Source of the DNA: an uncultured Alphaproteobacteria bacterium
Lineage (GTDB): Bacteria > Pseudomonadota > Alphaproteobacteria > CAAHEQ01 > UBA3637
Length of the DNA: 61,203 bases
Direction of reading: 5' to 3'
Assembly (NCBI GenBank): GCA_947627155.1
Contig: CANQUX010000010.1
Coordinates: forward strand, 1 to 61,203
The translations under genes and the position numbers were made by a program. The notes beneath the pieces were generated by a model. That model searched no databases and had not been told where the DNA came from. It saw only the letters and a program-made list of their open reading frames with translations. Every line of letters begins with the position of its first letter. Position 1 is the stretch's first letter. Positions 1-61,203 of this stretch are shown here, piece by piece.

Positions 1-330
1 ATGGAAGAAAATATCCTTTATCAAGCGGTTACATTGCCAATGGAAGCGGATCTCATGAGCGATATGGAGCCGACATTCTCGCAAACATTGTTTCAAATGA
101 TAAAAGAAAAAGGAATCTCCGAAACAGAATGCTATAAAAACGCGAATCTTGATCGCCGATTATTTTCAAAGATCCGGAGCAATGATGACCGCGATGGTTT
201 GATTTGGACAACATTAGGTTCAAAAACTATGGAATTGGTTCATCAAAACCTAGGAGTCGGTGACGTTCATGACAATATTGATATTTTGCATATGGATAGC
301 GAGCTAATTGATGAGTTTATTGAAAAGTAA
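1..330 (+). pseudogene. chimeric remnant: helix-turn-helix-like fragment joined to a restriction-subunit-like fragment
   Basis: The frame is open from base 1, so the true start may lie outside the window. Residues about 25-60 (core ISETECYKNANLDRRLFSKI) resemble a small DNA-binding-like domain that in full-length proteins continues for about 60 more residues after the KIRSN motif. Here the similarity stops at KIRSN. Residues about 62-109 (GSKTMELVHQN, then an acidic tail) instead recall an internal stretch of type I restriction HsdR subunits. Both assignments are from memory and unproven. The likely history is decay by deletion at the edge of a defence island, since Gabija follows 55 bases downstream. 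It could also be an intact small protein of unknown function. Confidence 0.4.
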
Positions 331-385
331 AAAGATATTAAAAAGGTTTACAAATACATTGAGCAATATTACTAGGAGTTAATTT

Positions 386-2083
386 ATGAAAATATCAAAA
401 TTGACTATTGAAAATTTTAGAAATTTATCAGGAGTTCATATAGATTTTTCTGATGATATCAATATTATTGTTGGAGAGAATAATATAGGAAAATCAAACT
501 TGTTATATTGTATTTTATCAATACTAACTGGGAAAAAATTTGAAGAAATAGATTTCTTTGATAAAAATCAATCTATAAGTATTAATTTTACTCTGCAATT
601 AGAAGATGAAGAACTTGGGGTATTTGATGATTTTTTTGATGCTCAAGACCATCATTCTATTAACATTGTAGCAACACAGAATACTCCTGATGATTATATT
701 GTTTATACTCATAAGGAAACCCAAGCTCCTATATCACGTGCAGACATTGTTAACAGTTTGAATTTTATTAATTATGACTCATTAAGAAATCCTAAAACGG
801 AAATCACTTTTGCAAAAACAAAAGGTGTTGGATTATTTCTAAATTACATCATTGAGAAATATTTATCAAAAACTGACAGTACATTATACTTGGTTGATGA
901 AGAAGTACACAAATTAAATGAATATATTCAGAAAATACTAGTAAAACTCGCTTGTTTTAAAAAATTTGATATTGTCATAAACGCATCTAAAGATCCATCA
1001 ATTATCTTACCTAAAATTTTTGAGCTATATGACAATAATAATATTCCATTAGAGCGTTCAGGTTATGGTATTCAGTTTAACATATTAATATTGCTATCTA
1101 TTTTAGAGAAGATAGTTAAGTTTTCTAAAAATAACAAAACTGCGGAAACTAAAACATTTCACTGTATTATATCGTTTGATGAACCAGAAATTCATTTAAG
1201 TCCTTTTTTGCAAAGGAGTATATTGAATAATATAAAAAATATAGCTCAAGGAAAAGATGAAGACTTCAACAATATGATAAAAGAGTTATTCGATATAGAT
1301 AAATTTACGGCTCAACTTTTGGTGTCGACACATTCAAAAGAAATTATAGAAAATGATTATCATAAAATTATACGTTTATATAGTAATGGTTCTAATGTAA
1401 ATGCTATCAGTGGAAAGAATCTAAATATTGAAGCTGAAGAAAAACATTGGTATAAAGAATTTTCCTATATTAAAGAGACAATGTTTGCTAGAAAAGTTAT
1501 AATTTTTGAAGGTGATAGTGAACAAGGAGCTCTATGTTTTTTTTCAAAAAAAATAAATGTAAATTTAGATGAGCACAATGTATCATTAATCAAAGCTTCT
1601 GGAGCCAATAATATTTTGCCTCTAGCTAAATTATTTGAGGCCTTTAAAATAACACCTATATTAATTTATGATAAAGATAAATTTGATGACTATCAGGGAA
1701 AAACAAATTTAAAAAAAGAACTAGATGATTTTGGAAGCAATGTCTTTAGAACTAATAGTAAATGTTTTGATAGTGAAATGGTTTTTAGTTTATATACTAA
1801 TCAGGGGATAATAGTTTTAGACAAAATCAGAAAAGAATTTAAGCAAGATATTATTCAAAATACATCAATTAACAAGATTAACAAGCAATATGGTATAAAA
1901 ATACCAGAACAAGATTACAATTTTACATCGTATAAATATCCAGATGAAACATTAAAATATATGTATGTCTCATATTTTCAACAACATAAGACCGTTTTAT
2001 TTGGACAATTTGTTGGAGAAGAATGCCCAGAAGAATGTATCCCGGAATGCTATAAAAATGCTATTAAGAAGGCAATAGAATAA
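386..2083 (+). CDS. gajA: Gabija protein GajA: OLD-family ATPase with TOPRIM nuclease domain
   Basis: This 565-residue protein has the architecture of GajA, the DNA-nicking component of the Gabija anti-phage system. Seen: N-terminal ABC-type ATPase with Walker A GENNIGKS (residues 30-37), a signature-like SGYG (225-228), Walker B FDEPEIHL (D265-E266) and the H-loop STHS (314-317). A TOPRIM domain follows, with its acidic residue in IIFEGDSEQ (E375) and the DxD pair in YDKDKF (D429, D431). The length is close to the usual ~580. A clear AGGAG lies upstream of the ATG. The stop overlaps the gajB start by one base (TAATG), implying translational coupling. The helicase partner is what separates this from solitary OLD nucleases and from PARIS. 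The gene is AT-rich with AAA/ATA-heavy codon use unlike the housekeeping genes, suggesting transfer. Confidence 0.88.
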   Translation: MKISKLTIENFRNLSGVHIDFSDDINIIVGENNIGKSNLLYCILSILTGKKFEEIDFFDKNQSISINFTLQLEDEELGVFDDFFDAQDHHSINIVATQNTPDDYIVYTHKETQAPISRADIVNSLNFINYDSLRNPKTEITFAKTKGVGLFLNYIIEKYLSKTDSTLYLVDEEVHKLNEYIQKILVKLACFKKFDIVINASKDPSIILPKIFELYDNNNIPLERSGYGIQFNILILLSILEKIVKFSKNNKTAETKTFHCIISFDEPEIHLSPFLQRSILNNIKNIAQGKDEDFNNMIKELFDIDKFTAQLLVSTHSKEIIENDYHKIIRLYSNGSNVNAISGKNLNIEAEEKHWYKEFSYIKETMFARKVIIFEGDSEQGALCFFSKKINVNLDEHNVSLIKASGANNILPLAKLFEAFKITPILIYDKDKFDDYQGKTNLKKELDDFGSNVFRTNSKCFDSEMVFSLYTNQGIIVLDKIRKEFKQDIIQNTSINKINKQYGIKIPEQDYNFTSYKYPDETLKYMYVSYFQQHKTVLFGQFVGEECPEECIPECYKNAIKKAIE

Positions 2084-3864
2084 TGAGTTATACAGAAGAT
2101 GAAATAAGAAAAATACATGGAAATGATAAAGAGCAACTAGATATTATCTTTTCTAAAGAAAAAAGAATTATGGTTGAAGCGGCCGCAGGATGTGGAAAGA
2201 CGAAAACTCTTGTAAGTAAGTTGGCCTATTTATTGAGTACTCATAGTATCCCTAATAACAAAAAAGTTATGGCTTTAACATTTGGCGTAAATGCGGCTTA
2301 TAAAATCAAGAAAGAAGTTTTTGAAAAAATTCCGGCTCTTATGAATACGACAGATAAGGATTTAGAGAAGAAGATATTAGTTACAAATTTTCATGGCTTT
2401 GCCAGACGAATTTTAAGAAATTATGGTTATATATTGCATGAAAACCTTTTACGTATCAATGAATTCAATGTTGTGGACGATGGAAAAGTAGAAACACTCA
2501 CAAGATTAGATATTGGAGTACTTAAAGATGAAGCAATGTTTATGAGTGACTATTCTTTATGGATTAAACAAAACAATATTGATGCAATTAAAAAAAATTT
2601 TAAGAAGTATATTGATATAATAATTTCTAAATTTTTGCCCAGCAAACATATCACCTATAATGCAATTTTAATGTTAGCATTAAAAGTTTTATGTTCTAAT
2701 GATGAGGTTTTACACTTTTACCAAAAGTTTTTCCCTTATATTATTATTGATGAATTTCAGGATACAGGATTTTTTAGTTGGACATTGTTACAGTGCTTGA
2801 TTACAACAGATACATATTTGCTTTTTATGGGGGATCCTCTACAGAGAATATATGGTTTTATTGGTGCTATTCCAAACTTAATGGAGGAAGCACAAAAACA
2901 ATATTCTATGAAACAACTCAAAATATCGACTAACTATCGATTTAAAAATAATCAAGATATGTTGTTATTGGATCAAAATATACGAAAAAATAGTATTAGC
3001 GACTTCGCTTCTATTACGGATGATGCCACTGTTCCCGTTTATTTATGTGATACGCAAGCTGAAGAAGCTTTATATGTAGTAAAAAAGCTTCAATTTTTGT
3101 TAAGAAAAGATGAAAATAAAATAGCCATTTTAGTTCAATCTAGAATAAATAATTTAAATTTGAAATTTATTTTAGACACTTTATCAGAAAACTCCATTCC
3201 CTATTTTAATGGATTTTTCAGCGAAGAAAGTTCCTCCTATAAAAAATTTCATCAAGATGTTCTGGATATATTTATCAGTTGTTATAAGAACAGTAAATAT
3301 AAATCAATAAACAAAAGCATTTTGACCAAAGTTTACAGCTCAATACAATCATTATATGAAGGCAAAACCGACGATGAAATAAACTCGTTAATGAAATTAT
3401 TAAAGGTATTTTTTATACACATCACCACAGATAAATTGTTTTTAAGTAATGATGAAAAATATATGTTAATAGTAGATGTTTTATCTAATAATGCGCTCAA
3501 ACAATCTATGGAATATTTAGACGAAAATATCATTGTTACAACTGTGCACAGTGCAAAAGGACTTGAATGGGATTATGTAATAATGCCAGATATGGAAAGA
3601 AATAGCTTTCCCAATTACATGTCTTTATGTTTTTCTTGCAGCGAATTGTCAAATAATAGTACTTGTAAAGCATGTTGTCTGGACGACAAAACAAAATCAC
3701 TTGATAAGTATATAGAAGTTTTAAGTTTGTTTTATGTAGCAGTAACACGAGCCAGAAAACAAGTATTTTTTTCAGCAAGTTTAGAAGCACTAAATAGAAA
3801 TATTACAAAATACAGTTGTTTACTGTCTTTACCAGGAATAAAACTAAAATATGATTCTTGTTAG
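2083..3864 (+). CDS. gajB: Gabija protein GajB: UvrD/Rep-like superfamily 1 helicase
   Basis: A 593-residue UvrD-like helicase and the second Gabija component; in known systems GajB assembles with GajA and is thought to sense or process nucleic acids and nucleotides during infection. Visible motifs: Walker A AAAGCGKT (33-40), motif II IIIDEFQDT (220-228), motif III FMGDPLQRIYGF (248-259), NYRF (284-287), motif V VTTVHSAKGLEWDYV (485-499) and motif VI LFYVAVTRAR (549-558). It is about 100 residues longer than the GajB described from Bacillus. The extra length includes a four-cysteine cluster C516-x2-C519-x8-C528-x2-C531 between motifs V and VI, which looks like a zinc site. It overlaps gajA by one base. 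It ends 19 bases before the convergent Fic gene. Confidence 0.85.
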   Translation: MSYTEDEIRKIHGNDKEQLDIIFSKEKRIMVEAAAGCGKTKTLVSKLAYLLSTHSIPNNKKVMALTFGVNAAYKIKKEVFEKIPALMNTTDKDLEKKILVTNFHGFARRILRNYGYILHENLLRINEFNVVDDGKVETLTRLDIGVLKDEAMFMSDYSLWIKQNNIDAIKKNFKKYIDIIISKFLPSKHITYNAILMLALKVLCSNDEVLHFYQKFFPYIIIDEFQDTGFFSWTLLQCLITTDTYLLFMGDPLQRIYGFIGAIPNLMEEAQKQYSMKQLKISTNYRFKNNQDMLLLDQNIRKNSISDFASITDDATVPVYLCDTQAEEALYVVKKLQFLLRKDENKIAILVQSRINNLNLKFILDTLSENSIPYFNGFFSEESSSYKKFHQDVLDIFISCYKNSKYKSINKSILTKVYSSIQSLYEGKTDDEINSLMKLLKVFFIHITTDKLFLSNDEKYMLIVDVLSNNALKQSMEYLDENIIVTTVHSAKGLEWDYVIMPDMERNSFPNYMSLCFSCSELSNNSTCKACCLDDKTKSLDKYIEVLSLFYVAVTRARKQVFFSASLEALNRNITKYSCLLSLPGIKLKYDSC

Positions 3865-3883
3865 CAAATAAGTGGCTTCGCCC

Positions 3884-4708
3884 TTAAATACATTCCCAGT
3901 GGCCGTTTTTGTCGGCACCAATGCGCTTTATGAACCCGTTTTCTTGAAGCTTTTTCATGTTCGCTATAATATTTTTTCTTGCCATTCCAATTATTTCGGC
4001 AAGTTCTTCTTGTGTTGCAAAAGGATTATCTTTAAGCGCTTCTATGATTCTCTTTTGATTTACAGTCACCTTTACAGATACCTTTGCAGTCACCTTTTTC
4101 TCTGTTTCTATAATTTCTTCTATTGTTTTCAAAATTAAAGAAAGCATAAATTCTATAAATTTTGTACTGTTTGCTTCGTTATCACTGACTTCAAGAACAC
4201 CATAATATTCTTTCTGGTTTTCTTTGATTAAAGTTTCAACGGGAAGCCACGCAAAAATCTCTTTCCATTCTTTCAAAATCACACTTTGCCACAATCTCCC
4301 CATTCTGCCGTTTCCGTCTTGAAAAGGATGAATAAACTCAAACTCATAATGAAAAACGCAACTTTTTACGAGCGGGTGCACATCACTTGTGTTCAGCCAT
4401 TCAAATAAATCAAACATAAGCCGAGGCACTCTGTCAGCCGGTGGAGCCAGATGAACAACTTGTTCCCCGTTAAATATTCCGACACCATCGGTTCTGTATT
4501 CGCCGTTTCTTTCAACAAGATCCTGCATCATCAATCTGTGAGCTTTCAGCAAATCTTTTTCATTATAAGGATTCAGCGACAAGAGCAAATTATAAGCTTG
4601 AATTGAATTTTTGACTTCCTTTATCTCGTTAGGATTACCTAAAACCTTTTTCCCTTCAATTATGGCCGTGATTTGTTTCAGGCTTAAACTGTTATTTTCA
4701 ATAGCCAA
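3884..4708 (-). CDS. Fic family protein with C-terminal winged helix, 5' end uncertain or truncated
   Basis: Fic proteins transfer AMP or related groups from nucleotides onto target hydroxyls. The signature HPFQDGNGRMGR is intact (catalytic His), preceded by an inhibitory-helix-like LAIENNSLSL. Residues ~215-274 form a winged helix (VNQKRIIEAL, ATQEELAEIIGM), as in the Fic-wHTH group often linked to stress or DNA-related regulation. The listed start is a TTG at 4708 with no ribosome-binding site. The family's conserved upstream residues (LRKENRIKTIHSS) are readable in the same frame up to a stop at 4823-4825, yet this stretch holds no ATG or GTG and runs into the preceding gene. So either a non-standard start is used or the 5' end was lost. 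Convergent with gajB. Confidence 0.8.
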   Translation of the reverse strand: MAIENNSLSLKQITAIIEGKKVLGNPNEIKEVKNSIQAYNLLLSLNPYNEKDLLKAHRLMMQDLVERNGEYRTDGVGIFNGEQVVHLAPPADRVPRLMFDLFEWLNTSDVHPLVKSCVFHYEFEFIHPFQDGNGRMGRLWQSVILKEWKEIFAWLPVETLIKENQKEYYGVLEVSDNEANSTKFIEFMLSLILKTIEEIIETEKKVTAKVSVKVTVNQKRIIEALKDNPFATQEELAEIIGMARKNIIANMKKLQENGFIKRIGADKNGHWECI

Positions 4709-4770
4709 GGAAGAATGAATTGTTTTAATTCGATTTTCTTTCCGCAGCTGTATGTGACGCGGATTATCTT

Positions 4771-6552
4771 TTAAATAATTGATCTCTCTTTTCCCAATTC
4801 TTGTCGGGTGTTTGAAGAAGTATTATCATTTTCCGGATATTTTTGCGCATTTTGTTTGATTGCGGAAATCAGATTGGGTTGTTGATTTTTGTTTTCAACT
4901 GCGGCAACTCCTTTGTCTTTTCCAAATATCCTTTCATATGCTTTTGGGTTTGTAACGCGCATATAATTGATGACGGCAGTTCGATGTGATTGTGGATTTT
5001 CCTTTTTCAATAATTCCTCTCTGGATGCTTCCAATTCATTAAATACGGCAACTTCTTTGTCTTGAGAGTTATATTGTAAAGTTTTTTCTTGTGTTTCAAT
5101 CAATTTTTTTAATGAGGAGGGCATGGGAATATCAGTTTTAATACCTTTATCGCGAGCTTCCCTTATTTTTGCCAAATAGTTCATTTCTTCTTCGGTAAGG
5201 GGAAGTCCTCTATGGAGGAAATTGTATTCATCTATACTTTTGCAGTTTTCTCTCATTTCAAAAAACGCTTGTAGAGAGTAATCATAATCACAGTATATGT
5301 TTCCATCCTTGTAGAGGGGTCCGTAGCCATAAAAAAGATTATCCGCTCTGATTTGTTCATCGGTTAATTGACCATAATTCTGCCATCGTTTTCGAATATC
5401 CCATGATTTCTGTTCTTCATCAGTTAAACCGGTGACAAAAAAATCTTTTCCTTTTAAACCGGGATAACGATTGGTAATATAATTATGAACAAATTGCTCT
5501 CTGTCCTCATCATAAGGTTGTTGTGAAGCATAATCTTCACATATCCACTCTTTATGATAATTGTTGTAATATTTTTTCCACCAATTCACAAAACGAAGAT
5601 CTGTATCTGTTAACTCAATGCCATAAGCAGCTGCCGCTTTTTTCGTTTTTTCTCCTTCCGGCTGCATTAAAATGTCAACCGATGCCCCAATGGTGCGATT
5701 AACGGCTTGTGTGTGAATAAAAAGTTCTTTTTCTTCATCGGTTAAACCGGCAGGAATATTTTTTTGATTTTTGCGCAGTTCGTTTTCATTTTTTTCAATC
5801 AACTTACCAAAATAATCAGGTTCGCGACCCCCACCAAGTTCAACCCAATCGGAGAGTGTTTGCCATGTGCTGCGATTATAATAGCATAAACAGTCGATAG
5901 ACCGAGCTTCTGCTTCAATGAATTTCTTTTGTTTTTGAATCAGTTCGCGTGAAAAGGATTCGTTCAATTCATTCACGTTATCATCTCCTTGTCCGATATG
6001 AAGAATTTCATGAAAGACCGAGCTGTTATCTATTTCTTCCGGTAATAAACGAATATGTCTGGTTGAATAACGAGCATCACCCGCGGCATTGCTCTTTTTT
6101 AATGCTTCCCAATCTTCGGGCGTTGAGGAAATGGTAATGGGTTTACCGTGTTGAATGGTTTCGCGCACCAAACGACGCAAATAAGGTTCTTTTTCGGCGC
6201 TTTCTCTTAAATAGGTTCTTAATTGTTCTGATAAATCTTGACTTAATTTTTTTGTATCAAGCAAACCGAAATATTGTTGCCATTCTTTTTCGGAAAGCGT
6301 TTTATAAACGGCAAGCGCTTCTTTGGCGGAAGGTTGAGAAGGCTTTTGACTGTTTAAGACGGCTTCTGCTAAGTTATTTAAAAACAAATCATCGGCCGTA
6401 TTGATTGCCTGAATGGCCCCGGGAACAGATGCATACAATTCCCCGGAGGATTTCTTTTCCATTCGCAGAATTCTTTCTCTCAACTTTTCATTTAATTTTT
6501 TATTGATTTCTTCAAGGGTTGTTTCCCGCACGGTTTTATCATTCGTTGCCAT
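4771..6552 (-). CDS. putative metallopeptidase-domain protein (HEILH)
   Basis: About 593 residues with no signal peptide and a long charged, helical N-terminus. The central HEILHIGQGDD (from residue ~181) is an HExxH zinc-peptidase-like motif, followed by an acidic EAEARSID that could supply the third ligand. It resembles the DUF6782-type putative metallopeptidase family; this is from memory. TDEE-type linkers recur (GLTDEEKE, GLTDEEQK, LTEEEM), suggesting internal repeats. The first in-frame ATG (6558) lies almost on top of the AGGAGA box, so the ATG at 6552 with normal spacing is preferred. A second gene with the same HExxH context lies at 50649-51710. The substrate is unknown. The tail overlaps the upstream-extended Fic frame. 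Confidence 0.6.
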   Translation of the reverse strand: MATNDKTVRETTLEEINKKLNEKLRERILRMEKKSSGELYASVPGAIQAINTADDLFLNNLAEAVLNSQKPSQPSAKEALAVYKTLSEKEWQQYFGLLDTKKLSQDLSEQLRTYLRESAEKEPYLRRLVRETIQHGKPITISSTPEDWEALKKSNAAGDARYSTRHIRLLPEEIDNSSVFHEILHIGQGDDNVNELNESFSRELIQKQKKFIEAEARSIDCLCYYNRSTWQTLSDWVELGGGREPDYFGKLIEKNENELRKNQKNIPAGLTDEEKELFIHTQAVNRTIGASVDILMQPEGEKTKKAAAAYGIELTDTDLRFVNWWKKYYNNYHKEWICEDYASQQPYDEDREQFVHNYITNRYPGLKGKDFFVTGLTDEEQKSWDIRKRWQNYGQLTDEQIRADNLFYGYGPLYKDGNIYCDYDYSLQAFFEMRENCKSIDEYNFLHRGLPLTEEEMNYLAKIREARDKGIKTDIPMPSSLKKLIETQEKTLQYNSQDKEVAVFNELEASREELLKKENPQSHRTAVINYMRVTNPKAYERIFGKDKGVAAVENKNQQPNLISAIKQNAQKYPENDNTSSNTRQELGKERSII

Positions 6553-6732
6553 TATCATTTCTCCTAATTATTGCTTTATTTTGCCATTATACACGATTTT
6601 TGCCTTATTTCAATAAAAATATTCAACTTAATCAATGACCTTTTTATTTTCAAAAAACGTTATAAAACGCATCTTTTGGGAATTCATTTTTATCTCTGTT
6701 ATAAAATTTATGCAAATTTTGAAAAAAAGTGC

Positions 6733-6761
6733 TTGACATCTTGATATATCTTTTATATAAT
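6733..6761 (+). promoter_or_regulatory. consensus sigma-70 promoter of the nadM-cofE-like-pnuC operon
   Basis: TTGACA at 6733-6738 and TATAAT at 6756-6761, both perfect consensus, are separated by 17 bases. Transcription should start near 6768, giving a leader of about 105 bases before the nadM start codon. Such a strong core promoter suggests control is exerted on the leader or by a repressor. Confidence 0.88.
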
Positions 6762-6767
6762 GGGACT

Positions 6768-6874
6768 GTTCGGGTGCTGGAGGGCTATCGGCACGAACAA
6801 AGAAGACTTGGCCGGTCATTGTTTCGGGGTTTCCCGTTTTGATGATTGTGCCTTTCACCAAGAAAGGTTTTTTT
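6768..6874 (+). promoter_or_regulatory. structured 5' leader of nadM, candidate cis-regulatory RNA
   Basis: The untranslated leader can fold. GTTCG (6768-6772) plus TGC pair with GCACGAAC about 20 bases later, leaving a GG bulge and a purine-rich loop. A second G/C-rich stretch (GGCCGG, then CGGGG/CCCG) lies before the ribosome-binding site. The site itself is AAGAAAGG followed by seven T before the ATG. I recognise no known riboswitch class. The context (NadM adenylyltransferase and PnuC) makes an NAD-type ligand a reasonable guess only. Confidence 0.45.
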
Positions 6875-7405
6875 ATGTTCAAATTTAAACATGGTTTTTG
6901 CATTCTTCGCTGTCAGCCTTTTCATATCGGACACGATCGCCTGATTAAAAAAATGATGGAAGAATGCGAATTCGGAACCGTTTTAATCGGCTCCGCGCAA
7001 GAAAGCGGTACGGAAAATAATCCCTTGCCTTATTTCATTCGTAAAAAAATGATTCAAAACGTTTGGCGCAAAAGTGAAGCTTATCCGCGCCTTCGCATTG
7101 AACCCGTTAAAGATTCCCAGTTAATTCCGTGGAACGTTAACGTGATTGAAACAATCCGAAAAGCACAGCCGGATTTGCCGCAACCCGATATTATGTATGT
7201 CGGGCACGAAAAAGAGTATCTTTTTTTCAAAAACAATGTACCGAATGTGGGCGTTTGCTCGCGCACAACACAAGAGTTTCCTTTTCTTTCCGGAAATATG
7301 GTGCGTGATATGATCATGCTCCGTGATGAAAGATATAAACAGTTTGTTCATCCTGAAAATATTGAGTTAATTGAAAAAAACTTTTATGAGGATGAAACAA
7401 TGTAG
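6875..7405 (+). CDS. nadM: NadM-like nicotinamide-nucleotide adenylyltransferase
   Basis: A 176-residue nucleotidyltransferase of the NadM type, expected to join NMN (or a related mononucleotide) to AMP from ATP to give NAD. The N-terminal RCQPFHIGH carries the HxGH nucleotide-binding motif, and LSGNMVRDMI near residue 145 matches the family's second ISxTxxR-like motif, with N where T is usual. I start at 6875 because the AAGAAAGG box is correctly placed there; earlier in-frame starts would lie in the leader. It is the first gene of the operon and is separated from the next by a terminator-like hairpin and a second fold. The pairing with PnuC supports salvage of a pyridine riboside or nucleotide. 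The exact substrate cannot be read from sequence. Confidence 0.78.
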   Translation: MFKFKHGFCILRCQPFHIGHDRLIKKMMEECEFGTVLIGSAQESGTENNPLPYFIRKKMIQNVWRKSEAYPRLRIEPVKDSQLIPWNVNVIETIRKAQPDLPQPDIMYVGHEKEYLFFKNNVPNVGVCSRTTQEFPFLSGNMVRDMIMLRDERYKQFVHPENIELIEKNFYEDETM

Positions 7406-7427
7406 AAAAAGCTAGGGTTAGCTTTTT
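7406..7427 (+). terminator. hairpin directly after nadM, terminator or attenuator
   Basis: AAAAAGCTA (7406-7414) and TAGCTTTTT (7419-7427) form a perfect 9-bp stem with a GGGT loop, ending in a T run. It begins at the base after the nadM stop. As the operon seems to continue, it probably causes partial termination, raising nadM over the later genes. Confidence 0.6.
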
Positions 7428-7431
7428 CATT

Positions 7432-7465
7432 GATTTGGGTCCTGTAGGGACAGTCGGGACAAATC
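7432..7465 (+). promoter_or_regulatory. foldable intergenic element before the cofE-like gene
   Basis: GATTTG (7432-7437) pairs with CAAATC (7460-7465), enclosing GTCC (7439-7442) paired with GGAC (7448-7451) over a TGTAG loop. It sits between the hairpin after nadM and the AAGGAG box of the next gene. It may be a small regulatory RNA fold or a processing site. No known family is recognised. Confidence 0.4.
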
Positions 7466-7496
7466 AATTATCCACCTACTGTCAAGGAGAAAAAAT

Positions 7497-8687
7497 ATGA
7501 TAAATTCCAATCAAAAACGTTTTGTCGGGACTTCTGTTTACGGTGTGAGAATGCCGATTATTTCAGAGGGCGCCGATATTGTTAATATAATTACCGATAC
7601 CGTTTTAAAGGCCACGCAAACAACTTACCAGCCTTTAACGTTAAATAATCGGGATATTGTTGCCGTTACCGAATCATTTTTGGCACGGGCGCAAGGCAAT
7701 TATGTCACACTGGATGATATTGCCCGCGATGTTTCAAAAAAATTTCCGACGGGAGATGTTGCCGTCGCTTTCCCGATTTTATCCCGCAACAGATTTTCCA
7801 AAATTTTGGAGGGCATTTCACGAGGTGTGAAAGGAAAAGTTTATGTCTGCCTTTCTTATCCGACCGATGAAGTCGGCAATGCCATTATGGACGAAGAAGA
7901 ATTGTTTAATTCGGATATTAATCCGTTAAGCGATGTTTTAACCAAGAAAAAATTTCGGGAAAAATTCGGTGTTTTTCATCATCCGATTACGGGAACGGAT
8001 CATATTCAAATGTATGAAGAAACCGCGCCGAATATTGAAGTTATTTTATTGAATAATCCGGTTGATATTTTGAAATATACCAAGCAGGTTATTGTGGCCA
8101 GCATTCACATTCGCAACCGTCATAAGAAAATTTTGGAAAAGAACGGTGCAAATGTTATGACACTGCAAGATATTTGCAACACACCCGCTCAAGGAAGGGG
8201 CTGGAGCGAATACGGCGTTTTGGGTTCTAACTTTTCCGATGAAGATCGGCTGAAACTCTTCCCGCGTGAAGCAACGGATTTTTGCAAAAAACTGCAAAAA
8301 AGTCTTTTTGCAAAAACAGGCAAGCACTTGGAAGTAATGGTTTACGGAGACGGCGGATTTAAATGCCCGAAAACAAAAATTTGGGAATTTGCCGATCCGG
8401 TTGTTTCGCCGGGCTATACCGACGGTTTAAAGGGCATGCCTAATGAAATTAAAATCAAAGTTGTTGCCGACAGTAACAAAGCCAATCCCGAAGAAGCCAT
8501 TCAAGCGGCCATTGCCGAAAAAAACAACGGCTATACCGACTATGCACTGGGAACAACTCCGCGGCAAATAACCGATTTACTCGGTTCGCTGTGTGATTTA
8601 ACCAGTGGTTCCGGCGATAAGGGAACACCGGTGATTGTTATTAAAGGATACTTTGATAATTACACAACCGAAGCGCCGACCGAATAA
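7497..8687 (+). CDS. CofE-like protein, coenzyme F420-0:L-glutamate ligase family
   Basis: A 396-residue protein of the F420-0:gamma-glutamyl ligase family. Seen: the N-terminal GVRMPIISEGADIVNII and the DIVAVTESFLARAQGN segment matching the family's 'pi-x-pGDDL' and 'DVLVVTEKvvs-a-G' regions, and later the GDGGFKCPKTKIWEFADP stretch. True CofE adds glutamate to the phosphate-linked lactyl side chain of F420-0 using GTP. The window shows no other F420 genes, and this protein is longer than archaeal CofE (about 250). In this operon it more likely forms an amide bond on a different phosphorylated or nucleotide substrate; that is inference. A good AAGGAG precedes the ATG. The next gene starts about 11 bases on. 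Confidence 0.68.
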   Translation: MINSNQKRFVGTSVYGVRMPIISEGADIVNIITDTVLKATQTTYQPLTLNNRDIVAVTESFLARAQGNYVTLDDIARDVSKKFPTGDVAVAFPILSRNRFSKILEGISRGVKGKVYVCLSYPTDEVGNAIMDEEELFNSDINPLSDVLTKKKFREKFGVFHHPITGTDHIQMYEETAPNIEVILLNNPVDILKYTKQVIVASIHIRNRHKKILEKNGANVMTLQDICNTPAQGRGWSEYGVLGSNFSDEDRLKLFPREATDFCKKLQKSLFAKTGKHLEVMVYGDGGFKCPKTKIWEFADPVVSPGYTDGLKGMPNEIKIKVVADSNKANPEEAIQAAIAEKNNGYTDYALGTTPRQITDLLGSLCDLTSGSGDKGTPVIVIKGYFDNYTTEAPTE

Positions 8688-8698
8688 CGGAACGTTTG

Positions 8699-9232
8699 AT
8701 GAATTTTAAATTTAAAGAACGTTTCAGGCGTATTGTTTATACGTGCCGCCATAAAGTTGCGTATTTAAGGGTGGAAAAACAGCTTTTCGGCAAAAACACC
8801 ATGCGCGGGTATTTCCATGATATTGATAAGATATTGCTTTATCTTGCCTTGTGGATTGAACCTGATCAAGTTCAGAAAATTCACCGCAAGCACAGCAAAC
8901 ATCATGTTAAAAATCAGCTTTTCAAAAAGAGAGAAGATTTGATTGACACAATCATTGATTGGGAATGCGCGCGCCTGACAAAGCCGGATAAGCCCCTAAA
9001 CGCTTACGAAACTTTAATGCGATTTTATCCCGAATATCAGGAAACTTATCTTCCGATTATTCGCTCGCTTTTACCCGCGGAAATTCCCGAAACAAAGGAA
9101 CAGGCCGCTTCCGGTATCAGCCGGGAAAAATTGCAGGAAATGCGCATTGAGGCAACGAAAGTGCAACCTTATCGATTGCCTCAAACGCGGCGGACGAAAC
9201 AGAATCAAAAACAAAATTTCAGACAGGAGTAA
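8699..9232 (+). CDS. DUF5662-like protein with His/Asp metal-site pattern
   Basis: A 177-residue soluble, basic protein. It resembles the DUF5662 family: KVAYLRVEKQ near the start, then HDIDK around residue 40 and HRKHSKHH around residue 62. That H-D...H..H.HH arrangement resembles HD-type metal sites. The last ~30 residues are polar and probably disordered. The ATG at 8699 is preferred to the TTG one codon earlier. It lies between the cofE-like gene and pnuC with 2 bases to pnuC, whose ribosome-binding site overlaps its end. Function unknown; a phosphohydrolase role is a guess from the residue pattern. Confidence 0.55.
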   Translation: MNFKFKERFRRIVYTCRHKVAYLRVEKQLFGKNTMRGYFHDIDKILLYLALWIEPDQVQKIHRKHSKHHVKNQLFKKREDLIDTIIDWECARLTKPDKPLNAYETLMRFYPEYQETYLPIIRSLLPAEIPETKEQAASGISREKLQEMRIEATKVQPYRLPQTRRTKQNQKQNFRQE

Positions 9233-9234
9233 AT

Positions 9235-9792
9235 ATGTTAATTTTAGAGCTTTCGGCAACGGTTCTCGGACTGTTGCAAGGGTTACTTGTGCTTCTCAAC
9301 AAGCGCAGCAACTGGATTTTTTACATTGCCCAGATGATTTGTCTGATTAGCTTTTCGTTGCTTAATCGTCTGTTTGGTGATGCGGTGAATAACAGCATTT
9401 ATCTGGTCATGGGAATTGCGGGATTTATGATGTGGAAACGCGGCGTCACCCGTCAAATCACGGTGTGCAGCACAAATGAACGCCTGCTTTACATCGGGTT
9501 TATCGGGCTTGGAACGCTTATCGTGAGCGCTGTTTTACGTCTGACTGCCGACCCCCTCCCCTTAACAGATGCTTTTACAACCGTTTCTTCGTTAACGGCA
9601 ACTTATTACATGGTTCGCCGCAAAACAGATACATGGCTGATTTGGTTTGTGAATGACATTTTTTATGTTTTTCAATACGGCAGACTTGAAAATCCGGCTT
9701 ATTCGCTGATGGCGCTTAACGTTATTTGGACGGTTATGGCCGTTATTTCTTATTGGAATTGGAACAAAATTTTGAAAGGATACGAAAAATGA
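9235..9792 (+). CDS. pnuC: PnuC-family nicotinamide riboside-type transporter
   Basis: A 185-residue inner-membrane protein with about seven hydrophobic segments, the usual size and layout of PnuC facilitators, which import nicotinamide riboside or other vitamin-type ribosides. Typical features are KRSNWIFYIAQM near the N-terminus and DTWLIWFVNDIFYV followed by an aromatic-rich segment in the C-terminal half (family W-x-x-W and N-D residues). CAGGAG gives a good ribosome-binding site. The stop overlaps the next start as ATGA, so translation is probably coupled to the deoxyribosyltransferase-like gene. With NadM upstream, nicotinamide riboside is the obvious candidate substrate. A riboside kinase, needed to make NMN, is not seen here. 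Confidence 0.85.
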   Translation: MLILELSATVLGLLQGLLVLLNKRSNWIFYIAQMICLISFSLLNRLFGDAVNNSIYLVMGIAGFMMWKRGVTRQITVCSTNERLLYIGFIGLGTLIVSAVLRLTADPLPLTDAFTTVSSLTATYYMVRRKTDTWLIWFVNDIFYVFQYGRLENPAYSLMALNVIWTVMAVISYWNWNKILKGYEK

Positions 9793-10301
9793 AAAAAGTT
9801 TATTTCGCAGGCAAATTTAACAAACTCCCGAATAAAAAACTCCCCTTGGCACAAAGACTTGTCAATGATTTCAGAACAAAACTGTTGGGGGCGCCCGAAA
9901 GGCTTGTTTATGCCAAAGAAAACCCGATTATTTATCATCGGTTTGTTTATACGGGACCTTTTTACAGCGAACAAGCCTCCAACGGTGACTATACGTCCAC
10001 CGATTGTGAAACCGTTCTGCGGGCAGAAGCGGAGGCCATTTCAAAAAGTGATATCTATTTGGTGGTTTTCGGTGATCAATTTTCGGTCGGTTCGGTTGTG
10101 GAATTAGGTTGGGCATTGGCTCAAAATAAAGAAATCATCATTCTTTATCGCGAAGAAAGTTCCGTCTATGCCATTCGGTCGGAATATTGGTTTGCCATTG
10201 CCGATGCTTTAAGCAAAAGCACCAAAGTCAAACTGTTTCCTTATCGGCGCAAAAACGTTCCCCTTTCTCTTATCAACAAAGCTTTATCGGAGGTTATGTA
10301 A
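9789..10301 (+). CDS. nucleoside 2-deoxyribosyltransferase-like protein
   Basis: A 170-residue cytosolic protein of the nucleoside 2-deoxyribosyltransferase/N-glycosidase fold. Seen: N-terminal KKVYFAGKF (substrate-binding Gly-rich start), SDIYLVVFGD in the middle, and GSVVELGWALAQNKEIIILY with the glutamate expected to form the glycosyl intermediate (VVELG). Family members cleave or exchange N-glycosidic bonds of nucleosides or nucleotides. Next to PnuC and NadM this could cleave a pyridine riboside or nucleotide. Start is set by the ATGA overlap with pnuC. The stop is one base before the radical SAM gene. Confidence 0.75.
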   Translation: MKKVYFAGKFNKLPNKKLPLAQRLVNDFRTKLLGAPERLVYAKENPIIYHRFVYTGPFYSEQASNGDYTSTDCETVLRAEAEAISKSDIYLVVFGDQFSVGSVVELGWALAQNKEIIILYREESSVYAIRSEYWFAIADALSKSTKVKLFPYRRKNVPLSLINKALSEVM

Positions 10302-10302
10302 T

Positions 10303-11124
10303 ATGAAATACAAAGAATTCGTTCTGACTTTATCATCTTTTAACTGCAACAAAAATTGCCCGTACTGCACGGCTAAAATTACACGCTGGCCCATTGTTGA
10401 CGATCAAATTCACCTTTTGGAACGGCAGCTCTTATTCTTAAAAGAAAAAGGCATTACTTTTCGTTATTTTGTTTTCAGCGGAAACGGCGAGCCGTCACTT
10501 CATTCGTATGAAACAATTCAAAAAGTGTGCAAGGCTTTAAAAAATGTGAATATTTTTGATGAAAAACGCTTTCAATCATCGGGAAACATTTTCTTTGAAC
10601 CGGAGAAATTAAAGCTTATTAAAGATGATTTTGTCGTTGAAATTACCCGGGTTGCTTTTCATCCGGAAGAAGATATGAAAACGTTGGGTTATAAGCAAAA
10701 TTATTTGGAATCGCCTTTGTTTCGCAAAGCAACCGTACGCTTGAATTATGTGTTAATGAAAAACAAAAAATTTGAAGAGTATTTAACCGATATTAAGCGC
10801 TATATCGATACCTATCCCAACATCGGCACCGTCAGCCTGAAAACATTGAATCTCAACACGCGGAACGATTGCCTTGACAATCCGCATTCTCAATGGATTA
10901 TGGCACATGCCCTCACGAAAAAAGATTCGGATGATATTGTTCGATATATGAGCGAACACGCCGAATTTCAACGTAAAGATGAAAAGTTTTTCGATCGATA
11001 TGAATGGATATATGCCGGAAAACCCATCACGTTTTATGTTAAAAAACTGGATTACGGGCTTTCCAATGTCATTTATTACGGCGGAAAACTGGTGAATTAT
11101 CATCTGCAACCGCTTCATTTTTAA
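10303..11124 (+). CDS. radical SAM protein
   Basis: A 273-residue radical SAM enzyme. The iron-sulfur cluster motif is CNKNCPYC (C15, C19, C22) and is followed by FSGNGEPSLH (GGEP-like SAM-binding motif, near residue 64). No C-terminal extra cluster is evident: the rest is cysteine-poor, so a SPASM-type peptide modifier is unlikely. It is small, like activases and organic-radical tailoring enzymes. It follows the deoxyribosyltransferase gene by a single base and uses the GGAGG inside that gene's end as ribosome-binding site, so it is clearly part of the operon. The substrate is unknown. Confidence 0.78.
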   Translation: MKYKEFVLTLSSFNCNKNCPYCTAKITRWPIVDDQIHLLERQLLFLKEKGITFRYFVFSGNGEPSLHSYETIQKVCKALKNVNIFDEKRFQSSGNIFFEPEKLKLIKDDFVVEITRVAFHPEEDMKTLGYKQNYLESPLFRKATVRLNYVLMKNKKFEEYLTDIKRYIDTYPNIGTVSLKTLNLNTRNDCLDNPHSQWIMAHALTKKDSDDIVRYMSEHAEFQRKDEKFFDRYEWIYAGKPITFYVKKLDYGLSNVIYYGGKLVNYHLQPLHF

Positions 11125-11147
11125 GTTTTCAAACGAAAGGATTTTAC

Positions 11148-12254
11148 ATGATAAAAAATCTGTTGATAATTATGGTCGTGTTATGCGCTCTTCATGCCCG
11201 TGCGGCTGACTTATTTGAACGCTATAATCAGCAAAAAAACAAATGGGTCGAAACTTACGGCATAGATTTCGGGCTTGATACCACTTTAAGTTGGCAACAA
11301 GTTGCGTCACACGGCAAAAAAACGCTTTTCAGAACATTTTATACGCCCTATTTCAATGCCCGCTTGTTTGAAAACGGACAATTTCATTTTTTAACAAATT
11401 TCGTGCGTTTTTATAATCAAACGGCAGCCGAAGCTTCGGCCAAAGCCGGCGTTGCAAATATGATAAACACCTATGATGCAAATTATAATGAGCTTTTGGC
11501 ACTTTATTATACGCATCAACTGGGAAATTTTGAATTGGGCTTGGGACAAATTCCCATTTGCTATTTTGACGGCGTCACCGCTTCCGATTTGCAACGGCAA
11601 TATTTTTTAAACAATGCCATTGCTCAAAACGGAACGTTTACTTATCCTTCAAGCGGTTTGGGCGGTTATGTTTCCGCGCAGATAACACCTGATGTCAAGT
11701 TCAGTTTAGGCGCCATCGATGCCGCCAATCCCACGGCACACGGCGTGCACGGCAAAAACTTGAAAGACGGGAAGTTTTCAACTTTTGCCGCTTTTCAGTA
11801 TCAGCCGATTATAAACGGCTATCAAGGATCATATAGTTTGCTTGTTTATGATAAACCGTCGGTTCAACGGGCACCTGTTAAAAGTCAGGGTGTTTCGGTT
11901 TACTTGGCGCAAGACGTAAGCAAGCAACACAGTGTTTTTTTCCGGTTTGATGCATCAAGCGGAGATTACAGCCTTTTGAAACATTCTTATGCGCTGGGTC
12001 TGCTTTGGAATGATCCGTTAAAACGCGCCCGAAACGATCAATTCGCGCTGGCTTATACGTTGAATAAAGTGAATAAAAACGCCGTTGATACAAAAACTTA
12101 TCATGCTTATGAACAAACGGTTGAAACTTATTATGACTATCAGCTTTATTCAAATATTTCCTTGCGTCCCGATGTGCAATTTTACGTCAATCCGGCGTTT
12201 CGGAAAAAAAGCACTGCCACGGCGTTTACGTTCAGCCTTTATTTTAAAATCTGA
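11148..12254 (+). CDS. outer-membrane beta-barrel, porin-like
   Basis: 368 residues with a signal peptide (LLIIMVVLCALHARA, cleavage before ADLF) and alternating-residue strands throughout. It ends in LYFKI, similar to the aromatic-terminated last strand recognised by BAM. It resembles sugar-type porins (OprB-like), but no specific family signature is certain. Gene order suggests it brings the substrate across the outer membrane for PnuC to carry across the inner one. AAAGGA precedes the ATG. It is the last gene of the operon and is followed by a strong terminator. Confidence 0.65.
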   Translation: MIKNLLIIMVVLCALHARAADLFERYNQQKNKWVETYGIDFGLDTTLSWQQVASHGKKTLFRTFYTPYFNARLFENGQFHFLTNFVRFYNQTAAEASAKAGVANMINTYDANYNELLALYYTHQLGNFELGLGQIPICYFDGVTASDLQRQYFLNNAIAQNGTFTYPSSGLGGYVSAQITPDVKFSLGAIDAANPTAHGVHGKNLKDGKFSTFAAFQYQPIINGYQGSYSLLVYDKPSVQRAPVKSQGVSVYLAQDVSKQHSVFFRFDASSGDYSLLKHSYALGLLWNDPLKRARNDQFALAYTLNKVNKNAVDTKTYHAYEQTVETYYDYQLYSNISLRPDVQFYVNPAFRKKSTATAFTFSLYFKI

Positions 12255-12310
12255 AATAAGGGAAACGCATAACAGTGTGTAAACCGCGCGCTGCGCTAAA
12301 AAAATTCACG

Positions 12311-12360
12311 AGAGGAAGTCGGTAACCGTTGTATATCAAGGTTATTTTACTTCCTCTTTT
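12311..12360. terminator. bidirectional terminator between the porin and the pilin-like gene
   Basis: AGAGGAAGT (12311-12319) pairs perfectly with ACTTCCTCT (12349-12357), with an inner GGTAACC/GGTTA stem and a T run after it. It closes the operon on the plus strand and lies against the 3' end of the minus-strand gene at 12363. Confidence 0.75.
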
Positions 12361-12362
12361 AT

Positions 12363-13793
12363 TCATTCCGCAACACATAAGGCATTATGAATTGATGCAT
12401 TACGTGCACAAGGTTCCAAGCGTTTATCATGCCATAAGCCGTTGTGTATATATGCATGATACGGTGCGCCACAAGCAGAATCACCGTCGATAGTGCTTGT
12501 CCATACGGTAATGGTCCATGTCGGAGGCGTTTCGTTATACAATTTATGCCGTAAATCACTGTTTTCACAATTGAGATCATCCAGTGTACACCCCAATTCC
12601 TCTATACTTATCAAATGGTAAGGCTTATTTTCTTGTTTCGCAATCGCTTTACAAAAGTTATCGGCCCCCCACCAATTCAGCGTCTCTGTCGAGCTGAAAT
12701 AGGTGCGACCGTTTATCGTTTTTTTATTATAATTTCCCGCTATTTTTCTACAGTGCGTATTATCACTTGCCGAGATTACCGGGGCTCCGTTTTGGCAGGC
12801 GCTTATCGTTATACTGCAATATTCATCGGTTGCACAATTCTCATTTGATGTACATCCGCAAAATTCGCCGTTCCACGGTTGATCTGCAGGGCACTCCACG
12901 CATTCATTGCCATTCCACAAAGGTTTATTCGGATCAAGTTCATAGCAGCTTTTGCAGGTATGGCTTGTCTCCTCACATTGCGGCCTCTCCTCGTTTTTGC
13001 AATCGCTATACGTTAAGCATTCCACACATGTATCGTTATACCATATGGGCGTTTCCGGCGGACACGATTCGCAATTACCTTGTTCAACATTACAACGTGG
13101 TTTGCTAGTTGGACAATCCGTATTTTCTATACATTCCACACATTCATTATTTTCTACATCACAAATAGGTCTTGAAGTGTCACAATCTTCATCTTTGGCG
13201 CACCAGCCTTCGGGGCGCTCCGAATCGTAATTGCCGTTCACATCTTCTGCATCGAATTGAATGTAAAATTCATTATTTTCATCACTTGAACATAAATCAT
13301 CTTCTTCATAGGGCTGTTTATTGATTTCTATATACATTAAAGCGTCCATGGCGGCAACAAGCGTTGTAAGCGGTTTACAAACACCCTTTGAAATGTTCCC
13401 CACGGCAATATAATAAGCATCTGCTTCGCGGCAATTATAAAGTTCGTTTTTACTCTCTTTATTACCTCTGATGATGCAATCATAATCAACGGGATAACGA
13501 TCATATTGTGTTGATAAATGCCCGCTGTAATCTTTATTTTCGGGTGTATCATCATAAGGATCCCCGAGCAATAATTCTTCATTCCCCAAAGCATATTTAA
13601 CCTTTAAATCGTTGCGCATGAGATTGATTTCATTAGCGATTTGATTGGCCTGATAATAATTCATGGCTAATTTATAGCCCACGATTCCACCGATTGATAA
13701 AATAGCAATAATGGCGAGCACCCCGAGCATTTCAATCATGCTCCGGCCGCTTTGCGATTGATTTTCAAATTGTTTTTTAAGTTGCTTTGTCAT
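12363..13793 (-). CDS. pilin-like adhesin 1: prepilin N-terminus, Cys-rich stalk, lectin-like head
   Basis: 476 residues. The N-terminus is a type IV prepilin signal: basic leader ending QSQSG (G16), then RSMIEML with Glu at mature position 5 and a hydrophobic helix; Arg at mature position 1 is unusual. Residues ~45-190 are the pilin-type domain, with a 'DRYPVDYDC...GVCKPLTTL' disulfide region shared with the other family members. Residues ~190-330 are short Cys repeats (CVECxxNxDC type). The C-terminal ~130 residues (LNWWGADNFCKA ... WTITVWTST ... HNALC) look like a C-type-lectin-like fold. It ends in VAE rather than CE, and its last codons do not show the NNY pattern of adhesins 2 and 5. 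ATG 13793 is set by GGGAG at 7-base spacing. Confidence 0.78.
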   Translation of the reverse strand: MTKQLKKQFENQSQSGRSMIEMLGVLAIIAILSIGGIVGYKLAMNYYQANQIANEINLMRNDLKVKYALGNEELLLGDPYDDTPENKDYSGHLSTQYDRYPVDYDCIIRGNKESKNELYNCREADAYYIAVGNISKGVCKPLTTLVAAMDALMYIEINKQPYEEDDLCSSDENNEFYIQFDAEDVNGNYDSERPEGWCAKDEDCDTSRPICDVENNECVECIENTDCPTSKPRCNVEQGNCESCPPETPIWYNDTCVECLTYSDCKNEERPQCEETSHTCKSCYELDPNKPLWNGNECVECPADQPWNGEFCGCTSNENCATDEYCSITISACQNGAPVISASDNTHCRKIAGNYNKKTINGRTYFSSTETLNWWGADNFCKAIAKQENKPYHLISIEELGCTLDDLNCENSDLRHKLYNETPPTWTITVWTSTIDGDSACGAPYHAYIHNGLWHDKRLEPCARNASIHNALCVAE

Positions 13794-13820
13794 TTTCCGA
13801 CTCCCTTTCATTATACGAAC

Positions 13821-13850
13821 AGTATACAATTAAACGTACCTTTAATGCAA
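13821..13850 (-). promoter_or_regulatory. promoter of pilin-like adhesin 1
   Basis: Read on the minus strand: TTGCAT (13850-13845), 18 bases, TATACT (13826-13821). The -35 box lies inside the terminal inverted repeat of the 166-bp element, the -10 just outside it. The same arrangement recurs at all pilin-like genes. Confidence 0.7.
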
Positions 13851-13988
13851 CGCGGTTTCGGAGGCAAAATTACCCTTAAATTTTGGTGAAATGGCCTTGT
13901 TATAACCGTTTGATATTGCATTTGTTTTCCCCTTAATTAATTTTTTTTTGAAAAAATCAAAAAAAAGTGTTGCAAAAATCGTACGTTT
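13827..13988 (-). repeat. copy 1 of the ~166-bp inverted-repeat-ended promoter element
   Basis: One end carries the 25-bp terminal repeat, which reads GTTGCATTAAAGGTACGTTT plus AATTG on the minus strand (13851-13827). The far end (13969-13988) carries the degenerate form GTTGCAAAAATCGTACGTTT. The A/T-rich interior includes the GGGTAATTTTGCC box just before the -35. Orientation towards the downstream gene is the same in all copies. Confidence 0.7.
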
Positions 13989-14280
13989 TTTTGATATAGA
14001 TTCAAAAAAAAATCGCCTTGATGAGAGGCGACCGGAAGTTGACAACTACTCAAAGGAAATAGTGCGATATATTGACCAAAAGGCTATTCTACCACCTTCC
14101 GGTCGTTCAATTACTTACCTTGTTTATAAAAAAACAAGACTCGCAATCTGTCCTTTTCCAAGGACACCTTTGATGAGGTTGTCACACCTCGGGGCACACA
14201 TCACTTGCCTTATTTTCAGAATAAAAGCTTTTCATATCAATGTCAAGCAGAAAAAGAGTTTTATTTTGGGGTGTGTTGCA
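13989..14280. other. 290-base spacer with an inverted repeat, no gene
   Basis: No convincing reading frame. CGACCGGAAG (14029-14038) and CTTCCGGTCG (14096-14105) are perfect 10-bp arms around 57 bases. Further on, GAGGT/ACCTC flank a short loop near 14176. The region lies between two divergent repeat elements and could encode a small structured RNA. It has no resemblance to the variable ends of adhesins 2 and 5, so it is not their template repeat. Confidence 0.4.
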
Positions 14281-14447
14281 CAAATTAAACGTACGTTTTT
14301 TGCAACACTTTTTTTGCATTTTTGTAAAAAAAATTTATTTTGGCCGGAATTCATTGATTTTTCGAGTGTTTTTGAGGAGTGATTTTTTGTCTTTTGAAGG
14401 CAAATTTTACCCCTGAAACCGCGTTGCATTAAAGGTAGGTTTAATTG
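14281..14447 (+). repeat. copy 2 of the ~166-bp promoter element
   Basis: The left end (14281-14306) contains AAACGTACGTTT and TGCAAC. The right end (14423-14447) is GTTGCATTAAAGGTAGGTTT plus AATTG. Together with the GTTGCA at 14275-14280 the left end forms a near-palindrome centred on CGTACG. The interior matches copies 4 and 7 over the GGCCGGAATTCATTGATTTT stretch. Confidence 0.72.
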
Positions 14448-14453
14448 TATACT
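14424..14453 (+). promoter_or_regulatory. promoter of pilin-like adhesin 2
   Basis: TTGCAT (14424-14429), 18 bases, TATACT (14448-14453). The -35 is in the element's terminal repeat. GAAAGGGAG follows as ribosome-binding site. Confidence 0.7.
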
Positions 14454-14478
14454 GTTTGTATTGAAAGGGAGCATGAAC

Positions 14479-17400
14479 ATGACAATGCAACACAGAAAAA
14501 AACAATTAAAACAGGCAGAAACACAATCCCAAAGCGGGCGGAGTATGGTTGAAATACTGTGCGTTTTGGCTATTATTGCTATTTTATCGATAAGCGGAAT
14601 AATCGGATATGAATTAGCAATGAACCATTATCAGGCGAATCAAATTGCGCATGAAGTTAATTTGATGCGCACTGATGCGCAGGTGAAAATAGCGCAAGGA
14701 AATGATATATTAACATTGGGAGAGCCTTATGATGACGGGAAATTGAATTTTAACGGATATCCGACAGACTTCGGATTTGCAGATCCGATTCCGAATGTTG
14801 AAAATCCGAGTGATATTGAAGAGGAATATTATATAAATGTGTCAGCGGTACCGCAAGGGGTGTGTAAGCCGCTTGCAACCTTGTTAAACGGTTTGGACGG
14901 GAAAATCTCGTTAAAGGTGAACGATACCGATTTTGAGAATAATATAGATCTGTGTAATGAGAAAGAAAATAATTTAACGGTGGCATTTGCGGCAGAAGAC
15001 ATAAAAGGTGAAAGCTTTGCGGAGGGCTGGTGCGAAAATGATGACGATTGCGGCGGAGGATATTGCCAAAATCATATCTGTGTAGAATGCAAGGAAAGCA
15101 ATGATTGCGGAGATTTCGAAGTTTGTGATCAACAAGAGGGCATCTGTACCACCGATTGCAGCAAAGGAGGATGTCAGGAAGATTTAAAATGCGATTCGCA
15201 AACAAACAGATGTGTCGAATGTCGAAACACAGATGATTGCAGCGGATTAGCTTGTAAAAACAATCAATGTGCCACTTGTTCAAGCGAGTCGGATTGCGAA
15301 GGAAAACACTGTACGGCAGTCGGCACCTGTGTTAAATGTACGGGAAAGCTCTCGAATTGGGACGCAACTAAAAAGGAATGTGTTGAATGTAACGAAAGTC
15401 ATCCGTGTCCGAACGGACAAGTCTGTCAAAACGGTGTTTGTGAAAAATGCACAGCCGATTCGCAGTGCGGCTCGGGCAATCATTGCAAAACCGATGGCAG
15501 TTGTGTTACTTGCAGCGGCTCAACACCGTATTGGAACGCCACCACAAAACAATGCGTTTCATGTACGCAAAACAGCCACTGTTCGGACACAACGCCGATT
15601 TGTACAGCCGGTACTTGTGATGCATGCAGCGGCGATTCGCAGTGCGGCTCGGGCAATCATTGCAAAGCCGATGGCAGTTGCGTCACTTGCAGCGGTTCAA
15701 CACCTTATTGGAACGCAACGACGAAACAATGCGTTTCATGTACGCAAAACAGCCATTGTTCCGGCACAACACCCTATTGTAACACAAGTTCCGGTACTTG
15801 TGAAGCATGCAGCGGCGATTCGCAGTGCGGCTCGGGCAAACATTGCAAAACCGATGGTAGTTGTGTCACTTGCAGCGGCTCAACACCGTATTGGAACGCA
15901 ACGACGAAACAATGTGTCGCATGCACGGGGAATAGCCACTGTTCAGGGACAGCGCCCTATTGTGACACAAGCTCCGGTACTTGCGGCAAATGTACAGCTG
16001 ATTCGCAGTGCGGTACAAATAAACATTGCAAAACCGATGGCAGTTGCGTTACTTGTAGCGGCTCAACACCGTATTGGAACGCAACGACGAAACAATGTGT
16101 CGCATGCACGGGGAACAGCCATTGTTCCGGCACAACACCCTATTGTAACACAAGTTCCGGTACTTGTGAAAAATGCACAGCCGATTCGCAATGCGGCACA
16201 GGCAACCATTGCAAAACCGATGGCAGTTGCGTTACTTGCAGCGGCTCAACACCGTATTGGAACGCAACGACGAAACAATGTGTCGCATGCACGGAAAACA
16301 GTCACTGTTCCGGCACAACGCCGATTTGTAACACAAGCTCCGGTGTTTGTGGCAAATGCACAGCCGATTCGCAATGCGGCACAGGCAAACATTGCAAAGC
16401 CGATGGCAGTTGCGTCACTTGCAGCGGCTCAACACCTTATTGGAACGCAACGACAAAACAATGCGTTTCATGTACGGAAAACAGTCACTGTTCCGGCACA
16501 ACGCCGATTTGTAACACAAGCTCCGGTGTTTGCGGCAAATGTACAGCCGATTCGCAATGCGGCACAGGCAAACATTGCAAAGCCGATGGCAGTTGCGTCA
16601 CTTGCAGCGGCACAACACCGTATTGGAACGCCAGTACGAAACAATGTGAAGCTTGCAGCGGCTCAACACCGTATTGGAATGCAACGAAGAAACAATGTGT
16701 CGCATGTACGGGGAACAGCCATTGTTCCGGCACAACGCCGTATTGTAACACAAGTACCAATGTTTGTGAAAAATGTACTACCGATTCGCAGTGCGGTACG
16801 GGTAAACATTGCAAAACCGATGGCAGCTGCGTTACTTGCAGCGGTTCAACGCCTTATTGGAACGCAACGACAAAACAATGCGTACAATGCACAGGGAATA
16901 GTCATTGTTCAGGGACAACGCCCTATTGTAACGGTTCTGTCTGTAAAACATGTGTATCGGTAAGTAGCAGTACGCCTTACTGGAACACCAGTACTAAAAA
17001 GTGCGAAGCGTGTCCGGCAAGCACACCTTATTGGAACGGCAGTGCTTGCAAAACATGTGTATCAGTAAATAGCAGTACGCCTTATTGGAACACCGGTACC
17101 AAAAAGTGTGAAGCTTGTCCGACAAGCACACCTTATTGGAATGGTTCTGCCTGTAAAACATGTGTATCGGTAAGCAGCAGTACGCCTTACTGGAACACCA
17201 GTACTAAAAAGTGCGAAGCCTGCCCGGCAAGCACACCTTATTGGAACGGCAGTGCTTGCAAAACATGTGTATCAGTAAATAGCAGTACGCCTTATTGGAA
17301 CACCAGTACTAAAAAGTGCGAAGCTTGTCCGGCAAGTACGCCTTATTGGAATGGTTCTGCCTGTAAAACATGTGTATCGGTAAACAGCAGTGCGCCTTAC

Positions 17401-18693
17401 TGGAACACCAGTACCAAAAAGTGCGAAGCATGTCCGGCAAGTACGCCTTATTGGAACGGCAGTGCTTGCAAAACATGTGTATCAGTAAATAGCAGTACGC
17501 CTTATTGGAACACCAGTACTAAAAAGTGCGAAGCGTGTCCGGCAAGCACACCCTATTGGAACGGCAGTGCCTGTAAAACGTGCGCATCGGTAAACAGCAG
17601 TGCGCCTTATTGGAATACAAGTACCAAAAAGTGTGAAGCCTGCCCGGCAAGCACACCTTATTGGAACGGCAGCGCCTGTAAAACGTGTGCATCGGTAAAC
17701 AGCAGTGCGCCTTATTGGAACACCGGTACCAAAAAGTGCGAAGCATGTCCGGCAAACACACCTTATTGGAACGGCAGTGCTTGCAAAACGTGCGTATCGG
17801 TAAACAGCAGCGCGCCTTACTGGAATACAAGTACCAAAAAGTGCGAAGCATGTCCGGCAAGTACGCCTTATTGGAACGGTTCTGTCTGTAAAACGTGTGC
17901 ATCGGTTAATAGTTCTAAACCTGTATGGAATGCGACAAAAAAACAATGTGTACAATGCACTGGGAACAGTCATTGTTCGGGGACAACACCGATTTGTAAC
18001 ACAAGCACCGGTGTTTGCGGCAAATGCACAGCCGATTCGCAATGCGGCACAGGCAAACATTGCGAAACCGATGGCAGTTGCGCCACTTGCAGTGGTACAA
18101 CGCACTGGAACACCAGTACCAAAAAGTGCGAAGCCTGCCCGGAAGGCAGCACTTGGAATAGTACAACCGGCGAATGCAAATGTGACGGTAATAAAGTCTG
18201 GAAAGAGTCCAAACAAGCCTGTGTAGAGCTTGTCGGGGAATGCGAGAGCAATGCCGATTGCGGGGAGGGAGAGTATTGTTACATGTATTTTGGGTTTCAA
18301 TGTTATGACGGCCAGGAATTTAAACCTTATGAATTTGGTGGAGCGTATAGCAGCAAGAGTGAATGCAGGAATGCGCGTGGCGATGCAAAAGAAGGAAAAA
18401 CAACCCACTTTGTTGGTAGCAAAAGTGAGATGACATGGTGGAGTGCGGGGCGGTTCTGCAAGGCGTTAGGAATGAAGCAAGCAACGCGGGCAAGCATCGG
18501 ATGTGGTGATGTGCCGTATGGAGAGTATTGTCAAAGCGAGACAAGAAATAATTTGTACGATGATTTTGGTAGCGAGTATGTTTGGATGTCCGATATGTAC
18601 GATTCTTCCTGCTACGCGTACAGCGTTCTCCTCAATTACGGTTACGTCAACTACTACGGTCGCAACCCCTACCACTACGCCTTATGTGAGTGA
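14479..18693 (+). CDS. giant pilin-like adhesin 2 with Cys-rich repeat stalk and variable lectin-like head
   Basis: 1404 residues. Prepilin signal: basic leader to G20, then RSMVEIL with Glu+5. A pilin-type domain (~45-190) is followed by a huge Cys-rich stalk. From 15445 there are eight tandem ~60-residue units (CTADSQCGTGKHC...GSTPYWNATTKQC), then nine 35-residue units (KTCVSVNSSTPYWNTSTKKC...), then a final unit and a CEGNKVW-type module. The head (~1250-1404) is lectin-like: MTWWSAGRFCKALG, YVWMSDMYDSSCYA and the YALCE end. Its last ~40 codons are NNC/NNT-rich, as in DGR targets. The first in-frame starts (14461 TTG, 14473 ATG) are rejected because ATG 14479 has the family's GGGAG plus 7 spacing. 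It is presumably displayed on a pilus or pseudopilus tip. Confidence 0.8.
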   Translation: MTMQHRKKQLKQAETQSQSGRSMVEILCVLAIIAILSISGIIGYELAMNHYQANQIAHEVNLMRTDAQVKIAQGNDILTLGEPYDDGKLNFNGYPTDFGFADPIPNVENPSDIEEEYYINVSAVPQGVCKPLATLLNGLDGKISLKVNDTDFENNIDLCNEKENNLTVAFAAEDIKGESFAEGWCENDDDCGGGYCQNHICVECKESNDCGDFEVCDQQEGICTTDCSKGGCQEDLKCDSQTNRCVECRNTDDCSGLACKNNQCATCSSESDCEGKHCTAVGTCVKCTGKLSNWDATKKECVECNESHPCPNGQVCQNGVCEKCTADSQCGSGNHCKTDGSCVTCSGSTPYWNATTKQCVSCTQNSHCSDTTPICTAGTCDACSGDSQCGSGNHCKADGSCVTCSGSTPYWNATTKQCVSCTQNSHCSGTTPYCNTSSGTCEACSGDSQCGSGKHCKTDGSCVTCSGSTPYWNATTKQCVACTGNSHCSGTAPYCDTSSGTCGKCTADSQCGTNKHCKTDGSCVTCSGSTPYWNATTKQCVACTGNSHCSGTTPYCNTSSGTCEKCTADSQCGTGNHCKTDGSCVTCSGSTPYWNATTKQCVACTENSHCSGTTPICNTSSGVCGKCTADSQCGTGKHCKADGSCVTCSGSTPYWNATTKQCVSCTENSHCSGTTPICNTSSGVCGKCTADSQCGTGKHCKADGSCVTCSGTTPYWNASTKQCEACSGSTPYWNATKKQCVACTGNSHCSGTTPYCNTSTNVCEKCTTDSQCGTGKHCKTDGSCVTCSGSTPYWNATTKQCVQCTGNSHCSGTTPYCNGSVCKTCVSVSSSTPYWNTSTKKCEACPASTPYWNGSACKTCVSVNSSTPYWNTGTKKCEACPTSTPYWNGSACKTCVSVSSSTPYWNTSTKKCEACPASTPYWNGSACKTCVSVNSSTPYWNTSTKKCEACPASTPYWNGSACKTCVSVNSSAPYWNTSTKKCEACPASTPYWNGSACKTCVSVNSSTPYWNTSTKKCEACPASTPYWNGSACKTCASVNSSAPYWNTSTKKCEACPASTPYWNGSACKTCASVNSSAPYWNTGTKKCEACPANTPYWNGSACKTCVSVNSSAPYWNTSTKKCEACPASTPYWNGSVCKTCASVNSSKPVWNATKKQCVQCTGNSHCSGTTPICNTSTGVCGKCTADSQCGTGKHCETDGSCATCSGTTHWNTSTKKCEACPEGSTWNSTTGECKCDGNKVWKESKQACVELVGECESNADCGEGEYCYMYFGFQCYDGQEFKPYEFGGAYSSKSECRNARGDAKEGKTTHFVGSKSEMTWWSAGRFCKALGMKQATRASIGCGDVPYGEYCQSETRNNLYDDFGSEYVWMSDMYDSSCYAYSVLLNYGYVNYYGRNPYHYALCE
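15445..16941 (+). repeat. eight tandem ~180-base Cys-rich coding repeats
   Basis: Units of 59-61 residues starting at CTADSQCG or CSGDSQCG, each with about eight cysteines; the seventh carries an internal extra PYWNA module. Nucleotide identity between units is high, so unit number probably varies between strains by recombination. Confidence 0.85.
16942..17886 (+). repeat. nine tandem 105-base coding repeats
   Basis: Repeat starts fall exactly every 105 bases (16942, 17047, 17152, 17257, 17362, 17467, 17572, 17677, 17782), with a partial tenth at 17887. Each encodes 35 residues with two PYWN motifs and four cysteines. Differences are mostly synonymous and alternate between units, as expected from recent expansion of pairs of units. 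Confidence 0.9.
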
Positions 18694-18700
18694 GGCCAGC
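18584..18700 (+). other. candidate DGR variable repeat, adhesin 2
   Basis: 3' end of adhesin 2 from the TGGATG codons through the stop to GGCCAGC. Compared with adhesin 5, codon changes fall at first and second positions of codons ending in C or T, as if derived from AAC/AAT codons. The invariant codons (TGC, GCG, GTC, CGC, TTA, TGT, GAG) contain few or no adenines at changed places. The 3' boundary GTGAGTGAGGCCAGC is identical in the two genes and could be the initiation-of-mutagenic-homing (IMH) site. Confidence 0.65.
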
Positions 18701-18731
18701 TTTTGAGAGGACGAAGCCATCGCCCACACCA

Positions 18732-18765
18732 TGCCCCGCCTTTAAGACTCCCGTTCGGCGGGGCA
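18732..18765 (+). other. hairpin 1 after adhesin 2
   Basis: TGCCCCGCC (18732-18740) and GGCGGGGCA (18757-18765) form a perfect 9-bp stem with a 16-base loop beginning TTTAAG. The same hairpin follows adhesins 4 and 5. In known DGRs a hairpin/cruciform just past the variable repeat aids target recognition. It lacks a T run, so a simple terminator is less likely. Confidence 0.7.
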
Positions 18766-18919
18766 CCTCTCCTCTCTTTTCAGCCCACCACGCCGGCGCA
18801 TATTCTACACGCCGGCACTTCCCGCCGAAAATAAGAGAGGAGAGTTATCACTTGCCAATAGAGAGAGAAAATATCGTTCGCATTTATTCTTTTTGCCGAA
18901 ATGACTCTCTGCCGTTTTT

Positions 18920-18972
18920 CCCTATCGGCTCATAGCGATGCGCGCCTTTCAACAGCGCATTACACTGCCGAT
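18920..18972 (+). repeat. hairpin 2 palindromic repeat, degraded copy
   Basis: CCCTATCGGC at 18920-18929 and CATAGCG, then inner arms ATGCGC (18938-18943) and GCGCAT (18955-18960), and a decayed right arm GCCGAT (18967-18972). Other copies are at 25485, 27432, 29248 and 29408. The rest of 18694-19176 holds hairpin 1 and, near its end, the possible infA promoter; nothing else was recognised. Confidence 0.6.
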
Positions 18973-19117
18973 TTTGTTTGTCATCCTCCAAAATGAAAAA
19001 TGATAAATTAACTGTTTAAATAATAAAGAAAAAGCATTCTTTTTTCGTTCCAATGTTTATTTTTTCCGCTTTCCGGATAAAAAATAATTTGAATGTCTTT
19101 CAGATTGATGTTTTTTC

Positions 19118-19145
19118 TTGCATTTTATAAAAAAAACGTTATTAT
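19118..19145 (+). promoter_or_regulatory. possible infA promoter
   Basis: TTGCAT (19118-19123) and TATTAT (19140-19145) with a 16-base spacer, 31 bases before the infA start. Plausible but not strong in this AT-rich stretch. Confidence 0.4.
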
Positions 19146-19176
19146 TGTTACGTCTTATTTAATTTAAGGAGTTTTT

Positions 19177-19398
19177 ATGGCAAAAGAAGAAGTCTTGCAG
19201 TTTACGGGAACGGTTACCGAAGCACTGCCGAATGCAATGTTTCGAGTAACGCTTGAAAACGGTCATGAAATTATTGCTCATACTTCCGGAAAAATGAGAA
19301 AGTTTCGCATTCGGGTAATGGTGGGCGATAAAGTTGAAATTGAAATGACACCGTATGACTTGTCAAAAGGGCGCATTGCCTTTCGACATAAAGCATAA
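19177..19398 (+). CDS. infA: translation initiation factor IF-1
   Basis: 73 residues, the normal length for IF-1, the S1/OB-fold protein that binds the ribosomal A site during initiation. The sequence runs [11 protein letters not shown] at the start, through [19 protein letters not shown] to the end of the OB fold. Residues KMRKFRIRV and [13 protein letters not shown] are family hallmarks. TAAGGAG is correctly spaced. It is the first housekeeping gene after the adhesin 2 block and is followed after 62 bases by a membrane-protein gene. Confidence 0.97.
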
Positions 19399-19460
19399 TT
19401 TTTTTCGACAATACAATTTCGATCGCGTATTGAAGCATACATTCACAAAGGAGAACGAAC

Positions 19461-20684
19461 ATGTCATTATTTATCGGTTCTTTACTGTTTGCAGGATTAA
19501 TTTTGTTTACGGGTGTTCGATTTCTTTTGTTACCGGCATTGATTAAAAATCAGGCAACGCCGCCGATTACTTATTCTTGGATGATTGCCTGCCTTTTTTT
19601 AAGTGCTTTGTTCGGAATTCATTGTTTTTATTATATAGCGCGTTATTTTGCCATTTCGGCGGATAGTGCGGAACTGTTTTCGGGAAATATAATTTTATAT
19701 TTAATAACGGGTGCCGTTGCTTTGTTGGTCATGCCGTTTTTGCAACGTAAATCCTTAATTATTCAATCGGGTGTTATTTTTGCTTTTTGTTTTGTCGGCA
19801 GTACGTTTGTTTCGGCGCCGAACGGCATAAACGCATGGCTTTTTTATGCCCTTTTTGCACTTAGTTGGACAGGGATTATTTTGTTAAATACCATACTGGA
19901 TAGAATTCCGCTGATTTCTTTTGTAACGAACAGCGCCATAATGATTGTTTTGGCATTGGCATCCAGCAGTTTTTTTCAAATGTTATCGCCTGCATTATTG
20001 TCCCTCTATTTAAGTGCTTTATTTGTTCATTTATTTATTTTCTTGTTTATGAAAAAAACCGATTTGCCGTTTGAATTTTTTCCGGTTGTCTTTTTAATGA
20101 ACTGGATTATCGGCTATGCGTTTTTAACATTTGCTTCGCAGGGAAATATTATTTATTTACCGGTTTTCTTCGGATATCCGTTAATGGAATTTTGTTTGGC
20201 AACAGGAGCGCTGTTACTGAAAAAACAAACCGGTATACTTTTTGCCGTTGAACAGGCTTTTATACGGCGAGCACCGGTTAAAATTGTGATTAAAAAAGTG
20301 TTTTATACCATTATTTTATTAGGATTAATCGGATTGGCAGGCATTAAATCAAGTCAAACAACATCTAAATATATTTTGGTTGTTTACGGTATGGCGCTTA
20401 TTATTTTATATAATTTTTATATTACCTTAACCCGCAATATGACGAAAGTCAGCTTGCGTTCCACCGTTCAAGATATTATGATGGGTTTTAAGACCCTTTT
20501 AACCGTCGGGCAATCGTGGGTTGAAAAAGCTCCCGAAACCGTTCTTAAAGCGGAAAAACAGCAATCTGAAAAGAGCGTTCAACCGGTTCAAGAGAAAACA
20601 GCACCGGAACGTGTTTCAAAGTCTGCCGGAAAAACGAAAAAGAAAAAATCAACCCGCGTGCGCGGCGAAAAGTTAAAAAAGTAA
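19461..20684 (+). CDS. polytopic membrane protein of unknown function
   Basis: 407 residues with about ten to eleven hydrophobic segments and a basic, Lys-rich C-terminal tail of ~55 residues (ending TRVRGEKLKK) that is probably cytoplasmic. I recognise no family; no transporter or glycosyltransferase motif stands out. AAAGGAGAACG is the ribosome-binding site. It lies between infA and uvrB, 13 bases before uvrB, so probably in one transcript with it. Confidence 0.7.
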   Translation: MSLFIGSLLFAGLILFTGVRFLLLPALIKNQATPPITYSWMIACLFLSALFGIHCFYYIARYFAISADSAELFSGNIILYLITGAVALLVMPFLQRKSLIIQSGVIFAFCFVGSTFVSAPNGINAWLFYALFALSWTGIILLNTILDRIPLISFVTNSAIMIVLALASSSFFQMLSPALLSLYLSALFVHLFIFLFMKKTDLPFEFFPVVFLMNWIIGYAFLTFASQGNIIYLPVFFGYPLMEFCLATGALLLKKQTGILFAVEQAFIRRAPVKIVIKKVFYTIILLGLIGLAGIKSSQTTSKYILVVYGMALIILYNFYITLTRNMTKVSLRSTVQDIMMGFKTLLTVGQSWVEKAPETVLKAEKQQSEKSVQPVQEKTAPERVSKSAGKTKKKKSTRVRGEKLKK

Positions 20685-20697
20685 TTGAGAAAAAACG

Positions 20698-22713
20698 ATG
20701 ATTCCTTTATATGAACGTCCGAATTTAACCGGCGATGCCGATTTTCATTTACACTCCCCGTTTTTACCGGCGGGTGATCAGCCGCAGGCCATTGCCGAAC
20801 TGGTGCAGGGCTTGAAAGAGAATAAGAAAAATCAGGTGTTGTTGGGCATTACGGGATCGGGCAAAACATTTACCATGGCGCACATTATTAACGAATTAAA
20901 GCGTCCGACATTGATTTTGGCGCACAATAAAACATTGGCTGCCCAGCTTTATTCGGAAATGAAAACGTTTTTTCCCGAAAACGCCGTGGAATATTTTGTT
21001 TCCTATTATGATTATTATCAGCCCGAAGCCTATATTCCCCGAACCGATACTTATATTGAAAAAGATTCGGCCATCAATGAGCAGATTGATCGGTTGCGTC
21101 ATGCGGCGACACGGCATATTTTGGAACGGCGTGATGTGATTATTGTTTCGTCCGTATCGTGTATTTACGGTATCGGTGATGCGGAATCTTATTCCTCCAT
21201 GGCGTTTTCTTTAAGAAAAAATGAAACCGTTGATGTGGAAGAAATTAAAAAACGCTTGGTTGATTTGCAATATAAGCGGAACGATTTGGCATTTGAGCGC
21301 GGTTGTTTTCGCGCCACGGGTGATACGTTGGATATTTTTCCGTCGCACTATGAAGATTTGGCATGGCGAATTGCTTTGTTCGGTGATGAAATTGAAAGTA
21401 TTTATGAATTTGATCCTTTAACGGGTAAAAAAAAGTTAGAGTTAAACGAAATCAGCGTTTTCCCTGCCAGCCATTATGTCACACCGCGACCGGCTTTATC
21501 GCAAGCCATTAAAACCATTAAGGAAGAATTAAAGGAACGCTTGGCGTTTTTTGAGGCGAACGGGCAGTTGTTGGAAGCTGAAAGATTATCTCAACGCACC
21601 AAATATGATTTGGAAATGTTGGAAGCAACCGGTTCTTGCAAAGGTATTGAAAATTATTCGCGCCATTTAACCGGTCGCAAAGCGGGGGAAGCGCCGCCGA
21701 CGTTATTTGAATATTTACCGCCCGATGCGTTGGTTTTTGTTGATGAAAGCCATGTCACCGTTCCTCAATTGGGAGCCATGTATCGCGGCGATTTATCGCG
21801 CAAATCCACCTTATCGGAATATGGTTTTCGCTTGCCCAGTTGCAAAGATAATCGACCGTTAAAGTTTGAAGAATGGAATGCCATGCGTCCGCGAACTGTT
21901 TTTGTGTCGGCCACCCCCGGGCCTTTTGAATTAAACGAAACAAAAGGTGTTTTCACCGAGCAGATTATTCGGCCGACCGGTTTGTTGGATCCCGAATGTA
22001 TTATTCGTCCCGTTCAAAATCAGGTGGAGGATTTAATGGCGGAATGCTTGGAAACGGCCAAACAGGGCGGGCGTGTTTTGGTGACGACGCTGACCAAAAA
22101 AATGGCGGAAGATTTAACCGAATATCTGCGTGAAAACGGTATTAAAGTGCGCTATTTGCATTCGGATATTGATACGTTGGAGCGTATTCAAATTATTCGA
22201 GATTTACGAATCGGCACGTTTGATGTGTTGGTGGGCATTAACCTGTTGCGTGAAGGGCTGGATATTCCCGAAGTTTCTTTGGTTGCCATATTAGATGCCG
22301 ATAAAGAAGGCTTTTTGCGCTCAACAACTTCGTTAATTCAAACCATCGGGCGCGCGGCGCGCAACGTGAACGGGCGTGTTATTTTATATGCTGATAAAAT
22401 GACAAACTCCATTGAAACGGCGGTTTCGGAAACCAATCGGCGACGCACGAAGCAACAAGCTTTTAATGCGGAACATCATATCACGCCGAAAGGTATTGAA
22501 AAAGCCGTTCCCGATTTAATTAAAGACTTTAATGATTTGGTCGGCGGTTCGGAGAATAAAGCCGATGAAATTTCGGGTGATTTTGATGAAAACATTGCCG
22601 AAGTTATTCAGGCAACGCGCAAACAAATGCTGCAAGCGGCGGAGAATTTAAATTTTGAAGAAGCGGCACGGCTCAGAGATAAAATTCACAAACTGGAATC
22701 TTTATTGACTTAA
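20698..22713 (+). CDS. uvrB: excinuclease ABC subunit B
   Basis: 671 residues, the usual UvrB size. UvrB is the damage-verifying helicase-like subunit of nucleotide excision repair. Seen: Walker [11 protein letters not shown] (~51-60), the beta-hairpin region [12 protein letters not shown], motif [10 protein letters not shown], helicase motifs [14 protein letters not shown] and QTIGRAARN, and a C-terminal UVR motif ([16 protein letters not shown]) that contacts UvrC. The protein is complete. It follows an unrecognised membrane protein and precedes an alpha/beta hydrolase by 42 bases. Confidence 0.97.
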
Positions 22714-22755
22714 TTTTTGTTTTTTGATATGTTCGGCATTAAAGGAGTTTTTTTT

Positions 22756-23574
22756 ATGCCAAAATTTTGTAAAAAGTGCGGTTATGTTCTTGGCTTTTTC
22801 ATTGTGCTTTACGGCCTTTTTTTATTCGGATTATATTTGTATCAGGATCATTTGCTCTATCATCCGGCACCGCGTCAGGTGGAGGGGCTTTTAACCGAAA
22901 TGCCCGATTTAAAAGAAGTTTATTATTCTTTTCCGAACGGCGACAGAGTTTATGCCTGGTATAAAGCCCCGCAAAACAACAAACCGACGCTTGTTTATTT
23001 TCACGGAAACGTTTTGTTTGCCGAATATCACGCCTTTCGATTAAAACCGCTTTATGAAGCCGGCTTCGGTTTGCTCATTCCCGAATATCGCGGGTTCGGT
23101 GATTTAAAAGGAACGCCCTCGCAAAGCAGTATGGAAGAAGATGCGTTAACGGCCGTCAAATATTTATTAAGCACGGGAACAAAAGCCGATAAAATTATTG
23201 TTTACGGTCATTCGCTCGGCACATACGCTGCCGTTTTTGCGGCGGCAAATCAGGAAAAACCTTTGGGCGGTGTTGTATTAGAAGCGCCGTTTTTATCGAT
23301 TGAAAAATTAGCGGAAGAACGTTATCAGCCGTTTGTTCCCGTGGCGTTATTGTTGAAAAATAAATATCCGTCCGAAAAGTATATTGACAAAATCAACACA
23401 CGTCTTTTTTTGGCGCACGGAAAGCGTGATAAAACAATTCCCTATCATCACGGGTGGACGTTATATGAAAAAGCACAAGATCCGAAATTATTTTATGCTT
23501 CCGACAAGGCAGGGCATTCCGATTTACCCGATTTCGGTTTTATGAAAGCCTTGACGGACTGGCTGAACGAGTAG
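22756..23574 (+). CDS. membrane-anchored alpha/beta hydrolase
   Basis: 272 residues with an N-terminal transmembrane anchor (GYVLGFFIVLYGLFLFGLYL) and a hydrolase domain of the BEM46/YfhR type. Catalytic triad: Ser in YGHSLGTYA, Asp in HGKRDKTIP and His in KAGHSDLP. The oxyanion region is FHGN. Starts before 22756 are rejected because AAAGGAG is followed by eight T and this ATG. The active site probably faces the periplasm. The substrate is unknown. It converges with adhesin 3, one base apart. Confidence 0.83.
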   Translation: MPKFCKKCGYVLGFFIVLYGLFLFGLYLYQDHLLYHPAPRQVEGLLTEMPDLKEVYYSFPNGDRVYAWYKAPQNNKPTLVYFHGNVLFAEYHAFRLKPLYEAGFGLLIPEYRGFGDLKGTPSQSSMEEDALTAVKYLLSTGTKADKIIVYGHSLGTYAAVFAAANQEKPLGGVVLEAPFLSIEKLAEERYQPFVPVALLLKNKYPSEKYIDKINTRLFLAHGKRDKTIPYHHGWTLYEKAQDPKLFYASDKAGHSDLPDFGFMKALTDWLNE

Positions 23575-23575
23575 A

Positions 23576-25210
23576 TTATTCCTCTCTTTCCACGCACAAA
23601 TGATCTTTAAACTCTTTATTTAAAATCTCGGCGTATTCCTGCATGGTTGTTTCGTTCGATAAAACTTGATCCAAATCATAGGTTTTTGTTGCTGCATCAA
23701 ATGTACGCCCTTCAACGGAAATGTTATAAATAATCGATTGCGGACATTTTTGTTTCAAAGCATTAAAATAGGGATTATCTGTCATATCTACATCATAAAA
23801 AACAACAATAATCAATTTTTCTTGACCGGTACAAATATTTTGTGTTATATGTTTTAAAGGGTTTATGAAAAAATTACAGGGACCTGCCGGAGGCCCTTCT
23901 AACTCAATTTGAAGCGCGGCTTTAATTTCGGCCGCCGAATGTTTGCCGTATGATAAAGGCATTGGAACTTTATCATACTGACATACCCCCGTACCACAAC
24001 CTCCTTCATCATAACATCCCGATAAATAAACGGCTGCTTTAAGTTTATCGGGAATGTTCAGCTTTGATATCACTTTTTGAATTTTTTGTGCATTTTCTTT
24101 ATATAAATCTCTTGAATATTGGTTAGTATCATGATTTTTCCACCCTAAACTGCTGCTCTGATCCACCATTAAAACAATATCAACTTCCTGTTCACAGTAA
24201 GGCAAACAAACGGCTTTGCCGGAGCTGGTTTCTGATTTCTTATAGTCATTAGGACAAACGCATTCACTGCCGTTCCACGTCATGAGCGGATCATCGCAAC
24301 AAGCACCGCTCGCTGTATCACAATTTGGCTTGTTTGCATCGGGGCATTCATCATCAACAGCGCACCCGACACAGGTTGCCGTTTCTTCATCACATATCGG
24401 GCGCGGATTGACACAATCCGAATCTTTTGTGCATTCACCGCAAGTGTGATTTTTTCGACATATATTTGAGTCACAATCCGCATTTTCCGTACACTCCACA
24501 CACATATTGCTCTCTTTATCGCAAACTTGCGATTCTTCACAATCGTCATTTTTGGCACACCAACCTTCAGGACGATTCGAATCATAATTACCGTTCACTT
24601 CTTCCGCATCAAACTGAATATAAAATTCATTGGCTTCATCACTTGAACATAAATCGTTTTCTTTATAAACTTCTTTGTTAATTTCCATATACATTAAACC
24701 GTCCATGGCGCTGACAAGTGTTGTAAGCGGTTTACAAACGCCTTTCGAAACATTCCCGACTTTAATATAATAAGCATCTGTTTCGCGGCAGTTATAAAAT
24801 TCTGCTTTGTCTTTGCGGATGCAATCATAATCAACGGGATAACGATCGTATTGTGTTGATAAATGCCCGCTGTAATGTTCATTTTCGGGTGTATCATCAT
24901 AAGGATCCCCCAATATCAATTCTTCATTCCCCAAAGCGTATTTAACCTTTAAATCGTTGCGCATGAGATTGATTTCATTTGCTACTTGGTCAGCTTGATA
25001 ATAATTCATGGCTAATTTATAGCCCACGATTCCGCCGATTGATAAAATAGCAATAATCGCCAACACGCCGAGCATTTCAATCATTGAACGTCCGCTTTGT
25101 GAGTGTGTTTTGATTCTATTTTGCCTTTCTTCTTCCTCGCGCATGATTTGTTCTTTATTTCTTTGCATTTCTGCGTAGTTTAGCTGATTTTTTCTTGCAT
25201 ATTTCGTCAT
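23576..25210 (-). CDS. pilin-like adhesin 3 with C-terminal VWA domain
   Basis: 544 residues. The leader is unusually long and charged (EMQRNKEQIMREEEERQNR) before SQSG (G40), then RSMIEML. The pilin-type domain is nearly identical to those of adhesins 1 and 4 (KYALGNEELILGDPYDDTPE). A Cys-rich stalk follows. The C-terminal ~206 residues are a von Willebrand factor A-like domain with MIDAS motif DQSSS (D350) and GWK; it also has several cysteines. VWA heads bind protein ligands through a metal ion, as in pilus-tip proteins. The start at 25210 has the family's GGGAG spacing; the longer frame would run through the promoter. Confidence 0.78.
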   Translation of the reverse strand: MTKYARKNQLNYAEMQRNKEQIMREEEERQNRIKTHSQSGRSMIEMLGVLAIIAILSIGGIVGYKLAMNYYQADQVANEINLMRNDLKVKYALGNEELILGDPYDDTPENEHYSGHLSTQYDRYPVDYDCIRKDKAEFYNCRETDAYYIKVGNVSKGVCKPLTTLVSAMDGLMYMEINKEVYKENDLCSSDEANEFYIQFDAEEVNGNYDSNRPEGWCAKNDDCEESQVCDKESNMCVECTENADCDSNICRKNHTCGECTKDSDCVNPRPICDEETATCVGCAVDDECPDANKPNCDTASGACCDDPLMTWNGSECVCPNDYKKSETSSGKAVCLPYCEQEVDIVLMVDQSSSLGWKNHDTNQYSRDLYKENAQKIQKVISKLNIPDKLKAAVYLSGCYDEGGCGTGVCQYDKVPMPLSYGKHSAAEIKAALQIELEGPPAGPCNFFINPLKHITQNICTGQEKLIIVVFYDVDMTDNPYFNALKQKCPQSIIYNISVEGRTFDAATKTYDLDQVLSNETTMQEYAEILNKEFKDHLCVEREE

Positions 25211-25236
25211 TTTTGACTCCCTTTCACTATACGAAT

Positions 25237-25265
25237 AGCATAAAATAAACGTACCTTTAATGCAA
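25237..25265 (-). promoter_or_regulatory. promoter of pilin-like adhesin 3
   Basis: Minus strand: TTGCAT (25265-25260), 17 bases, TATGCT (25242-25237). The -35 lies in the terminal repeat of element copy 3. Confidence 0.68.
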
Positions 25266-25408
25266 CGCGGATTCGGGGGCAAAATTACCCTTAAATTTTG
25301 GTGAAATTGCCTTGTTATAACCGTTTGATATTGCATTTGTTTTCCCCTTAATTAAATTTTTTTTGAAAAAATCAAAAAAAAGTGTTGCAAAAATCGTACG
25401 TTTAATTG
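25242..25408 (-). repeat. copy 3 of the ~166-bp promoter element
   Basis: Near end (25266-25242) reads GTTGCATTAAAGGTACGTTT then ATTTT. The far end (25384-25408) is GTTGCAAAAATCGTACGTTT then AATTG. The interior is closest to copy 1 (shared GTTATAAC and AATTAA stretches). Confidence 0.7.
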
Positions 25409-25546
25409 AGGAAAGAGAAGCAGGGAAAATATGTTTATTTTCGCTATTATTGGGGGAATAAATTCATATTATTGATAATCTTTTCCCCTATCGGCGGGTG
25501 GGACAGACGGCTTTATGTTGTCTGTCGCTATGGGTCGATAGGGGGA
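25404..25546 (+). repeat. ~140-base direct repeat, copy a
   Basis: Nearly identical to 27351-27493: the shared segment starts AATTGAGGAAAGAGAAGCAG, continues through GGGGGAATAAATTCATATT and ends in a hairpin 2 element. Each copy abuts the far end of a promoter element, suggesting the pair arose by one segmental duplication. Confidence 0.75.
25485..25545 (-). repeat. hairpin 2 palindromic repeat, copy after adhesin 4
   Basis: CCCCTATCGGC (25485-25495) against GTCGATAGGGG (25534-25544), with inner arms ACAGA/TCTGT. It lies beyond hairpin 1 downstream of adhesin 4, matching the order after adhesin 5. Confidence 0.7.
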
Positions 25547-25560
25547 AAAGAGAGGAGAGG

Positions 25561-25594
25561 TGCCCCGCTGAATGGAAGTCTTAAAGGCGGGGCA
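25561..25594 (-). other. hairpin 1 after adhesin 4
   Basis: TGCCCCGC (25561-25568) and GCGGGGCA (25587-25594), 8-bp stem. In the gene's orientation the loop begins CTTTAAG, as after adhesins 2 and 5. It starts about 26 bases past the stop codon. Confidence 0.72.
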
Positions 25595-25620
25595 TCGGGG
25601 ATCGACAACAAAAGTCGACC

Positions 25621-27156
25621 TCATTTGCATAAGGCATAGCGCTGACCGCCATCAATATGACCATTGCTGCGATTATTGTTGCTTATACCCCCTACATCAA
25701 GATTTAACATATACACGGCACAGGAATTAGGACCCGGATCTGTACCCCATGGATCTGCCAACCAATACCAGTTATTTCCTTGATCCTCTTTTCCGTTTTC
25801 CGCTTTTCTTATTGATTTAACAACATGACTCAATCCGTTTGTAGCAGAGCATATATCTTGTTTGGCATAACAATAACCAACCAGTTTTTTACTGAAACTA
25901 TGGCAACAATCCAAATCAGAAATTTTGACCATCTGCTTATTATGTGCCTCACAGAATCGTTGGGCACTCCACCAATTCATACCCTGACTTGACAGGATGT
26001 ATGAGCTGTTCGAGTCGTGATTTTGTGCCGTATACTCTGATTTCTTAACACATCGATGTATTACGCCGGCACAACTTCTTTCTTCTGTTATTGTGCCAAT
26101 ATAATAAGGAGCTTGATCAACCTCCCCACTGTCGCCGCATTCATAAGGTTGACATTCGCTTGTCAGACAGAATTCGCCTGATTCGCAATCATTATTACTT
26201 TTGCATCCGCAAAATTCACCGTTCCACGGCTGATCTTCAGGACACACGCACTCACTGCCGTTCCATGTCATGAACGGATCATCGCAACAAGCCCCGCTCA
26301 CTGTATCACAACTCGGTTTGTTTGCATCGGGGCATTCGGTATCATCAGCGCACCCGACACAGGTTGCCGCTTCTGTATCGCAAATCGGGCGCGGATTGAC
26401 ACAATCCGAATCTTTTGTGCATTCCCCGCAGGTATAATCGCCTCGACATACATTTGAGGCGCAATCAGCGTTTTTCATACACTCTACACATGTATTGTTT
26501 TCCTTATCGCAAACAGGGGTTGATAATCCTTCACAATCGTCATCTTTGGCACACCAACCTTCGGGGCGCCCCGAATCGTAGTTCCCGTTTACATCCGCTG
26601 CATCGAATTCAACATAAATTTCATTATTTTCATCACTGGTACATGAATCACCTTCTGTGTAGGAAATACCATTGATATCCATTTCCAAACGGCCGTCCAT
26701 GGCGGCAACAAGCGTTGTGAGGGGCTTACAAACACCTTTCGAAACATTCCCCACGACAATATAATAAGCATCTGCTTCGCGACAATTGTAAAGCTCATTT
26801 TTACTCTCTTTATTACCTCTGATGATGCAATCATAATCAACGGGATAACGGTCATATTGTGTTGATAAATGCCCGCTGTAATCTTTATTTTCGGGTGTAT
26901 CATCATAAGGATCTCCGAGTAACAATTCTTCATTTCCCAAAGCATATTTAACCTTTAAATCGTTGCGCATTAAGTTAATTTCATTGGCAATTTGATCGGC
27001 TTGATAGTAGTTCATGGCTAATTTATAGCCGACAATCCCGCCGATTGACAGAATGGCAATAATGGCCAACACCCCGAGCATTTCAATCATTGAACGGCCG
27101 CTTTGTGATTGAGTTTCAACTTGTTTTAATTGATTTTTTTTGAATTGTCTTGTCAT
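25621..27156 (-). CDS. pilin-like adhesin 4 with lectin-like head
   Basis: 511 residues. Prepilin signal to G20, then RSMIEML; the pilin-type domain is almost identical to adhesin 1. The Cys-rich stalk contains CVECMKNADC, CGECTKDSDC and CVGCADDTEC. The lectin-like head has MNWWSAQRFCEAHNKQM, NNWYWLADPW and an Asn/Gly-rich end ISNNNRSNGHIDGG before QRYALCK. The frame matches the variable heads of adhesins 2 and 5, but its codons there are mixed (GAT, GTA, ATA, CAG, GGC), not the NNC/NNT pattern. So it may be a non-diversified relative. After the stop, TGAGGTCGAC resembles the TGAGGCCAGC of adhesins 2 and 5. Start 27156 fits GGGAG spacing. Confidence 0.78.
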   Translation of the reverse strand: MTRQFKKNQLKQVETQSQSGRSMIEMLGVLAIIAILSIGGIVGYKLAMNYYQADQIANEINLMRNDLKVKYALGNEELLLGDPYDDTPENKDYSGHLSTQYDRYPVDYDCIIRGNKESKNELYNCREADAYYIVVGNVSKGVCKPLTTLVAAMDGRLEMDINGISYTEGDSCTSDENNEIYVEFDAADVNGNYDSGRPEGWCAKDDDCEGLSTPVCDKENNTCVECMKNADCASNVCRGDYTCGECTKDSDCVNPRPICDTEAATCVGCADDTECPDANKPSCDTVSGACCDDPFMTWNGSECVCPEDQPWNGEFCGCKSNNDCESGEFCLTSECQPYECGDSGEVDQAPYYIGTITEERSCAGVIHRCVKKSEYTAQNHDSNSSYILSSQGMNWWSAQRFCEAHNKQMVKISDLDCCHSFSKKLVGYCYAKQDICSATNGLSHVVKSIRKAENGKEDQGNNWYWLADPWGTDPGPNSCAVYMLNLDVGGISNNNRSNGHIDGGQRYALCK

Positions 27157-27183
27157 TTTCCGACTCCCTTTCATTATACGAAT

Positions 27184-27213
27184 AGTATACAATTAAACGT
27201 ACCTTTAATGCAA
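27184..27213 (-). promoter_or_regulatory. promoter of pilin-like adhesin 4
   Basis: Minus strand: TTGCAT (27213-27208), 18 bases, TATACT (27189-27184). Confidence 0.7.
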
Positions 27214-27355
27214 CGCGGATTCAGGGGTCAAAATTGCCTTCAAAAAGCAAAAAATCACCCTTAAAAAACAGTCGAAAAATCAATGAATTCCGGCCAAAAT
27301 AAATTTTTTTTACAAAAATGCAAAAAAAGTGTTGCATTAAAGGTACGTTTAATTG
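27190..27355 (-). repeat. copy 4 of the ~166-bp promoter element, perfect 25-bp terminal inverted repeats
   Basis: 27190-27214 and 27331-27355 are exact reverse complements (core GTTGCATTAAAGGTACGTTT plus AATTG). This is the cleanest copy. Both ends carry an outward-facing TTGCAT. The interior contains GAATTCCGGCC and a run shared with copy 2. Confidence 0.85.
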
Positions 27356-27493
27356 AGGAAAGAGAAGCAGAGAAAATATGTTTGTTTTCGCTATTATTGG
27401 GGGAATAAATTCATATTATTGATAATCTTTTCCCCTATCGGCGGGTGGGACAGACGGCTTTATGTCATCTGTCGCTATGGGCCGATAGGAGGA
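27351..27493 (+). repeat. ~140-base direct repeat, copy b, including a hairpin 2 element
   Basis: Second copy of the segment at 25404-25546. Its hairpin 2 element spans 27432-27492 (CCCCTATCGGC/GCCGATAGG arms; inner ACAGA/TCTGT). No lectin gene precedes this copy, so it is probably a duplication scar. Confidence 0.75.
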
Positions 27494-27524
27494 AAAAGAT
27501 GATGTATTTTTAAGAGCAGTTGCA

Positions 27525-27691
27525 CAAAAAAAACGTACGTTTTTTGCAACACTTTTTTGCATTTTTTCAAAAAAAATTTATTTAGAGGTAAATTTAATGC
27601 AATATCAACGGGTTACAAAAATCATGTTTTGACAATTTTTGGGGGTAATTTTACCCCTGAAACTGCGTTGCATTAAAGGTACGTTTATTTT
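27525..27691 (+). repeat. copy 5 of the ~166-bp promoter element
   Basis: Left end 27525-27550 (AAACGTACGTTT, TGCAAC), right end 27667-27691 (GTTGCATTAAAGGTACGTTT then ATTTT). A GTTGCA just outside the left end again makes a near-palindrome around CGTACG. Confidence 0.72.
27642..27657 (+). promoter_or_regulatory. palindromic operator-like box upstream of adhesin 5
   Basis: GGGGTAATTTTACCCC: GGGGTAA and TTACCCC are exact inverted repeats, 10 bases before the -35. Related forms (GGGTAATTTTGCCCC at adhesin 3, GGGTAATTTTGCC at adhesin 1) lie at the same place, so a shared regulator may bind here. Confidence 0.5.
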
Positions 27692-27696
27692 ATGCT
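27668..27696 (+). promoter_or_regulatory. promoter of pilin-like adhesin 5
   Basis: TTGCAT (27668-27673), 17 bases, TATGCT (27691-27696). Confidence 0.68.
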
Positions 27697-27721
27697 ATTT
27701 GCATTGAAAGGAAGTCGAAAA

Positions 27722-29131
27722 ATGAGCAATAAAATGAAGAAAAAACAAGTTCAAAATCAGGCACAAGACGGGCGCAGTATGGTTGAAATGCTGGGCGTGC
27801 TGGCCATTATCGGGGTGTTAAGCATCGGCGGCATTTCAGGCTATAGAATGGCCATGTATCGATATCAAGCGAATCAAATCGCGAATGAAATTAACCTGAT
27901 GCGTACCGATGCAAAAATGAAAGTTGCGCAAGGGGCGGAAAAGTTGATGTTGGGGGAACCATACGATTCGGGACATTTAAATTTTGGCAGTAATTACGGC
28001 GTTGAGTTTGATTTTGCCGTTTTTAGCGAAGCGGGAGAGCCTGAAGAGTCGGGATATTATATAAAAGTGTCGGGCGTGCCGGCGGGGGTGTGTAAACCGC
28101 TGGTGACGCTTTTAGACAATATGGACGATGCAATAGCAGTGGTGGTGAATGAGCAGGAAAATAATGCCGATTCAAGCGCTGATTTATGCACCGAAGAAAG
28201 CAATAATGCGTTAGAAGTTGACTTCTCAACCAAAGATATAGGCGGGGCGAGCGGTAATCCGGAGGTAACAGACCCGGAACAAGGTGATGAGCCGCATGAA
28301 TGTGATCCGGAGACATGCCCGGGAGAATGCAACGAAGAAGGAGTGTGTGAATGCCCGGAAGGAAGCCATTTAAAAGGCGATGAGTGCGTGAGTTGTTGGG
28401 GCGGAAAGGTATGGGACGAAGGTAGTAATGATTGCGTTTGCCCGGCGGGAGCAGAAAAATCCGGAGAAGATGGCGAAGAATGTGCGTGCAGTACCGAGAA
28501 ACCGCATTGGAATGGTACCGAATGTACGGCGTGTCCGGAAGGCAGTACTTGGGATAGTACAACCGGTGAATGCAAATGTGAAGGTAATAAAGTCTGGAAA
28601 GAATCAGTGAGTGGAGAAGATAAATGTGTAGAAATTGTCGGTGAATGCGAGAGTAATGCTGATTGCGGGCCGGGAGAGTATTGCTACATGTATTATGGAT
28701 ATCAATGTTATGACGGCCAGGAATTTCAATCCGGCAAATTTGGTGCGGGAAGTGGCACTTGTAAGAGTCAATGCCGGAATGCACTTAAAGATGCAGTAAT
28801 AGGAGAAAAAACGAAATTTGCATTAGCGTGGCCAGAAGGTGCAGAAAGGAGGACTATGAATTGGTGGAGTGCGGGACGGTTCTGTGAGGCGTTAGGAAGG
28901 AAACAAGCAACGCTGGCAAGCATCGGGTGCGATGGTGTTGCTTATAATGATCACTGTCAAAGCGAGACAAGAAAGGATTTGTACGATGATTTTAAAAATA
29001 AGACAGATAGCTATGTTTGGATGTACGATATGTACAATAATTCTTCCTGCTACGCGTCCTACGTCAGCCTTGCCTCTGGTCTCGTCAACTACACCATTCG
29101 CTACAGCGCCCACTATGCCTTATGTGAGTGA
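27722..29131 (+). CDS. pilin-like adhesin 5 with variable lectin-like head
   Basis: 469 residues. Prepilin signal to G17, then RSMVEMLGVLAIIGVLSIGG with Glu+5. A pilin-type domain is followed by a short Cys-rich stalk (CPEGSHLKGDEC, CWGGKVWDEGSNDC, CACSTEKPHWNGTEC). From CEGNKVWKES onward it matches adhesin 2 closely: MYYGYQCYDGQEFQ, MNWWSAGRFCEALG, then the YALCE end. The last ~40 codons differ from adhesin 2 at scattered NNC/NNT codons while flanking DNA is well conserved. This is DGR-like diversification of the ligand-binding face. ATG 27722 fits the family GGAAG plus 7 spacing. Adhesin 2 has the same head on a far longer stalk. Confidence 0.8.
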   Translation: MSNKMKKKQVQNQAQDGRSMVEMLGVLAIIGVLSIGGISGYRMAMYRYQANQIANEINLMRTDAKMKVAQGAEKLMLGEPYDSGHLNFGSNYGVEFDFAVFSEAGEPEESGYYIKVSGVPAGVCKPLVTLLDNMDDAIAVVVNEQENNADSSADLCTEESNNALEVDFSTKDIGGASGNPEVTDPEQGDEPHECDPETCPGECNEEGVCECPEGSHLKGDECVSCWGGKVWDEGSNDCVCPAGAEKSGEDGEECACSTEKPHWNGTECTACPEGSTWDSTTGECKCEGNKVWKESVSGEDKCVEIVGECESNADCGPGEYCYMYYGYQCYDGQEFQSGKFGAGSGTCKSQCRNALKDAVIGEKTKFALAWPEGAERRTMNWWSAGRFCEALGRKQATLASIGCDGVAYNDHCQSETRKDLYDDFKNKTDSYVWMYDMYNNSSCYASYVSLASGLVNYTIRYSAHYALCE

Positions 29132-29138
29132 GGCCAGC
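29018..29138 (+). other. candidate DGR variable repeat, adhesin 5
   Basis: Counterpart of 18584-18700. Eleven of the last 24 sense codons differ in amino acid from adhesin 2 and all are NNC or NNT in both genes. The shared 3' border GTGAGTGAGGCCAGC runs past the stop, as expected of a homing border rather than of protein-level constraint. Confidence 0.65.
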
Positions 29139-29159
29139 CCGCCGGCCGTCTTTTCCTTA

Positions 29160-29193
29160 TGCCCCGCCTTTAAGGCTTCCATTCAGCGGGGCA
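29160..29193 (+). other. hairpin 1 after adhesin 5
   Basis: TGCCCCGC (29160-29167) and GCGGGGCA (29186-29193); loop starts CTTTAAG. It begins 29 bases after the stop and is followed by CCTCTCTTCTCTTT, also seen after adhesins 2 and 4. Confidence 0.72.
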
Positions 29194-29247
29194 CCTCTCT
29201 TCTCTTTCGGCCAGAGGTGAAAATGTGCAATGTCGCCCTCATTTTTC

Positions 29248-29309
29248 CCCCTATCGGCCCATAGCGATGCGCTACTTTCAGCAGCGCATCCCACCCGCCG
29301 ATAGAGGGA
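29248..29309 (+). repeat. hairpin 2 palindromic repeat after adhesin 5
   Basis: CCTATCGGC (29251-29259) with GCCGATAG (29298-29305); inner ATGCGC (29268-29273) and GCGCAT (29285-29290). A partial right arm lies at 29341-29354. Confidence 0.7.
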
Positions 29310-29407
29310 AAAAGGGAGAGTGCCACATTACTTTACACCCCCGCCGATAGAGGGAAAATATCAGCAACAACATTAAAAAAGCATAAATTTCCCTGCCGTT
29401 TTCTCAT

Positions 29408-29463
29408 TCTCGGCCCATAGCGGAGTGGCGCAATTGCGCCGCTCCACATCCGCCGATAGAGGG
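29408..29463 (+). repeat. hairpin 2 palindromic repeat, further copy
   Basis: Outer CGGCCCATAGCG and CCGCCGATAGAGGG are constant, while the inner stem is GGAGTGGCGCAA/TTGCGCCGCTCC, different from other copies but still self-complementary. No gene was seen between 29132 and 29628 apart from these repeats and the terminator. Confidence 0.7.
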
Positions 29464-29580
29464 AAAATAAGAAAGAAACCGAATACAGTCGCCCTAAAAA
29501 ACAAATTATCATCAGCCGAAAATTAAGAAAATCTCATCGCTTGCAAAGTGAGAGGGGAAACATATCGTCAGAAACACACA

Positions 29581-29614
29581 AAAAAACCGCCTGCTAAAAA
29601 ACAGACGGTTTTTT
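29581..29614 (-). terminator. terminator of the yajC-secD-secF operon
   Basis: AAAAAACCG (29581-29589) and CGGTTTTTT (29606-29614) with an inner CTG/CAG pair. Symmetric, so it may also stop plus-strand readthrough from the adhesin 5 region. Confidence 0.75.
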
Positions 29615-29628
29615 AAAAGTAAAACACC

Positions 29629-30522
29629 CTATTCTTCGTTGTTGATGGTGCGAATGTCAAAATACCGTAACAACGGCACGGCAATGAATATGGAGGAATA
29701 CGTTCCTAAAATGGTACCCCATACCATAGCGCGCGAAAAGCCTTGCAACGATTCGCCACCCACAAACAACAACACCAGCACCACAAATAACGTGGTTAAG
29801 CTGGTTAAAATGGTTCGCGAAAGGGTTTCGTTAATACTGCGATTTAAAATGTTATCGATAGAATCGTGCCGGAACTTGCGCATATTTTCCCGCACACGAT
29901 CATATGTGACAATGGTATCGTTACAATCGTAACCGGCCAGAGATAAAATACCGGCCACAACAACCATATTAAAATCCCACCCGAAGAGGGCAAACATACC
30001 GACAATAATAACCAAGTCGTGCGCCAATGATAACATACACCCGATGGCAAACGGCCATTCAAACCGAAACCAAATGTAAACGGAAATGGCAACCAACGCT
30101 AAAATTGAAGCCAACAAACTTTTGAACTTTAACTCTTCACCGATGGTCGGCCCGATGACTTCTACCCGTTCATATTTATAAGCGTTGCCCAATTCGGATT
30201 TGATTTGATTCACAACCGTTGCACCCGTTTCGCCTTCCCGCGGTTGGCATTGAATTAAAATCATATTGCCCGTTTCGCCGGCAGATTGAATGGTAAAATC
30301 TTTCAAAAAAGATAACCGGCCGCGCATTTCCTGCATATCAAACGGCTTATCCGATGAAACTTCCACCAACACACCGCCTTGAAAATCAATTCCGTAATTT
30401 AATCCCCGCACGCAAAGAGCCGCTACGCCGATAACTAACAAAATCAGCGAAAAAACATAGCCCGCAACCCGCATTTTCATAAACGGGAAATTAAAGTTTC
30501 TTTTCTTAAATAATTTACTCAT
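29629..30522 (-). CDS. secF: protein-export membrane protein SecF
   Basis: 297 residues, normal SecF size. SecF with SecD uses the proton gradient to help complete translocation through SecYEG. Seen: first transmembrane segment, then GIDFQGGVLVEV in the periplasmic domain, and transmembrane segments 4-6 with AHDLVIIVGMFALFG and GYDCNDTIVTYDRVREN (family signature). Last gene of yajC-secD-secF; 12 bases separate it from secD. Confidence 0.96.
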   Translation of the reverse strand: MSKLFKKRNFNFPFMKMRVAGYVFSLILLVIGVAALCVRGLNYGIDFQGGVLVEVSSDKPFDMQEMRGRLSFLKDFTIQSAGETGNMILIQCQPREGETGATVVNQIKSELGNAYKYERVEVIGPTIGEELKFKSLLASILALVAISVYIWFRFEWPFAIGCMLSLAHDLVIIVGMFALFGWDFNMVVVAGILSLAGYDCNDTIVTYDRVRENMRKFRHDSIDNILNRSINETLSRTILTSLTTLFVVLVLLFVGGESLQGFSRAMVWGTILGTYSSIFIAVPLLRYFDIRTINNEE

Positions 30523-30534
30523 GTGAACACCCTC

Positions 30535-32106
30535 TTATAAATCAATTTTCTTCGGCTGACGAACGGCAAACCACGCCATTAACAACACTTTGTTAAACCA
30601 AATGGCACAAAACATTGTTGTTGCCAAACCTAAGCCCAACGTAATACCGAATCCGCGCACGGAACCCGATCCCAACATAAACAGGAAAAGAGCCGCAAAC
30701 AATGTGGTGAGCTGTCCGTCGAAAATGGCGGAAAAAGCACCTGAAAAGCCGCGCTTAATCACTTCTTTCGGAACGGTAATACCGTTCATCATTTCTTCTT
30801 TCATACGCTCTAAAATTAAAATGTTGGCATCAACCGCCATGGCCACCGTTAAAGCAATACCGGCAAGACCGGGCAAGGTTAACGTTGCGTTTAACAAACT
30901 TAATAACGCCAGCAAAATAACACCGTTAACAATTAACGTAACATCGGCAATTAACCCGAACCAGAAACCGTAAACAATAAACATAAAAATTAACACGGCA
31001 GCCAATCCGATTAAACAGGCATTCGTGCCGGCTTTAATGGAATCTTCGCCTAAGCCCGGCCCGACAACTCTTTCCTCCGCCACAATTAACGGCGCCGGCA
31101 AAGCACCCGACCGTAACAATAAGGCTAAATCGTTAGCGCTTTGCACGGTAAAATTGCCGGTAATAATGCCTTGTCCGCCCGTAATGGGAGAATTGATGGT
31201 CGGCGCGCTGATGACTTTACCGTCAAGCAAAATGGCCAACCGTCGACCGACATTTTCACGCGTGACATTGCCAAACTCTTTGGCTGCTGCCGCTTTAAAG
31301 CTGAACGACACCGCCGGTGCGCCTCTTTCATCATAGCTGCCTTTGGCGGAATCTAACCCGGCACCGCTCACAACCACACGCCGCTTTAACACAATGTAAC
31401 CGGTTTCATCACCCGTTGCCAACATGGAATCCGGCGATAATTTACCCATTTGCGCCGCTTGCGGAGAGGTTTCTTCATCAACCAAATGAAATGTCATTTT
31501 GGCGGTTTTACCCATAATGGCTTTAATTTCCGACGGATCTTGCACACCCGGCAACTGAATGACAATGCGATCAGCGCCCTGCTGTTGAATTTGCGGTTCT
31601 TTCGTGCCGAGTTCATCAATTCGCCGCCGCACAATTTCAACCGATTGTTCAACGGCTTTTCGTTTCATATTTTCCAACGCATCGGGCGTGTATGACACTT
31701 TTAAAGTTGATTCTTCAACTTCAATATTCAATTGGCCGCTTTCAATTTTACGAATGGCCTCACGCGCGGCATTGACATCGGCAGCATTTAAAATGCGCAC
31801 GCTCATCACGCCGTCATCAACCGTCAGCCCCGAAAAACGAATTCGTTGCGCCCGTAAATCGGAACGGGTTAAATCGGCCAGCGTGGTCAATTTTTCTTTA
31901 ATCAAGTCTTTTGTATCGACTTCCATTAACAAATAAGATCCGCCTTGCAAATCAAGCCCCAACGTTACGGGTTTAAACCAGCTTTGCGCCTCTTTGGGCA
32001 GCTGTTTTAACACGGATTGCGGCACAAAATTGGGAAGTGCGAACACAAACCCCAAAATAACGACCGCCATAATTAAACTGATTTTAAGTTTTGAATATCC
32101 GAACAT
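30535..32106 (-). CDS. secD: protein-export membrane protein SecD
   Basis: 523 residues with the six-transmembrane SecD plan. LGLDLQGGSYLLMEVD follows the first helix (family D1 motif), then the large periplasmic domain with RRIDELGTKEPQIQQQG, and the C-terminal helices with AMAVDANILILERMKEE and RGFGITLGLGLATT. Works with SecF and YajC at the translocon in the inner membrane. The spacing to yajC is 9 bases. Confidence 0.97.
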   Translation of the reverse strand: MFGYSKLKISLIMAVVILGFVFALPNFVPQSVLKQLPKEAQSWFKPVTLGLDLQGGSYLLMEVDTKDLIKEKLTTLADLTRSDLRAQRIRFSGLTVDDGVMSVRILNAADVNAAREAIRKIESGQLNIEVEESTLKVSYTPDALENMKRKAVEQSVEIVRRRIDELGTKEPQIQQQGADRIVIQLPGVQDPSEIKAIMGKTAKMTFHLVDEETSPQAAQMGKLSPDSMLATGDETGYIVLKRRVVVSGAGLDSAKGSYDERGAPAVSFSFKAAAAKEFGNVTRENVGRRLAILLDGKVISAPTINSPITGGQGIITGNFTVQSANDLALLLRSGALPAPLIVAEERVVGPGLGEDSIKAGTNACLIGLAAVLIFMFIVYGFWFGLIADVTLIVNGVILLALLSLLNATLTLPGLAGIALTVAMAVDANILILERMKEEMMNGITVPKEVIKRGFSGAFSAIFDGQLTTLFAALFLFMLGSGSVRGFGITLGLGLATTMFCAIWFNKVLLMAWFAVRQPKKIDL

Positions 32107-32115
32107 TTTTTATCC

Positions 32116-32460
32116 TTATTTTTTTGTTTTTTCATTGAAATAAACTTGCGAAACATAATCGCGCAACACTTTAATTTCCACACCGGAAGCAATTTCAACC
32201 GTTAATTCGTCGTCTTTCACGTTTTTAACCGTTCCGACAATGCCGCCGACAACAATTTTCGTTCCTTTAATAATGGCATTCAATTGCGCCTGATGTTCTT
32301 TCATTTTTTTCTGCTGCGGCCGAATCATCAAAAAATACAGCACGAAAAAAATCAACAGAATTTGAATTAAAACTTTCATTCCTTCGGGCAACCCCGAGGC
32401 AACAACCTGCTCGGCTGCGGGCGCTGTTTGCGCATAAGCTTGAGATATCAACATAAACAT
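32116..32460 (-). CDS. yajC: preprotein translocase subunit YajC
   Basis: 114 residues: a short Ala-rich start, one transmembrane helix (KVLIQILLIFFVLYFLMI) directly followed by the YajC hallmark RPQQKKMKEHQ, then a small beta domain (GTKIVVGGIVGTVKNV). First gene of the secDF operon. Divergent from dut with a ~150-base AT-rich gap that probably holds both promoters. Confidence 0.96.
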   Translation of the reverse strand: MFMLISQAYAQTAPAAEQVVASGLPEGMKVLIQILLIFFVLYFLMIRPQQKKMKEHQAQLNAIIKGTKIVVGGIVGTVKNVKDDELTVEIASGVEIKVLRDYVSQVYFNEKTKK

Positions 32461-32610
32461 TCTCCGTTTTTTTATTTTTTAAAATTCGACAAATAATTCT
32501 CTACTATACAGTGTTATCAGAAAAAATCAATCTTTTTTTCTTCTTTTATTTGACATTTTTGCAATTTTTTTTTATGGTTGTTTCATCATTTCAGGCAAAA
32601 GGAGAAAAAA

Positions 32611-33084
32611 ATGGGCATTCGAACACGCGTTGAATATTTACCGCATTATCAAAAAAAATGGGGATTGTTAAGCTATAAAAACGCCGATGATTCCGGTTTT
32701 GATTTGCGCGCCGCCGTTTCGGAAACAACCGTTTTAAAGGCGCATGCCGTTTTATTGGTGCCGTGCGGTATTAAAATTGAAATGATAGCTGATCCAACGG
32801 ATATTTTTTCTTACGAATTACAAATTCGTGCCCGCTCGGGATTGGCGGCAAAATTCGGAATCGGCGTTGCCAACGGCCCGGGAACGGTGGATTACGGCTA
32901 TCGGGGTGAAATTAAAGTGCCGCTCATCAATTTCAGCGATACCGATTTTATGATCGAACCCGGCGACAGAATTGCCCAAGGCGTTATTTGTCCCGTTATT
33001 CACACAATTTTCGAGGAAACGGACAAAGTTCTTGAAAACACAACGCGCGGTGCCGGCGGTTTCGGCTCTACCGGACAGAAATAA
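32611..33084 (+). CDS. dut: deoxyuridine 5'-triphosphate nucleotidohydrolase
   Basis: 157 residues with all five motifs of trimeric dUTPase, which hydrolyses dUTP to dUMP and keeps uracil out of DNA: 1 DDSGFDLRAA, 2 RARSGLAAKFGI, 3 GVANGPGTVDYGYRGEI, 4 RIAQGVICPV, 5 TTRGAGGFGSTG. Motif 2 is RSGLA rather than the commoner RSSLA/RSGLS. The start at 32611 follows AAAGGAG; a longer frame from 32578 has no such site. Convergent with the gdx gene with no gap. Confidence 0.96.
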   Translation: MGIRTRVEYLPHYQKKWGLLSYKNADDSGFDLRAAVSETTVLKAHAVLLVPCGIKIEMIADPTDIFSYELQIRARSGLAAKFGIGVANGPGTVDYGYRGEIKVPLINFSDTDFMIEPGDRIAQGVICPVIHTIFEETDKVLENTTRGAGGFGSTGQK

Positions 33085-33405
33085 TCAACCGCCCGATTTT
33101 AAACAAATAACACCGATTAAAATAAAGCCGATGCCGACAAAACGAATGAGTGCGGCGGCATCATGAAAAAAGATTAAACCGATGACAAACGTTCCGGCAG
33201 CACCTAATCCCGTCCAAACGGCATAAGCTGTTCCGATCGGAATGCTTTTTTGCGCCAAATAAAGAAAAACGCTGCTTAGAATCATGGCAATGACCGCCAA
33301 GGATAACCAAGCGACTTTGGCGCTTGAAATCACGCTCATTTTTAAACCGACCGGCCAACCGATTTCAAAAAGGGCGGCCGAAAGAAGATAAATCCATGAA
33401 ATCAT
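33085..33405 (-). CDS. gdx: SMR-family exporter, Gdx/SugE type
   Basis: 106 residues and four transmembrane helices. The N-terminal LFEIGWPVGLK (essential Glu in helix 1) and PIGTAYAVWTGLGAAGT in helix 3 are typical of the guanidinium-exporting Gdx (formerly SugE) subgroup, rather than of the polyaromatic-cation EmrE subgroup. No guanidine riboswitch was recognised upstream, where the gene overlaps the acyltransferase by four bases. A single gene is present, so it would act as a homodimer. Confidence 0.86.
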   Translation of the reverse strand: MISWIYLLSAALFEIGWPVGLKMSVISSAKVAWLSLAVIAMILSSVFLYLAQKSIPIGTAYAVWTGLGAAGTFVIGLIFFHDAAALIRFVGIGFILIGVICLKSGG

Positions 33406-34403
33406 CTTGCTTGCTCTTGTTTTCTTTGTGTTAATAAAACACTATATGTTTTTTTGAACAGAAAAATCAAGAGTTCATAAGCGTAAAAAAACAAAATACC
33501 GCCGAAAAAACAACAAAAGAAAACTTCCGTTTTCGTGCATTTTGAAAAAAGAGGTAACTGTCTTAAAAATTTTAAAAAAAACATTTGAAACAAAAAAATA
33601 AACCACGTTGCCCGTCCGATATTCAGCCAATACGGTATCGGCGGCATTTTTTGAAATACTTTTAAAAACAGCCAAACCAAAAACAACGCATAGCCCGCCG
33701 TTAACCCCGATGTCATATACCAACCGAAAAATAACGGCGGCCGATAACTATGCGTCCATAAAAGCGTGATATATAAAAGGCTTAAAACACACAACTTTGG
33801 AATTAAATTTATAAACCACGGGTAACGCCAAAGTAAAATTCCGCCCCAAACGAAAGGTAAATATCGCAAGAAACAAAGACGATACCAATATGCCCCCCCC
33901 CGCAAATGTACCATACCACACTCAAACAGCAACCAAATTGCTATCAAAACAATCGTTCCGAGATTCGGCCGATTTGATAATTTATGTAAAAAAGGAAAAC
34001 AAATTAAAAATTGAAAAAAAACGGGAATATAATAACTGCCCGGCGCCCCAACACCGCCCGTGGGAATAATTTTTAAAATAAATTCAACCGACCAGCGATT
34101 CAAAAAGAAACATTCACCCGCCAAAATAATAAAAAACGGCAGGGCATAAGTGAACAGGCGTTTTAAAAATACGTTCGGCCGAAACCAAGACAAAACACTT
34201 GCGGTGTGCTTTTTTTCGGAAACATACGAAAACAAAAAGCCCGAAATAACCATAAAAACCGGCACGGCCATATAAATACCGAAAGAATATAAAAAAGAGA
34301 TAATCGTTCCGCGATTGGGCAATGTATGATTTAAAATCACACCGATAACAGCCACGGTTTTTAAAACATCCAATCCGACAAAAGTGTTGGTTTTTCCCCT
34401 CAT
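33402..34403 (-). CDS. membrane acyltransferase, OafA/acyltransferase 3 type
   Basis: 333 residues with about ten transmembrane helices. The N-terminal FVGLDVLKTVAVIGVILNHTLP and PVFMVISGFLFSY match the acyltransferase-3 family, which O-acylates surface sugars or lipids; the His in LNHT is the usual active-site candidate. The linked SMR exporter overlaps its end by four bases (ATGA), so the two are co-transcribed. Whether it modifies LPS or another glycan is not evident. Its promoter should lie in 34404-34473, shared with the divergent metal cassette. Confidence 0.8.
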   Translation of the reverse strand: MRGKTNTFVGLDVLKTVAVIGVILNHTLPNRGTIISFLYSFGIYMAVPVFMVISGFLFSYVSEKKHTASVLSWFRPNVFLKRLFTYALPFFIILAGECFFLNRWSVEFILKIIPTGGVGAPGSYYIPVFFQFLICFPFLHKLSNRPNLGTIVLIAIWLLFECGMVHLRGGAYWYRLCFLRYLPFVWGGILLWRYPWFINLIPKLCVLSLLYITLLWTHSYRPPLFFGWYMTSGLTAGYALFLVWLFLKVFQKMPPIPYWLNIGRATWFIFLFQMFFLKFLRQLPLFSKCTKTEVFFCCFFGGILFFYAYELLIFLFKKTYSVLLTQRKQEQAR

Positions 34404-34473
34404 AATTTAAGTATATAAAATAACGTTTTATTTGTCCAGTAAAATTTTTTCGGTAAAAAAAATAAAAAAGGGC

Positions 34474-34500
34474 TTGACAAATACATATACATGGTATAAG
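34474..34500 (+). promoter_or_regulatory. promoter and putative CsoR-type operator of the metal cassette
   Basis: TTGACA (34474-34479) is followed by TATAAG (34495-34500) at a short 15-base spacing. The perfect inverted repeat TATAC-ATG-GTATA (34486-34498) sits between and over the -10. A repressor bound there would block RNA polymerase. The CsoR-family gene three cistrons downstream is the obvious candidate. Confidence 0.6.
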
Positions 34501-34541
34501 TATATTATTGTTATCAATTTGAAACGAAGGAGGAAATAAAA

Positions 34542-34868
34542 ATGACAAAATGTACCAATCCGAAATGCAAAAATCCGAATTGTACGTGTGGCGATAAATG
34601 TTCGTGCGATGAAACGCATCAATGTTCCGAACACACAACTTTTAAAGCCGGCACCAAGTGCCATAATCCCCACTGCCACAATCCCGAATGCACCTGCGGG
34701 GATAAATGCACCTGTGACGACACACACCAATGTTCGGAATCGGGCAAAAAATGCACCAATCCGAAATGCAAAAATCCGAATTGTACGTGCGGGGATAAAT
34801 GTTCGTGTGATGAAACACATCAATGTTCCGAACACACTACTTTTGAAGCCGGCACCAAGTCTCATTAA
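34542..34868 (+). CDS. metallothionein-like Cys/His-rich repeat protein
   Basis: 108 residues made of three repeats of about 36-40 residues: CTNPKCKNPNCTCGDKC, then CSCDETHQCSE. The middle repeat swaps several Lys for His (CHNPHCHNPECTCGDKC). About one residue in four is Cys. It has no signal peptide. It looks like a cytosolic metal buffer or chaperone, as in small bacterial metallothioneins, though it matches no named family with certainty. It sits behind a CsoR-like operator and in front of a CDF exporter. AAGGAGG precedes the ATG. Repeats 1 and 3 are nearly identical in DNA, suggesting recent duplication. Confidence 0.8.
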   Translation: MTKCTNPKCKNPNCTCGDKCSCDETHQCSEHTTFKAGTKCHNPHCHNPECTCGDKCTCDDTHQCSESGKKCTNPKCKNPNCTCGDKCSCDETHQCSEHTTFEAGTKSH

Positions 34869-34885
34869 CAAAATAAGGATTTGAA

Positions 34886-35860
34886 ATGACGAAAAAACGG
34901 GTTCACAAAGCGACTCACACCGAGTCGCTTGCCCTTCATCAGGCAGAAAAGAAAGCGCCTCTTGAAGTCCATCATCACCATCACCACCACCATCACGATA
35001 TCGGGCAACCGAATGAAAAAACGTGTTTTTATTTAGGGCTGTCATTCGGCTTAAATATGTTATTAAGCGTGTTGGAAATTGTCGGCGGACTTATTGCCGG
35101 CAGTGCGGCTTTAATTGCCGATGCGTTACATAACACTTCCGATGCCTTTTCCATTTTAATTGCCCTGATTGCTTTAAAAATCGGCCGTAAAAAAGCCGAT
35201 TCAAAATACACTTACGGTTTTAAACGGGCGGAAATCATCGGCGGCTTTGTTAATTTGATTTTATTGTTTATATCGGGTGTTTATTTAATTTTTGAAGGCA
35301 TAGAACGCTTTTTTTCCGTCACGCACATTGAAGGCGGATTGATTATCGCTATCAGTCTCATTGCTTTATTGATTGATGCGGCAACGGCAAAATTTTCGCA
35401 CACGCATGCACATCACAACGTGAATATGCGTTTTGTGTTTCTGCACAATTTAGCCGATGCGTTCGGATCGGTCGGCGTGATTGTGTCGGGCTTATGCGTT
35501 TTATGGTGGAATATTGTGTGGATTGACGGCCTGATTGCTTTAATTATTGCCGTTTATATGATTTATCAATCCGTTATCGGTCTTCCCGAAATTTTACGCA
35601 TTTTAATGAATGCCGCACCCGATTCGCCACGTGCCGATGAGGTTATTCAAGCACTCAATCAATTAAAAGGCGTTCAAAACGCGCACCATTTGCATTTATG
35701 GTATTTAAACGAATCGGATATTGCCGTTGATTGCCATTTGGTGGCCGACAATATGAATGTTGTTGAAGAAGCAAACAAACTGCTGCATCAAAAATTCGGT
35801 ATTCATCACACAACCATTCAGGTGGAATCGTGCAATCACTGTAACCCTTGTGAATTATAG
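34886..35860 (+). CDS. CDF-family metal cation exporter with His-rich N-terminus (ZitB/CzcD type)
   Basis: 324 residues: a nine-His run (HHHHHHHHH) near residue 32, six transmembrane helices and a cytosolic C-terminal domain. The transport site is ALIADALHNTSDAF in helix 2 (HxxxD) and HNLADAFGSVG in helix 5 (HxxxD), the zinc-type CDF pattern. The C-terminus ends in CNHCNPCEL, a Cys cluster that may receive metal from the upstream metallothionein-like protein. The gene lies 17 bases after that protein and 9 before the CsoR-family gene. Zn(II) is the likeliest substrate; others are possible. Confidence 0.88.
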   Translation: MTKKRVHKATHTESLALHQAEKKAPLEVHHHHHHHHHDIGQPNEKTCFYLGLSFGLNMLLSVLEIVGGLIAGSAALIADALHNTSDAFSILIALIALKIGRKKADSKYTYGFKRAEIIGGFVNLILLFISGVYLIFEGIERFFSVTHIEGGLIIAISLIALLIDAATAKFSHTHAHHNVNMRFVFLHNLADAFGSVGVIVSGLCVLWWNIVWIDGLIALIIAVYMIYQSVIGLPEILRILMNAAPDSPRADEVIQALNQLKGVQNAHHLHLWYLNESDIAVDCHLVADNMNVVEEANKLLHQKFGIHHTTIQVESCNHCNPCEL

Positions 35861-35869
35861 GAGAAAACA

Positions 35870-36142
35870 ATGGAAAAAAATCCCTCTCACGCCGATAATT
35901 TACCGCGCTTAAACCGCATCAGCGGACAAATTGACGGTATTAAAAAAATGATTGAAGATGAACGGTATTGTATTGATATTATCAATCAAATTCGGGCGGC
36001 GCGCTCGGCTTTAAAAGCAGTTGAAATGAATATTTTAAATAAGCATTTAATGCATTGCGTGGCGCATTCTTTGGGCTCTGCACCCGAAGCGCTTCAAAAA
36101 GCGGAAGAATTGAAAAATTTATTTGCCCGCGTTGATGAGTAA
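35870..36142 (+). CDS. CsoR/RcnR/FrmR-family metal-sensing repressor
   Basis: 90 residues, all-helical, with LPRLNRISGQIDGIKKMIEDERYC and LNKHLMHCV. The family ligands are visible: Cys in ERYCIDI (first Cys), His and Cys in LMHCV, and an N-terminal His (PSHADN), giving an H-C-H-C set closer to RcnR/FrmR-type fingerprints than to the copper X-C-H-C CsoR. It represses metal-resistance genes until metal binds. It is in one operon with the CDF exporter (9-base gap) and probably acts at the TATAC-ATG-GTATA palindrome upstream. Confidence 0.87.
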   Translation: MEKNPSHADNLPRLNRISGQIDGIKKMIEDERYCIDIINQIRAARSALKAVEMNILNKHLMHCVAHSLGSAPEALQKAEELKNLFARVDE

Positions 36143-36146
36143 GCGG

Positions 36147-36689
36147 TTAATCCCACGTTTCATCATCGGGAATCGGTTTTTGATTCATCCGATACGATTC
36201 CTCAAGCGCTTCTTTGGCAGCGGCATAGGAAAAACCCTGACGCGCCAAAGCTGCCAAATCTTTTTGAAAGGCAGAATCGTTTTGTGCGGAACGATATCCG
36301 CCTTTTCTTTGGCGTTTTAACCAAGTTAATGCGCGCGCCGTATCGGAATCGGTGTTTTCGGCTTCCAAAAATTGATTGACGAGTGCCTCATCAATACCGT
36401 CCTGACTTAACTTGCGCCGAATATAGGCCGTTGATTTACCCTGCCGACATAAAATGCGAATTGTCATCTCGGCATAGCGTTCATTATTAACATATCCCAA
36501 GGAAACGGCTTTTTGTACCGTATTTTGAATCCATTTATCGGTTTCCGGCGGCATATCCGCGCCGTTTAAGGCTTGCTTTTTCACGCGTCTTTCTAGCATT
36601 TGCCGTAATTTTTGCTCGGAGGCCTCGTATCGCGTTAAATAAAATAACGCCATATTCAACAATCTTTTTTCCGTTATTTGTTTTATCAT
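36147..36689 (-). CDS. recX: regulatory protein RecX
   Basis: 180 residues of the RecX type, which binds and restrains RecA filaments. Three helical repeats are visible: LNMALFYLTRYEASEQKLRQML, YVNNERYAEMTIRIL...STAYIRRKL and FQKDLAALARQGFSYAAAKEAL. recA is not in the window. ATG 36689 is chosen over the TTG at 36695, which is too close to AAGGAG. It ends four bases from the convergent CsoR-family gene. Confidence 0.88.
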   Translation of the reverse strand: MIKQITEKRLLNMALFYLTRYEASEQKLRQMLERRVKKQALNGADMPPETDKWIQNTVQKAVSLGYVNNERYAEMTIRILCRQGKSTAYIRRKLSQDGIDEALVNQFLEAENTDSDTARALTWLKRQRKGGYRSAQNDSAFQKDLAALARQGFSYAAAKEALEESYRMNQKPIPDDETWD

Positions 36690-36740
36690 TGACAAATGCT
36701 CCTTATTTTTCCATAATAAACCAAAATGAAAGGAATTGCA

Positions 36741-37577
36741 ATGGATATTATTTTACCGTTTTTGCTGGATAACGGTTTTTCCCGCGGGGTTTACATTAAC
36801 GCCGATGAAACAATTGCCGATATTTTAAAGCATCATGCCTACCCCAAAGCGGTGGAACAAGTGTTGGCCGATACGGTTATTTTAACCTTTGCGCTGTCGG
36901 CAAATTTAAAATATAACGGCACTTTTTCGCTCAACATTAAAGGCGACGGACCCGTAAAAAGCGTGTTTGTTTCCGCAACGCACGATTTTCAGGCACGCGG
37001 GTATGCCGTGTTTGATGAAGAAAAGTTACCCGAAGGCACCTTATCGAATACCGCCCTTTTCGGAAACGCGCAACTGTTGTTTTCCATAGCACAGCCGGGA
37101 CAAGAGCCGTATCAGGGCATTATTATGCTGACCAAAGAAACATTGGAGGAAACCGTTTCGGATTATTTTAAACAATCGGAACAAATTAAAACAAACTTGG
37201 TTTTAAGGCGACAAAATCTGTCTCGGCGGTGTTTGTTAATTCAGCAAATGCCGTTAAAGCCCGATCAAGATTTGGAAGAAGCTGCCGACTTATGGGAAAC
37301 CGAAACCGTTTTGCTCGAAAGTGTGCGTGATGCGGAATTATTTGATGCGTCTCTTTCGCCGAACGATATTTTATATCGTTTGTTTCATGCAAACGGCGTT
37401 ACGGTTTTTGAGGCAAAGCACCCGACGTTTTTCTGTCCGTGTCATCGCTCAAAAATGGAAAAATATTTAAAAAGTTTATCGCCCGAAGAAAGAGACTCTC
37501 TTTTTATTGACGGGAAAATCACCGCCGAATGTCAATTTTGCGGTAATCAATTTATTTTTAACAAGGAAGATTTTTAA
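36741..37577 (+). CDS. hslO: 33-kDa redox-regulated chaperone Hsp33
   Basis: 278 residues. Hsp33 is a holdase activated by oxidation of its zinc-binding cysteines, here FFCPCHRSKM and AECQFCGNQF (CxC...CxxC), complete at the C-terminus. The N-terminal FSRGVYINADETIADIL and SALFGN-like segments also fit. AAAGGA plus 7 bases places the start at 36741 rather than 36726. The next gene begins two bases after its stop, so they are co-transcribed. Confidence 0.95.
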   Translation: MDIILPFLLDNGFSRGVYINADETIADILKHHAYPKAVEQVLADTVILTFALSANLKYNGTFSLNIKGDGPVKSVFVSATHDFQARGYAVFDEEKLPEGTLSNTALFGNAQLLFSIAQPGQEPYQGIIMLTKETLEETVSDYFKQSEQIKTNLVLRRQNLSRRCLLIQQMPLKPDQDLEEAADLWETETVLLESVRDAELFDASLSPNDILYRLFHANGVTVFEAKHPTFFCPCHRSKMEKYLKSLSPEERDSLFIDGKITAECQFCGNQFIFNKEDF

Positions 37578-37578
37578 A

Positions 37579-38133
37579 ATGCGTTTATTCCTGCTTTGTT
37601 TTTGTGCTTTATTGGCTGCCTGTCAGGCGCCGAAACTGAATCGTTTTGCCGTTCATACCTACACGGAAGAAACACCCGTTCAATTGAATGTTTCCGAAGT
37701 GACCGTTCAATCGGAAGTGATGCAATATGATCGACTGCCACATATTGAAAAAAAATTGCCGATTTCTCCCGAAGATGCTTTAACGGAATGGGCGGATAAC
37801 CGCTTTTACGGCGCCGCGCCTTTATCGCCCGATAAAGCCGTTATCACACTTAAAATTGCCGATATGACTCAAACGGAAGAAAAAAATGCGCATTGGTATG
37901 TTTTTAATAATGATCAGTATAAACTGACCTATGAAGTAACAATTGCCTTTATGCGTGATGAGAAAGTTTTATATCAACACACGGTACAGGGATGGGAAAG
38001 CTCTTCTTTACCGCAACGCAGCTCTTTGGCCGACAAAGAAGAAACGTGGCAAAAAATGCTCAATGCCATGATTCGTAAAGTGAATAATCAACTCATTCAA
38101 GCTGTTCCGAAAAACTTTTTGTTATCGGCATAA
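37579..38133 (+). CDS. lipoprotein of the ABC-transport-auxiliary-like type
   Basis: 184 residues with a lipoprotein signal (LLCFCALLAAC, lipidated Cys15) and no further membrane segment. The rest has mixed alpha/beta character. The pattern 'LPHIEKKLPISPEDALTEWADNRF...AVITLKIADM...YEVTIAFMRDEKVLYQHTVQGW' resembles small outer-membrane lipoproteins of unknown role. It follows hslO by one base, so it is translationally linked to it. Unrecognised beyond that. Confidence 0.68.
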   Translation: MRLFLLCFCALLAACQAPKLNRFAVHTYTEETPVQLNVSEVTVQSEVMQYDRLPHIEKKLPISPEDALTEWADNRFYGAAPLSPDKAVITLKIADMTQTEEKNAHWYVFNNDQYKLTYEVTIAFMRDEKVLYQHTVQGWESSSLPQRSSLADKEETWQKMLNAMIRKVNNQLIQAVPKNFLLSA

Positions 38134-38167
38134 AAAATATTGAAAACAAAAAATCAAGAGACGGCTG

Positions 38168-40186
38168 ATGATCTCTTTTAAAGAATTAACACATATTGAA
38201 CCGCATTTATCACTGTTGCCGATTGCAACGTTTATTATCGGCATTTTAACTTATTTTACGCTTTCGTTCGAACCGTCCTTTTTTATCATTTCCGCAGCGG
38301 TGGTTTTGTTCGCGGGACTCTTGTTTTTAAAATTAAGTGCCGGACAAAAATTTTGCATCACACTTCTGCTTTTCTTTTTTCTGGGACTGCTTATTTGCTG
38401 CATTCATACGGCATTAAACTCAAATCGTTTTATCAGTGCCCCGTTGTTAAAAGTAACCGTCTCGGGAAAAGTGATTGATACGGAAAAAAATCTCAACTAT
38501 ACGCAACTGGATATAAAAGTTTATGACATTACGCAACAAGATAAAACGTTGCAAACGGAAAAATCGGTTTTTCCGCTCAATAAAATGCCGAAAATTGTTC
38601 GGCTCTATTCCTCCGAATCCGATATTCAAATCGGTGATTACATTGCCGGATCCGTTACGGCTTTAACCCCGCCCGATATGCCTTTAACGCCGTTCGGACA
38701 AAATGAAGCGCGCCTGCTTTGGTTTGAGCACATCAGCGCCGTCGGTTCCGCTTATCAGATTAAAGTCATCAATCGCGCCCCGCCGAAAGAGTCAATTTTC
38801 ACCGCTTTAAATAACATTATTCGCCAAAGATTTTTAAAAAATCTGTCGGAAGAAAACGTCGGCATTGCTTTATCTCTCGTATCGGGCTCGGCTGAATATA
38901 TTACCACCTCCTCGCGGCTTTTATATCGGGACTTGGGTATATCGCACATTCTTTCCGTTTCGGGCTTTCATATCGGCTTGATTGCTTTCTTTGTTTTTTG
39001 CTTCGTACGCTTTTTGCTGAATTTAATTTTTTCGCAACTCTCAGGCATTTTAATCAAACGCATTGCCGTTTTAACGGCTGCCGGTGTTTGTCTTTTCTAT
39101 GTGTTTTTGTCCGGCGCACAGGCACCTGCCCTTCGTTCTTATTTAATGGTATGCGCCGTTATGCTTGCCGTTTTATTTGATAAACGCGCCATTTCAATCA
39201 GAAATTTATTCTTTGCCGCTTTTTTAATTTTGTGTTTTAAACCCGTTTTGCTGATGCACATCAGTTTTCAACTCTCATTTATTGCCGTGCTTTGCATCAC
39301 GGGCGTTTATACGCATTTTCAAAAACAATTGAAAGCACAACCGTTCTTTCAAAAAACGGGACTGTTTTTAAGTAACTATCTTGCATTTAATTTTCTGGTT
39401 ACTTTGGCAACAACTCCGTTTGTATTATATGTTTTTCATCAACTGTCCGTTTTTACCGTGTTGGGCAATGTTTTATTAAGTTCTCTTTTCGCCTTTGCCG
39501 TTATTCCTTTATTGTTTTTAAGTGTGATAACGTTAGTGATTCCGCCCGTTTCCGATATGTTGTTGCACGGTGCCGATATGCTTCTTTCGCTTGTCTCGTT
39601 TATCGGTATGCCGTTGTCCGGTTTTGCGCACACAACCTTTTATGCGCCTTATTTTTACGCTTACGGGCTTGTTTTTTGGACAATCGGCCTCATCGGACTG
39701 GCCGTTTTTCAATCTCGCGTTCGATATGTTTTTATCTTATGTTTTCTTTTGGCGTTCACGGCATTTTTCGGTGTTGAAAAACCCGTAGCGTTCATCGGTG
39801 CCGGCGGACAATTTGTCGGATATCGAAACCGTAACATCTATTATGAAACGGAAAGCTATTATTTTAAAGCCTTAAATCAGGCGTGGATGACGTATGCCGA
39901 TCTCAATCCCGAAAAACAGCACTTAAAACCGTTATTACCGAACAATTCGCCGCTTATCGGATTAAATGCTCAAAATTGTGCCAAAGCTTTATTATCCGTT
40001 TATACGGATGAAACCATGCGCACTTGTCCGCATTTAATTTATCCCCATCAAATTTATGCATGGCAAACGCTTTTGATTTTCGAAAAGAATAAATCATATC
40101 ATCTTCGCCGGGCTTGTGAAACGAATAAATATCGTCCGTGGCGTGTGGGCTGTCCCGAAAAACCTTATTTTTATCTTTTCAAATGA
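38168..40186 (+). CDS. comEC: ComEC/Rec2-family DNA-uptake channel
   Basis: 672 residues with ~12 transmembrane segments. The N-terminal DUF4131-like OB region is followed by the competence domain: VSGFHIGLIAFFVF, LSGAQAPALRSYLMVCAVML and HISFQLSFIAVLCITG. ComEC carries single-stranded DNA across the inner membrane during transformation. The C-terminal ~110 residues (after VEKPVAFIGAGGQFVGYRN) are soluble but lack the HxHxDH of a beta-lactamase-like nuclease domain. Such shortened forms occur in Alphaproteobacteria. It has its own short gap (34 bases) after the lipoprotein. Confidence 0.88.
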   Translation: MISFKELTHIEPHLSLLPIATFIIGILTYFTLSFEPSFFIISAAVVLFAGLLFLKLSAGQKFCITLLLFFFLGLLICCIHTALNSNRFISAPLLKVTVSGKVIDTEKNLNYTQLDIKVYDITQQDKTLQTEKSVFPLNKMPKIVRLYSSESDIQIGDYIAGSVTALTPPDMPLTPFGQNEARLLWFEHISAVGSAYQIKVINRAPPKESIFTALNNIIRQRFLKNLSEENVGIALSLVSGSAEYITTSSRLLYRDLGISHILSVSGFHIGLIAFFVFCFVRFLLNLIFSQLSGILIKRIAVLTAAGVCLFYVFLSGAQAPALRSYLMVCAVMLAVLFDKRAISIRNLFFAAFLILCFKPVLLMHISFQLSFIAVLCITGVYTHFQKQLKAQPFFQKTGLFLSNYLAFNFLVTLATTPFVLYVFHQLSVFTVLGNVLLSSLFAFAVIPLLFLSVITLVIPPVSDMLLHGADMLLSLVSFIGMPLSGFAHTTFYAPYFYAYGLVFWTIGLIGLAVFQSRVRYVFILCFLLAFTAFFGVEKPVAFIGAGGQFVGYRNRNIYYETESYYFKALNQAWMTYADLNPEKQHLKPLLPNNSPLIGLNAQNCAKALLSVYTDETMRTCPHLIYPHQIYAWQTLLIFEKNKSYHLRRACETNKYRPWRVGCPEKPYFYLFK

Positions 40187-40229
40187 ATTTCACTTGATTT
40201 TTAATAAAATCATCGTTACAATAGCTGTT

Positions 40230-40520
40230 ATGAAATTAAAGTTTTTGCTTTTATTGTTGTTTTTAACCGGATGCGCCTCCCAAGACGATGTTTTTCAGGG
40301 ACGGGCGCACATGGCAGTTCGACGGGAAAATTTTTTAACCGGCCGGTCAATGGAATCCGTTGAAAAAATATTGGGAAAACCGTTAATGGAACGCAATGAA
40401 GAACCGAATTCTTTATGGACGTATCATCAGGGAAACTGCACGACGCTTGTTTATTTTAATGAAAATAAAGAAGTGGCTTATGCCGAAGCACGCGGAATGT
40501 GTCCCGTTATGAAAGAATAA
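40230..40520 (+). CDS. small outer-membrane lipoprotein, SmpA/OmlA-like
   Basis: 96 residues. Lipobox LFLTGC with Cys17, then a compact alpha/beta domain with GRSMESVEKILGKPLMER...LWTYHQGNCTTLVYFNENKEVAYAEARG. This matches the fold of BamE/SmpA-type proteins (helix-helix-three strands, 'LGKP' turn). It may support outer-membrane assembly, but similarity is structural impression only. ATG 40230 is the only start directly before the signal peptide; a longer frame overlaps comEC. Confidence 0.7.
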   Translation: MKLKFLLLLLFLTGCASQDDVFQGRAHMAVRRENFLTGRSMESVEKILGKPLMERNEEPNSLWTYHQGNCTTLVYFNENKEVAYAEARGMCPVMKE

Positions 40521-40539
40521 AAAAATTTAAGGAGTTGAA

Positions 40540-41898
40540 ATGAAATATAAAGTGACACCGCGCATTTTATCGGGATTCATGGAATTACCGCCGCACGAAC
40601 AATTGATTTTTAATCGAATGAAACAAATTATTGCCGATTCGTATGAATCGTTCGGTTTCACGGAATTGGATACCCCCGCATTGGAATTATCGGAAATTTT
40701 GTTGGCCAAAGCCGGCGGGGAAACGGAAAAACAAATTTATCGCTTCAACAAAGGCGATGCCGATTTATGTATGCGCTTTGATTTAACCGTTCCTTTGGCG
40801 CGATATGTGGCACAACATCAAAACGAATTAACGTTTCCTTTTAAGCGCTATCAAATTGCCAAAGTCTATCGGGGCGAACGGCCGCAACACGGGCGTTTTC
40901 GGGAGTTTTATCAAGCCGATATCGATATTATCGGCAGTGAAAAATTATCTTTGGCTTACGATGCGGAAATTCCCTGCATCATTTATCGCATTTTTACAAA
41001 GCTGGGATTAAAGCGGTTTCAAATTCACATTAACAATCGCAAACTGCTGCAAGGTTTTTACGAATCACTCGGCTTGGCGCAACAAACAACCGATATTTTA
41101 AGAATCATTGATAAAACCGATAAAATCGGCACGGAAAACGTGCGCCTTTGCTTGCAGGATTTAGGCTTAAAAGAAACGGATATTAACACCATTTTATCGT
41201 TTTGTGCCATTCAGGGAGATAGCGAAAGTGTGTTCAATCAACTGAAAAAAACAGCCGTTGACAACGCCTTGTTCGCAGAAGGATTAAACGAACTTGAAAC
41301 GGTTGTTGAAGCCATGAAAGCTTTGGAATTACCCGAATCGCATTTTGTGATTGATTTAAAAATCACACGCGGATTGGATTATTACACCGGCACGGTTTAT
41401 GAAACATTCGTTCCCGATTTTCCGAATTGGGGATCCGTTTGCTCGGGCGGCCGTTATGAAAATCTGGCAGAATATTATACGGACAGAAAATTACCCGGAG
41501 TCGGCATCAGCATCGGGCTGACCCGCTTTTTCGACTTATTGCGTGAAAAAGATTTACTCAATTCCTGCGGAAAAACCACCACAACCGTTCTGGTGATTCC
41601 CATGAGTGAAAAGGAGGTAAATCAAGCTTTGAAAATCGGGCAGGAATTGCGCGCGGAAGGAATTAAAGTTGATGTTTTCAGTACCGACACAAAATTTAAA
41701 AACAAACTGGCTTATGCCAACAAAATGCAAATTCCCTATGTGGTGATTTTGGGTGAAACCGAAGTGCAAACACAAACCGTTGTGTTAAAAGAAATGGAAA
41801 AACAAACACAACATACCGTTCCGCAAAGCAAATTGGCTCCCTCCGTTCGGTTGTTGTGTCATTTAAGACCGACTTACCCGATTATTAAAACCTTCTAA
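40540..41898 (+). CDS. hisS: histidyl-tRNA synthetase
   Basis: 452 residues. Class II core: motif 1-like FTELDTPALELSEIL, motif 2 FKRYQIAKVYRGERPQHGRFREFYQADID, and the histidine-binding GLDYYTGTVYE and GGRYENLAEYY. C-terminal anticodon-binding domain (VLVIPMSEKEVNQALKI ... VVILGETEVQ) is present, so this is HisRS rather than HisZ, which lacks it. The R-P-Q form of motif 2 and the SGFMELPPHEQL start are typical of one HisRS subgroup. TTAAGGAG precedes the ATG. The gene ends base to base with the convergent gene at 41899. Confidence 0.93.
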   Translation: MKYKVTPRILSGFMELPPHEQLIFNRMKQIIADSYESFGFTELDTPALELSEILLAKAGGETEKQIYRFNKGDADLCMRFDLTVPLARYVAQHQNELTFPFKRYQIAKVYRGERPQHGRFREFYQADIDIIGSEKLSLAYDAEIPCIIYRIFTKLGLKRFQIHINNRKLLQGFYESLGLAQQTTDILRIIDKTDKIGTENVRLCLQDLGLKETDINTILSFCAIQGDSESVFNQLKKTAVDNALFAEGLNELETVVEAMKALELPESHFVIDLKITRGLDYYTGTVYETFVPDFPNWGSVCSGGRYENLAEYYTDRKLPGVGISIGLTRFFDLLREKDLLNSCGKTTTTVLVIPMSEKEVNQALKIGQELRAEGIKVDVFSTDTKFKNKLAYANKMQIPYVVILGETEVQTQTVVLKEMEKQTQHTVPQSKLAPSVRLLCHLRPTYPIIKTF

Positions 41899-42696
41899 CT
41901 ACTTAACAAAAGAGGAAAGCGTAACCGGAACCGGCAATAACTGCCACGCACTGTCAAACGGATAATGTGTTTTAACAAACGTGCGGGGTTTGGCATTAAA
42001 AAAGTCGTTATCGATTGTTTTATTGCGTGTGAGTTCCGACAAAGTCGGTTGATGAATCGCTCGTTGTTTTAAAAATCGATTCATATCGCGGGTATTTGTC
42101 ATTTCGCGTCCGACAAAAGCTTTATCGCGCCCGCTCATCCAATAAGTATCGACCAAAATCCATTGTTTATCAACATAAACGGCATTCCAAGCCGCTTCAT
42201 ATTGTTGCATATCATAATTCGGAACAACACCGTTTTGTTGCAAGGCGTGTTTCACAACCTCCAATTTCGGATTGCTGCGATTCGGCTTTCGAACGTTCAC
42301 ACCGGCATATCCGTTAATCACAACCGCTTTTAAACCGGCAGCCGTGCATAATTGCTGATACAATTCGGCATAGTCGAAGGAAGTGCCCAAGCGTGTTTTT
42401 AAAATATCACCCGTGGGAACAACTTTTGCCTCCCGATTGCGCGCAGAGGCTTTTTTCGATTCGCTTAAAGCATAACCGTTTTTTTGAACCTGATAAGCAA
42501 CAAACGAAGCCAATATCCGTGCTTTTTCTTTATCGGTATAACCGGGTTGAATCAAGTTTTTAACAATATCATCTATTGTTTGTCCCTGTTCAATCGGTAA
42601 TGTGCGTGCTTTCGTATCCAATTGCGAATCCGAAGCCGCCTGCACATTTATGCCGAAACAAAACAAACTGAAAAATAAAAAGAAAATAAATTTCAT
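41899..42696 (-). CDS. secreted transglutaminase-fold protein, probably inactive
   Basis: 265 residues with a signal peptide (IFFLFFSLFCFGINVQAA). It has a transglutaminase-like core: LGTSFDYAELYQQLCTAAGLKAVVINGYAG then EAAWNAVYVDKQWILVDTYW. The usual nucleophile (G-x-C-x-x-A) is Ser here (GTSFDYA) and the usual His before AWN is Ala (EAAWN); only the Asp of VDTYW is kept. It therefore probably binds peptide or cell-wall material without catalysis. It overlaps the upstream gene by four bases (ATGA). Confidence 0.7.
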   Translation of the reverse strand: MKFIFFLFFSLFCFGINVQAASDSQLDTKARTLPIEQGQTIDDIVKNLIQPGYTDKEKARILASFVAYQVQKNGYALSESKKASARNREAKVVPTGDILKTRLGTSFDYAELYQQLCTAAGLKAVVINGYAGVNVRKPNRSNPKLEVVKHALQQNGVVPNYDMQQYEAAWNAVYVDKQWILVDTYWMSGRDKAFVGREMTNTRDMNRFLKQRAIHQPTLSELTRNKTIDNDFFNAKPRTFVKTHYPFDSAWQLLPVPVTLSSFVK

Positions 42697-43613
42697 TCCA
42701 ATTGCAATTCCCCCCGTTGATACCCCGTATCATTCCACATACGCCTGCCTTCCACCTGCGAATGATACAGATGAACCGGTAATATGTCTCTTAAATGATC
42801 CATCACTTTCGTTACGCCGTTTTTCGGTTGTTTGGTAAAATCCAAGCGTTTGTTTTCTTTAAACAAATTAAATGTGGCAGCGCCTTTTAACAATCTGACA
42901 ACCGCGTTGTAATCTTTATTTTTTCCGTAAACTTCATCAATCATTTGAATGGCGGTATTCGGCAAATTGTTTTCCAAACAAACATCCATTATTGTTTGCT
43001 TGTTTTCGCTGTTCTTCTGAAACGAATATTCCCCTTCCAAACTGTCTATCCGTTCAATGCGATCGGAAAAAAGCTCTTGCCAAAAGTGTTGCGTACCGAA
43101 TATTTTTCCCATTTCGCTTAAAAAAACATCAAGTCCTTCTTTTTGTTTCAAAAATTCTTTTTTTTCAGATGCCTTTTTCGGCACGGTAAAAATATCTTTT
43201 CGAATAACGGGCGCTAATGCGTTCATATGAAACAACGTGTCGGTTTTAAAGGGGAGAATGCAATTTTCATACGGTTTTAACATTGTAACGAATAGTTGAT
43301 AATCATGAGCCTGCAAGCACACATCGCCATAGGTTATGCGCGCCGATGAATCCCCTTTCGGAAGAGCTGTTTTATAAAAAGGATTTAATCGGGAACAAAA
43401 ACCTTGATCATTTTCTTCAAACGCAAACAGCATGTCTTGAAATCCGAATCCGTTCATCCCTAAAATAATTTTATGCGTCCACGCGTTTTTTAAGGCAAGC
43501 TCAATGGCCTGGGCGCATAAAGTTGAATCTTTCGAAACGGCAGGAATTTCTTTTTCGGATAAATCCGGAAAAGCCGCGTGAATAATTTGACTCATTTGCG
43601 ATTGTTTCGGCAT
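42693..43613 (-). CDS. cytosolic protein of unknown function
   Basis: 306 residues with no signal peptide or membrane segment. Mixed alpha/beta, with charged segments such as VPKKASEKKEFLKQKEGLD and a C-terminal VYGKNKDYNAVVRLLKGAATFNLF. I recognise no family. The two-gene operon with the transglutaminase-fold gene suggests a shared but unknown role. TAAGGAG lies before the ATG. Confidence 0.6.
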   Translation of the reverse strand: MPKQSQMSQIIHAAFPDLSEKEIPAVSKDSTLCAQAIELALKNAWTHKIILGMNGFGFQDMLFAFEENDQGFCSRLNPFYKTALPKGDSSARITYGDVCLQAHDYQLFVTMLKPYENCILPFKTDTLFHMNALAPVIRKDIFTVPKKASEKKEFLKQKEGLDVFLSEMGKIFGTQHFWQELFSDRIERIDSLEGEYSFQKNSENKQTIMDVCLENNLPNTAIQMIDEVYGKNKDYNAVVRLLKGAATFNLFKENKRLDFTKQPKNGVTKVMDHLRDILPVHLYHSQVEGRRMWNDTGYQRGELQLE

Positions 43614-43757
43614 AATATCTCCTTAAAAAACCGAGTTTATTATATTGTAAAAAAAATTTTTTGTCAAGTAAAGGCTTTGCCCTCTTGCAAACATAAAAAA
43701 AGTATGTTATTCATAAAAAAACCACTTTGACGATAATTTTAAAAAAGGAGAAGAAAA

Positions 43758-44510
43758 ATGCGTCGCAAACTTATAGCCGGAAACTGGAAAATGAACGGAT
43801 TAAAAGAACAAGGGCTTGAATTGGCCAAAGCCGTGACAGAAAAATGTCGGGGCAATTTACCGTTTGATGTGTTAATTTGTCCGCCCATGAATTTATTGGG
43901 ATTAATCGGCAATCAAGAACACACAAATGTTTTATTGGGTGCGCAAGATGTTGCCGAAACCACAAAATCTGCCGGTGCTTTTACCGGTGATGTGTCGGCG
44001 GAAATGGTGAAAGATTTAGGTGCTTCTTGTGCCATTGTCGGCCATTCGGAACGACGCACGTTGCATCATGAAACAAATGCCGTTGTTCGTCAAAAAGCGC
44101 AAAATGCCCTGCAAGCCGGTTTAACGGCCGTTATCTGCATCGGGGAAACGGAAGCCGAACGCGACAATAATCAAGCATTGGAAGTGGTTGCACGGCAAAT
44201 TCAAGAATCCGTGCCGACAACGGCAACCGCCGAAAATTGCGTGATTGCCTATGAACCCGTTTGGGCCATCGGAACGGGGAAAACGCCCACCACCGATGAT
44301 GTGGCGCAAATGCATGCTGCCATTCGGCAGGAATTGGCAGCTTTACTCGGCGCACAAACAGCCGATCAAATGCGTATTTTATACGGCGGATCCGTGAAAC
44401 CCGCCAATGCCAAAGAATTGTTGGCGGTTGAAAATGTTGACGGGGCTTTAATCGGCGGAGCCAGTTTAAAAATTGATGATTTTTGGGGTATTGCTTCCAC
44501 ACAATTGTAA
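43758..44510 (+). CDS. tpiA: triosephosphate isomerase
   Basis: 250 residues, TIM barrel that interconverts dihydroxyacetone phosphate and glyceraldehyde 3-phosphate. Catalytic residues: Lys in AGNWKMNG, His in VGHSERR, Glu in AYEPVWAIGTGK; phosphate loop YGGSVKPAN. Complete. AAAAGGAGAAG precedes the ATG. It is followed after 12 bases by a secreted-protein gene. Confidence 0.97.
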   Translation: MRRKLIAGNWKMNGLKEQGLELAKAVTEKCRGNLPFDVLICPPMNLLGLIGNQEHTNVLLGAQDVAETTKSAGAFTGDVSAEMVKDLGASCAIVGHSERRTLHHETNAVVRQKAQNALQAGLTAVICIGETEAERDNNQALEVVARQIQESVPTTATAENCVIAYEPVWAIGTGKTPTTDDVAQMHAAIRQELAALLGAQTADQMRILYGGSVKPANAKELLAVENVDGALIGGASLKIDDFWGIASTQL

Positions 44511-44522
44511 GAGGGGGAGAAA

Positions 44523-45110
44523 ATGTGTTTAAAAAGTTTGAATTTCGGGTTATGTTTATTACTGCCGATGATGACCGCACCGCTTGTTGCGTCAGCCGTT
44601 AATACCGATTTTTCGATCGATAAAATCACACAACAACAAACCATACTTTTTCCGCAAAATTTTGAAGTATCTTCTCCGGATAATTCCTATCGGTTTTCGA
44701 AAAACAGTCGTTCCGATTCTTTTCAAACTTTAAAAAATGAAGAAAAAATCATCGGTTTCTCCCAAGATTACTTAAATAGCGCCTGTTTGGCTCGAATCTC
44801 CTATTTTTATCCGAATTTAGGCCGGCTTTCAAACACAAAAATCAAAAGATATCTCAAAGAAAAAACACCGTTTCAAATTACCCGTCAAGACAGCGACAAA
44901 ACCGACGGCAATCGATATCATTATACCGTCAGTGCGCATCCGGATCAAATTGATGTGTTTTTGGTGGAACAATTCGATAATAATATTTTGCAAATTCGTT
45001 TGACATGTCAAACATTGCCCGCACTCACACAAAAAGAAAATCAAAGATTATCATTGGACTGGGCTAAATCCATGGAAGAAAAACTTTCAACGGTTTTAAA
45101 AGGTCAATAA
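44523..45110 (+). CDS. secreted protein of unknown function
   Basis: 195 residues with a signal peptide (LLLPMMTAPLVASA). Two cysteines lie in the mature part (SACLARIS, RLTCQTLP). The following gene encodes a related small secreted protein with the same spacing of ARIS/CRQI-like segments and a similar C-terminal helix, suggesting duplication. AGAGGGGGAG precedes the ATG. The stop overlaps the next start by one base. Confidence 0.6.
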   Translation: MCLKSLNFGLCLLLPMMTAPLVASAVNTDFSIDKITQQQTILFPQNFEVSSPDNSYRFSKNSRSDSFQTLKNEEKIIGFSQDYLNSACLARISYFYPNLGRLSNTKIKRYLKEKTPFQITRQDSDKTDGNRYHYTVSAHPDQIDVFLVEQFDNNILQIRLTCQTLPALTQKENQRLSLDWAKSMEEKLSTVLKGQ

Positions 45111-45706
45111 TGCGTTTATTGTTTTTTCTTTTGTTTTTTATGGGATTTTCGATGCGTGTTCAAGCCGCAGCACCGGCGTTTGTCTGTTTAAAGCAACTCC
45201 CTGAAAAATTACAACAAAAATCACCGGATTCTTTTCAATTCAAAAAAATCACAAAAGAGGTGAGAAATTATGAAGAAGAACCCGGCGGCGCCGGTTGGGG
45301 ATATGCCGTTAAATATCAAAACAATTACTGTGAAGTAATGATTTATCTTTATACACACCTGAAAAACAGCATTACTCCTGCAGATATAGAAACGGAAATG
45401 ACGGAATTTGACGGGTTTAAACACACGGATTCCGTTCAAAAAGAAATTGATAATTTTTCTTTTTCATTCGCGCAAGGAACAACGCAATTTGAAAAAAATG
45501 CCGATAAACAATTTCAACTGTTGGCATTAACAAGCGCTCAAAATCATTTTTTAAAATATCGGGCTTCTTGTCGTCAAATAAACGGTTTAAGCGAACAGGA
45601 AAACTTTCATTTGGCCGAATCGTTTTTAACAAATGTGATTCAAAAATCTCTTAAAAAAATCACCTTTTGTCTTTTTCAACAAAATTTATCCGATAAAAAC
45701 AACTAA
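45110..45706 (+). CDS. secreted protein of unknown function, likely paralogue of the preceding one
   Basis: 198 residues, signal peptide LLFFLLFFMGFSMRVQAA. Cys pairs near FVCLKQLPEK and YRASCRQINGLSEQENFHLAESFL. The last part parallels IRLTCQTLPALTQKENQRLSLDW of the upstream protein. It is coupled to it by TAATG. No family recognised. Confidence 0.58.
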   Translation: MRLLFFLLFFMGFSMRVQAAAPAFVCLKQLPEKLQQKSPDSFQFKKITKEVRNYEEEPGGAGWGYAVKYQNNYCEVMIYLYTHLKNSITPADIETEMTEFDGFKHTDSVQKEIDNFSFSFAQGTTQFEKNADKQFQLLALTSAQNHFLKYRASCRQINGLSEQENFHLAESFLTNVIQKSLKKITFCLFQQNLSDKNN

Positions 45707-45722
45707 AAAATTGCTTTTATGC

Positions 45723-45751
45723 TTGCAAAAAATTAAAAAACAGAGTAATAT
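45723..45751 (+). promoter_or_regulatory. probable secG promoter
   Basis: TTGCAA (45723-45728), 17 bases, TAATAT (45746-45751), 36 bases before the secG ATG. Confidence 0.5.
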
Positions 45752-45787
45752 TTTACAAGATTTGATTTATTAAAAAAAGGAAAGAAA

Positions 45788-46093
45788 ATGCAAACAATTA
45801 TTTTAACCGTTCATATTATTTTGGCAATTTGTATTACCATTTTTGTTTTATTACAACGTTCCGAAGGCGGTGCACTCGGTGCACTCGGCGGGTCACAAGG
45901 CGCTTCCGGGCTGTTTACCGGCCGTCAAACAGGAAATTTTCTTTCCCGAATGACCGTTTATTTATTCATCGGTTTTATTGCTACCAGTTTAACACTGGTT
46001 ATTTTGGCACAAAAAGCCGGTACGCCCGAAAAGGTTTCCATTTTACCCGCAACGCCTGCCGAACAAAGCGCCCCTGTGTTACCGACGGAATAA
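45788..46093 (+). CDS. secG: preprotein translocase subunit SecG
   Basis: 101 residues with two transmembrane helices and the signature [28 protein letters not shown] between them (LLQrsegG, G-rich loop, F-x-gR). SecG is the accessory subunit of SecYEG. C-terminal tail is Pro-rich. kdsA starts 10 bases later. Confidence 0.93.
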
Positions 46094-46103
46094 AGAGGAT
46101 GTA

Positions 46104-48250
<2,147 letters not shown>

Positions 48251-48264
48251 AAAAAACAATCAAG

Positions 48265-48294
48265 TGCCTCCGTTCCAATCAAGCGGAGGCATTT
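48265..48294 (+). terminator. terminator after eno
   Basis: TGCCTCCG (48265-48272) pairs with CGGAGGCA (48284-48291), then TTTT. Confidence 0.85.
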
Positions 48295-48322
48295 TGACTT
48301 TCTTTTATGATACGGGGAAAAC

Positions 48323-49144
48323 ATGCAGGAAAAAAAACCATTAAAAACTCAAAAATCGGAAAGTCAGGTCACAGTAACCGACAATCAATCCGCGTCGAAA
48401 GCCGCCGTTGTCAAAAAAGCACAAAAAGCCGCCGAAAATTTGGAAAAAGAAACGCTTCACGGCATTCGATCGGATGATGATTTTAAAAAACACACGGCGG
48501 ATGTTGATTGGGATGCCGTTTTTGATGAGGCCGTTATCAAACATTTAGAAAAAGCCTTACGCAGCGGCAAAAAACCGGATGATTTAATTCCCGAAGTTCT
48601 TTTTGCCATTTTAATGGTACCGCTCCTGATTTTATATGAATATTTAAAACGGAAAAACAAAGCATTAAAAGAAGCACGAGAAAAGAATGCACAAGAGAAA
48701 GAAAAAGCCATAAAAGAGGCTTTAAAAGATAATAAATTGTCCAAGCTTTCTTTAATTGTACGCATTGCACATGCCACCCAAAAATTTTTAACCGATTACA
48801 GTATGTTGCCGTTTGATAATAACGGAAAAATTCAAGAAGATCAGTTAACTCCTCATCAAAAGGCACATTATAAAAAATATTTGTTCGTTTCCCGCTTACC
48901 GCGCACGCCGGACGGTGCTTTTGACTTTCACCGCTTTACAGGCGCACAAAAAAAGCAATATACCCGCTGGGTCATGGCATATGCGACAAGAAATCCGCTA
49001 TTTCGGCAATATTTGAATCAAATGGCGGCGGCATATGTTCCCAAAGAAAAATTTAAAGAACTCGGTGCGGCGGCGGCACGCATGAGTATCGAAGCCCGCG
49101 GGCCTGTTTATCGCAGTCATCATCAGCATATACGCGGTGCTTAA
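48323..49144 (+). CDS. protein of unknown function with one transmembrane helix
   Basis: 273 residues. N-terminal ~50 residues are polar and Lys/Glu-rich, followed by one hydrophobic helix near residue 95 (EVLFAILMVPLLILYEYL), a coiled-coil-like KALKEAREKNAQEKEKAIKEALK, and a basic C-terminal domain with many Tyr/Arg and a HHQHI end. No family recognised. It is a single gene bounded by two terminators. Confidence 0.62.
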   Translation: MQEKKPLKTQKSESQVTVTDNQSASKAAVVKKAQKAAENLEKETLHGIRSDDDFKKHTADVDWDAVFDEAVIKHLEKALRSGKKPDDLIPEVLFAILMVPLLILYEYLKRKNKALKEAREKNAQEKEKAIKEALKDNKLSKLSLIVRIAHATQKFLTDYSMLPFDNNGKIQEDQLTPHQKAHYKKYLFVSRLPRTPDGAFDFHRFTGAQKKQYTRWVMAYATRNPLFRQYLNQMAAAYVPKEKFKELGAAAARMSIEARGPVYRSHHQHIRGA

Positions 49145-49150
49145 CCAAAA

Positions 49151-49183
49151 ACGCATCGACTAATAAAAATCGGTGCGTTTTTT
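49151..49183 (+). terminator. terminator after the 48323 gene
   Basis: ACGCATCGA (49151-49159) with TCGGTGCGT (49170-49178), one G-T pair, then a T run. Confidence 0.85.
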
Positions 49184-49203
49184 TGAATTTATAAAACCCG
49201 CGT

Positions 49204-49410
49204 TTAACTTTTTAAAGTCAAATTTGTCGCGCAAATTTTGCCGTTTTCTTCTTTCAAATCATAAGAGATGGGCTGATTATCTTCCAATCCGCGCAATTTT
49301 GCCTCATGAACGGCGGTAATATGTACGAAAACATCTTTATCTCCCTGATCCGGCGTAATAAATCCATAGCCTTTTCGGTAATTAAACCATTTGACTTTAC
49401 CTGATTGCAT
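49204..49410 (-). CDS. cold-shock domain protein
   Basis: 68 residues, one cold-shock domain that binds single-stranded nucleic acid. RNP1 is KGYGFITP, RNP2 is VFVHITAV, start SGKVKWFNYRKG. Family members act as RNA chaperones, not always in cold. The ~100-base leader fits the long 5' UTR typical of csp genes. Confidence 0.95.
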   Translation of the reverse strand: MQSGKVKWFNYRKGYGFITPDQGDKDVFVHITAVHEAKLRGLEDNQPISYDLKEENGKICATNLTLKS

Positions 49411-49549
49411 TTTAATACTCCATAAAAAAACCTTATCATCGGCACAAAATTCGATAGCTTAGTCGAACGCGGTACTTTAAACCCCTACCCCCCTCAATTA
49501 AGAAAATCGAAGACATATTTAGTATAGGTAGCTTTTTCAAAAAAAGCAA
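49411..49549 (-). promoter_or_regulatory. promoter and ~100-base leader of the cold-shock gene
   Basis: Minus strand: TTGCTT (49549-49544), 17 bases, TATACT (49526-49521). Transcription should start near 49514. The leader contains a G-rich GGGGGGTAGGGG stretch and ends in ATGGAGT before the ATG. Long leaders in csp mRNAs often act as thermosensors; whether this one does is unknown. Confidence 0.6.
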
Positions 49550-49610
49550 GTGTAATCCGTTATTTTTTATAAAATATTTTTATCACGCGAAGGGGAACAA
49601 GCCTGATTGG

Positions 49611-50573
49611 TTACTTTCTCGATAATTTGCGATATCGATACCTTAAAAAAGCTTCATAAGAAATTAAAGCAAGCCCGGAAAGCAGTAACGGCAGCAAATA
49701 ATAGATGATTCGATAGGCAATCAGTGCGCCGAATAAAAAGGCGGGATTGGCATCGGAAGGTAAAATGGCCAAAAACAACCCTTCAAATACCCCTAATCCG
49801 CCGGGAACCTGGCTGAACACGCCCAAAACCTGCGCAATGATAAAAACCCCGATAAACACGTCAAAAGGAATGGAAACAAAGGGAATCAAGCAAAAATACA
49901 ACACAAAAGACGCCATTAAAATATCGGCACTGCCAATCACAACCTGCGCCAATGCCATTTTAACGCTCGGCATGGTAAACGGCACCTCCCGAATGGTGAT
50001 TGTTTTTTTGTAAAATCGACAAAGCCCGAAATAGATTATCAATCCGACAAAAGAAATTAACGCCACAACGTTTGTTGTTAATTGAGAAGCCGACAAATCA
50101 GCAAATGCATGCGACGGGGTTAAAAGCCACCCTAAATCACTTAAAAAGAAGCAGGCAATTAAATAGGTAAAGCCCGAAAAGGTAATCATTCGCACAATTT
50201 CATTGGCTCTGAAACGCCACCGGGTATAAAACCGATAACGCACCGTTCCGCCCGACACAACGGCATGCCCTGCATTATTGCTGACGGAAAAGCCCACAAA
50301 CCCCACAAATATCCATTTCCATGCCGCTAATGTGCGACCGACATATTTAATGGCTAACCAGTCATAAGACGACAAGGCCACATAGCCGAAAAACGATGCC
50401 GCACATGCCCCGATAATGTTAACGGACGGAATATCCGTTAAAGCTTTGCGAATATCGGCAAGATGATATTTCGACAACTGCATATATAACATAACGGCGG
50501 CAATGACAAAGAAAAACAATCCCGCCCATGAAACAGCTTTTTTCAACAATCTTTTTAAGCGTAAATTTTGCAC
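49611..50573 (-). CDS. lysylphosphatidylglycerol-synthase-type transmembrane protein (UPF0104, MprF flippase-like)
   Basis: 320 residues with about eight transmembrane helices. SNNAGHAVVSGGTVRYRFYTRWRF and SQVPGGLGVFEGLFLAILP match the MprF N-terminal flippase domain, but the soluble synthase half is absent. Such stand-alone proteins occur widely and may move lipids across the inner membrane; the role of this one is unknown. It is a single gene. Confidence 0.82.
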   Translation of the reverse strand: MQNLRLKRLLKKAVSWAGLFFFVIAAVMLYMQLSKYHLADIRKALTDIPSVNIIGACAASFFGYVALSSYDWLAIKYVGRTLAAWKWIFVGFVGFSVSNNAGHAVVSGGTVRYRFYTRWRFRANEIVRMITFSGFTYLIACFFLSDLGWLLTPSHAFADLSASQLTTNVVALISFVGLIIYFGLCRFYKKTITIREVPFTMPSVKMALAQVVIGSADILMASFVLYFCLIPFVSIPFDVFIGVFIIAQVLGVFSQVPGGLGVFEGLFLAILPSDANPAFLFGALIAYRIIYYLLPLLLSGLALISYEAFLRYRYRKLSRK

Positions 50574-50648
50574 ACATATCTCCTTTTGAATATCAAAAGA
50601 GTATGTTTTTTTTAAAAGAATATCAAGTGAAAAATTTATTTTTTGATA

Positions 50649-51710
50649 TTATCTTTGATTTTGCTGCCGAATCAACAAATAAATATGATACGCGCTCACC
50701 TTTTGCCGGTGCGTCAACAACGTCATTTTTGCCTGATGAACATCGCCGTAAACGGCAGGCGTGGACTTCGGAAACGAATTGCCGATTAACACCGCCTGTT
50801 CAATCGGACGAATCGGTAAAACCGTCATCAATTTTTTTTGAAGCTCCGGTAATAAAGGATATCGTTTTTGATAACAGCTCATCAAATAGCGTTCCGATTC
50901 GCCGGGTGTATCATCGATTGTTAAAGAATGCACCGGCCGACACAATAAGTGGTGTACCATTTGCCGAAAATAAAATTCCTGCCATTCGTTATTTTGTTGA
51001 ACGCTTTTTTTATAATCCAAAAAAAGACGCATTAAAGTCATATCCGCTAACCGATGTTGTTGTGCCGGCGTTAATTTTTGTTCCTGATACGTTTCACATT
51101 GCCGCATTAAATCGGCATAAACCCCCAAATCGGTATTTTTAATCCATTCGGGCGCCTGTTGTAATTGATGAGCGGTCAATTCATATTGCAATCGCATTTC
51201 AACAATCGATGCATCAACTTCCGTCATCAATTCTGCCGTAACGGCATTTGCCAAATTCATTTTTGAAACCCGTAACGGCGCAACACCTCGCATATCTTGC
51301 GCGGCATGCGTGAGTTCATGGATAGTTTTGCCCAAAAACAAAGCGGCACCGTATAATTTTGATTCCTGCTCAAACATTTCCTTTAAAAACGAGCGGGAAA
51401 TTTGAATGCAATTCATATTATACTTATATTTCATTCCCAACCCGTCATGGTCTTTATTTTCACAAAAAGATAAGTTCGAATCGGCATAAAGAAGGGATTC
51501 CAACACATATCTGTCTTGTGATTGCAATAAAAGCGGCATATAAGTTTTTATCTCCGATTGAAATTCGGGAAAACAAAAAACCAGTTCCTGTGTCCACTTT
51601 TCAATTTTATCAAAAGCGCTTGTTTTATAGGCCGTTTCTTTGATTTGCTTTAAAGAAAAGCGCCCCAAATGATTTTCAATCATCATATTTTTATTGTTAT
51701 AGTCCGTCAT
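50649..51710 (-). CDS. putative metallopeptidase-domain protein (HELTH)
   Basis: About 353 residues, no signal peptide. The HELTHAAQDMRG motif (HExxH) and, about 30 residues on, TEVDASIVEMRLQYELTAHQ match the putative metallopeptidase domain also seen in the 4771-6552 protein (HEILH, then EAEARSID). In both the likely third ligand is acidic and followed by a helical segment. ATG 51710 is preferred to TTG 51737, which falls on the predicted transcription start. No partner gene is obvious. Confidence 0.6.
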   Translation of the reverse strand: MTDYNNKNMMIENHLGRFSLKQIKETAYKTSAFDKIEKWTQELVFCFPEFQSEIKTYMPLLLQSQDRYVLESLLYADSNLSFCENKDHDGLGMKYKYNMNCIQISRSFLKEMFEQESKLYGAALFLGKTIHELTHAAQDMRGVAPLRVSKMNLANAVTAELMTEVDASIVEMRLQYELTAHQLQQAPEWIKNTDLGVYADLMRQCETYQEQKLTPAQQHRLADMTLMRLFLDYKKSVQQNNEWQEFYFRQMVHHLLCRPVHSLTIDDTPGESERYLMSCYQKRYPLLPELQKKLMTVLPIRPIEQAVLIGNSFPKSTPAVYGDVHQAKMTLLTHRQKVSAYHIYLLIRQQNQR

Positions 51711-51743
51711 TTTGTTTACGCATATGTTTTTTGTCAATAATTA

Positions 51744-51772
51744 TTTATATCATACAATGCTTCCTTTGTCAA
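51744..51772 (-). promoter_or_regulatory. promoter of the HELTH metallopeptidase-like gene
   Basis: Minus strand: TTGACA (51772-51767), 17 bases, TATAAA (51749-51744). Strong core match. Confidence 0.72.
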
Positions 51773-51849
51773 TACACCCGTTGCAAAAATAAAAAAATGC
51801 ATTATTTATTAAAGTTATTGAAAATAATCAAAAAATCGGTTATAAACAA

Positions 51850-52779
51850 ATGATGATGGATTTTACACAAAAAAACAATCGCTTGATGCGTCTTGCCAGC
51901 ATTTTTTCCGTTTTAACGGCAGGCACGTTGGTTATTACCAAAGCCGTTGCCTTTTATCTGACGGGATCGGTTGCCGTTTTATCGGGTTTGTTTGATTCGG
52001 CGCAAGATGTTTTAACTTCATTGGTGAACTTAATTGCTGTTCGAGAGGCGACAACACCGGCCGATTCCGATCATCGTTACGGACACGGCAAAGCCCAAGC
52101 CATCGGCGGATTGGTTCAATCGTTTATTATTTTATCCGCTGCGTTTGTGTTGCTCAAAGAATCCGTTATGCGCCTGTTTTATCCGAGTGAAATACAGGAA
52201 ATCGGTGTGGGGCTGGGCGTAACAGCTTTGGCTTTTGTTTTATCGTTTTGTTTGGTATGTTTTCAAAAAACGGTTGTCAAGCGCACGCATTCTTTATCCA
52301 TTAAAGCCGATTTGGCGCATTATACCGGCGATTTGTTTATGAATATCGGCATTGCCGCCTCCATTCTCTGCGCTTATTATTTACACTGGTATTTTGTGGA
52401 TTCGTTATTCGGCATATTAACGGCTTCTTATTTATTTTGCAGCGTTGCTTGTGTGTTAAGAGAATCGCTGAATATGTTAATGGACAAAGAAGTTTCGAAG
52501 AGTATGCGCCGAAATTTAAAAAAAATTGTTTGCTCCGTTGATGGCGTTTATGACTGTTTTGACTTAAAAACCCGACTATCCGGCAATGAAATGTATGCTC
52601 AATTTTCCGTTGCCTTAAACGATCGGTTAAGTTTGCCGCAGGCGCATGAAAAAGTGCATGAAATTGAAAAAACAATTTGTCAAAAATATCCGTCTTTAAA
52701 AGTAATTATTCATCCGGAACCCCATTCCGAAAGAGCAATTAAAACAAGCGAAAATTCCAAGCGCTTAAAACGGCAATAG
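51850..52779 (+). CDS. CDF-family cation exporter, FieF-like
   Basis: 309 residues: six transmembrane helices and a C-terminal cytosolic domain. The transport site reads LFDSAQDVLTS in helix 2 (DxxxD) and HYTGDLFMN in helix 5 (HxxxD), i.e. the DD-HD set of the FieF iron/zinc branch, unlike the HD-HD set of the 34886 protein. A GHGKAQAIGGL loop joins helices 2 and 3, as usual. The ends of this gene and rsmE overlap tail to tail by 41 bases. Confidence 0.85.
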   Translation: MMMDFTQKNNRLMRLASIFSVLTAGTLVITKAVAFYLTGSVAVLSGLFDSAQDVLTSLVNLIAVREATTPADSDHRYGHGKAQAIGGLVQSFIILSAAFVLLKESVMRLFYPSEIQEIGVGLGVTALAFVLSFCLVCFQKTVVKRTHSLSIKADLAHYTGDLFMNIGIAASILCAYYLHWYFVDSLFGILTASYLFCSVACVLRESLNMLMDKEVSKSMRRNLKKIVCSVDGVYDCFDLKTRLSGNEMYAQFSVALNDRLSLPQAHEKVHEIEKTICQKYPSLKVIIHPEPHSERAIKTSENSKRLKRQ

Positions 52780-53434
52780 CTGCCGTTTCCGCTCGCAAAA
52801 TCGTTTCACCCAAATGAAGCGTTCGCATACCGGGCGTTTTTTGCAATAACAGGCTTTCCGCATTTGTAAATCCGCCCTCGGGTCCGATAATAAACAACGG
52901 ACTGATTTGTGCGGATAATTTTTCGGTTGTGAAAACTCTTTCCGCCAAATAAACAGGCGTGAATCCTTGGGGAATATGCGCTAAAAATGTTTTAAGCTCC
53001 GTAAGCCGATGAACCGTCGGCACATCTGATCGCTCACACTGCTCGACAGCTTCAATTACAATGGACTCGGCGCGCTCCTGATTGAATTGTCGAACGACCG
53101 TTCGTTCCGTCAACAGCGGAAAAATATCCGTGACTCCCAATTCGGTTGCTTTTTGCAAAATCAAATCGGTATTTTCTTTTTTAATCAGTGCAAAAGCCAA
53201 TCCGCAGGGGGGTAAATTTTTTTGCATCTGTATTTGTTGGGAAATCATTAAACCGACATTCTTTTTTCCCTGAAAAACCGCTTTTGATAAAAAAACGCCG
53301 TCTCGTCCGTTAAAAACGGTTATTTCTTCATTTTCACGGATACGCATTACATGTTTTAAATAATGCGCCTGCTTTTCCGATAAAAGAATATTTTGTCCGG
53401 CAGCTAATAAATTCGGCACATACAATCTGATCAT
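52739..53434 (-). CDS. rsmE: 16S rRNA m3U1498 methyltransferase RsmE
   Basis: 231 residues. SPOUT methyltransferase with IGPEGGFTNAESLLL, LGETILRAETAAIAVLSAW and the N-terminal KQAHYLKHVMRIRENEEITVFNGRDG. Methylates U1498 of 16S rRNA. Starts by ATGA overlap with the preceding regulator gene and uses its terminal GGAGG. The downstream end overlaps the convergent fieF-like gene. Confidence 0.95.
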   Translation of the reverse strand: MIRLYVPNLLAAGQNILLSEKQAHYLKHVMRIRENEEITVFNGRDGVFLSKAVFQGKKNVGLMISQQIQMQKNLPPCGLAFALIKKENTDLILQKATELGVTDIFPLLTERTVVRQFNQERAESIVIEAVEQCERSDVPTVHRLTELKTFLAHIPQGFTPVYLAERVFTTEKLSAQISPLFIIGPEGGFTNAESLLLQKTPGMRTLHLGETILRAETAAIAVLSAWNFRLF

Positions 53435-55410
53435 TTAACCTCCTTTCTTTGGGATTCAATTAAAACGGCGGTAATATCATCATTCACGGGCGGCGGCGCA
53501 AAGGTGAAAAAGCGATTCATAACACCGGTTAACCCCTCTCGAATGGGCATTTGCGTTGAAGCCTCTTTCACAAAGTTCATCAATTCTTTCACACTCATTT
53601 GTTCGTTTTGTTCATTAACGGTTTCCGTTAAGGCATCACTATATATAAACAAACGATTTCCGAGCGTGAACGGAACGGTTTTATTTTCATAGACCGCCGA
53701 TTGAGAAATGCCCAGCGGCAATCCGCGCGTTGTTAAAACACGCCATTTTTTCCCGTCCCAATGAAACGGCTGCGGTGCGGCAGCACCGGAATAAGTCAGT
53801 GTTTCTTCCGCCGCATGATAAATACCGAAAAAGAACGTGGCAAACTGTCCGCGTTGTAACAAAGCATAGAGATGATGATTGAGAATGCTTAAAAAATCGG
53901 ACGGTTGTTTAATTTTATCATGCATTTGAAAAATCAGCGTATGCAATCGAAACGTATTTAAAGCCGAGGCCAGCCCGTGCCCCGAAAAATCGCACAGATA
54001 AAATCCGACACGTTGTTTATCAAGCTCGATGACTTGCCAAAAATCACCACCCAATTTATCGGACGGCTCAAAATAAGAGGCAATATCCAAACCGTACTGC
54101 CGATGAATTGTTTGCAATCGCTCGGCATGCGGCAACAAACCCATTTGCATACTCTGCGCCGTTGACAATTCCTGATGAATTTGCTTTAACCGTTTTTGCA
54201 GCCGATTAACCAACATTTTATTTTCCAAATGAATGCGCACGCGCGCAAAAAATTCCAGCGGATTAATGGGCTTGGTAATAAAATCGGATGCTCCCGATTT
54301 AAAAGTTTTATCTCGAGCTTCTCGGGTATCGGAAGCCGTTTGAATTAAAACGGGAATAGCATATGTATAAGGGGTTGATTTCAACCGTTTCAGCACTTCA
54401 TATCCGTTCAGTTTCGGCATACCGATATCTAAAATAATTAAATCCGGCTCAAATGTTAACACTTTATTGAGACCCTGCACGCCGTCTTCGGCAATTTCAA
54501 TTTGCTTAATGCCCAATTGCGATAATAATCCGCCCAATAACGCCTGATTACTCTTATCATCTTCAACAATTAACACTTTGGCTCGTGATAAATCTTCGTG
54601 CGGAACGGTATTTGTTGACCGAATCGGATCAATGGGCAAAGGAACATCGGGATTTTGAGATTTTTCCCGCAAAAACGAAAGTGATATTTCTTTACCGTAA
54701 TTATCAATGGTGCATGAATCCGCCGCACCGGCAATAATGCGCAATCCCCGGCCGGACGTGGCACGAATACTCGGTGTTTGTTTTAAAATCTCCCCGAGCG
54801 AATAACCCATTCCCTCATCACGCACCGTAATTTTCATTTTCGTTCGATTCCATTGTGCGGCAATGCTGATGGCTTTACGGGCATAAGCAGGCGTATTGAG
54901 GCGTTCACGCACCAAGGCGCTGTAAGACGTATATTCGGCGGCATTTTGCCTTAATTTGCCGGATAAACGCAAATTACCGTGAATCAATCCGTTGACCAAT
55001 GATTCGTGCAGCGCCAGATGAATGGATTCAAATCGAAAATCGGAAAAACCCTGTCGCTTTTGCAAGGCTTTGGAAAAAATAAGCGCCACATCATAATGAT
55101 AAATAACGGGTCCCGTCAACAAAAAGCCCAACCCGTCCGCAAAGGTATGATTTTTTTGCTGTCCGATAAAATCGGCAATACTTTTAAAAGAAGCCTGTGC
55201 GTCAATTAAAACGGTAATCGGCAATTGAAACAATGTTTCCAGTCGGCTTTCGGTTAACTCATCGGAAACAACGCACACGGATTGGGGCATTTCCTCTAAA
55301 TTCCCTTGATGCAAAAAAGGATTTTCCGCATCGGGCCACACCGGCAATTTACATTTATCGGCAATTTTCAATAATTTTTCTTTGGAAACGTTATCACCCG
55401 TTATATACAT
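53431..55410 (-). CDS. HATPase-REC-PP2C regulator: anti-sigma-like kinase domain, receiver, SpoIIE-type phosphatase
   Basis: 659 residues. Order: an N-terminal ~110-residue region of unknown fold; a HATPase domain (N-box HESLVNGLIHGN, ~135-146; DEGMGYS; TSGRGLRII); a receiver domain with acidic pocket VEDD (282-285), phospho-acceptor D328 in LDIGMP and K380 in ITKP; a linker helix; and a PP2C/SpoIIE phosphatase with GGDFW (454), CDFSGHG (474), SDALTE (592) and NDD (644). Such proteins control anti-sigma-factor antagonists (partner switching). Having the antagonist-kinase and the phosphatase in one chain is uncommon. ATG 55410 follows CAGGAGG. Coupled to rsmE by ATGA. No sigma factor or STAS protein is nearby. 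Confidence 0.85.
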   Translation of the reverse strand: MYITGDNVSKEKLLKIADKCKLPVWPDAENPFLHQGNLEEMPQSVCVVSDELTESRLETLFQLPITVLIDAQASFKSIADFIGQQKNHTFADGLGFLLTGPVIYHYDVALIFSKALQKRQGFSDFRFESIHLALHESLVNGLIHGNLRLSGKLRQNAAEYTSYSALVRERLNTPAYARKAISIAAQWNRTKMKITVRDEGMGYSLGEILKQTPSIRATSGRGLRIIAGAADSCTIDNYGKEISLSFLREKSQNPDVPLPIDPIRSTNTVPHEDLSRAKVLIVEDDKSNQALLGGLLSQLGIKQIEIAEDGVQGLNKVLTFEPDLIILDIGMPKLNGYEVLKRLKSTPYTYAIPVLIQTASDTREARDKTFKSGASDFITKPINPLEFFARVRIHLENKMLVNRLQKRLKQIHQELSTAQSMQMGLLPHAERLQTIHRQYGLDIASYFEPSDKLGGDFWQVIELDKQRVGFYLCDFSGHGLASALNTFRLHTLIFQMHDKIKQPSDFLSILNHHLYALLQRGQFATFFFGIYHAAEETLTYSGAAAPQPFHWDGKKWRVLTTRGLPLGISQSAVYENKTVPFTLGNRLFIYSDALTETVNEQNEQMSVKELMNFVKEASTQMPIREGLTGVMNRFFTFAPPPVNDDITAVLIESQRKEVK

Positions 55411-55592
55411 GTTGCCTCCTGCCGAATAAATTATTTGAATCCGTTTTAGGAAATTATATCTGTTTTTTTTCATAAAATACAAGAAAAATATGCTTTTTTA
55501 AAATAAAATCATCAAACGATATGGATTTTCATTGCTTTTTTTAAAAAATCCGTTTAAACTGACGGCGTTCAGTTATAAAGTGAGGATAAAGT

Positions 55593-57149
55593 ATGAAACA
55601 ATTAAATCCGATTACCATTTCCGGCAAAGAAGTTATTCCGCTGATTGAAGGGGGCAAAGGTATTGCCGTTTCCGACGGGCATTCATCGGGCGCATGGGCC
55701 AAAGCCGGCGCTGTCGGTACTATTTCCGGCGTGTTTGCCGATACGGTTGATGAAAAAGGGCGAATCGTTCCCAAAGTTTACACGCGTAAAACGCGTTTGG
55801 AAAGACATAACGAGCTGATTGAAATGTCCATTAAGGGCGGTATTTCGCAAGCCAAAATCGCGCATGAAATTGCCGGAGAAAACGGTCGGATTCACATGAA
55901 CGTTCTTTGGGAAATGGGCGGCAGTATTCCCATTTTGGAAGGCGTGATGAACTCCTGCGAAAGCGTGATGAAAAATTTAATGCAAAAAGCGCCCGAAAAA
56001 TATCAGGATAAATTGGAGGCCGTGGGCGAATTGGTGCAACAAACGCTCGGTACACTGCGCTTTCAATATCAAAAGCGCGTTAAAGACACCGTTCCCGTTG
56101 TGAATGACATTTTAGGTGAAGTGCATAAGTTAATTCACGGCATTACCTGCGGCGCGGGTATGCCTTATAAACTGGCGGAAATTGCTTCAAAATACGGTCT
56201 TTACTATTATCCGATTGTTTCATCTGCCCGTGCGTTTCGGGCGTTATGGCTCCGAAGCTATAAAAACTGTCCCGAATATTTGGGCGGTGTTGTTTATGAA
56301 GATCCGTGGTTAGCGGGCGGCCATAACGGACTGTCCAATTCCGAAAATCCCGAACAACCGGAAAATCCGTATCCGCGGTTGGTGAACTTACGCAAGCAAA
56401 TGAACGAATATCGCTTGGAAAACGTGCCCATTATTATGGCGGGCGGTGTTTGGAATTTAAGTGAGTTTGAAGATTTTATCGACAATCCGGAAATCGGCCC
56501 GTTAGCGTTTCAACTCGGCACACGTCCGTTATTAACGGTTGAAAGCCCGGTTGCCAAAGCATGGCAAGGGTGTTTGCGCGCTTTGAAAAAGGGCGATGTT
56601 ATTTTGCAACAATTTTCGCCCACGGGTTTTTATTCCTCGGCCGTTAAAAACAAGTTTTTACAAAGTTTAATTGACAGAAAAGATACGGAAATGCCTTACA
56701 TGGAAAAACCGGAAGGAATTTTTGTGAAACCGTTTGTTGTGTCGGCAGCGCATACCGTTTATTTAACGGAACACGATTTTAAACGCGCAAAAGCCTATCA
56801 GGCAGGTGATAAACCGGTTGCCGTTCGCACACCCGATAAATCCGTTATCTTTCTTTCGCGGGAGGAAGATGCCCAAATTAAAGAAGATCGCAAAAATTGT
56901 GTCGGTTGTTTATCGGCCTGTGCGTTTTCGGGCTGGTCGCAGGCAACGGGGCATTTAGACAGATTGCCCGATTCGCGCTCGTTTTGCATTACAAAAACTT
57001 TAACCGCCATTGCGCATGGGGAAAGCATTGATAACAACCTGATGTTTGCCGGGCATTTAGCCTATCGATTCGGAACGGATCCGATGTATAAAAACGGCTA
57101 TATTCCGACCGTGCAAGAATTAATTGATGCGTTGTTATCGGGTAAGTAA
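55593..57149 (+). CDS. nitronate monooxygenase/2-nitropropane dioxygenase-like FMN protein
   Basis: 518 residues, a TIM-barrel flavoprotein of the NMO type (family also contains trans-enoyl reductase subunits). Seen: N-terminal GGKGIAVSDGHSSGAWAKAGAVGTISG, GITCGAGMPYKLAEIASKY, GGHNGLSN, FMN-phosphate-like IIMAGGVWN and AFQLGTRPLLTVESP. A long C-terminal extension with CVGCLSACAFSGWSQATG has two close cysteines and may bind a cluster. It is longer than classic NMOs (about 320-360), so the exact reaction is uncertain. It stands alone. Confidence 0.72.
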   Translation: MKQLNPITISGKEVIPLIEGGKGIAVSDGHSSGAWAKAGAVGTISGVFADTVDEKGRIVPKVYTRKTRLERHNELIEMSIKGGISQAKIAHEIAGENGRIHMNVLWEMGGSIPILEGVMNSCESVMKNLMQKAPEKYQDKLEAVGELVQQTLGTLRFQYQKRVKDTVPVVNDILGEVHKLIHGITCGAGMPYKLAEIASKYGLYYYPIVSSARAFRALWLRSYKNCPEYLGGVVYEDPWLAGGHNGLSNSENPEQPENPYPRLVNLRKQMNEYRLENVPIIMAGGVWNLSEFEDFIDNPEIGPLAFQLGTRPLLTVESPVAKAWQGCLRALKKGDVILQQFSPTGFYSSAVKNKFLQSLIDRKDTEMPYMEKPEGIFVKPFVVSAAHTVYLTEHDFKRAKAYQAGDKPVAVRTPDKSVIFLSREEDAQIKEDRKNCVGCLSACAFSGWSQATGHLDRLPDSRSFCITKTLTAIAHGESIDNNLMFAGHLAYRFGTDPMYKNGYIPTVQELIDALLSGK

Positions 57150-57233
57150 CAGCAAAAAAAGAATAAAACAAACACTTCAAATGAATCGAAATTTTTCGAA
57201 TTGTTTGTTTGGGTTACAAACAGAAACAATACC

Positions 57234-57395
57234 TTATTTTCTGCATTTTGTTAAAGTTGTCATATCATCACATTTTTTCTTGCTGAACGGATTATCCTTG
57301 CTTTCCTGATCAGCATCTCTAAAATTGACAGCATATGAAGCAACCGGTGCAGCCAAAAAAGCACCTAACAAAGCCAATAAAAGAATTTTTTTCAT
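57234..57395 (-). CDS. small secreted peptide of unknown function
   Basis: 53 residues: signal peptide MKKILLLALLGAFLAAPVASYA, then a 30-residue mature part with two Cys (KKKCDDMTTLTKC) that could form a disulfide. GAAGGAGGGAAAATG gives an excellent ribosome-binding site, which is the main support that this is real. Confidence 0.6.
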   Translation of the reverse strand: MKKILLLALLGAFLAAPVASYAVNFRDADQESKDNPFSKKKCDDMTTLTKCRK

Positions 57396-57473
57396 TTTCC
57401 CTCCTTCATTATTATTCATCTTTTTATATTATACCCAAAAAAATGCCTTAATACAACTCTTTTTTTAAAAAAT

Positions 57474-57503
57474 AAAAAAACCGCCTTAAAAAGCGGTTTT
57501 TTT
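57474..57503. terminator. bidirectional terminator between rpmG and the small secreted peptide gene
   Basis: AAAAAAACCGC (57474-57484) pairs with GCGGTTTTTTT (57493-57503). It terminates rpmG (minus strand), which ends at 57527. Confidence 0.85.
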
Positions 57504-57526
57504 ACTTAAAAAACAACCTTGAAAGC

Positions 57527-57694
57527 TTATTTGATTTTCTTTTCAACAAATTCAACATGCTTTCTGGCTTTTTTATCATATTTGCGAACTTTCATCTTTT
57601 CGGTTTTCGTTCGCGGATTCTTTTTTGTTACATAGAAAGTACCCGTACCGGCCGTGCTTTCTAATTTAATTTCAACTGTTGTTGGTTTTGCCAT
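57527..57694 (-). CDS. rpmG: 50S ribosomal protein L33
   Basis: 55 residues, reading [18 protein letters not shown], then [21 protein letters not shown] and a [15 protein letters not shown] end. This is the Cys-free type of L33 found in proteobacteria: the zinc-binding Cys pairs of other forms are missing (FYVTKKN). Start ATG 57694. The gap upstream to 57971 has only a repeat hairpin. Confidence 0.93.
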
Positions 57695-57837
57695 TGTTAA
57701 TCACCACTTTATAAAAAAAATTGAACTACGAGAAAGGAATATATCAAAAAATTTACCGCAAGTCAAGCATTAAATAGTAAAAGTCATAAAAAACATTTTT
57801 TGGGGGGGTCTGCCTTTCGCGTTTTAAATAAAAACAA

Positions 57838-57878
57838 CGGGCAGAGACGGAAATTCAAGAAAAAAACCGTTCTGCCCG
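57838..57878 (-). terminator. hairpin terminator after the first TM2 gene; repeated at 60433-60472
   Basis: CGGGCAGA (57838-57845) with TCTGCCCG (57871-57878), followed by T-rich flanks. The whole ~50-base sequence, including the AACGG/CCGTT ends, recurs after the pilin at 60519. Confidence 0.65.
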
Positions 57879-57971
57879 CCGTTTTTTGCCTTAAAAAGCT
57901 GTTTGATAACCTGCATGTATTACAACAACATATTTTCTTGTAATAACAGTGCACAATACCGACTCATTCCA

Positions 57972-58415
57972 TTATTGCAGTGCAGTCGTATAACCCGCTA
58001 AACTCGCAATAAAACCTATGAGTGTCAAAATGATACAAATACCAATGATAACACCTATCGTGACTTTACAGGCGGTACTTGCCGGAATTAAATTAACTCC
58101 CGAAGCGGTTTTCTTGGTAATGCACATTTCAACGATAATCCAAATAAATATACCGATAGATAAAATTTGAGCAAGTATAGGAAATACTGTGCCTAATGCC
58201 AAGTATAATACCCACAGAATAATTTTGACAATACCTCTTATGGTTTGGCCGACATAAAAATTATGAATACCTAAACTACCCAAAAATGCTAACCATAAAA
58301 ATGTAGATTGCTTTTTCTTATTCAACAACTTATTTTTTTGATTATTAAATTCTGCTTCTGTGATGATTCCTCTCTTTCTCAGATCATTCAGTTTTTCTAA
58401 TTCTTCAACATTCAT
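57972..58415 (-). CDS. SHOCT-TM2 membrane protein, paralogue a
   Basis: 147 residues. An N-terminal SHOCT-type motif (ELEKLNDLRKRGIITEAEFNNQKNKLL) and a TM2 domain (LAFLGSLGIHNFYVGQTIRGIVKI) followed by helices. The GIHNFYVG turn is the TM2 hallmark. The third and fourth helices end near YTTALQ. It is one of three tandem copies on the minus strand. AAGGAG precedes the ATG. Role unknown. Confidence 0.8.
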   Translation of the reverse strand: MNVEELEKLNDLRKRGIITEAEFNNQKNKLLNKKKQSTFLWLAFLGSLGIHNFYVGQTIRGIVKIILWVLYLALGTVFPILAQILSIGIFIWIIVEMCITKKTASGVNLIPASTACKVTIGVIIGICIILTLIGFIASLAGYTTALQ

Positions 58416-58572
58416 TTTATTTTCTCCTTATTTTAAATTGTGAATCCGTCAGGCATTTTATTTTTGCTGTTTATGAACCTCATGACAGCTGATGCCAAAA
58501 CGGAACATATTTGAGTAACGACAACAACATATTTTCTTATAATAACATTGCACGATACCCCGGTTCATTTCA

Positions 58573-59028
58573 TTATTGCAGTGCAGCCATATAACCCGCC
58601 AAACCTGCCAAACCTGCAATACCAACTACTACCATTATCAGTATTAAGACGAAAAAGATATAAATACCCATGATAATACCTATTGCGATTTTACAGGCGG
58701 TACTTGCCGGAATTAAGCTGACTCCCGCAGCGGTTTTGTCTGTAATGCACATTTCAATGATAATCCAAATAAATATACCAATGTATAAAAGATCAAGTAT
58801 GGGAAATGCCAAGCTTAATATAAACAGAATAAGTTTGAAGATACCTCTTATTGTTTGGCCGACATAAAAATTATGAATACCCAAACCACCCAAAAGAAGG
58901 GCTAACCATAAAAATATAGATTGCCTTTTCTTATTCAATAAACTATTTTTCTGACTATTAAATTCTTCTTCCGTAATAATACCCTTTTTTCTCAGGTTAT
59001 GAAGTTTTTCTAATTCTTCAGCGTTCAT
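58573..59028 (-). CDS. SHOCT-TM2 membrane protein, paralogue b
   Basis: 151 residues, same SHOCT motif (LEKLHNLRKKGIITEEEFNSQKNSLL) and GIHNFYVGQTIRG, with an extra C-terminal hydrophobic run (VVVGIAGLAGLAGYMAALQ). DNA upstream (the AAGGAG box with a TTTAAAATAAGGAG leader) and downstream matches paralogue a, so the duplication included flanking bases. Confidence 0.8.
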   Translation of the reverse strand: MNAEELEKLHNLRKKGIITEEEFNSQKNSLLNKKRQSIFLWLALLLGGLGIHNFYVGQTIRGIFKLILFILSLAFPILDLLYIGIFIWIIIEMCITDKTAAGVSLIPASTACKIAIGIIMGIYIFFVLILIMVVVGIAGLAGLAGYMAALQ

Positions 59029-59103
59029 TTTATTTTCTCCTTATTTTAAATTGTGAATCCGTCAGGCATTGTACGATATCTCGGTTCATTTCATTATTAC
59101 CGC

Positions 59104-59514
59104 CTATACTTTATGGTTCATCCACAGCCAGAGACAGAAACAAGCACCCAGGATAACATATATCGTAACTTTAAATGTGGTACTTGCCGGAATTAAATTG
59201 TCTCCCGCAGCGGTTTTCTTTGTGTCCATTTCGACGAGGCCAACCCAAAAACATAGTGCATACAGTAAAAAACGCACAGGAAATATAGGAAATGCCAAGT
59301 ATAATGCCCACAGAATAAGTTTAATGCTACCTCTTATTGTTTGACCGACATAGAAATTATGAATACCCCATTCCCCCAGAAGAAGTGCCAACAATAAAAA
59401 CGTAGATTCCTTTTTCTTATTCAACAAATTATTTTTCTGACTATTAAATTCTTCCTCCGTAATAATACCCTTCTTTCTCAGGTTATGAAGTTTTTCTAAT
59501 TCTTCAGCGTTCAT
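59104..59514 (-). CDS. SHOCT-TM2 membrane protein, paralogue c
   Basis: 136 residues, the most divergent copy: SHOCT motif conserved, TM2 turn GIHNFYVGQTIRG intact, but the last helix is short and ends in WLWMNHKV instead of the ALQ end, so its C-terminus differs from a and b. It lies next to the secreted-protein gene at 59527. Confidence 0.78.
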   Translation of the reverse strand: MNAEELEKLHNLRKKGIITEEEFNSQKNNLLNKKKESTFLLLALLLGEWGIHNFYVGQTIRGSIKLILWALYLAFPIFPVRFLLYALCFWVGLVEMDTKKTAAGDNLIPASTTFKVTIYVILGACFCLWLWMNHKV

Positions 59515-59526
59515 TTTATTTTTTCC

Positions 59527-60078
59527 TTATTCTAAGGAGGAATCAAGTTTGCCTAAATATGAAACAAATGTTCCTAAAGTTGAAGCAAATCTTTTTGCAG
59601 CTTTGTTTGAGGATCTCATTGTTTTTATTAGATTTTGACCATTAAATGTTGATGAATTTTTCGCGTTTGAAAGTAAATTTCCTGTACGATCGCTACATTT
59701 ATCCATCAATTCTTGACATCCGTCATCTTGACTCAACATAAAAAGACCTCCGGCGCATTTTTCATACCAAGCATCAATGAAATCAGTTCTATTCATAAGG
59801 CATTCTTCCAAACCGTCTTTATCTTCATTATACTTTTGTAACCACCCCACATAACCCATTGTACCTGCAAGAGAAACTATTCCCTCCATCGTCTCACCCG
59901 TTTGTCCTCCTGAAAGTGCAGCACCTATGCTCATACTAATGGTCTCAAAAACCAGGCAATAGGCATCTTTTTCCTTTTCCGAAAAATCCTCGGGAAAAAG
60001 ATCCGCCAAGGCAGTTGTTGCAATAAATGTACTTGATAAAATTGTATAAAGTAATGAATTTTTTATTATTTTTAACAT
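59527..60078 (-). CDS. secreted protein of unknown function
   Basis: 183 residues, signal peptide LLYTILSSTFIATTALA. The mature part is helical with six cysteines (DAYC, LEEC, YEKC, DGC, DKC). No family recognised. GAGGAGGG places the start at 60078 rather than 60126. The upstream promoter element is copy 6 of the repeat family, so it may be co-regulated with the pilin-like genes. Confidence 0.6.
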   Translation of the reverse strand: MLKIIKNSLLYTILSSTFIATTALADLFPEDFSEKEKDAYCLVFETISMSIGAALSGGQTGETMEGIVSLAGTMGYVGWLQKYNEDKDGLEECLMNRTDFIDAWYEKCAGGLFMLSQDDGCQELMDKCSDRTGNLLSNAKNSSTFNGQNLIKTMRSSNKAAKRFASTLGTFVSYLGKLDSSLE

Positions 60079-60131
60079 TTTCCCTCCTCGTAAAACATAA
60101 AAACAGATGTATAAACAACATACCAATGTAT

Positions 60132-60300
60132 CAAAAACGTACCTTTAATGCACCGTTTTTTTCGACAACTTTCCTTAAAAATGAGGGTTGAATGAGGAGA
60201 GTAAAAACTCAATAAAAATCAAAAAACTATGAGAAAAACAAAAAAATGCAAAAAAAATAAAAAAATTAAAAAAAAGTGTTGCATTAAAGGTACGTTTTTG
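60132..60300 (-). repeat. copy 6 of the ~166-bp promoter element
   Basis: The near end (60152-60132) reads GTGCATTAAAGGTACGTTTT on the minus strand, and the far end (60278-60300) is GTTGCATTAAAGGTACGTTT. The interior is A-rich and diverged. The -35-like GTGCAT and a weak TACATT (17 bases on) could drive the 59527 gene. Confidence 0.65.
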
Positions 60301-60432
60301 CAACGCAACATTTTATTGATATTTCAATCACTTAACATAGAATATGTTTTGTTATTCAAGAAATATTTTAAATTTTATAATATATTGATTTTATTGTTTT
60401 TTATAAAAATGCCTTCTGTCTTAAAAAAACAA

Positions 60433-60472
60433 CGGGCAGAAACTTAAAACTCAAGAAAAATCGTTCTGCCCG
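60433..60472 (-). terminator. hairpin terminator after the short pilin
   Basis: CGGGCAGAA (60433-60441) and TTCTGCCCG (60464-60472), near-copy of 57838-57878. Nothing else recognised between 60301 and 60518. Confidence 0.65.
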
Positions 60473-60518
60473 CCGTTCTTTGCTTTAAAAAAACACCCTT
60501 TTTAAAGCAAATAAGATG

Positions 60519-60998
60519 TTAACTTTGTTTAAATACATGTGAAAGCTTGTTGCTACTACAACCGTTAGTCACACCCAAAATACTGGCGGCAGCTTTGCAT
60601 ACGTTCTCACCGCTTGAACCAAAATCCAAACTAATTGTCACACCGCTATCATCCACAGCCGTAGCCGTAATTGAAACACCACCGGGAGTTTTGCTCTTTC
60701 CTGTTATAGTTATATTACTACCACTTCCAGTTTTTGTTCCTGCTGTTAAGCCGGCATCATACAGTGTCGGTATTGAACTTGAATAACCATCTGTTGAACC
60801 ATGTGTTGCTGCATAGGTTTGTGCGCCGGCAAACACAACAACAGCCAATTTACTGGCCGCGTCCAACGCTTCATTCGCACGGTAACGGTTCATGGCCATG
60901 GAATAACCCGCAATACCGCCAATGCTTAAAACGCCGATAATAGCTAAAACGCCAAGCATTTCAACCATTGACCGACCTGATTCGTTTGTTGTTTTCAT
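60519..60998 (-). CDS. short type IV pilin-like protein
   Basis: 159 residues. Prepilin signal of only eight residues (MKTTNESG), then RSMVEMLGVLAIIGVL with Glu+5 and the same Arg+1 as the adhesins. The globular part has TGKSKTPGGVSITATAVDDSGVTISLDFG and two C-terminal cysteines (NVCKAAAS, TNGCSS) forming a D-region-like loop. This is the only family member of normal major-pilin size, so it may be the shaft subunit to which the large adhesins add. Preceded by AAAGGATAAAAAATG. Confidence 0.85.
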   Translation of the reverse strand: MKTTNESGRSMVEMLGVLAIIGVLSIGGIAGYSMAMNRYRANEALDAASKLAVVVFAGAQTYAATHGSTDGYSSSIPTLYDAGLTAGTKTGSGSNITITGKSKTPGGVSITATAVDDSGVTISLDFGSSGENVCKAAASILGVTNGCSSNKLSHVFKQS

Positions 60999-61141
60999 TT
61001 TTTATCCTTTCATTTATGTTGTTTTTTAAACTCCCCGAGCCTAAAAAACGTTTATTTTAAAGGCATTAAAGCCTTTTTTTCATTATTCGAGAGATTCTTT
61101 CTCTCAACAAATAGCATAAAATAAACGTACGATTTTTGCAA
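60999..61141 (-). promoter_or_regulatory. leader and promoter of the short pilin
   Basis: Minus strand: TTGCAA (61141-61136), 17 bases, TATGCT (61118-61113), then a ~110-base leader with two hairpins: GAGAGA/TCTCTC (61089-61105) and AAAGGC/GCCTTT near 61059-61076. The leader is longer than those of the large adhesins, which begin ~25 bases after the -10. Confidence 0.55.
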
Positions 61142-61203
61142 CACTTTTTTTTAAAATTTTGAAAAAAAATTTATTTTAAACGGAATTCATTGATTTTTCA
61201 GCT
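61118..61203 (-). repeat. copy 7 of the ~166-bp promoter element, cut by the window end
   Basis: The near end (61142-61118) reads GTTGCAAAAATCGTACGTTT on the minus strand. The interior to 61203 contains AATTTATTTTAAACGGAATTC and GATTTTTCAGC, matching copies 2 and 4. The far end lies outside the window. Confidence 0.7.

Follow-up and report, generated by a model that had tools for sequence, protein, structure and literature searches.

Two described routes to NAD come closest to the locus reported here. Haemophilus-type salvage of nicotinamide riboside uses the porin OmpP2, the transporter PnuC and NadR, while the Francisella-type route combines an NMN synthetase with NadM. Enzymes of the CofE family transfer phosphate from a nucleotide, and in known CofE chemistry the target is a carboxylate, not a hydroxyl. 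Among RNA regulators, the NAD+-II (pnuC motif) riboswitch has a pseudoknot at the ribosome site and is linked to pnuC and NAD (PMC7749635, PMC10085692).

The window analysed here (the whole stretch of 61,203 nucleotides, from an uncultured gut alphaproteobacterium) carries seven genes on the + strand between 6875 and 12254 behind one perfect sigma-70 promoter (Table 1), from which the transcript would be expected to start near position 6768. The junctions between the genes are, in order, 91, 8, 2, -4 (ATGA), 1 and 23 bases. The initial annotation had proposed such a seven-gene operon and this was borne out, all ORFs being recovered in place or nearly so. It had also suggested checking relatives for conservation of the gene order, and the order NadM, CofE-like, DUF5662-like, PnuC, NDT-like, radical SAM, porin is indeed kept, whole or shortened, in many of them, recurring across at least two genera of gut Alphaproteobacteria. 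Many copies are without the radical SAM and NDT-like genes, and in one relative (G041) nadM, the cofE-like gene and the DUF5662-like gene are present and PnuC gave no match.

Table 1. Features of the operon and its RNA elements (positions in the window).
Feature	Position	Strand	Evidence or remark
Predicted sigma-70 promoter TTGACA-17-TATAAT	6733..6761	+	12/12 match to consensus
P1 hairpin of element B (GG bulge, loop GAGGGCUAU), the aptamer-like portion of the nadM leader	6767..6799	+	Conserved in 14 leaders
Element B P2 hairpin GACU-UGGCC-GGUC	6805..6817	+	Loop GGCC can pair with terminator base
Terminator-like hairpin CCTTTC..GAAAGG, then T7, immediately 5' of nadM ATG	6851..6874	+	Terminator scan; 3' arm contains nadM ribosome site
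NadM-like nicotinamide-nucleotide adenylyltransferase, 176 aa	6875..7405	+	Pfam CTP_transf_like above cut-off; PRK01153 below its cut-off
Hairpin immediately 3' of nadM	7405..7428	+	Terminator scan; folds in most relatives, sequence changing while structure is kept
Element A	7429..7489	+	P1 at 7429-7468, GG bulge; pseudoknot of 7449-7454 and 7478-7483; Shine-Dalgarno 7484-7489
CofE-like protein, 396 aa	7497..8687	+	F420_ligase (PF01996) 166 bits, cut-off 25
DUF5662-like all-helical protein, conserved HD and HH motifs	8696..9232	+	TTG start (ATG at 8699); model pLDDT 83
PnuC-type transporter	9235..9792	+	PF04973 and TIGR01528 above cut-off; PnuC structure 4qtn E 8e-8
Nucleoside deoxyribosyltransferase / nucleotide N-glycosidase-like (NDT-like) protein	9789..10301	+	CMP N-glycosidase 4jen nearest solved structure, profile E 1.5e-6
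Radical SAM protein, single CxxxCxxC motif	10303..11124	+	Weak Radical_SAM match, 23.7 bits, under cut-off
OprB-type porin	11148..12254	+	PF04966 76.5 bits
Putative terminator of the operon, AGAGGAAGT..ACTTCCTCT followed by T run	12311..12361	+	Perfect 9-nt inverted repeat, 29-nt loop; tentative

The NadM-like protein scored 28.5 bits against CTP_transf_like and 51 bits (E 9e-14) against NCBIfam PRK01153, whose cut-off is 127; its nucleotidyltransferase motifs are conserved and MJ0541 was the best PDB match. The transporter scored 120 bits against NMN_transporter (PF04973) and 59.6 bits against TIGR01528 (cut-off 42.45), and the cargo of PnuC-type transporters varies, including for example nicotinamide riboside, thiamine, riboflavin and deoxynucleosides (PMC7749635). 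The porin matched the AaxA model with an E value of 1.7e-41, yet far under the model cut-off. For the DUF5662-like protein, PF18907 (DUF5662) gave weak matches, under cut-off, in 8 of 12 orthologues (best E 0.0024) and no Pfam family matched the window's own protein; no solved structure stood out against its model, a comparison that is uninformative either way, and no paper on DUF5662 was found in the literature searched. The NDT-like protein fell just under the Nuc_deoxyrib_tr (PF05014) cut-off (27.2 bits against 28.8), with the Glu of its conserved VEL motif invariant, and has the stretch Sp-G-x-x-x-E-x-x-W-A in common with CMP N-glycosidase (MilB) and related nucleotide N-hydrolases, although its similarity to these enzymes is remote only. 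The radical SAM motif, CNKNCPYC, is invariant in 5 orthologues.

In its model the CofE-like protein adopts the CofE fold, into which a Rossmann-like domain is inserted around residues 84-240, and the model matched the CofE structure 2phn with a Z score of 15.4 over 186 residues. While the fold is common to both, CofE (F420-0:gamma-glutamyl ligase) has about 250 residues compared to the 396 of the operon protein with its insert, which lies far under the curated equivalog cut-offs for CofE (PRK13293, 49 bits against 274; TIGR01916, 40 against 181). F420 synthesis, already judged unlikely by the initial annotation, was rejected on the absence of CofD from all 43 family genomes (controls matched in 10 of 14); no other tested F420 gene was found. 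The CofE-like family is strikingly conserved, with about 50% identity across Alphaproteobacteria, Firmicutes and Archaea. Its best family matches are F420 enzymes, yet F420 genes were not found beside it. Paralogues adjoin NadE-PncB-NadM-PncA in three loci of relatives (L021, L023 and L024), two of them also with PnuC (Pfam), and in the Firmicutes and Archaea loci the CofE-like gene stands alone, with no NAD genes nearby. If the salvage reading is true, the operon would be the first repeated functional context for this family.

The window's genome is 96% complete and was examined among 43 genomes of its family, these being MAGs, in which absences may be gaps. NadE, NadD, NadC and the PncB/NadV family all went without a match in searches of the window's genome, which has no NadM or PnuC other than those of the operon; judged by gene content, the known NAD-making routes appear to have been lost from this bacterium. 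NadE-like matches in two relatives (G041 and G042) were rejected, as they read as tRNA thiouridylase. No riboside kinase was identified in the window's genome, whose main AAA_28 match was rejected as a NadR-type kinase as it reads as thymidylate kinase. The AAA_28 matches in G001, G014, G029 and G036 looked NadR-like, but the G014 protein shows no adenylyltransferase domain, and a NadR-type kinase was rejected. A search for ATP/ADP-type translocases (NAD import) was silent everywhere, controls included, and is uninformative. The locus resembles Haemophilus-type salvage in having a porin, PnuC and an NMN adenylyltransferase with no final NadE step, but no NadR kinase domain was found here and there are instead an archaeal-type NadM, the CofE-like and the DUF5662-like proteins. 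NadM completes NAD from NMN in the Francisella-type route also, whereas here neither a NadE homologue nor a source of NaMN was found.

The gap after nadM had been described as structured in the initial annotation, and the RNA within it does covary, but the nadM leader with its terminator-like hairpin had been missed. In element A, which occupies the gap, 98.4% of cells are paired (at most 43% in slid versions) and 7 of 18 pairs are changed on both sides, one compensated pair only falling in the pseudoknot helix, which abuts the Shine-Dalgarno of the cofE-like gene; the motif has one match in the window, where none would be expected. In element B, the nadM leader, P1 is 93% paired across 14 leaders with 6 pairs changed on both sides, its covariation score was reached by 0 of 500 shuffles, and its unpaired loop bases are near-invariant. 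The terminator-like helix is paired in 14/14 leaders with no double changes, and P2 shows two compensated pairs once the leaders of a second nadM are added. This second NadM, 44% identical, is encoded in a PncA-PncB-NadE operon (L146) and is also preceded by a leader of the B layout, which occurs at loci L040, L104 and L109 as well. Folding energy (z between -2.3 and +0.3) does not by itself single out the leaders, and the case for these RNAs rests on covariation.

Both elements are conserved, covarying structured leaders, as is generally asked of riboswitches, and putative expression platforms adjoin the start codons (the terminator-like hairpin with T7 at nadM, the pseudoknot at the Shine-Dalgarno of the cofE-like gene). 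A and B are probably candidate riboswitches, possibly related, for an NAD-type ligand. The only extra matches of the element A model in 42 kb were nadM leaders (E 0.006, 0.035 and 0.15), but a search with the R2 model of element B missed element A, so kinship between the two is suggestive only. At the Rfam gathering score nothing matched in the window stretches or in the leaders of L027, L033, L034, L036 and L040, the literature searched contained no paper describing a nadM riboswitch, and no convincing further leader was seen in the Firmicutes and Archaea loci, in viral contigs or in a further 0.4 Mb or so of the same genome. Element A is like the NAD+-II riboswitch in its pseudoknot at the ribosome site and its linkage to NAD and pnuC but, by the published description (PMC10085692), differs in being without the P1a stem-loop and in placing a pseudoknot strand within the P1 apical loop; moreover, it precedes the cofE-like gene and not pnuC directly.

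NAD salvage, one of the options left by the initial annotation, is favoured by genome content and gene context, and we consider it reasonably probable that the operon serves such salvage and is controlled in cis by two RNA leaders, which are probably riboswitches related to each other. The porin and PnuC would import nicotinamide riboside, which would be converted to NMN inside the cell and adenylated by NadM to NAD+; entry at the level of the amide, NMN, would fit NadM, since NadE, NadC, NadD and the PncB/NadV family were not found. As its family transfers phosphate from a nucleotide, the CofE-like protein may be a candidate for the activating step, either riboside phosphorylation or NaMN amidation, and this is a guess with the chances rather against it. 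The DUF5662-like, NDT-like and radical SAM proteins would act on related compounds. At high levels of the ligand (NAD+, NMN or a relative), the terminator-like, ribosome-blocking hairpin of element B would form before nadM, the element A pseudoknot would form next to the cofE-like gene's ribosome site, and both units would fall as a result, while in the ON state the GGCC of the P2 loop would pair with a GGCC at the terminator base. If true, this opens to experiment the question of how reduced gut Alphaproteobacteria that lack recognised genes for NAD synthesis get their NAD, and it adds a class of riboswitch linked to the supply of NAD that would occur twice in one operon, as a terminator type before nadM and a pseudoknot before the rest. 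That A and B represent two versions of one new class of riboswitch for an NAD-type ligand (the 'nadM motif') and that the widespread CofE-like protein also carries out a step of pyridine-nucleotide salvage not yet described, for example the formation of NMN, in bacteria from which NadE and PncB have been lost, is put forward tentatively and is doubtful as a whole.

It is possible, if somewhat unlikely, that the elements are instead protein-binding leaders, RNA thermometers or mere means of tuning processing or translation. They are candidate leaders with a putative ligand, and the ribosome sites at element A and inside the terminator-like hairpin would also suit control by a protein, but the near-invariant P1 loop bases, the alternative pairings around the hairpin and the tie to two different nadM operons suit ligand sensing better. 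We think it unlikely that a modified dinucleotide cofactor is the product of the operon. In that pathway NadM would adenylate a mononucleotide, pyridine or otherwise, the CofE-like protein would attach an amino acid, and tailoring of the product would fall to the radical SAM protein. Amide ligation is suggested by the CofE fold, radical SAM and N-glycosidase-like proteins are encoded in the operon, and the CofE-like gene, being also found beside full NAD routes, may be unneeded for NAD itself. However, the many copies without radical SAM and NDT-like genes do not suit such a product, we know of no enzyme using such a cofactor and, by the genes tested, the genome depends on the operon for NAD.

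NAD salvage is likewise preferred to a role of the CofE-like protein as folate polyglutamylase, as its Chlamydia homologue CT611 can be, which we judge very unlikely. CT611, of the same COG (COG1478), complements E. coli folC (PMC1971073), and FolC scored above cut-off in only 1 of the 43 family genomes, but it is equally missing in relatives without the CofE-like gene, while 31 of 49 non-Alpha carriers of that gene have a canonical FolC; replacement of FolC was rejected on both counts, and the partners in the operon are NAD genes. Anti-phage defence or phage NAD reconstitution, which the initial annotation had kept in view, is scarcely credible now. Relatives of NadM and of the DUF5662-like protein are carried by phages and the radical SAM core weakly matches viperin models, but that match is limited to the common core, PADLOC called no system, other operon genes occurred at 0 of 80 viral NadM loci, and the gene set is kept across species in the manner of housekeeping genes.

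An operon of seven genes had been proposed in the initial annotation, and all seven proved to be real, to run in one direction and to be tightly packed behind a perfect sigma-70 type promoter, which had also been predicted (coordinates are in the table below). Our family assignments agreed with the earlier ones, although NadM, the nucleoside deoxyribosyltransferase-like (NDT-like) protein and the radical SAM protein are remote members of their families; kinship to DUF5662 was detectable via orthologues only. The gene order is conserved, the complete seven-gene version being present at four further loci (L025, L026, L036 and L040), while six-gene versions lack the porin (L015, L017) or the radical SAM gene (L033, L034) and three loci (L016, L020, L022) have nadM-cofE-DUF5662 only. 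From these whole and shortened versions, the core of the operon is nadM-cofE-DUF5662, followed by pnuC and the NDT-like gene, with the radical SAM and porin genes more often absent. The CofE-like gene was found in 10 of the 43 genomes of the window's family, spread over two genera, and further gut Alphaproteobacteria carrying it turned up when 84,980 species genomes were scanned. Loci L025 and L026 lie on MAG contigs nearly identical to the window. The L025 contig (CANQML010000018.1), whose CofE-like protein is 98% identical to that of the window, has been assigned to a Gastranaerophilales MAG, probably through misbinning of alphaproteobacterial DNA.

Features of the window, with positions where available
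Feature	Position	Remark
Promoter, sigma-70 type	6733-6761	ahead of operon
Terminator-like hairpin and T7	directly 5' of nadM ATG	part of element B
Candidate terminator	3' of porin gene	tentative
Pilin-like protein	12363-13829	
Pilin-like protein	14461-18693	
Pilin-like protein	23576-25336	
Pilin-like protein	25621-27192	
Pilin-like protein	27692-29131	

The structured gap claimed to follow nadM is borne out as a conserved, covarying RNA, element A, in which a GG-bulged hairpin is common to 14 distinct nadM/cofE-like intergenic sequences and its loop strand pairs, in all 14, with ACTGTC or ACTGCC immediately 5' of the Shine-Dalgarno sequence. With this pseudoknot included, 98.4% of cells were paired and 7 of 18 pairs were altered on both sides, none of 500 shuffles reached the covariation score, and shifting the pairing partners gave pairing of 43% at most; in the pseudoknot helix a single pair is compensated, in two species. 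The core matched once in the window, with no match expected by chance, and no Rfam family reached the cut-off for element A.

A second leader, element B, begins close to the predicted transcription start of nadM. Its P1 hairpin (93% paired, with 6 pairs altered on both sides) has the same GG bulge as element A, a fifth inner pair that is mostly U-G and the loop RAGGGCWAU, while P2 is a small hairpin with the loop UGGCC; the terminator helix is paired in all these leaders, with no double changes. The same layout was found ahead of a second NadM (about 44% identical) at L040, L104, L109 and L146, the last in a PncA-PncB-NadE operon. There the sequences are changed, with P2 stems GAG/CTC and AAC/GTT and a loop GAGCC opposite GGCTC or GCTC in the base of the terminator, which is CTCC..GGAG and is followed by T7 or T8 before the ATG. 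Because the P2 loop, when it pairs with the terminator base, takes up bases that the terminator hairpin also uses, the two structures are mutually exclusive, and element B has an anti-terminator/terminator layout whose terminator arm also contains the nadM ribosome site. One family genome, G010, keeps an element-B-type leader before a nadM that an internal stop has disrupted (L149, G010:C1, about 42168-42760), and therefore the operon is lost there.

In a 42-kb set, the only extra matches of the element A model R1 were nadM leaders (E 0.006, 0.035 and 0.15), which suggests that the two elements are related; the reverse search with R2, the element B model, did not retrieve element A. Searches for the leaders took in the retrieved loci plus roughly 0.4 Mb of additional sequence from the window's genome. 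Like translational pseudoknot riboswitches, element A ends at the ribosome site serving the cofE-like gene. The NAD+-II riboswitch likewise has a pseudoknot at a ribosome site, that of pnuC, but differs in topology, and so elements A and B are rated a candidate new class of riboswitch with putative ligand binding. Judging from the genes linked to the leaders, the putative ligand may be NAD+, NMN or a related compound; control of the leaders by a protein, not a ligand, is a live rival.

F420 synthesis had been judged unlikely, and this holds, since CofD had no match in any of the 43 family genomes, which are incomplete MAGs. We regard the operon as a probable new form of NAD salvage. It carries the sole NadM and sole PnuC of the window's genome (96% complete), in which NadE, the PncB/NadV family, NadD and NadC had no match and the AAA_28 riboside kinase family no good candidate; the main AAA_28 match reads as a thymidylate kinase. 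NAD-gene content is similar in G027 (77% complete), G041 and G042, with no PnuC match in G041. Most other family genomes, several of them more than 95% complete, have no match at all to NadE, NadD, NadC, NadM or PncB/NadV, and thus these bacteria may widely rely on NAD, or on precursors of it, from outside. In relatives that keep NadE and PncB (L021, L023, L024), CofE-like paralogues and a NadE-PncB-NadM-PncA cluster are oriented head-on, in two cases with PnuC as well, and this recurring context links the CofE-like gene with pyridine nucleotides.

CofE activates a carboxylate. It is GTP-dependent and adds glutamates (PMC1971073). The predicted structure of the CofE-like protein (pLDDT 86) matches CofE at Z 15.4 over 186 aligned residues (4.1 A) and is interrupted by a Rossmann-like insertion (about residues 84-240); the columns of the family alignment are on average 62% identical, which is very high conservation. 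Candidate reactions are the phosphorylation of a riboside or the amidation of NaMN, either of which would close the NAD gap in the window's genome, and a folate role is disfavoured. Outside Alphaproteobacteria, full-length proteins about 50% identical occur in Firmicutes, one spirochaete and Archaea, with none of the operon partners beside them at the loci examined. Four such loci (L045, L047, L049, L053) have purine-synthesis-like proteins nearby, and at L080 a nucleoside phosphorylase-family gene (Pfam PNP_UDP_1) immediately precedes the CofE-like gene and a Nudix-like ORF follows it. Phage contigs L138-L141 encode DUF5662-like relatives (35-52% identity) without other operon genes.

FolC was above cut-off in 1 of the 43 family genomes, canonical folate polyglutamylation being seemingly lost family-wide. 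The several large pilin-like proteins of the window have the N-terminal GRSMVEMLGVLAIIxxLSIGG in common and long cysteine-rich repeats, the largest (1410 residues) containing dozens of near-identical repeats.
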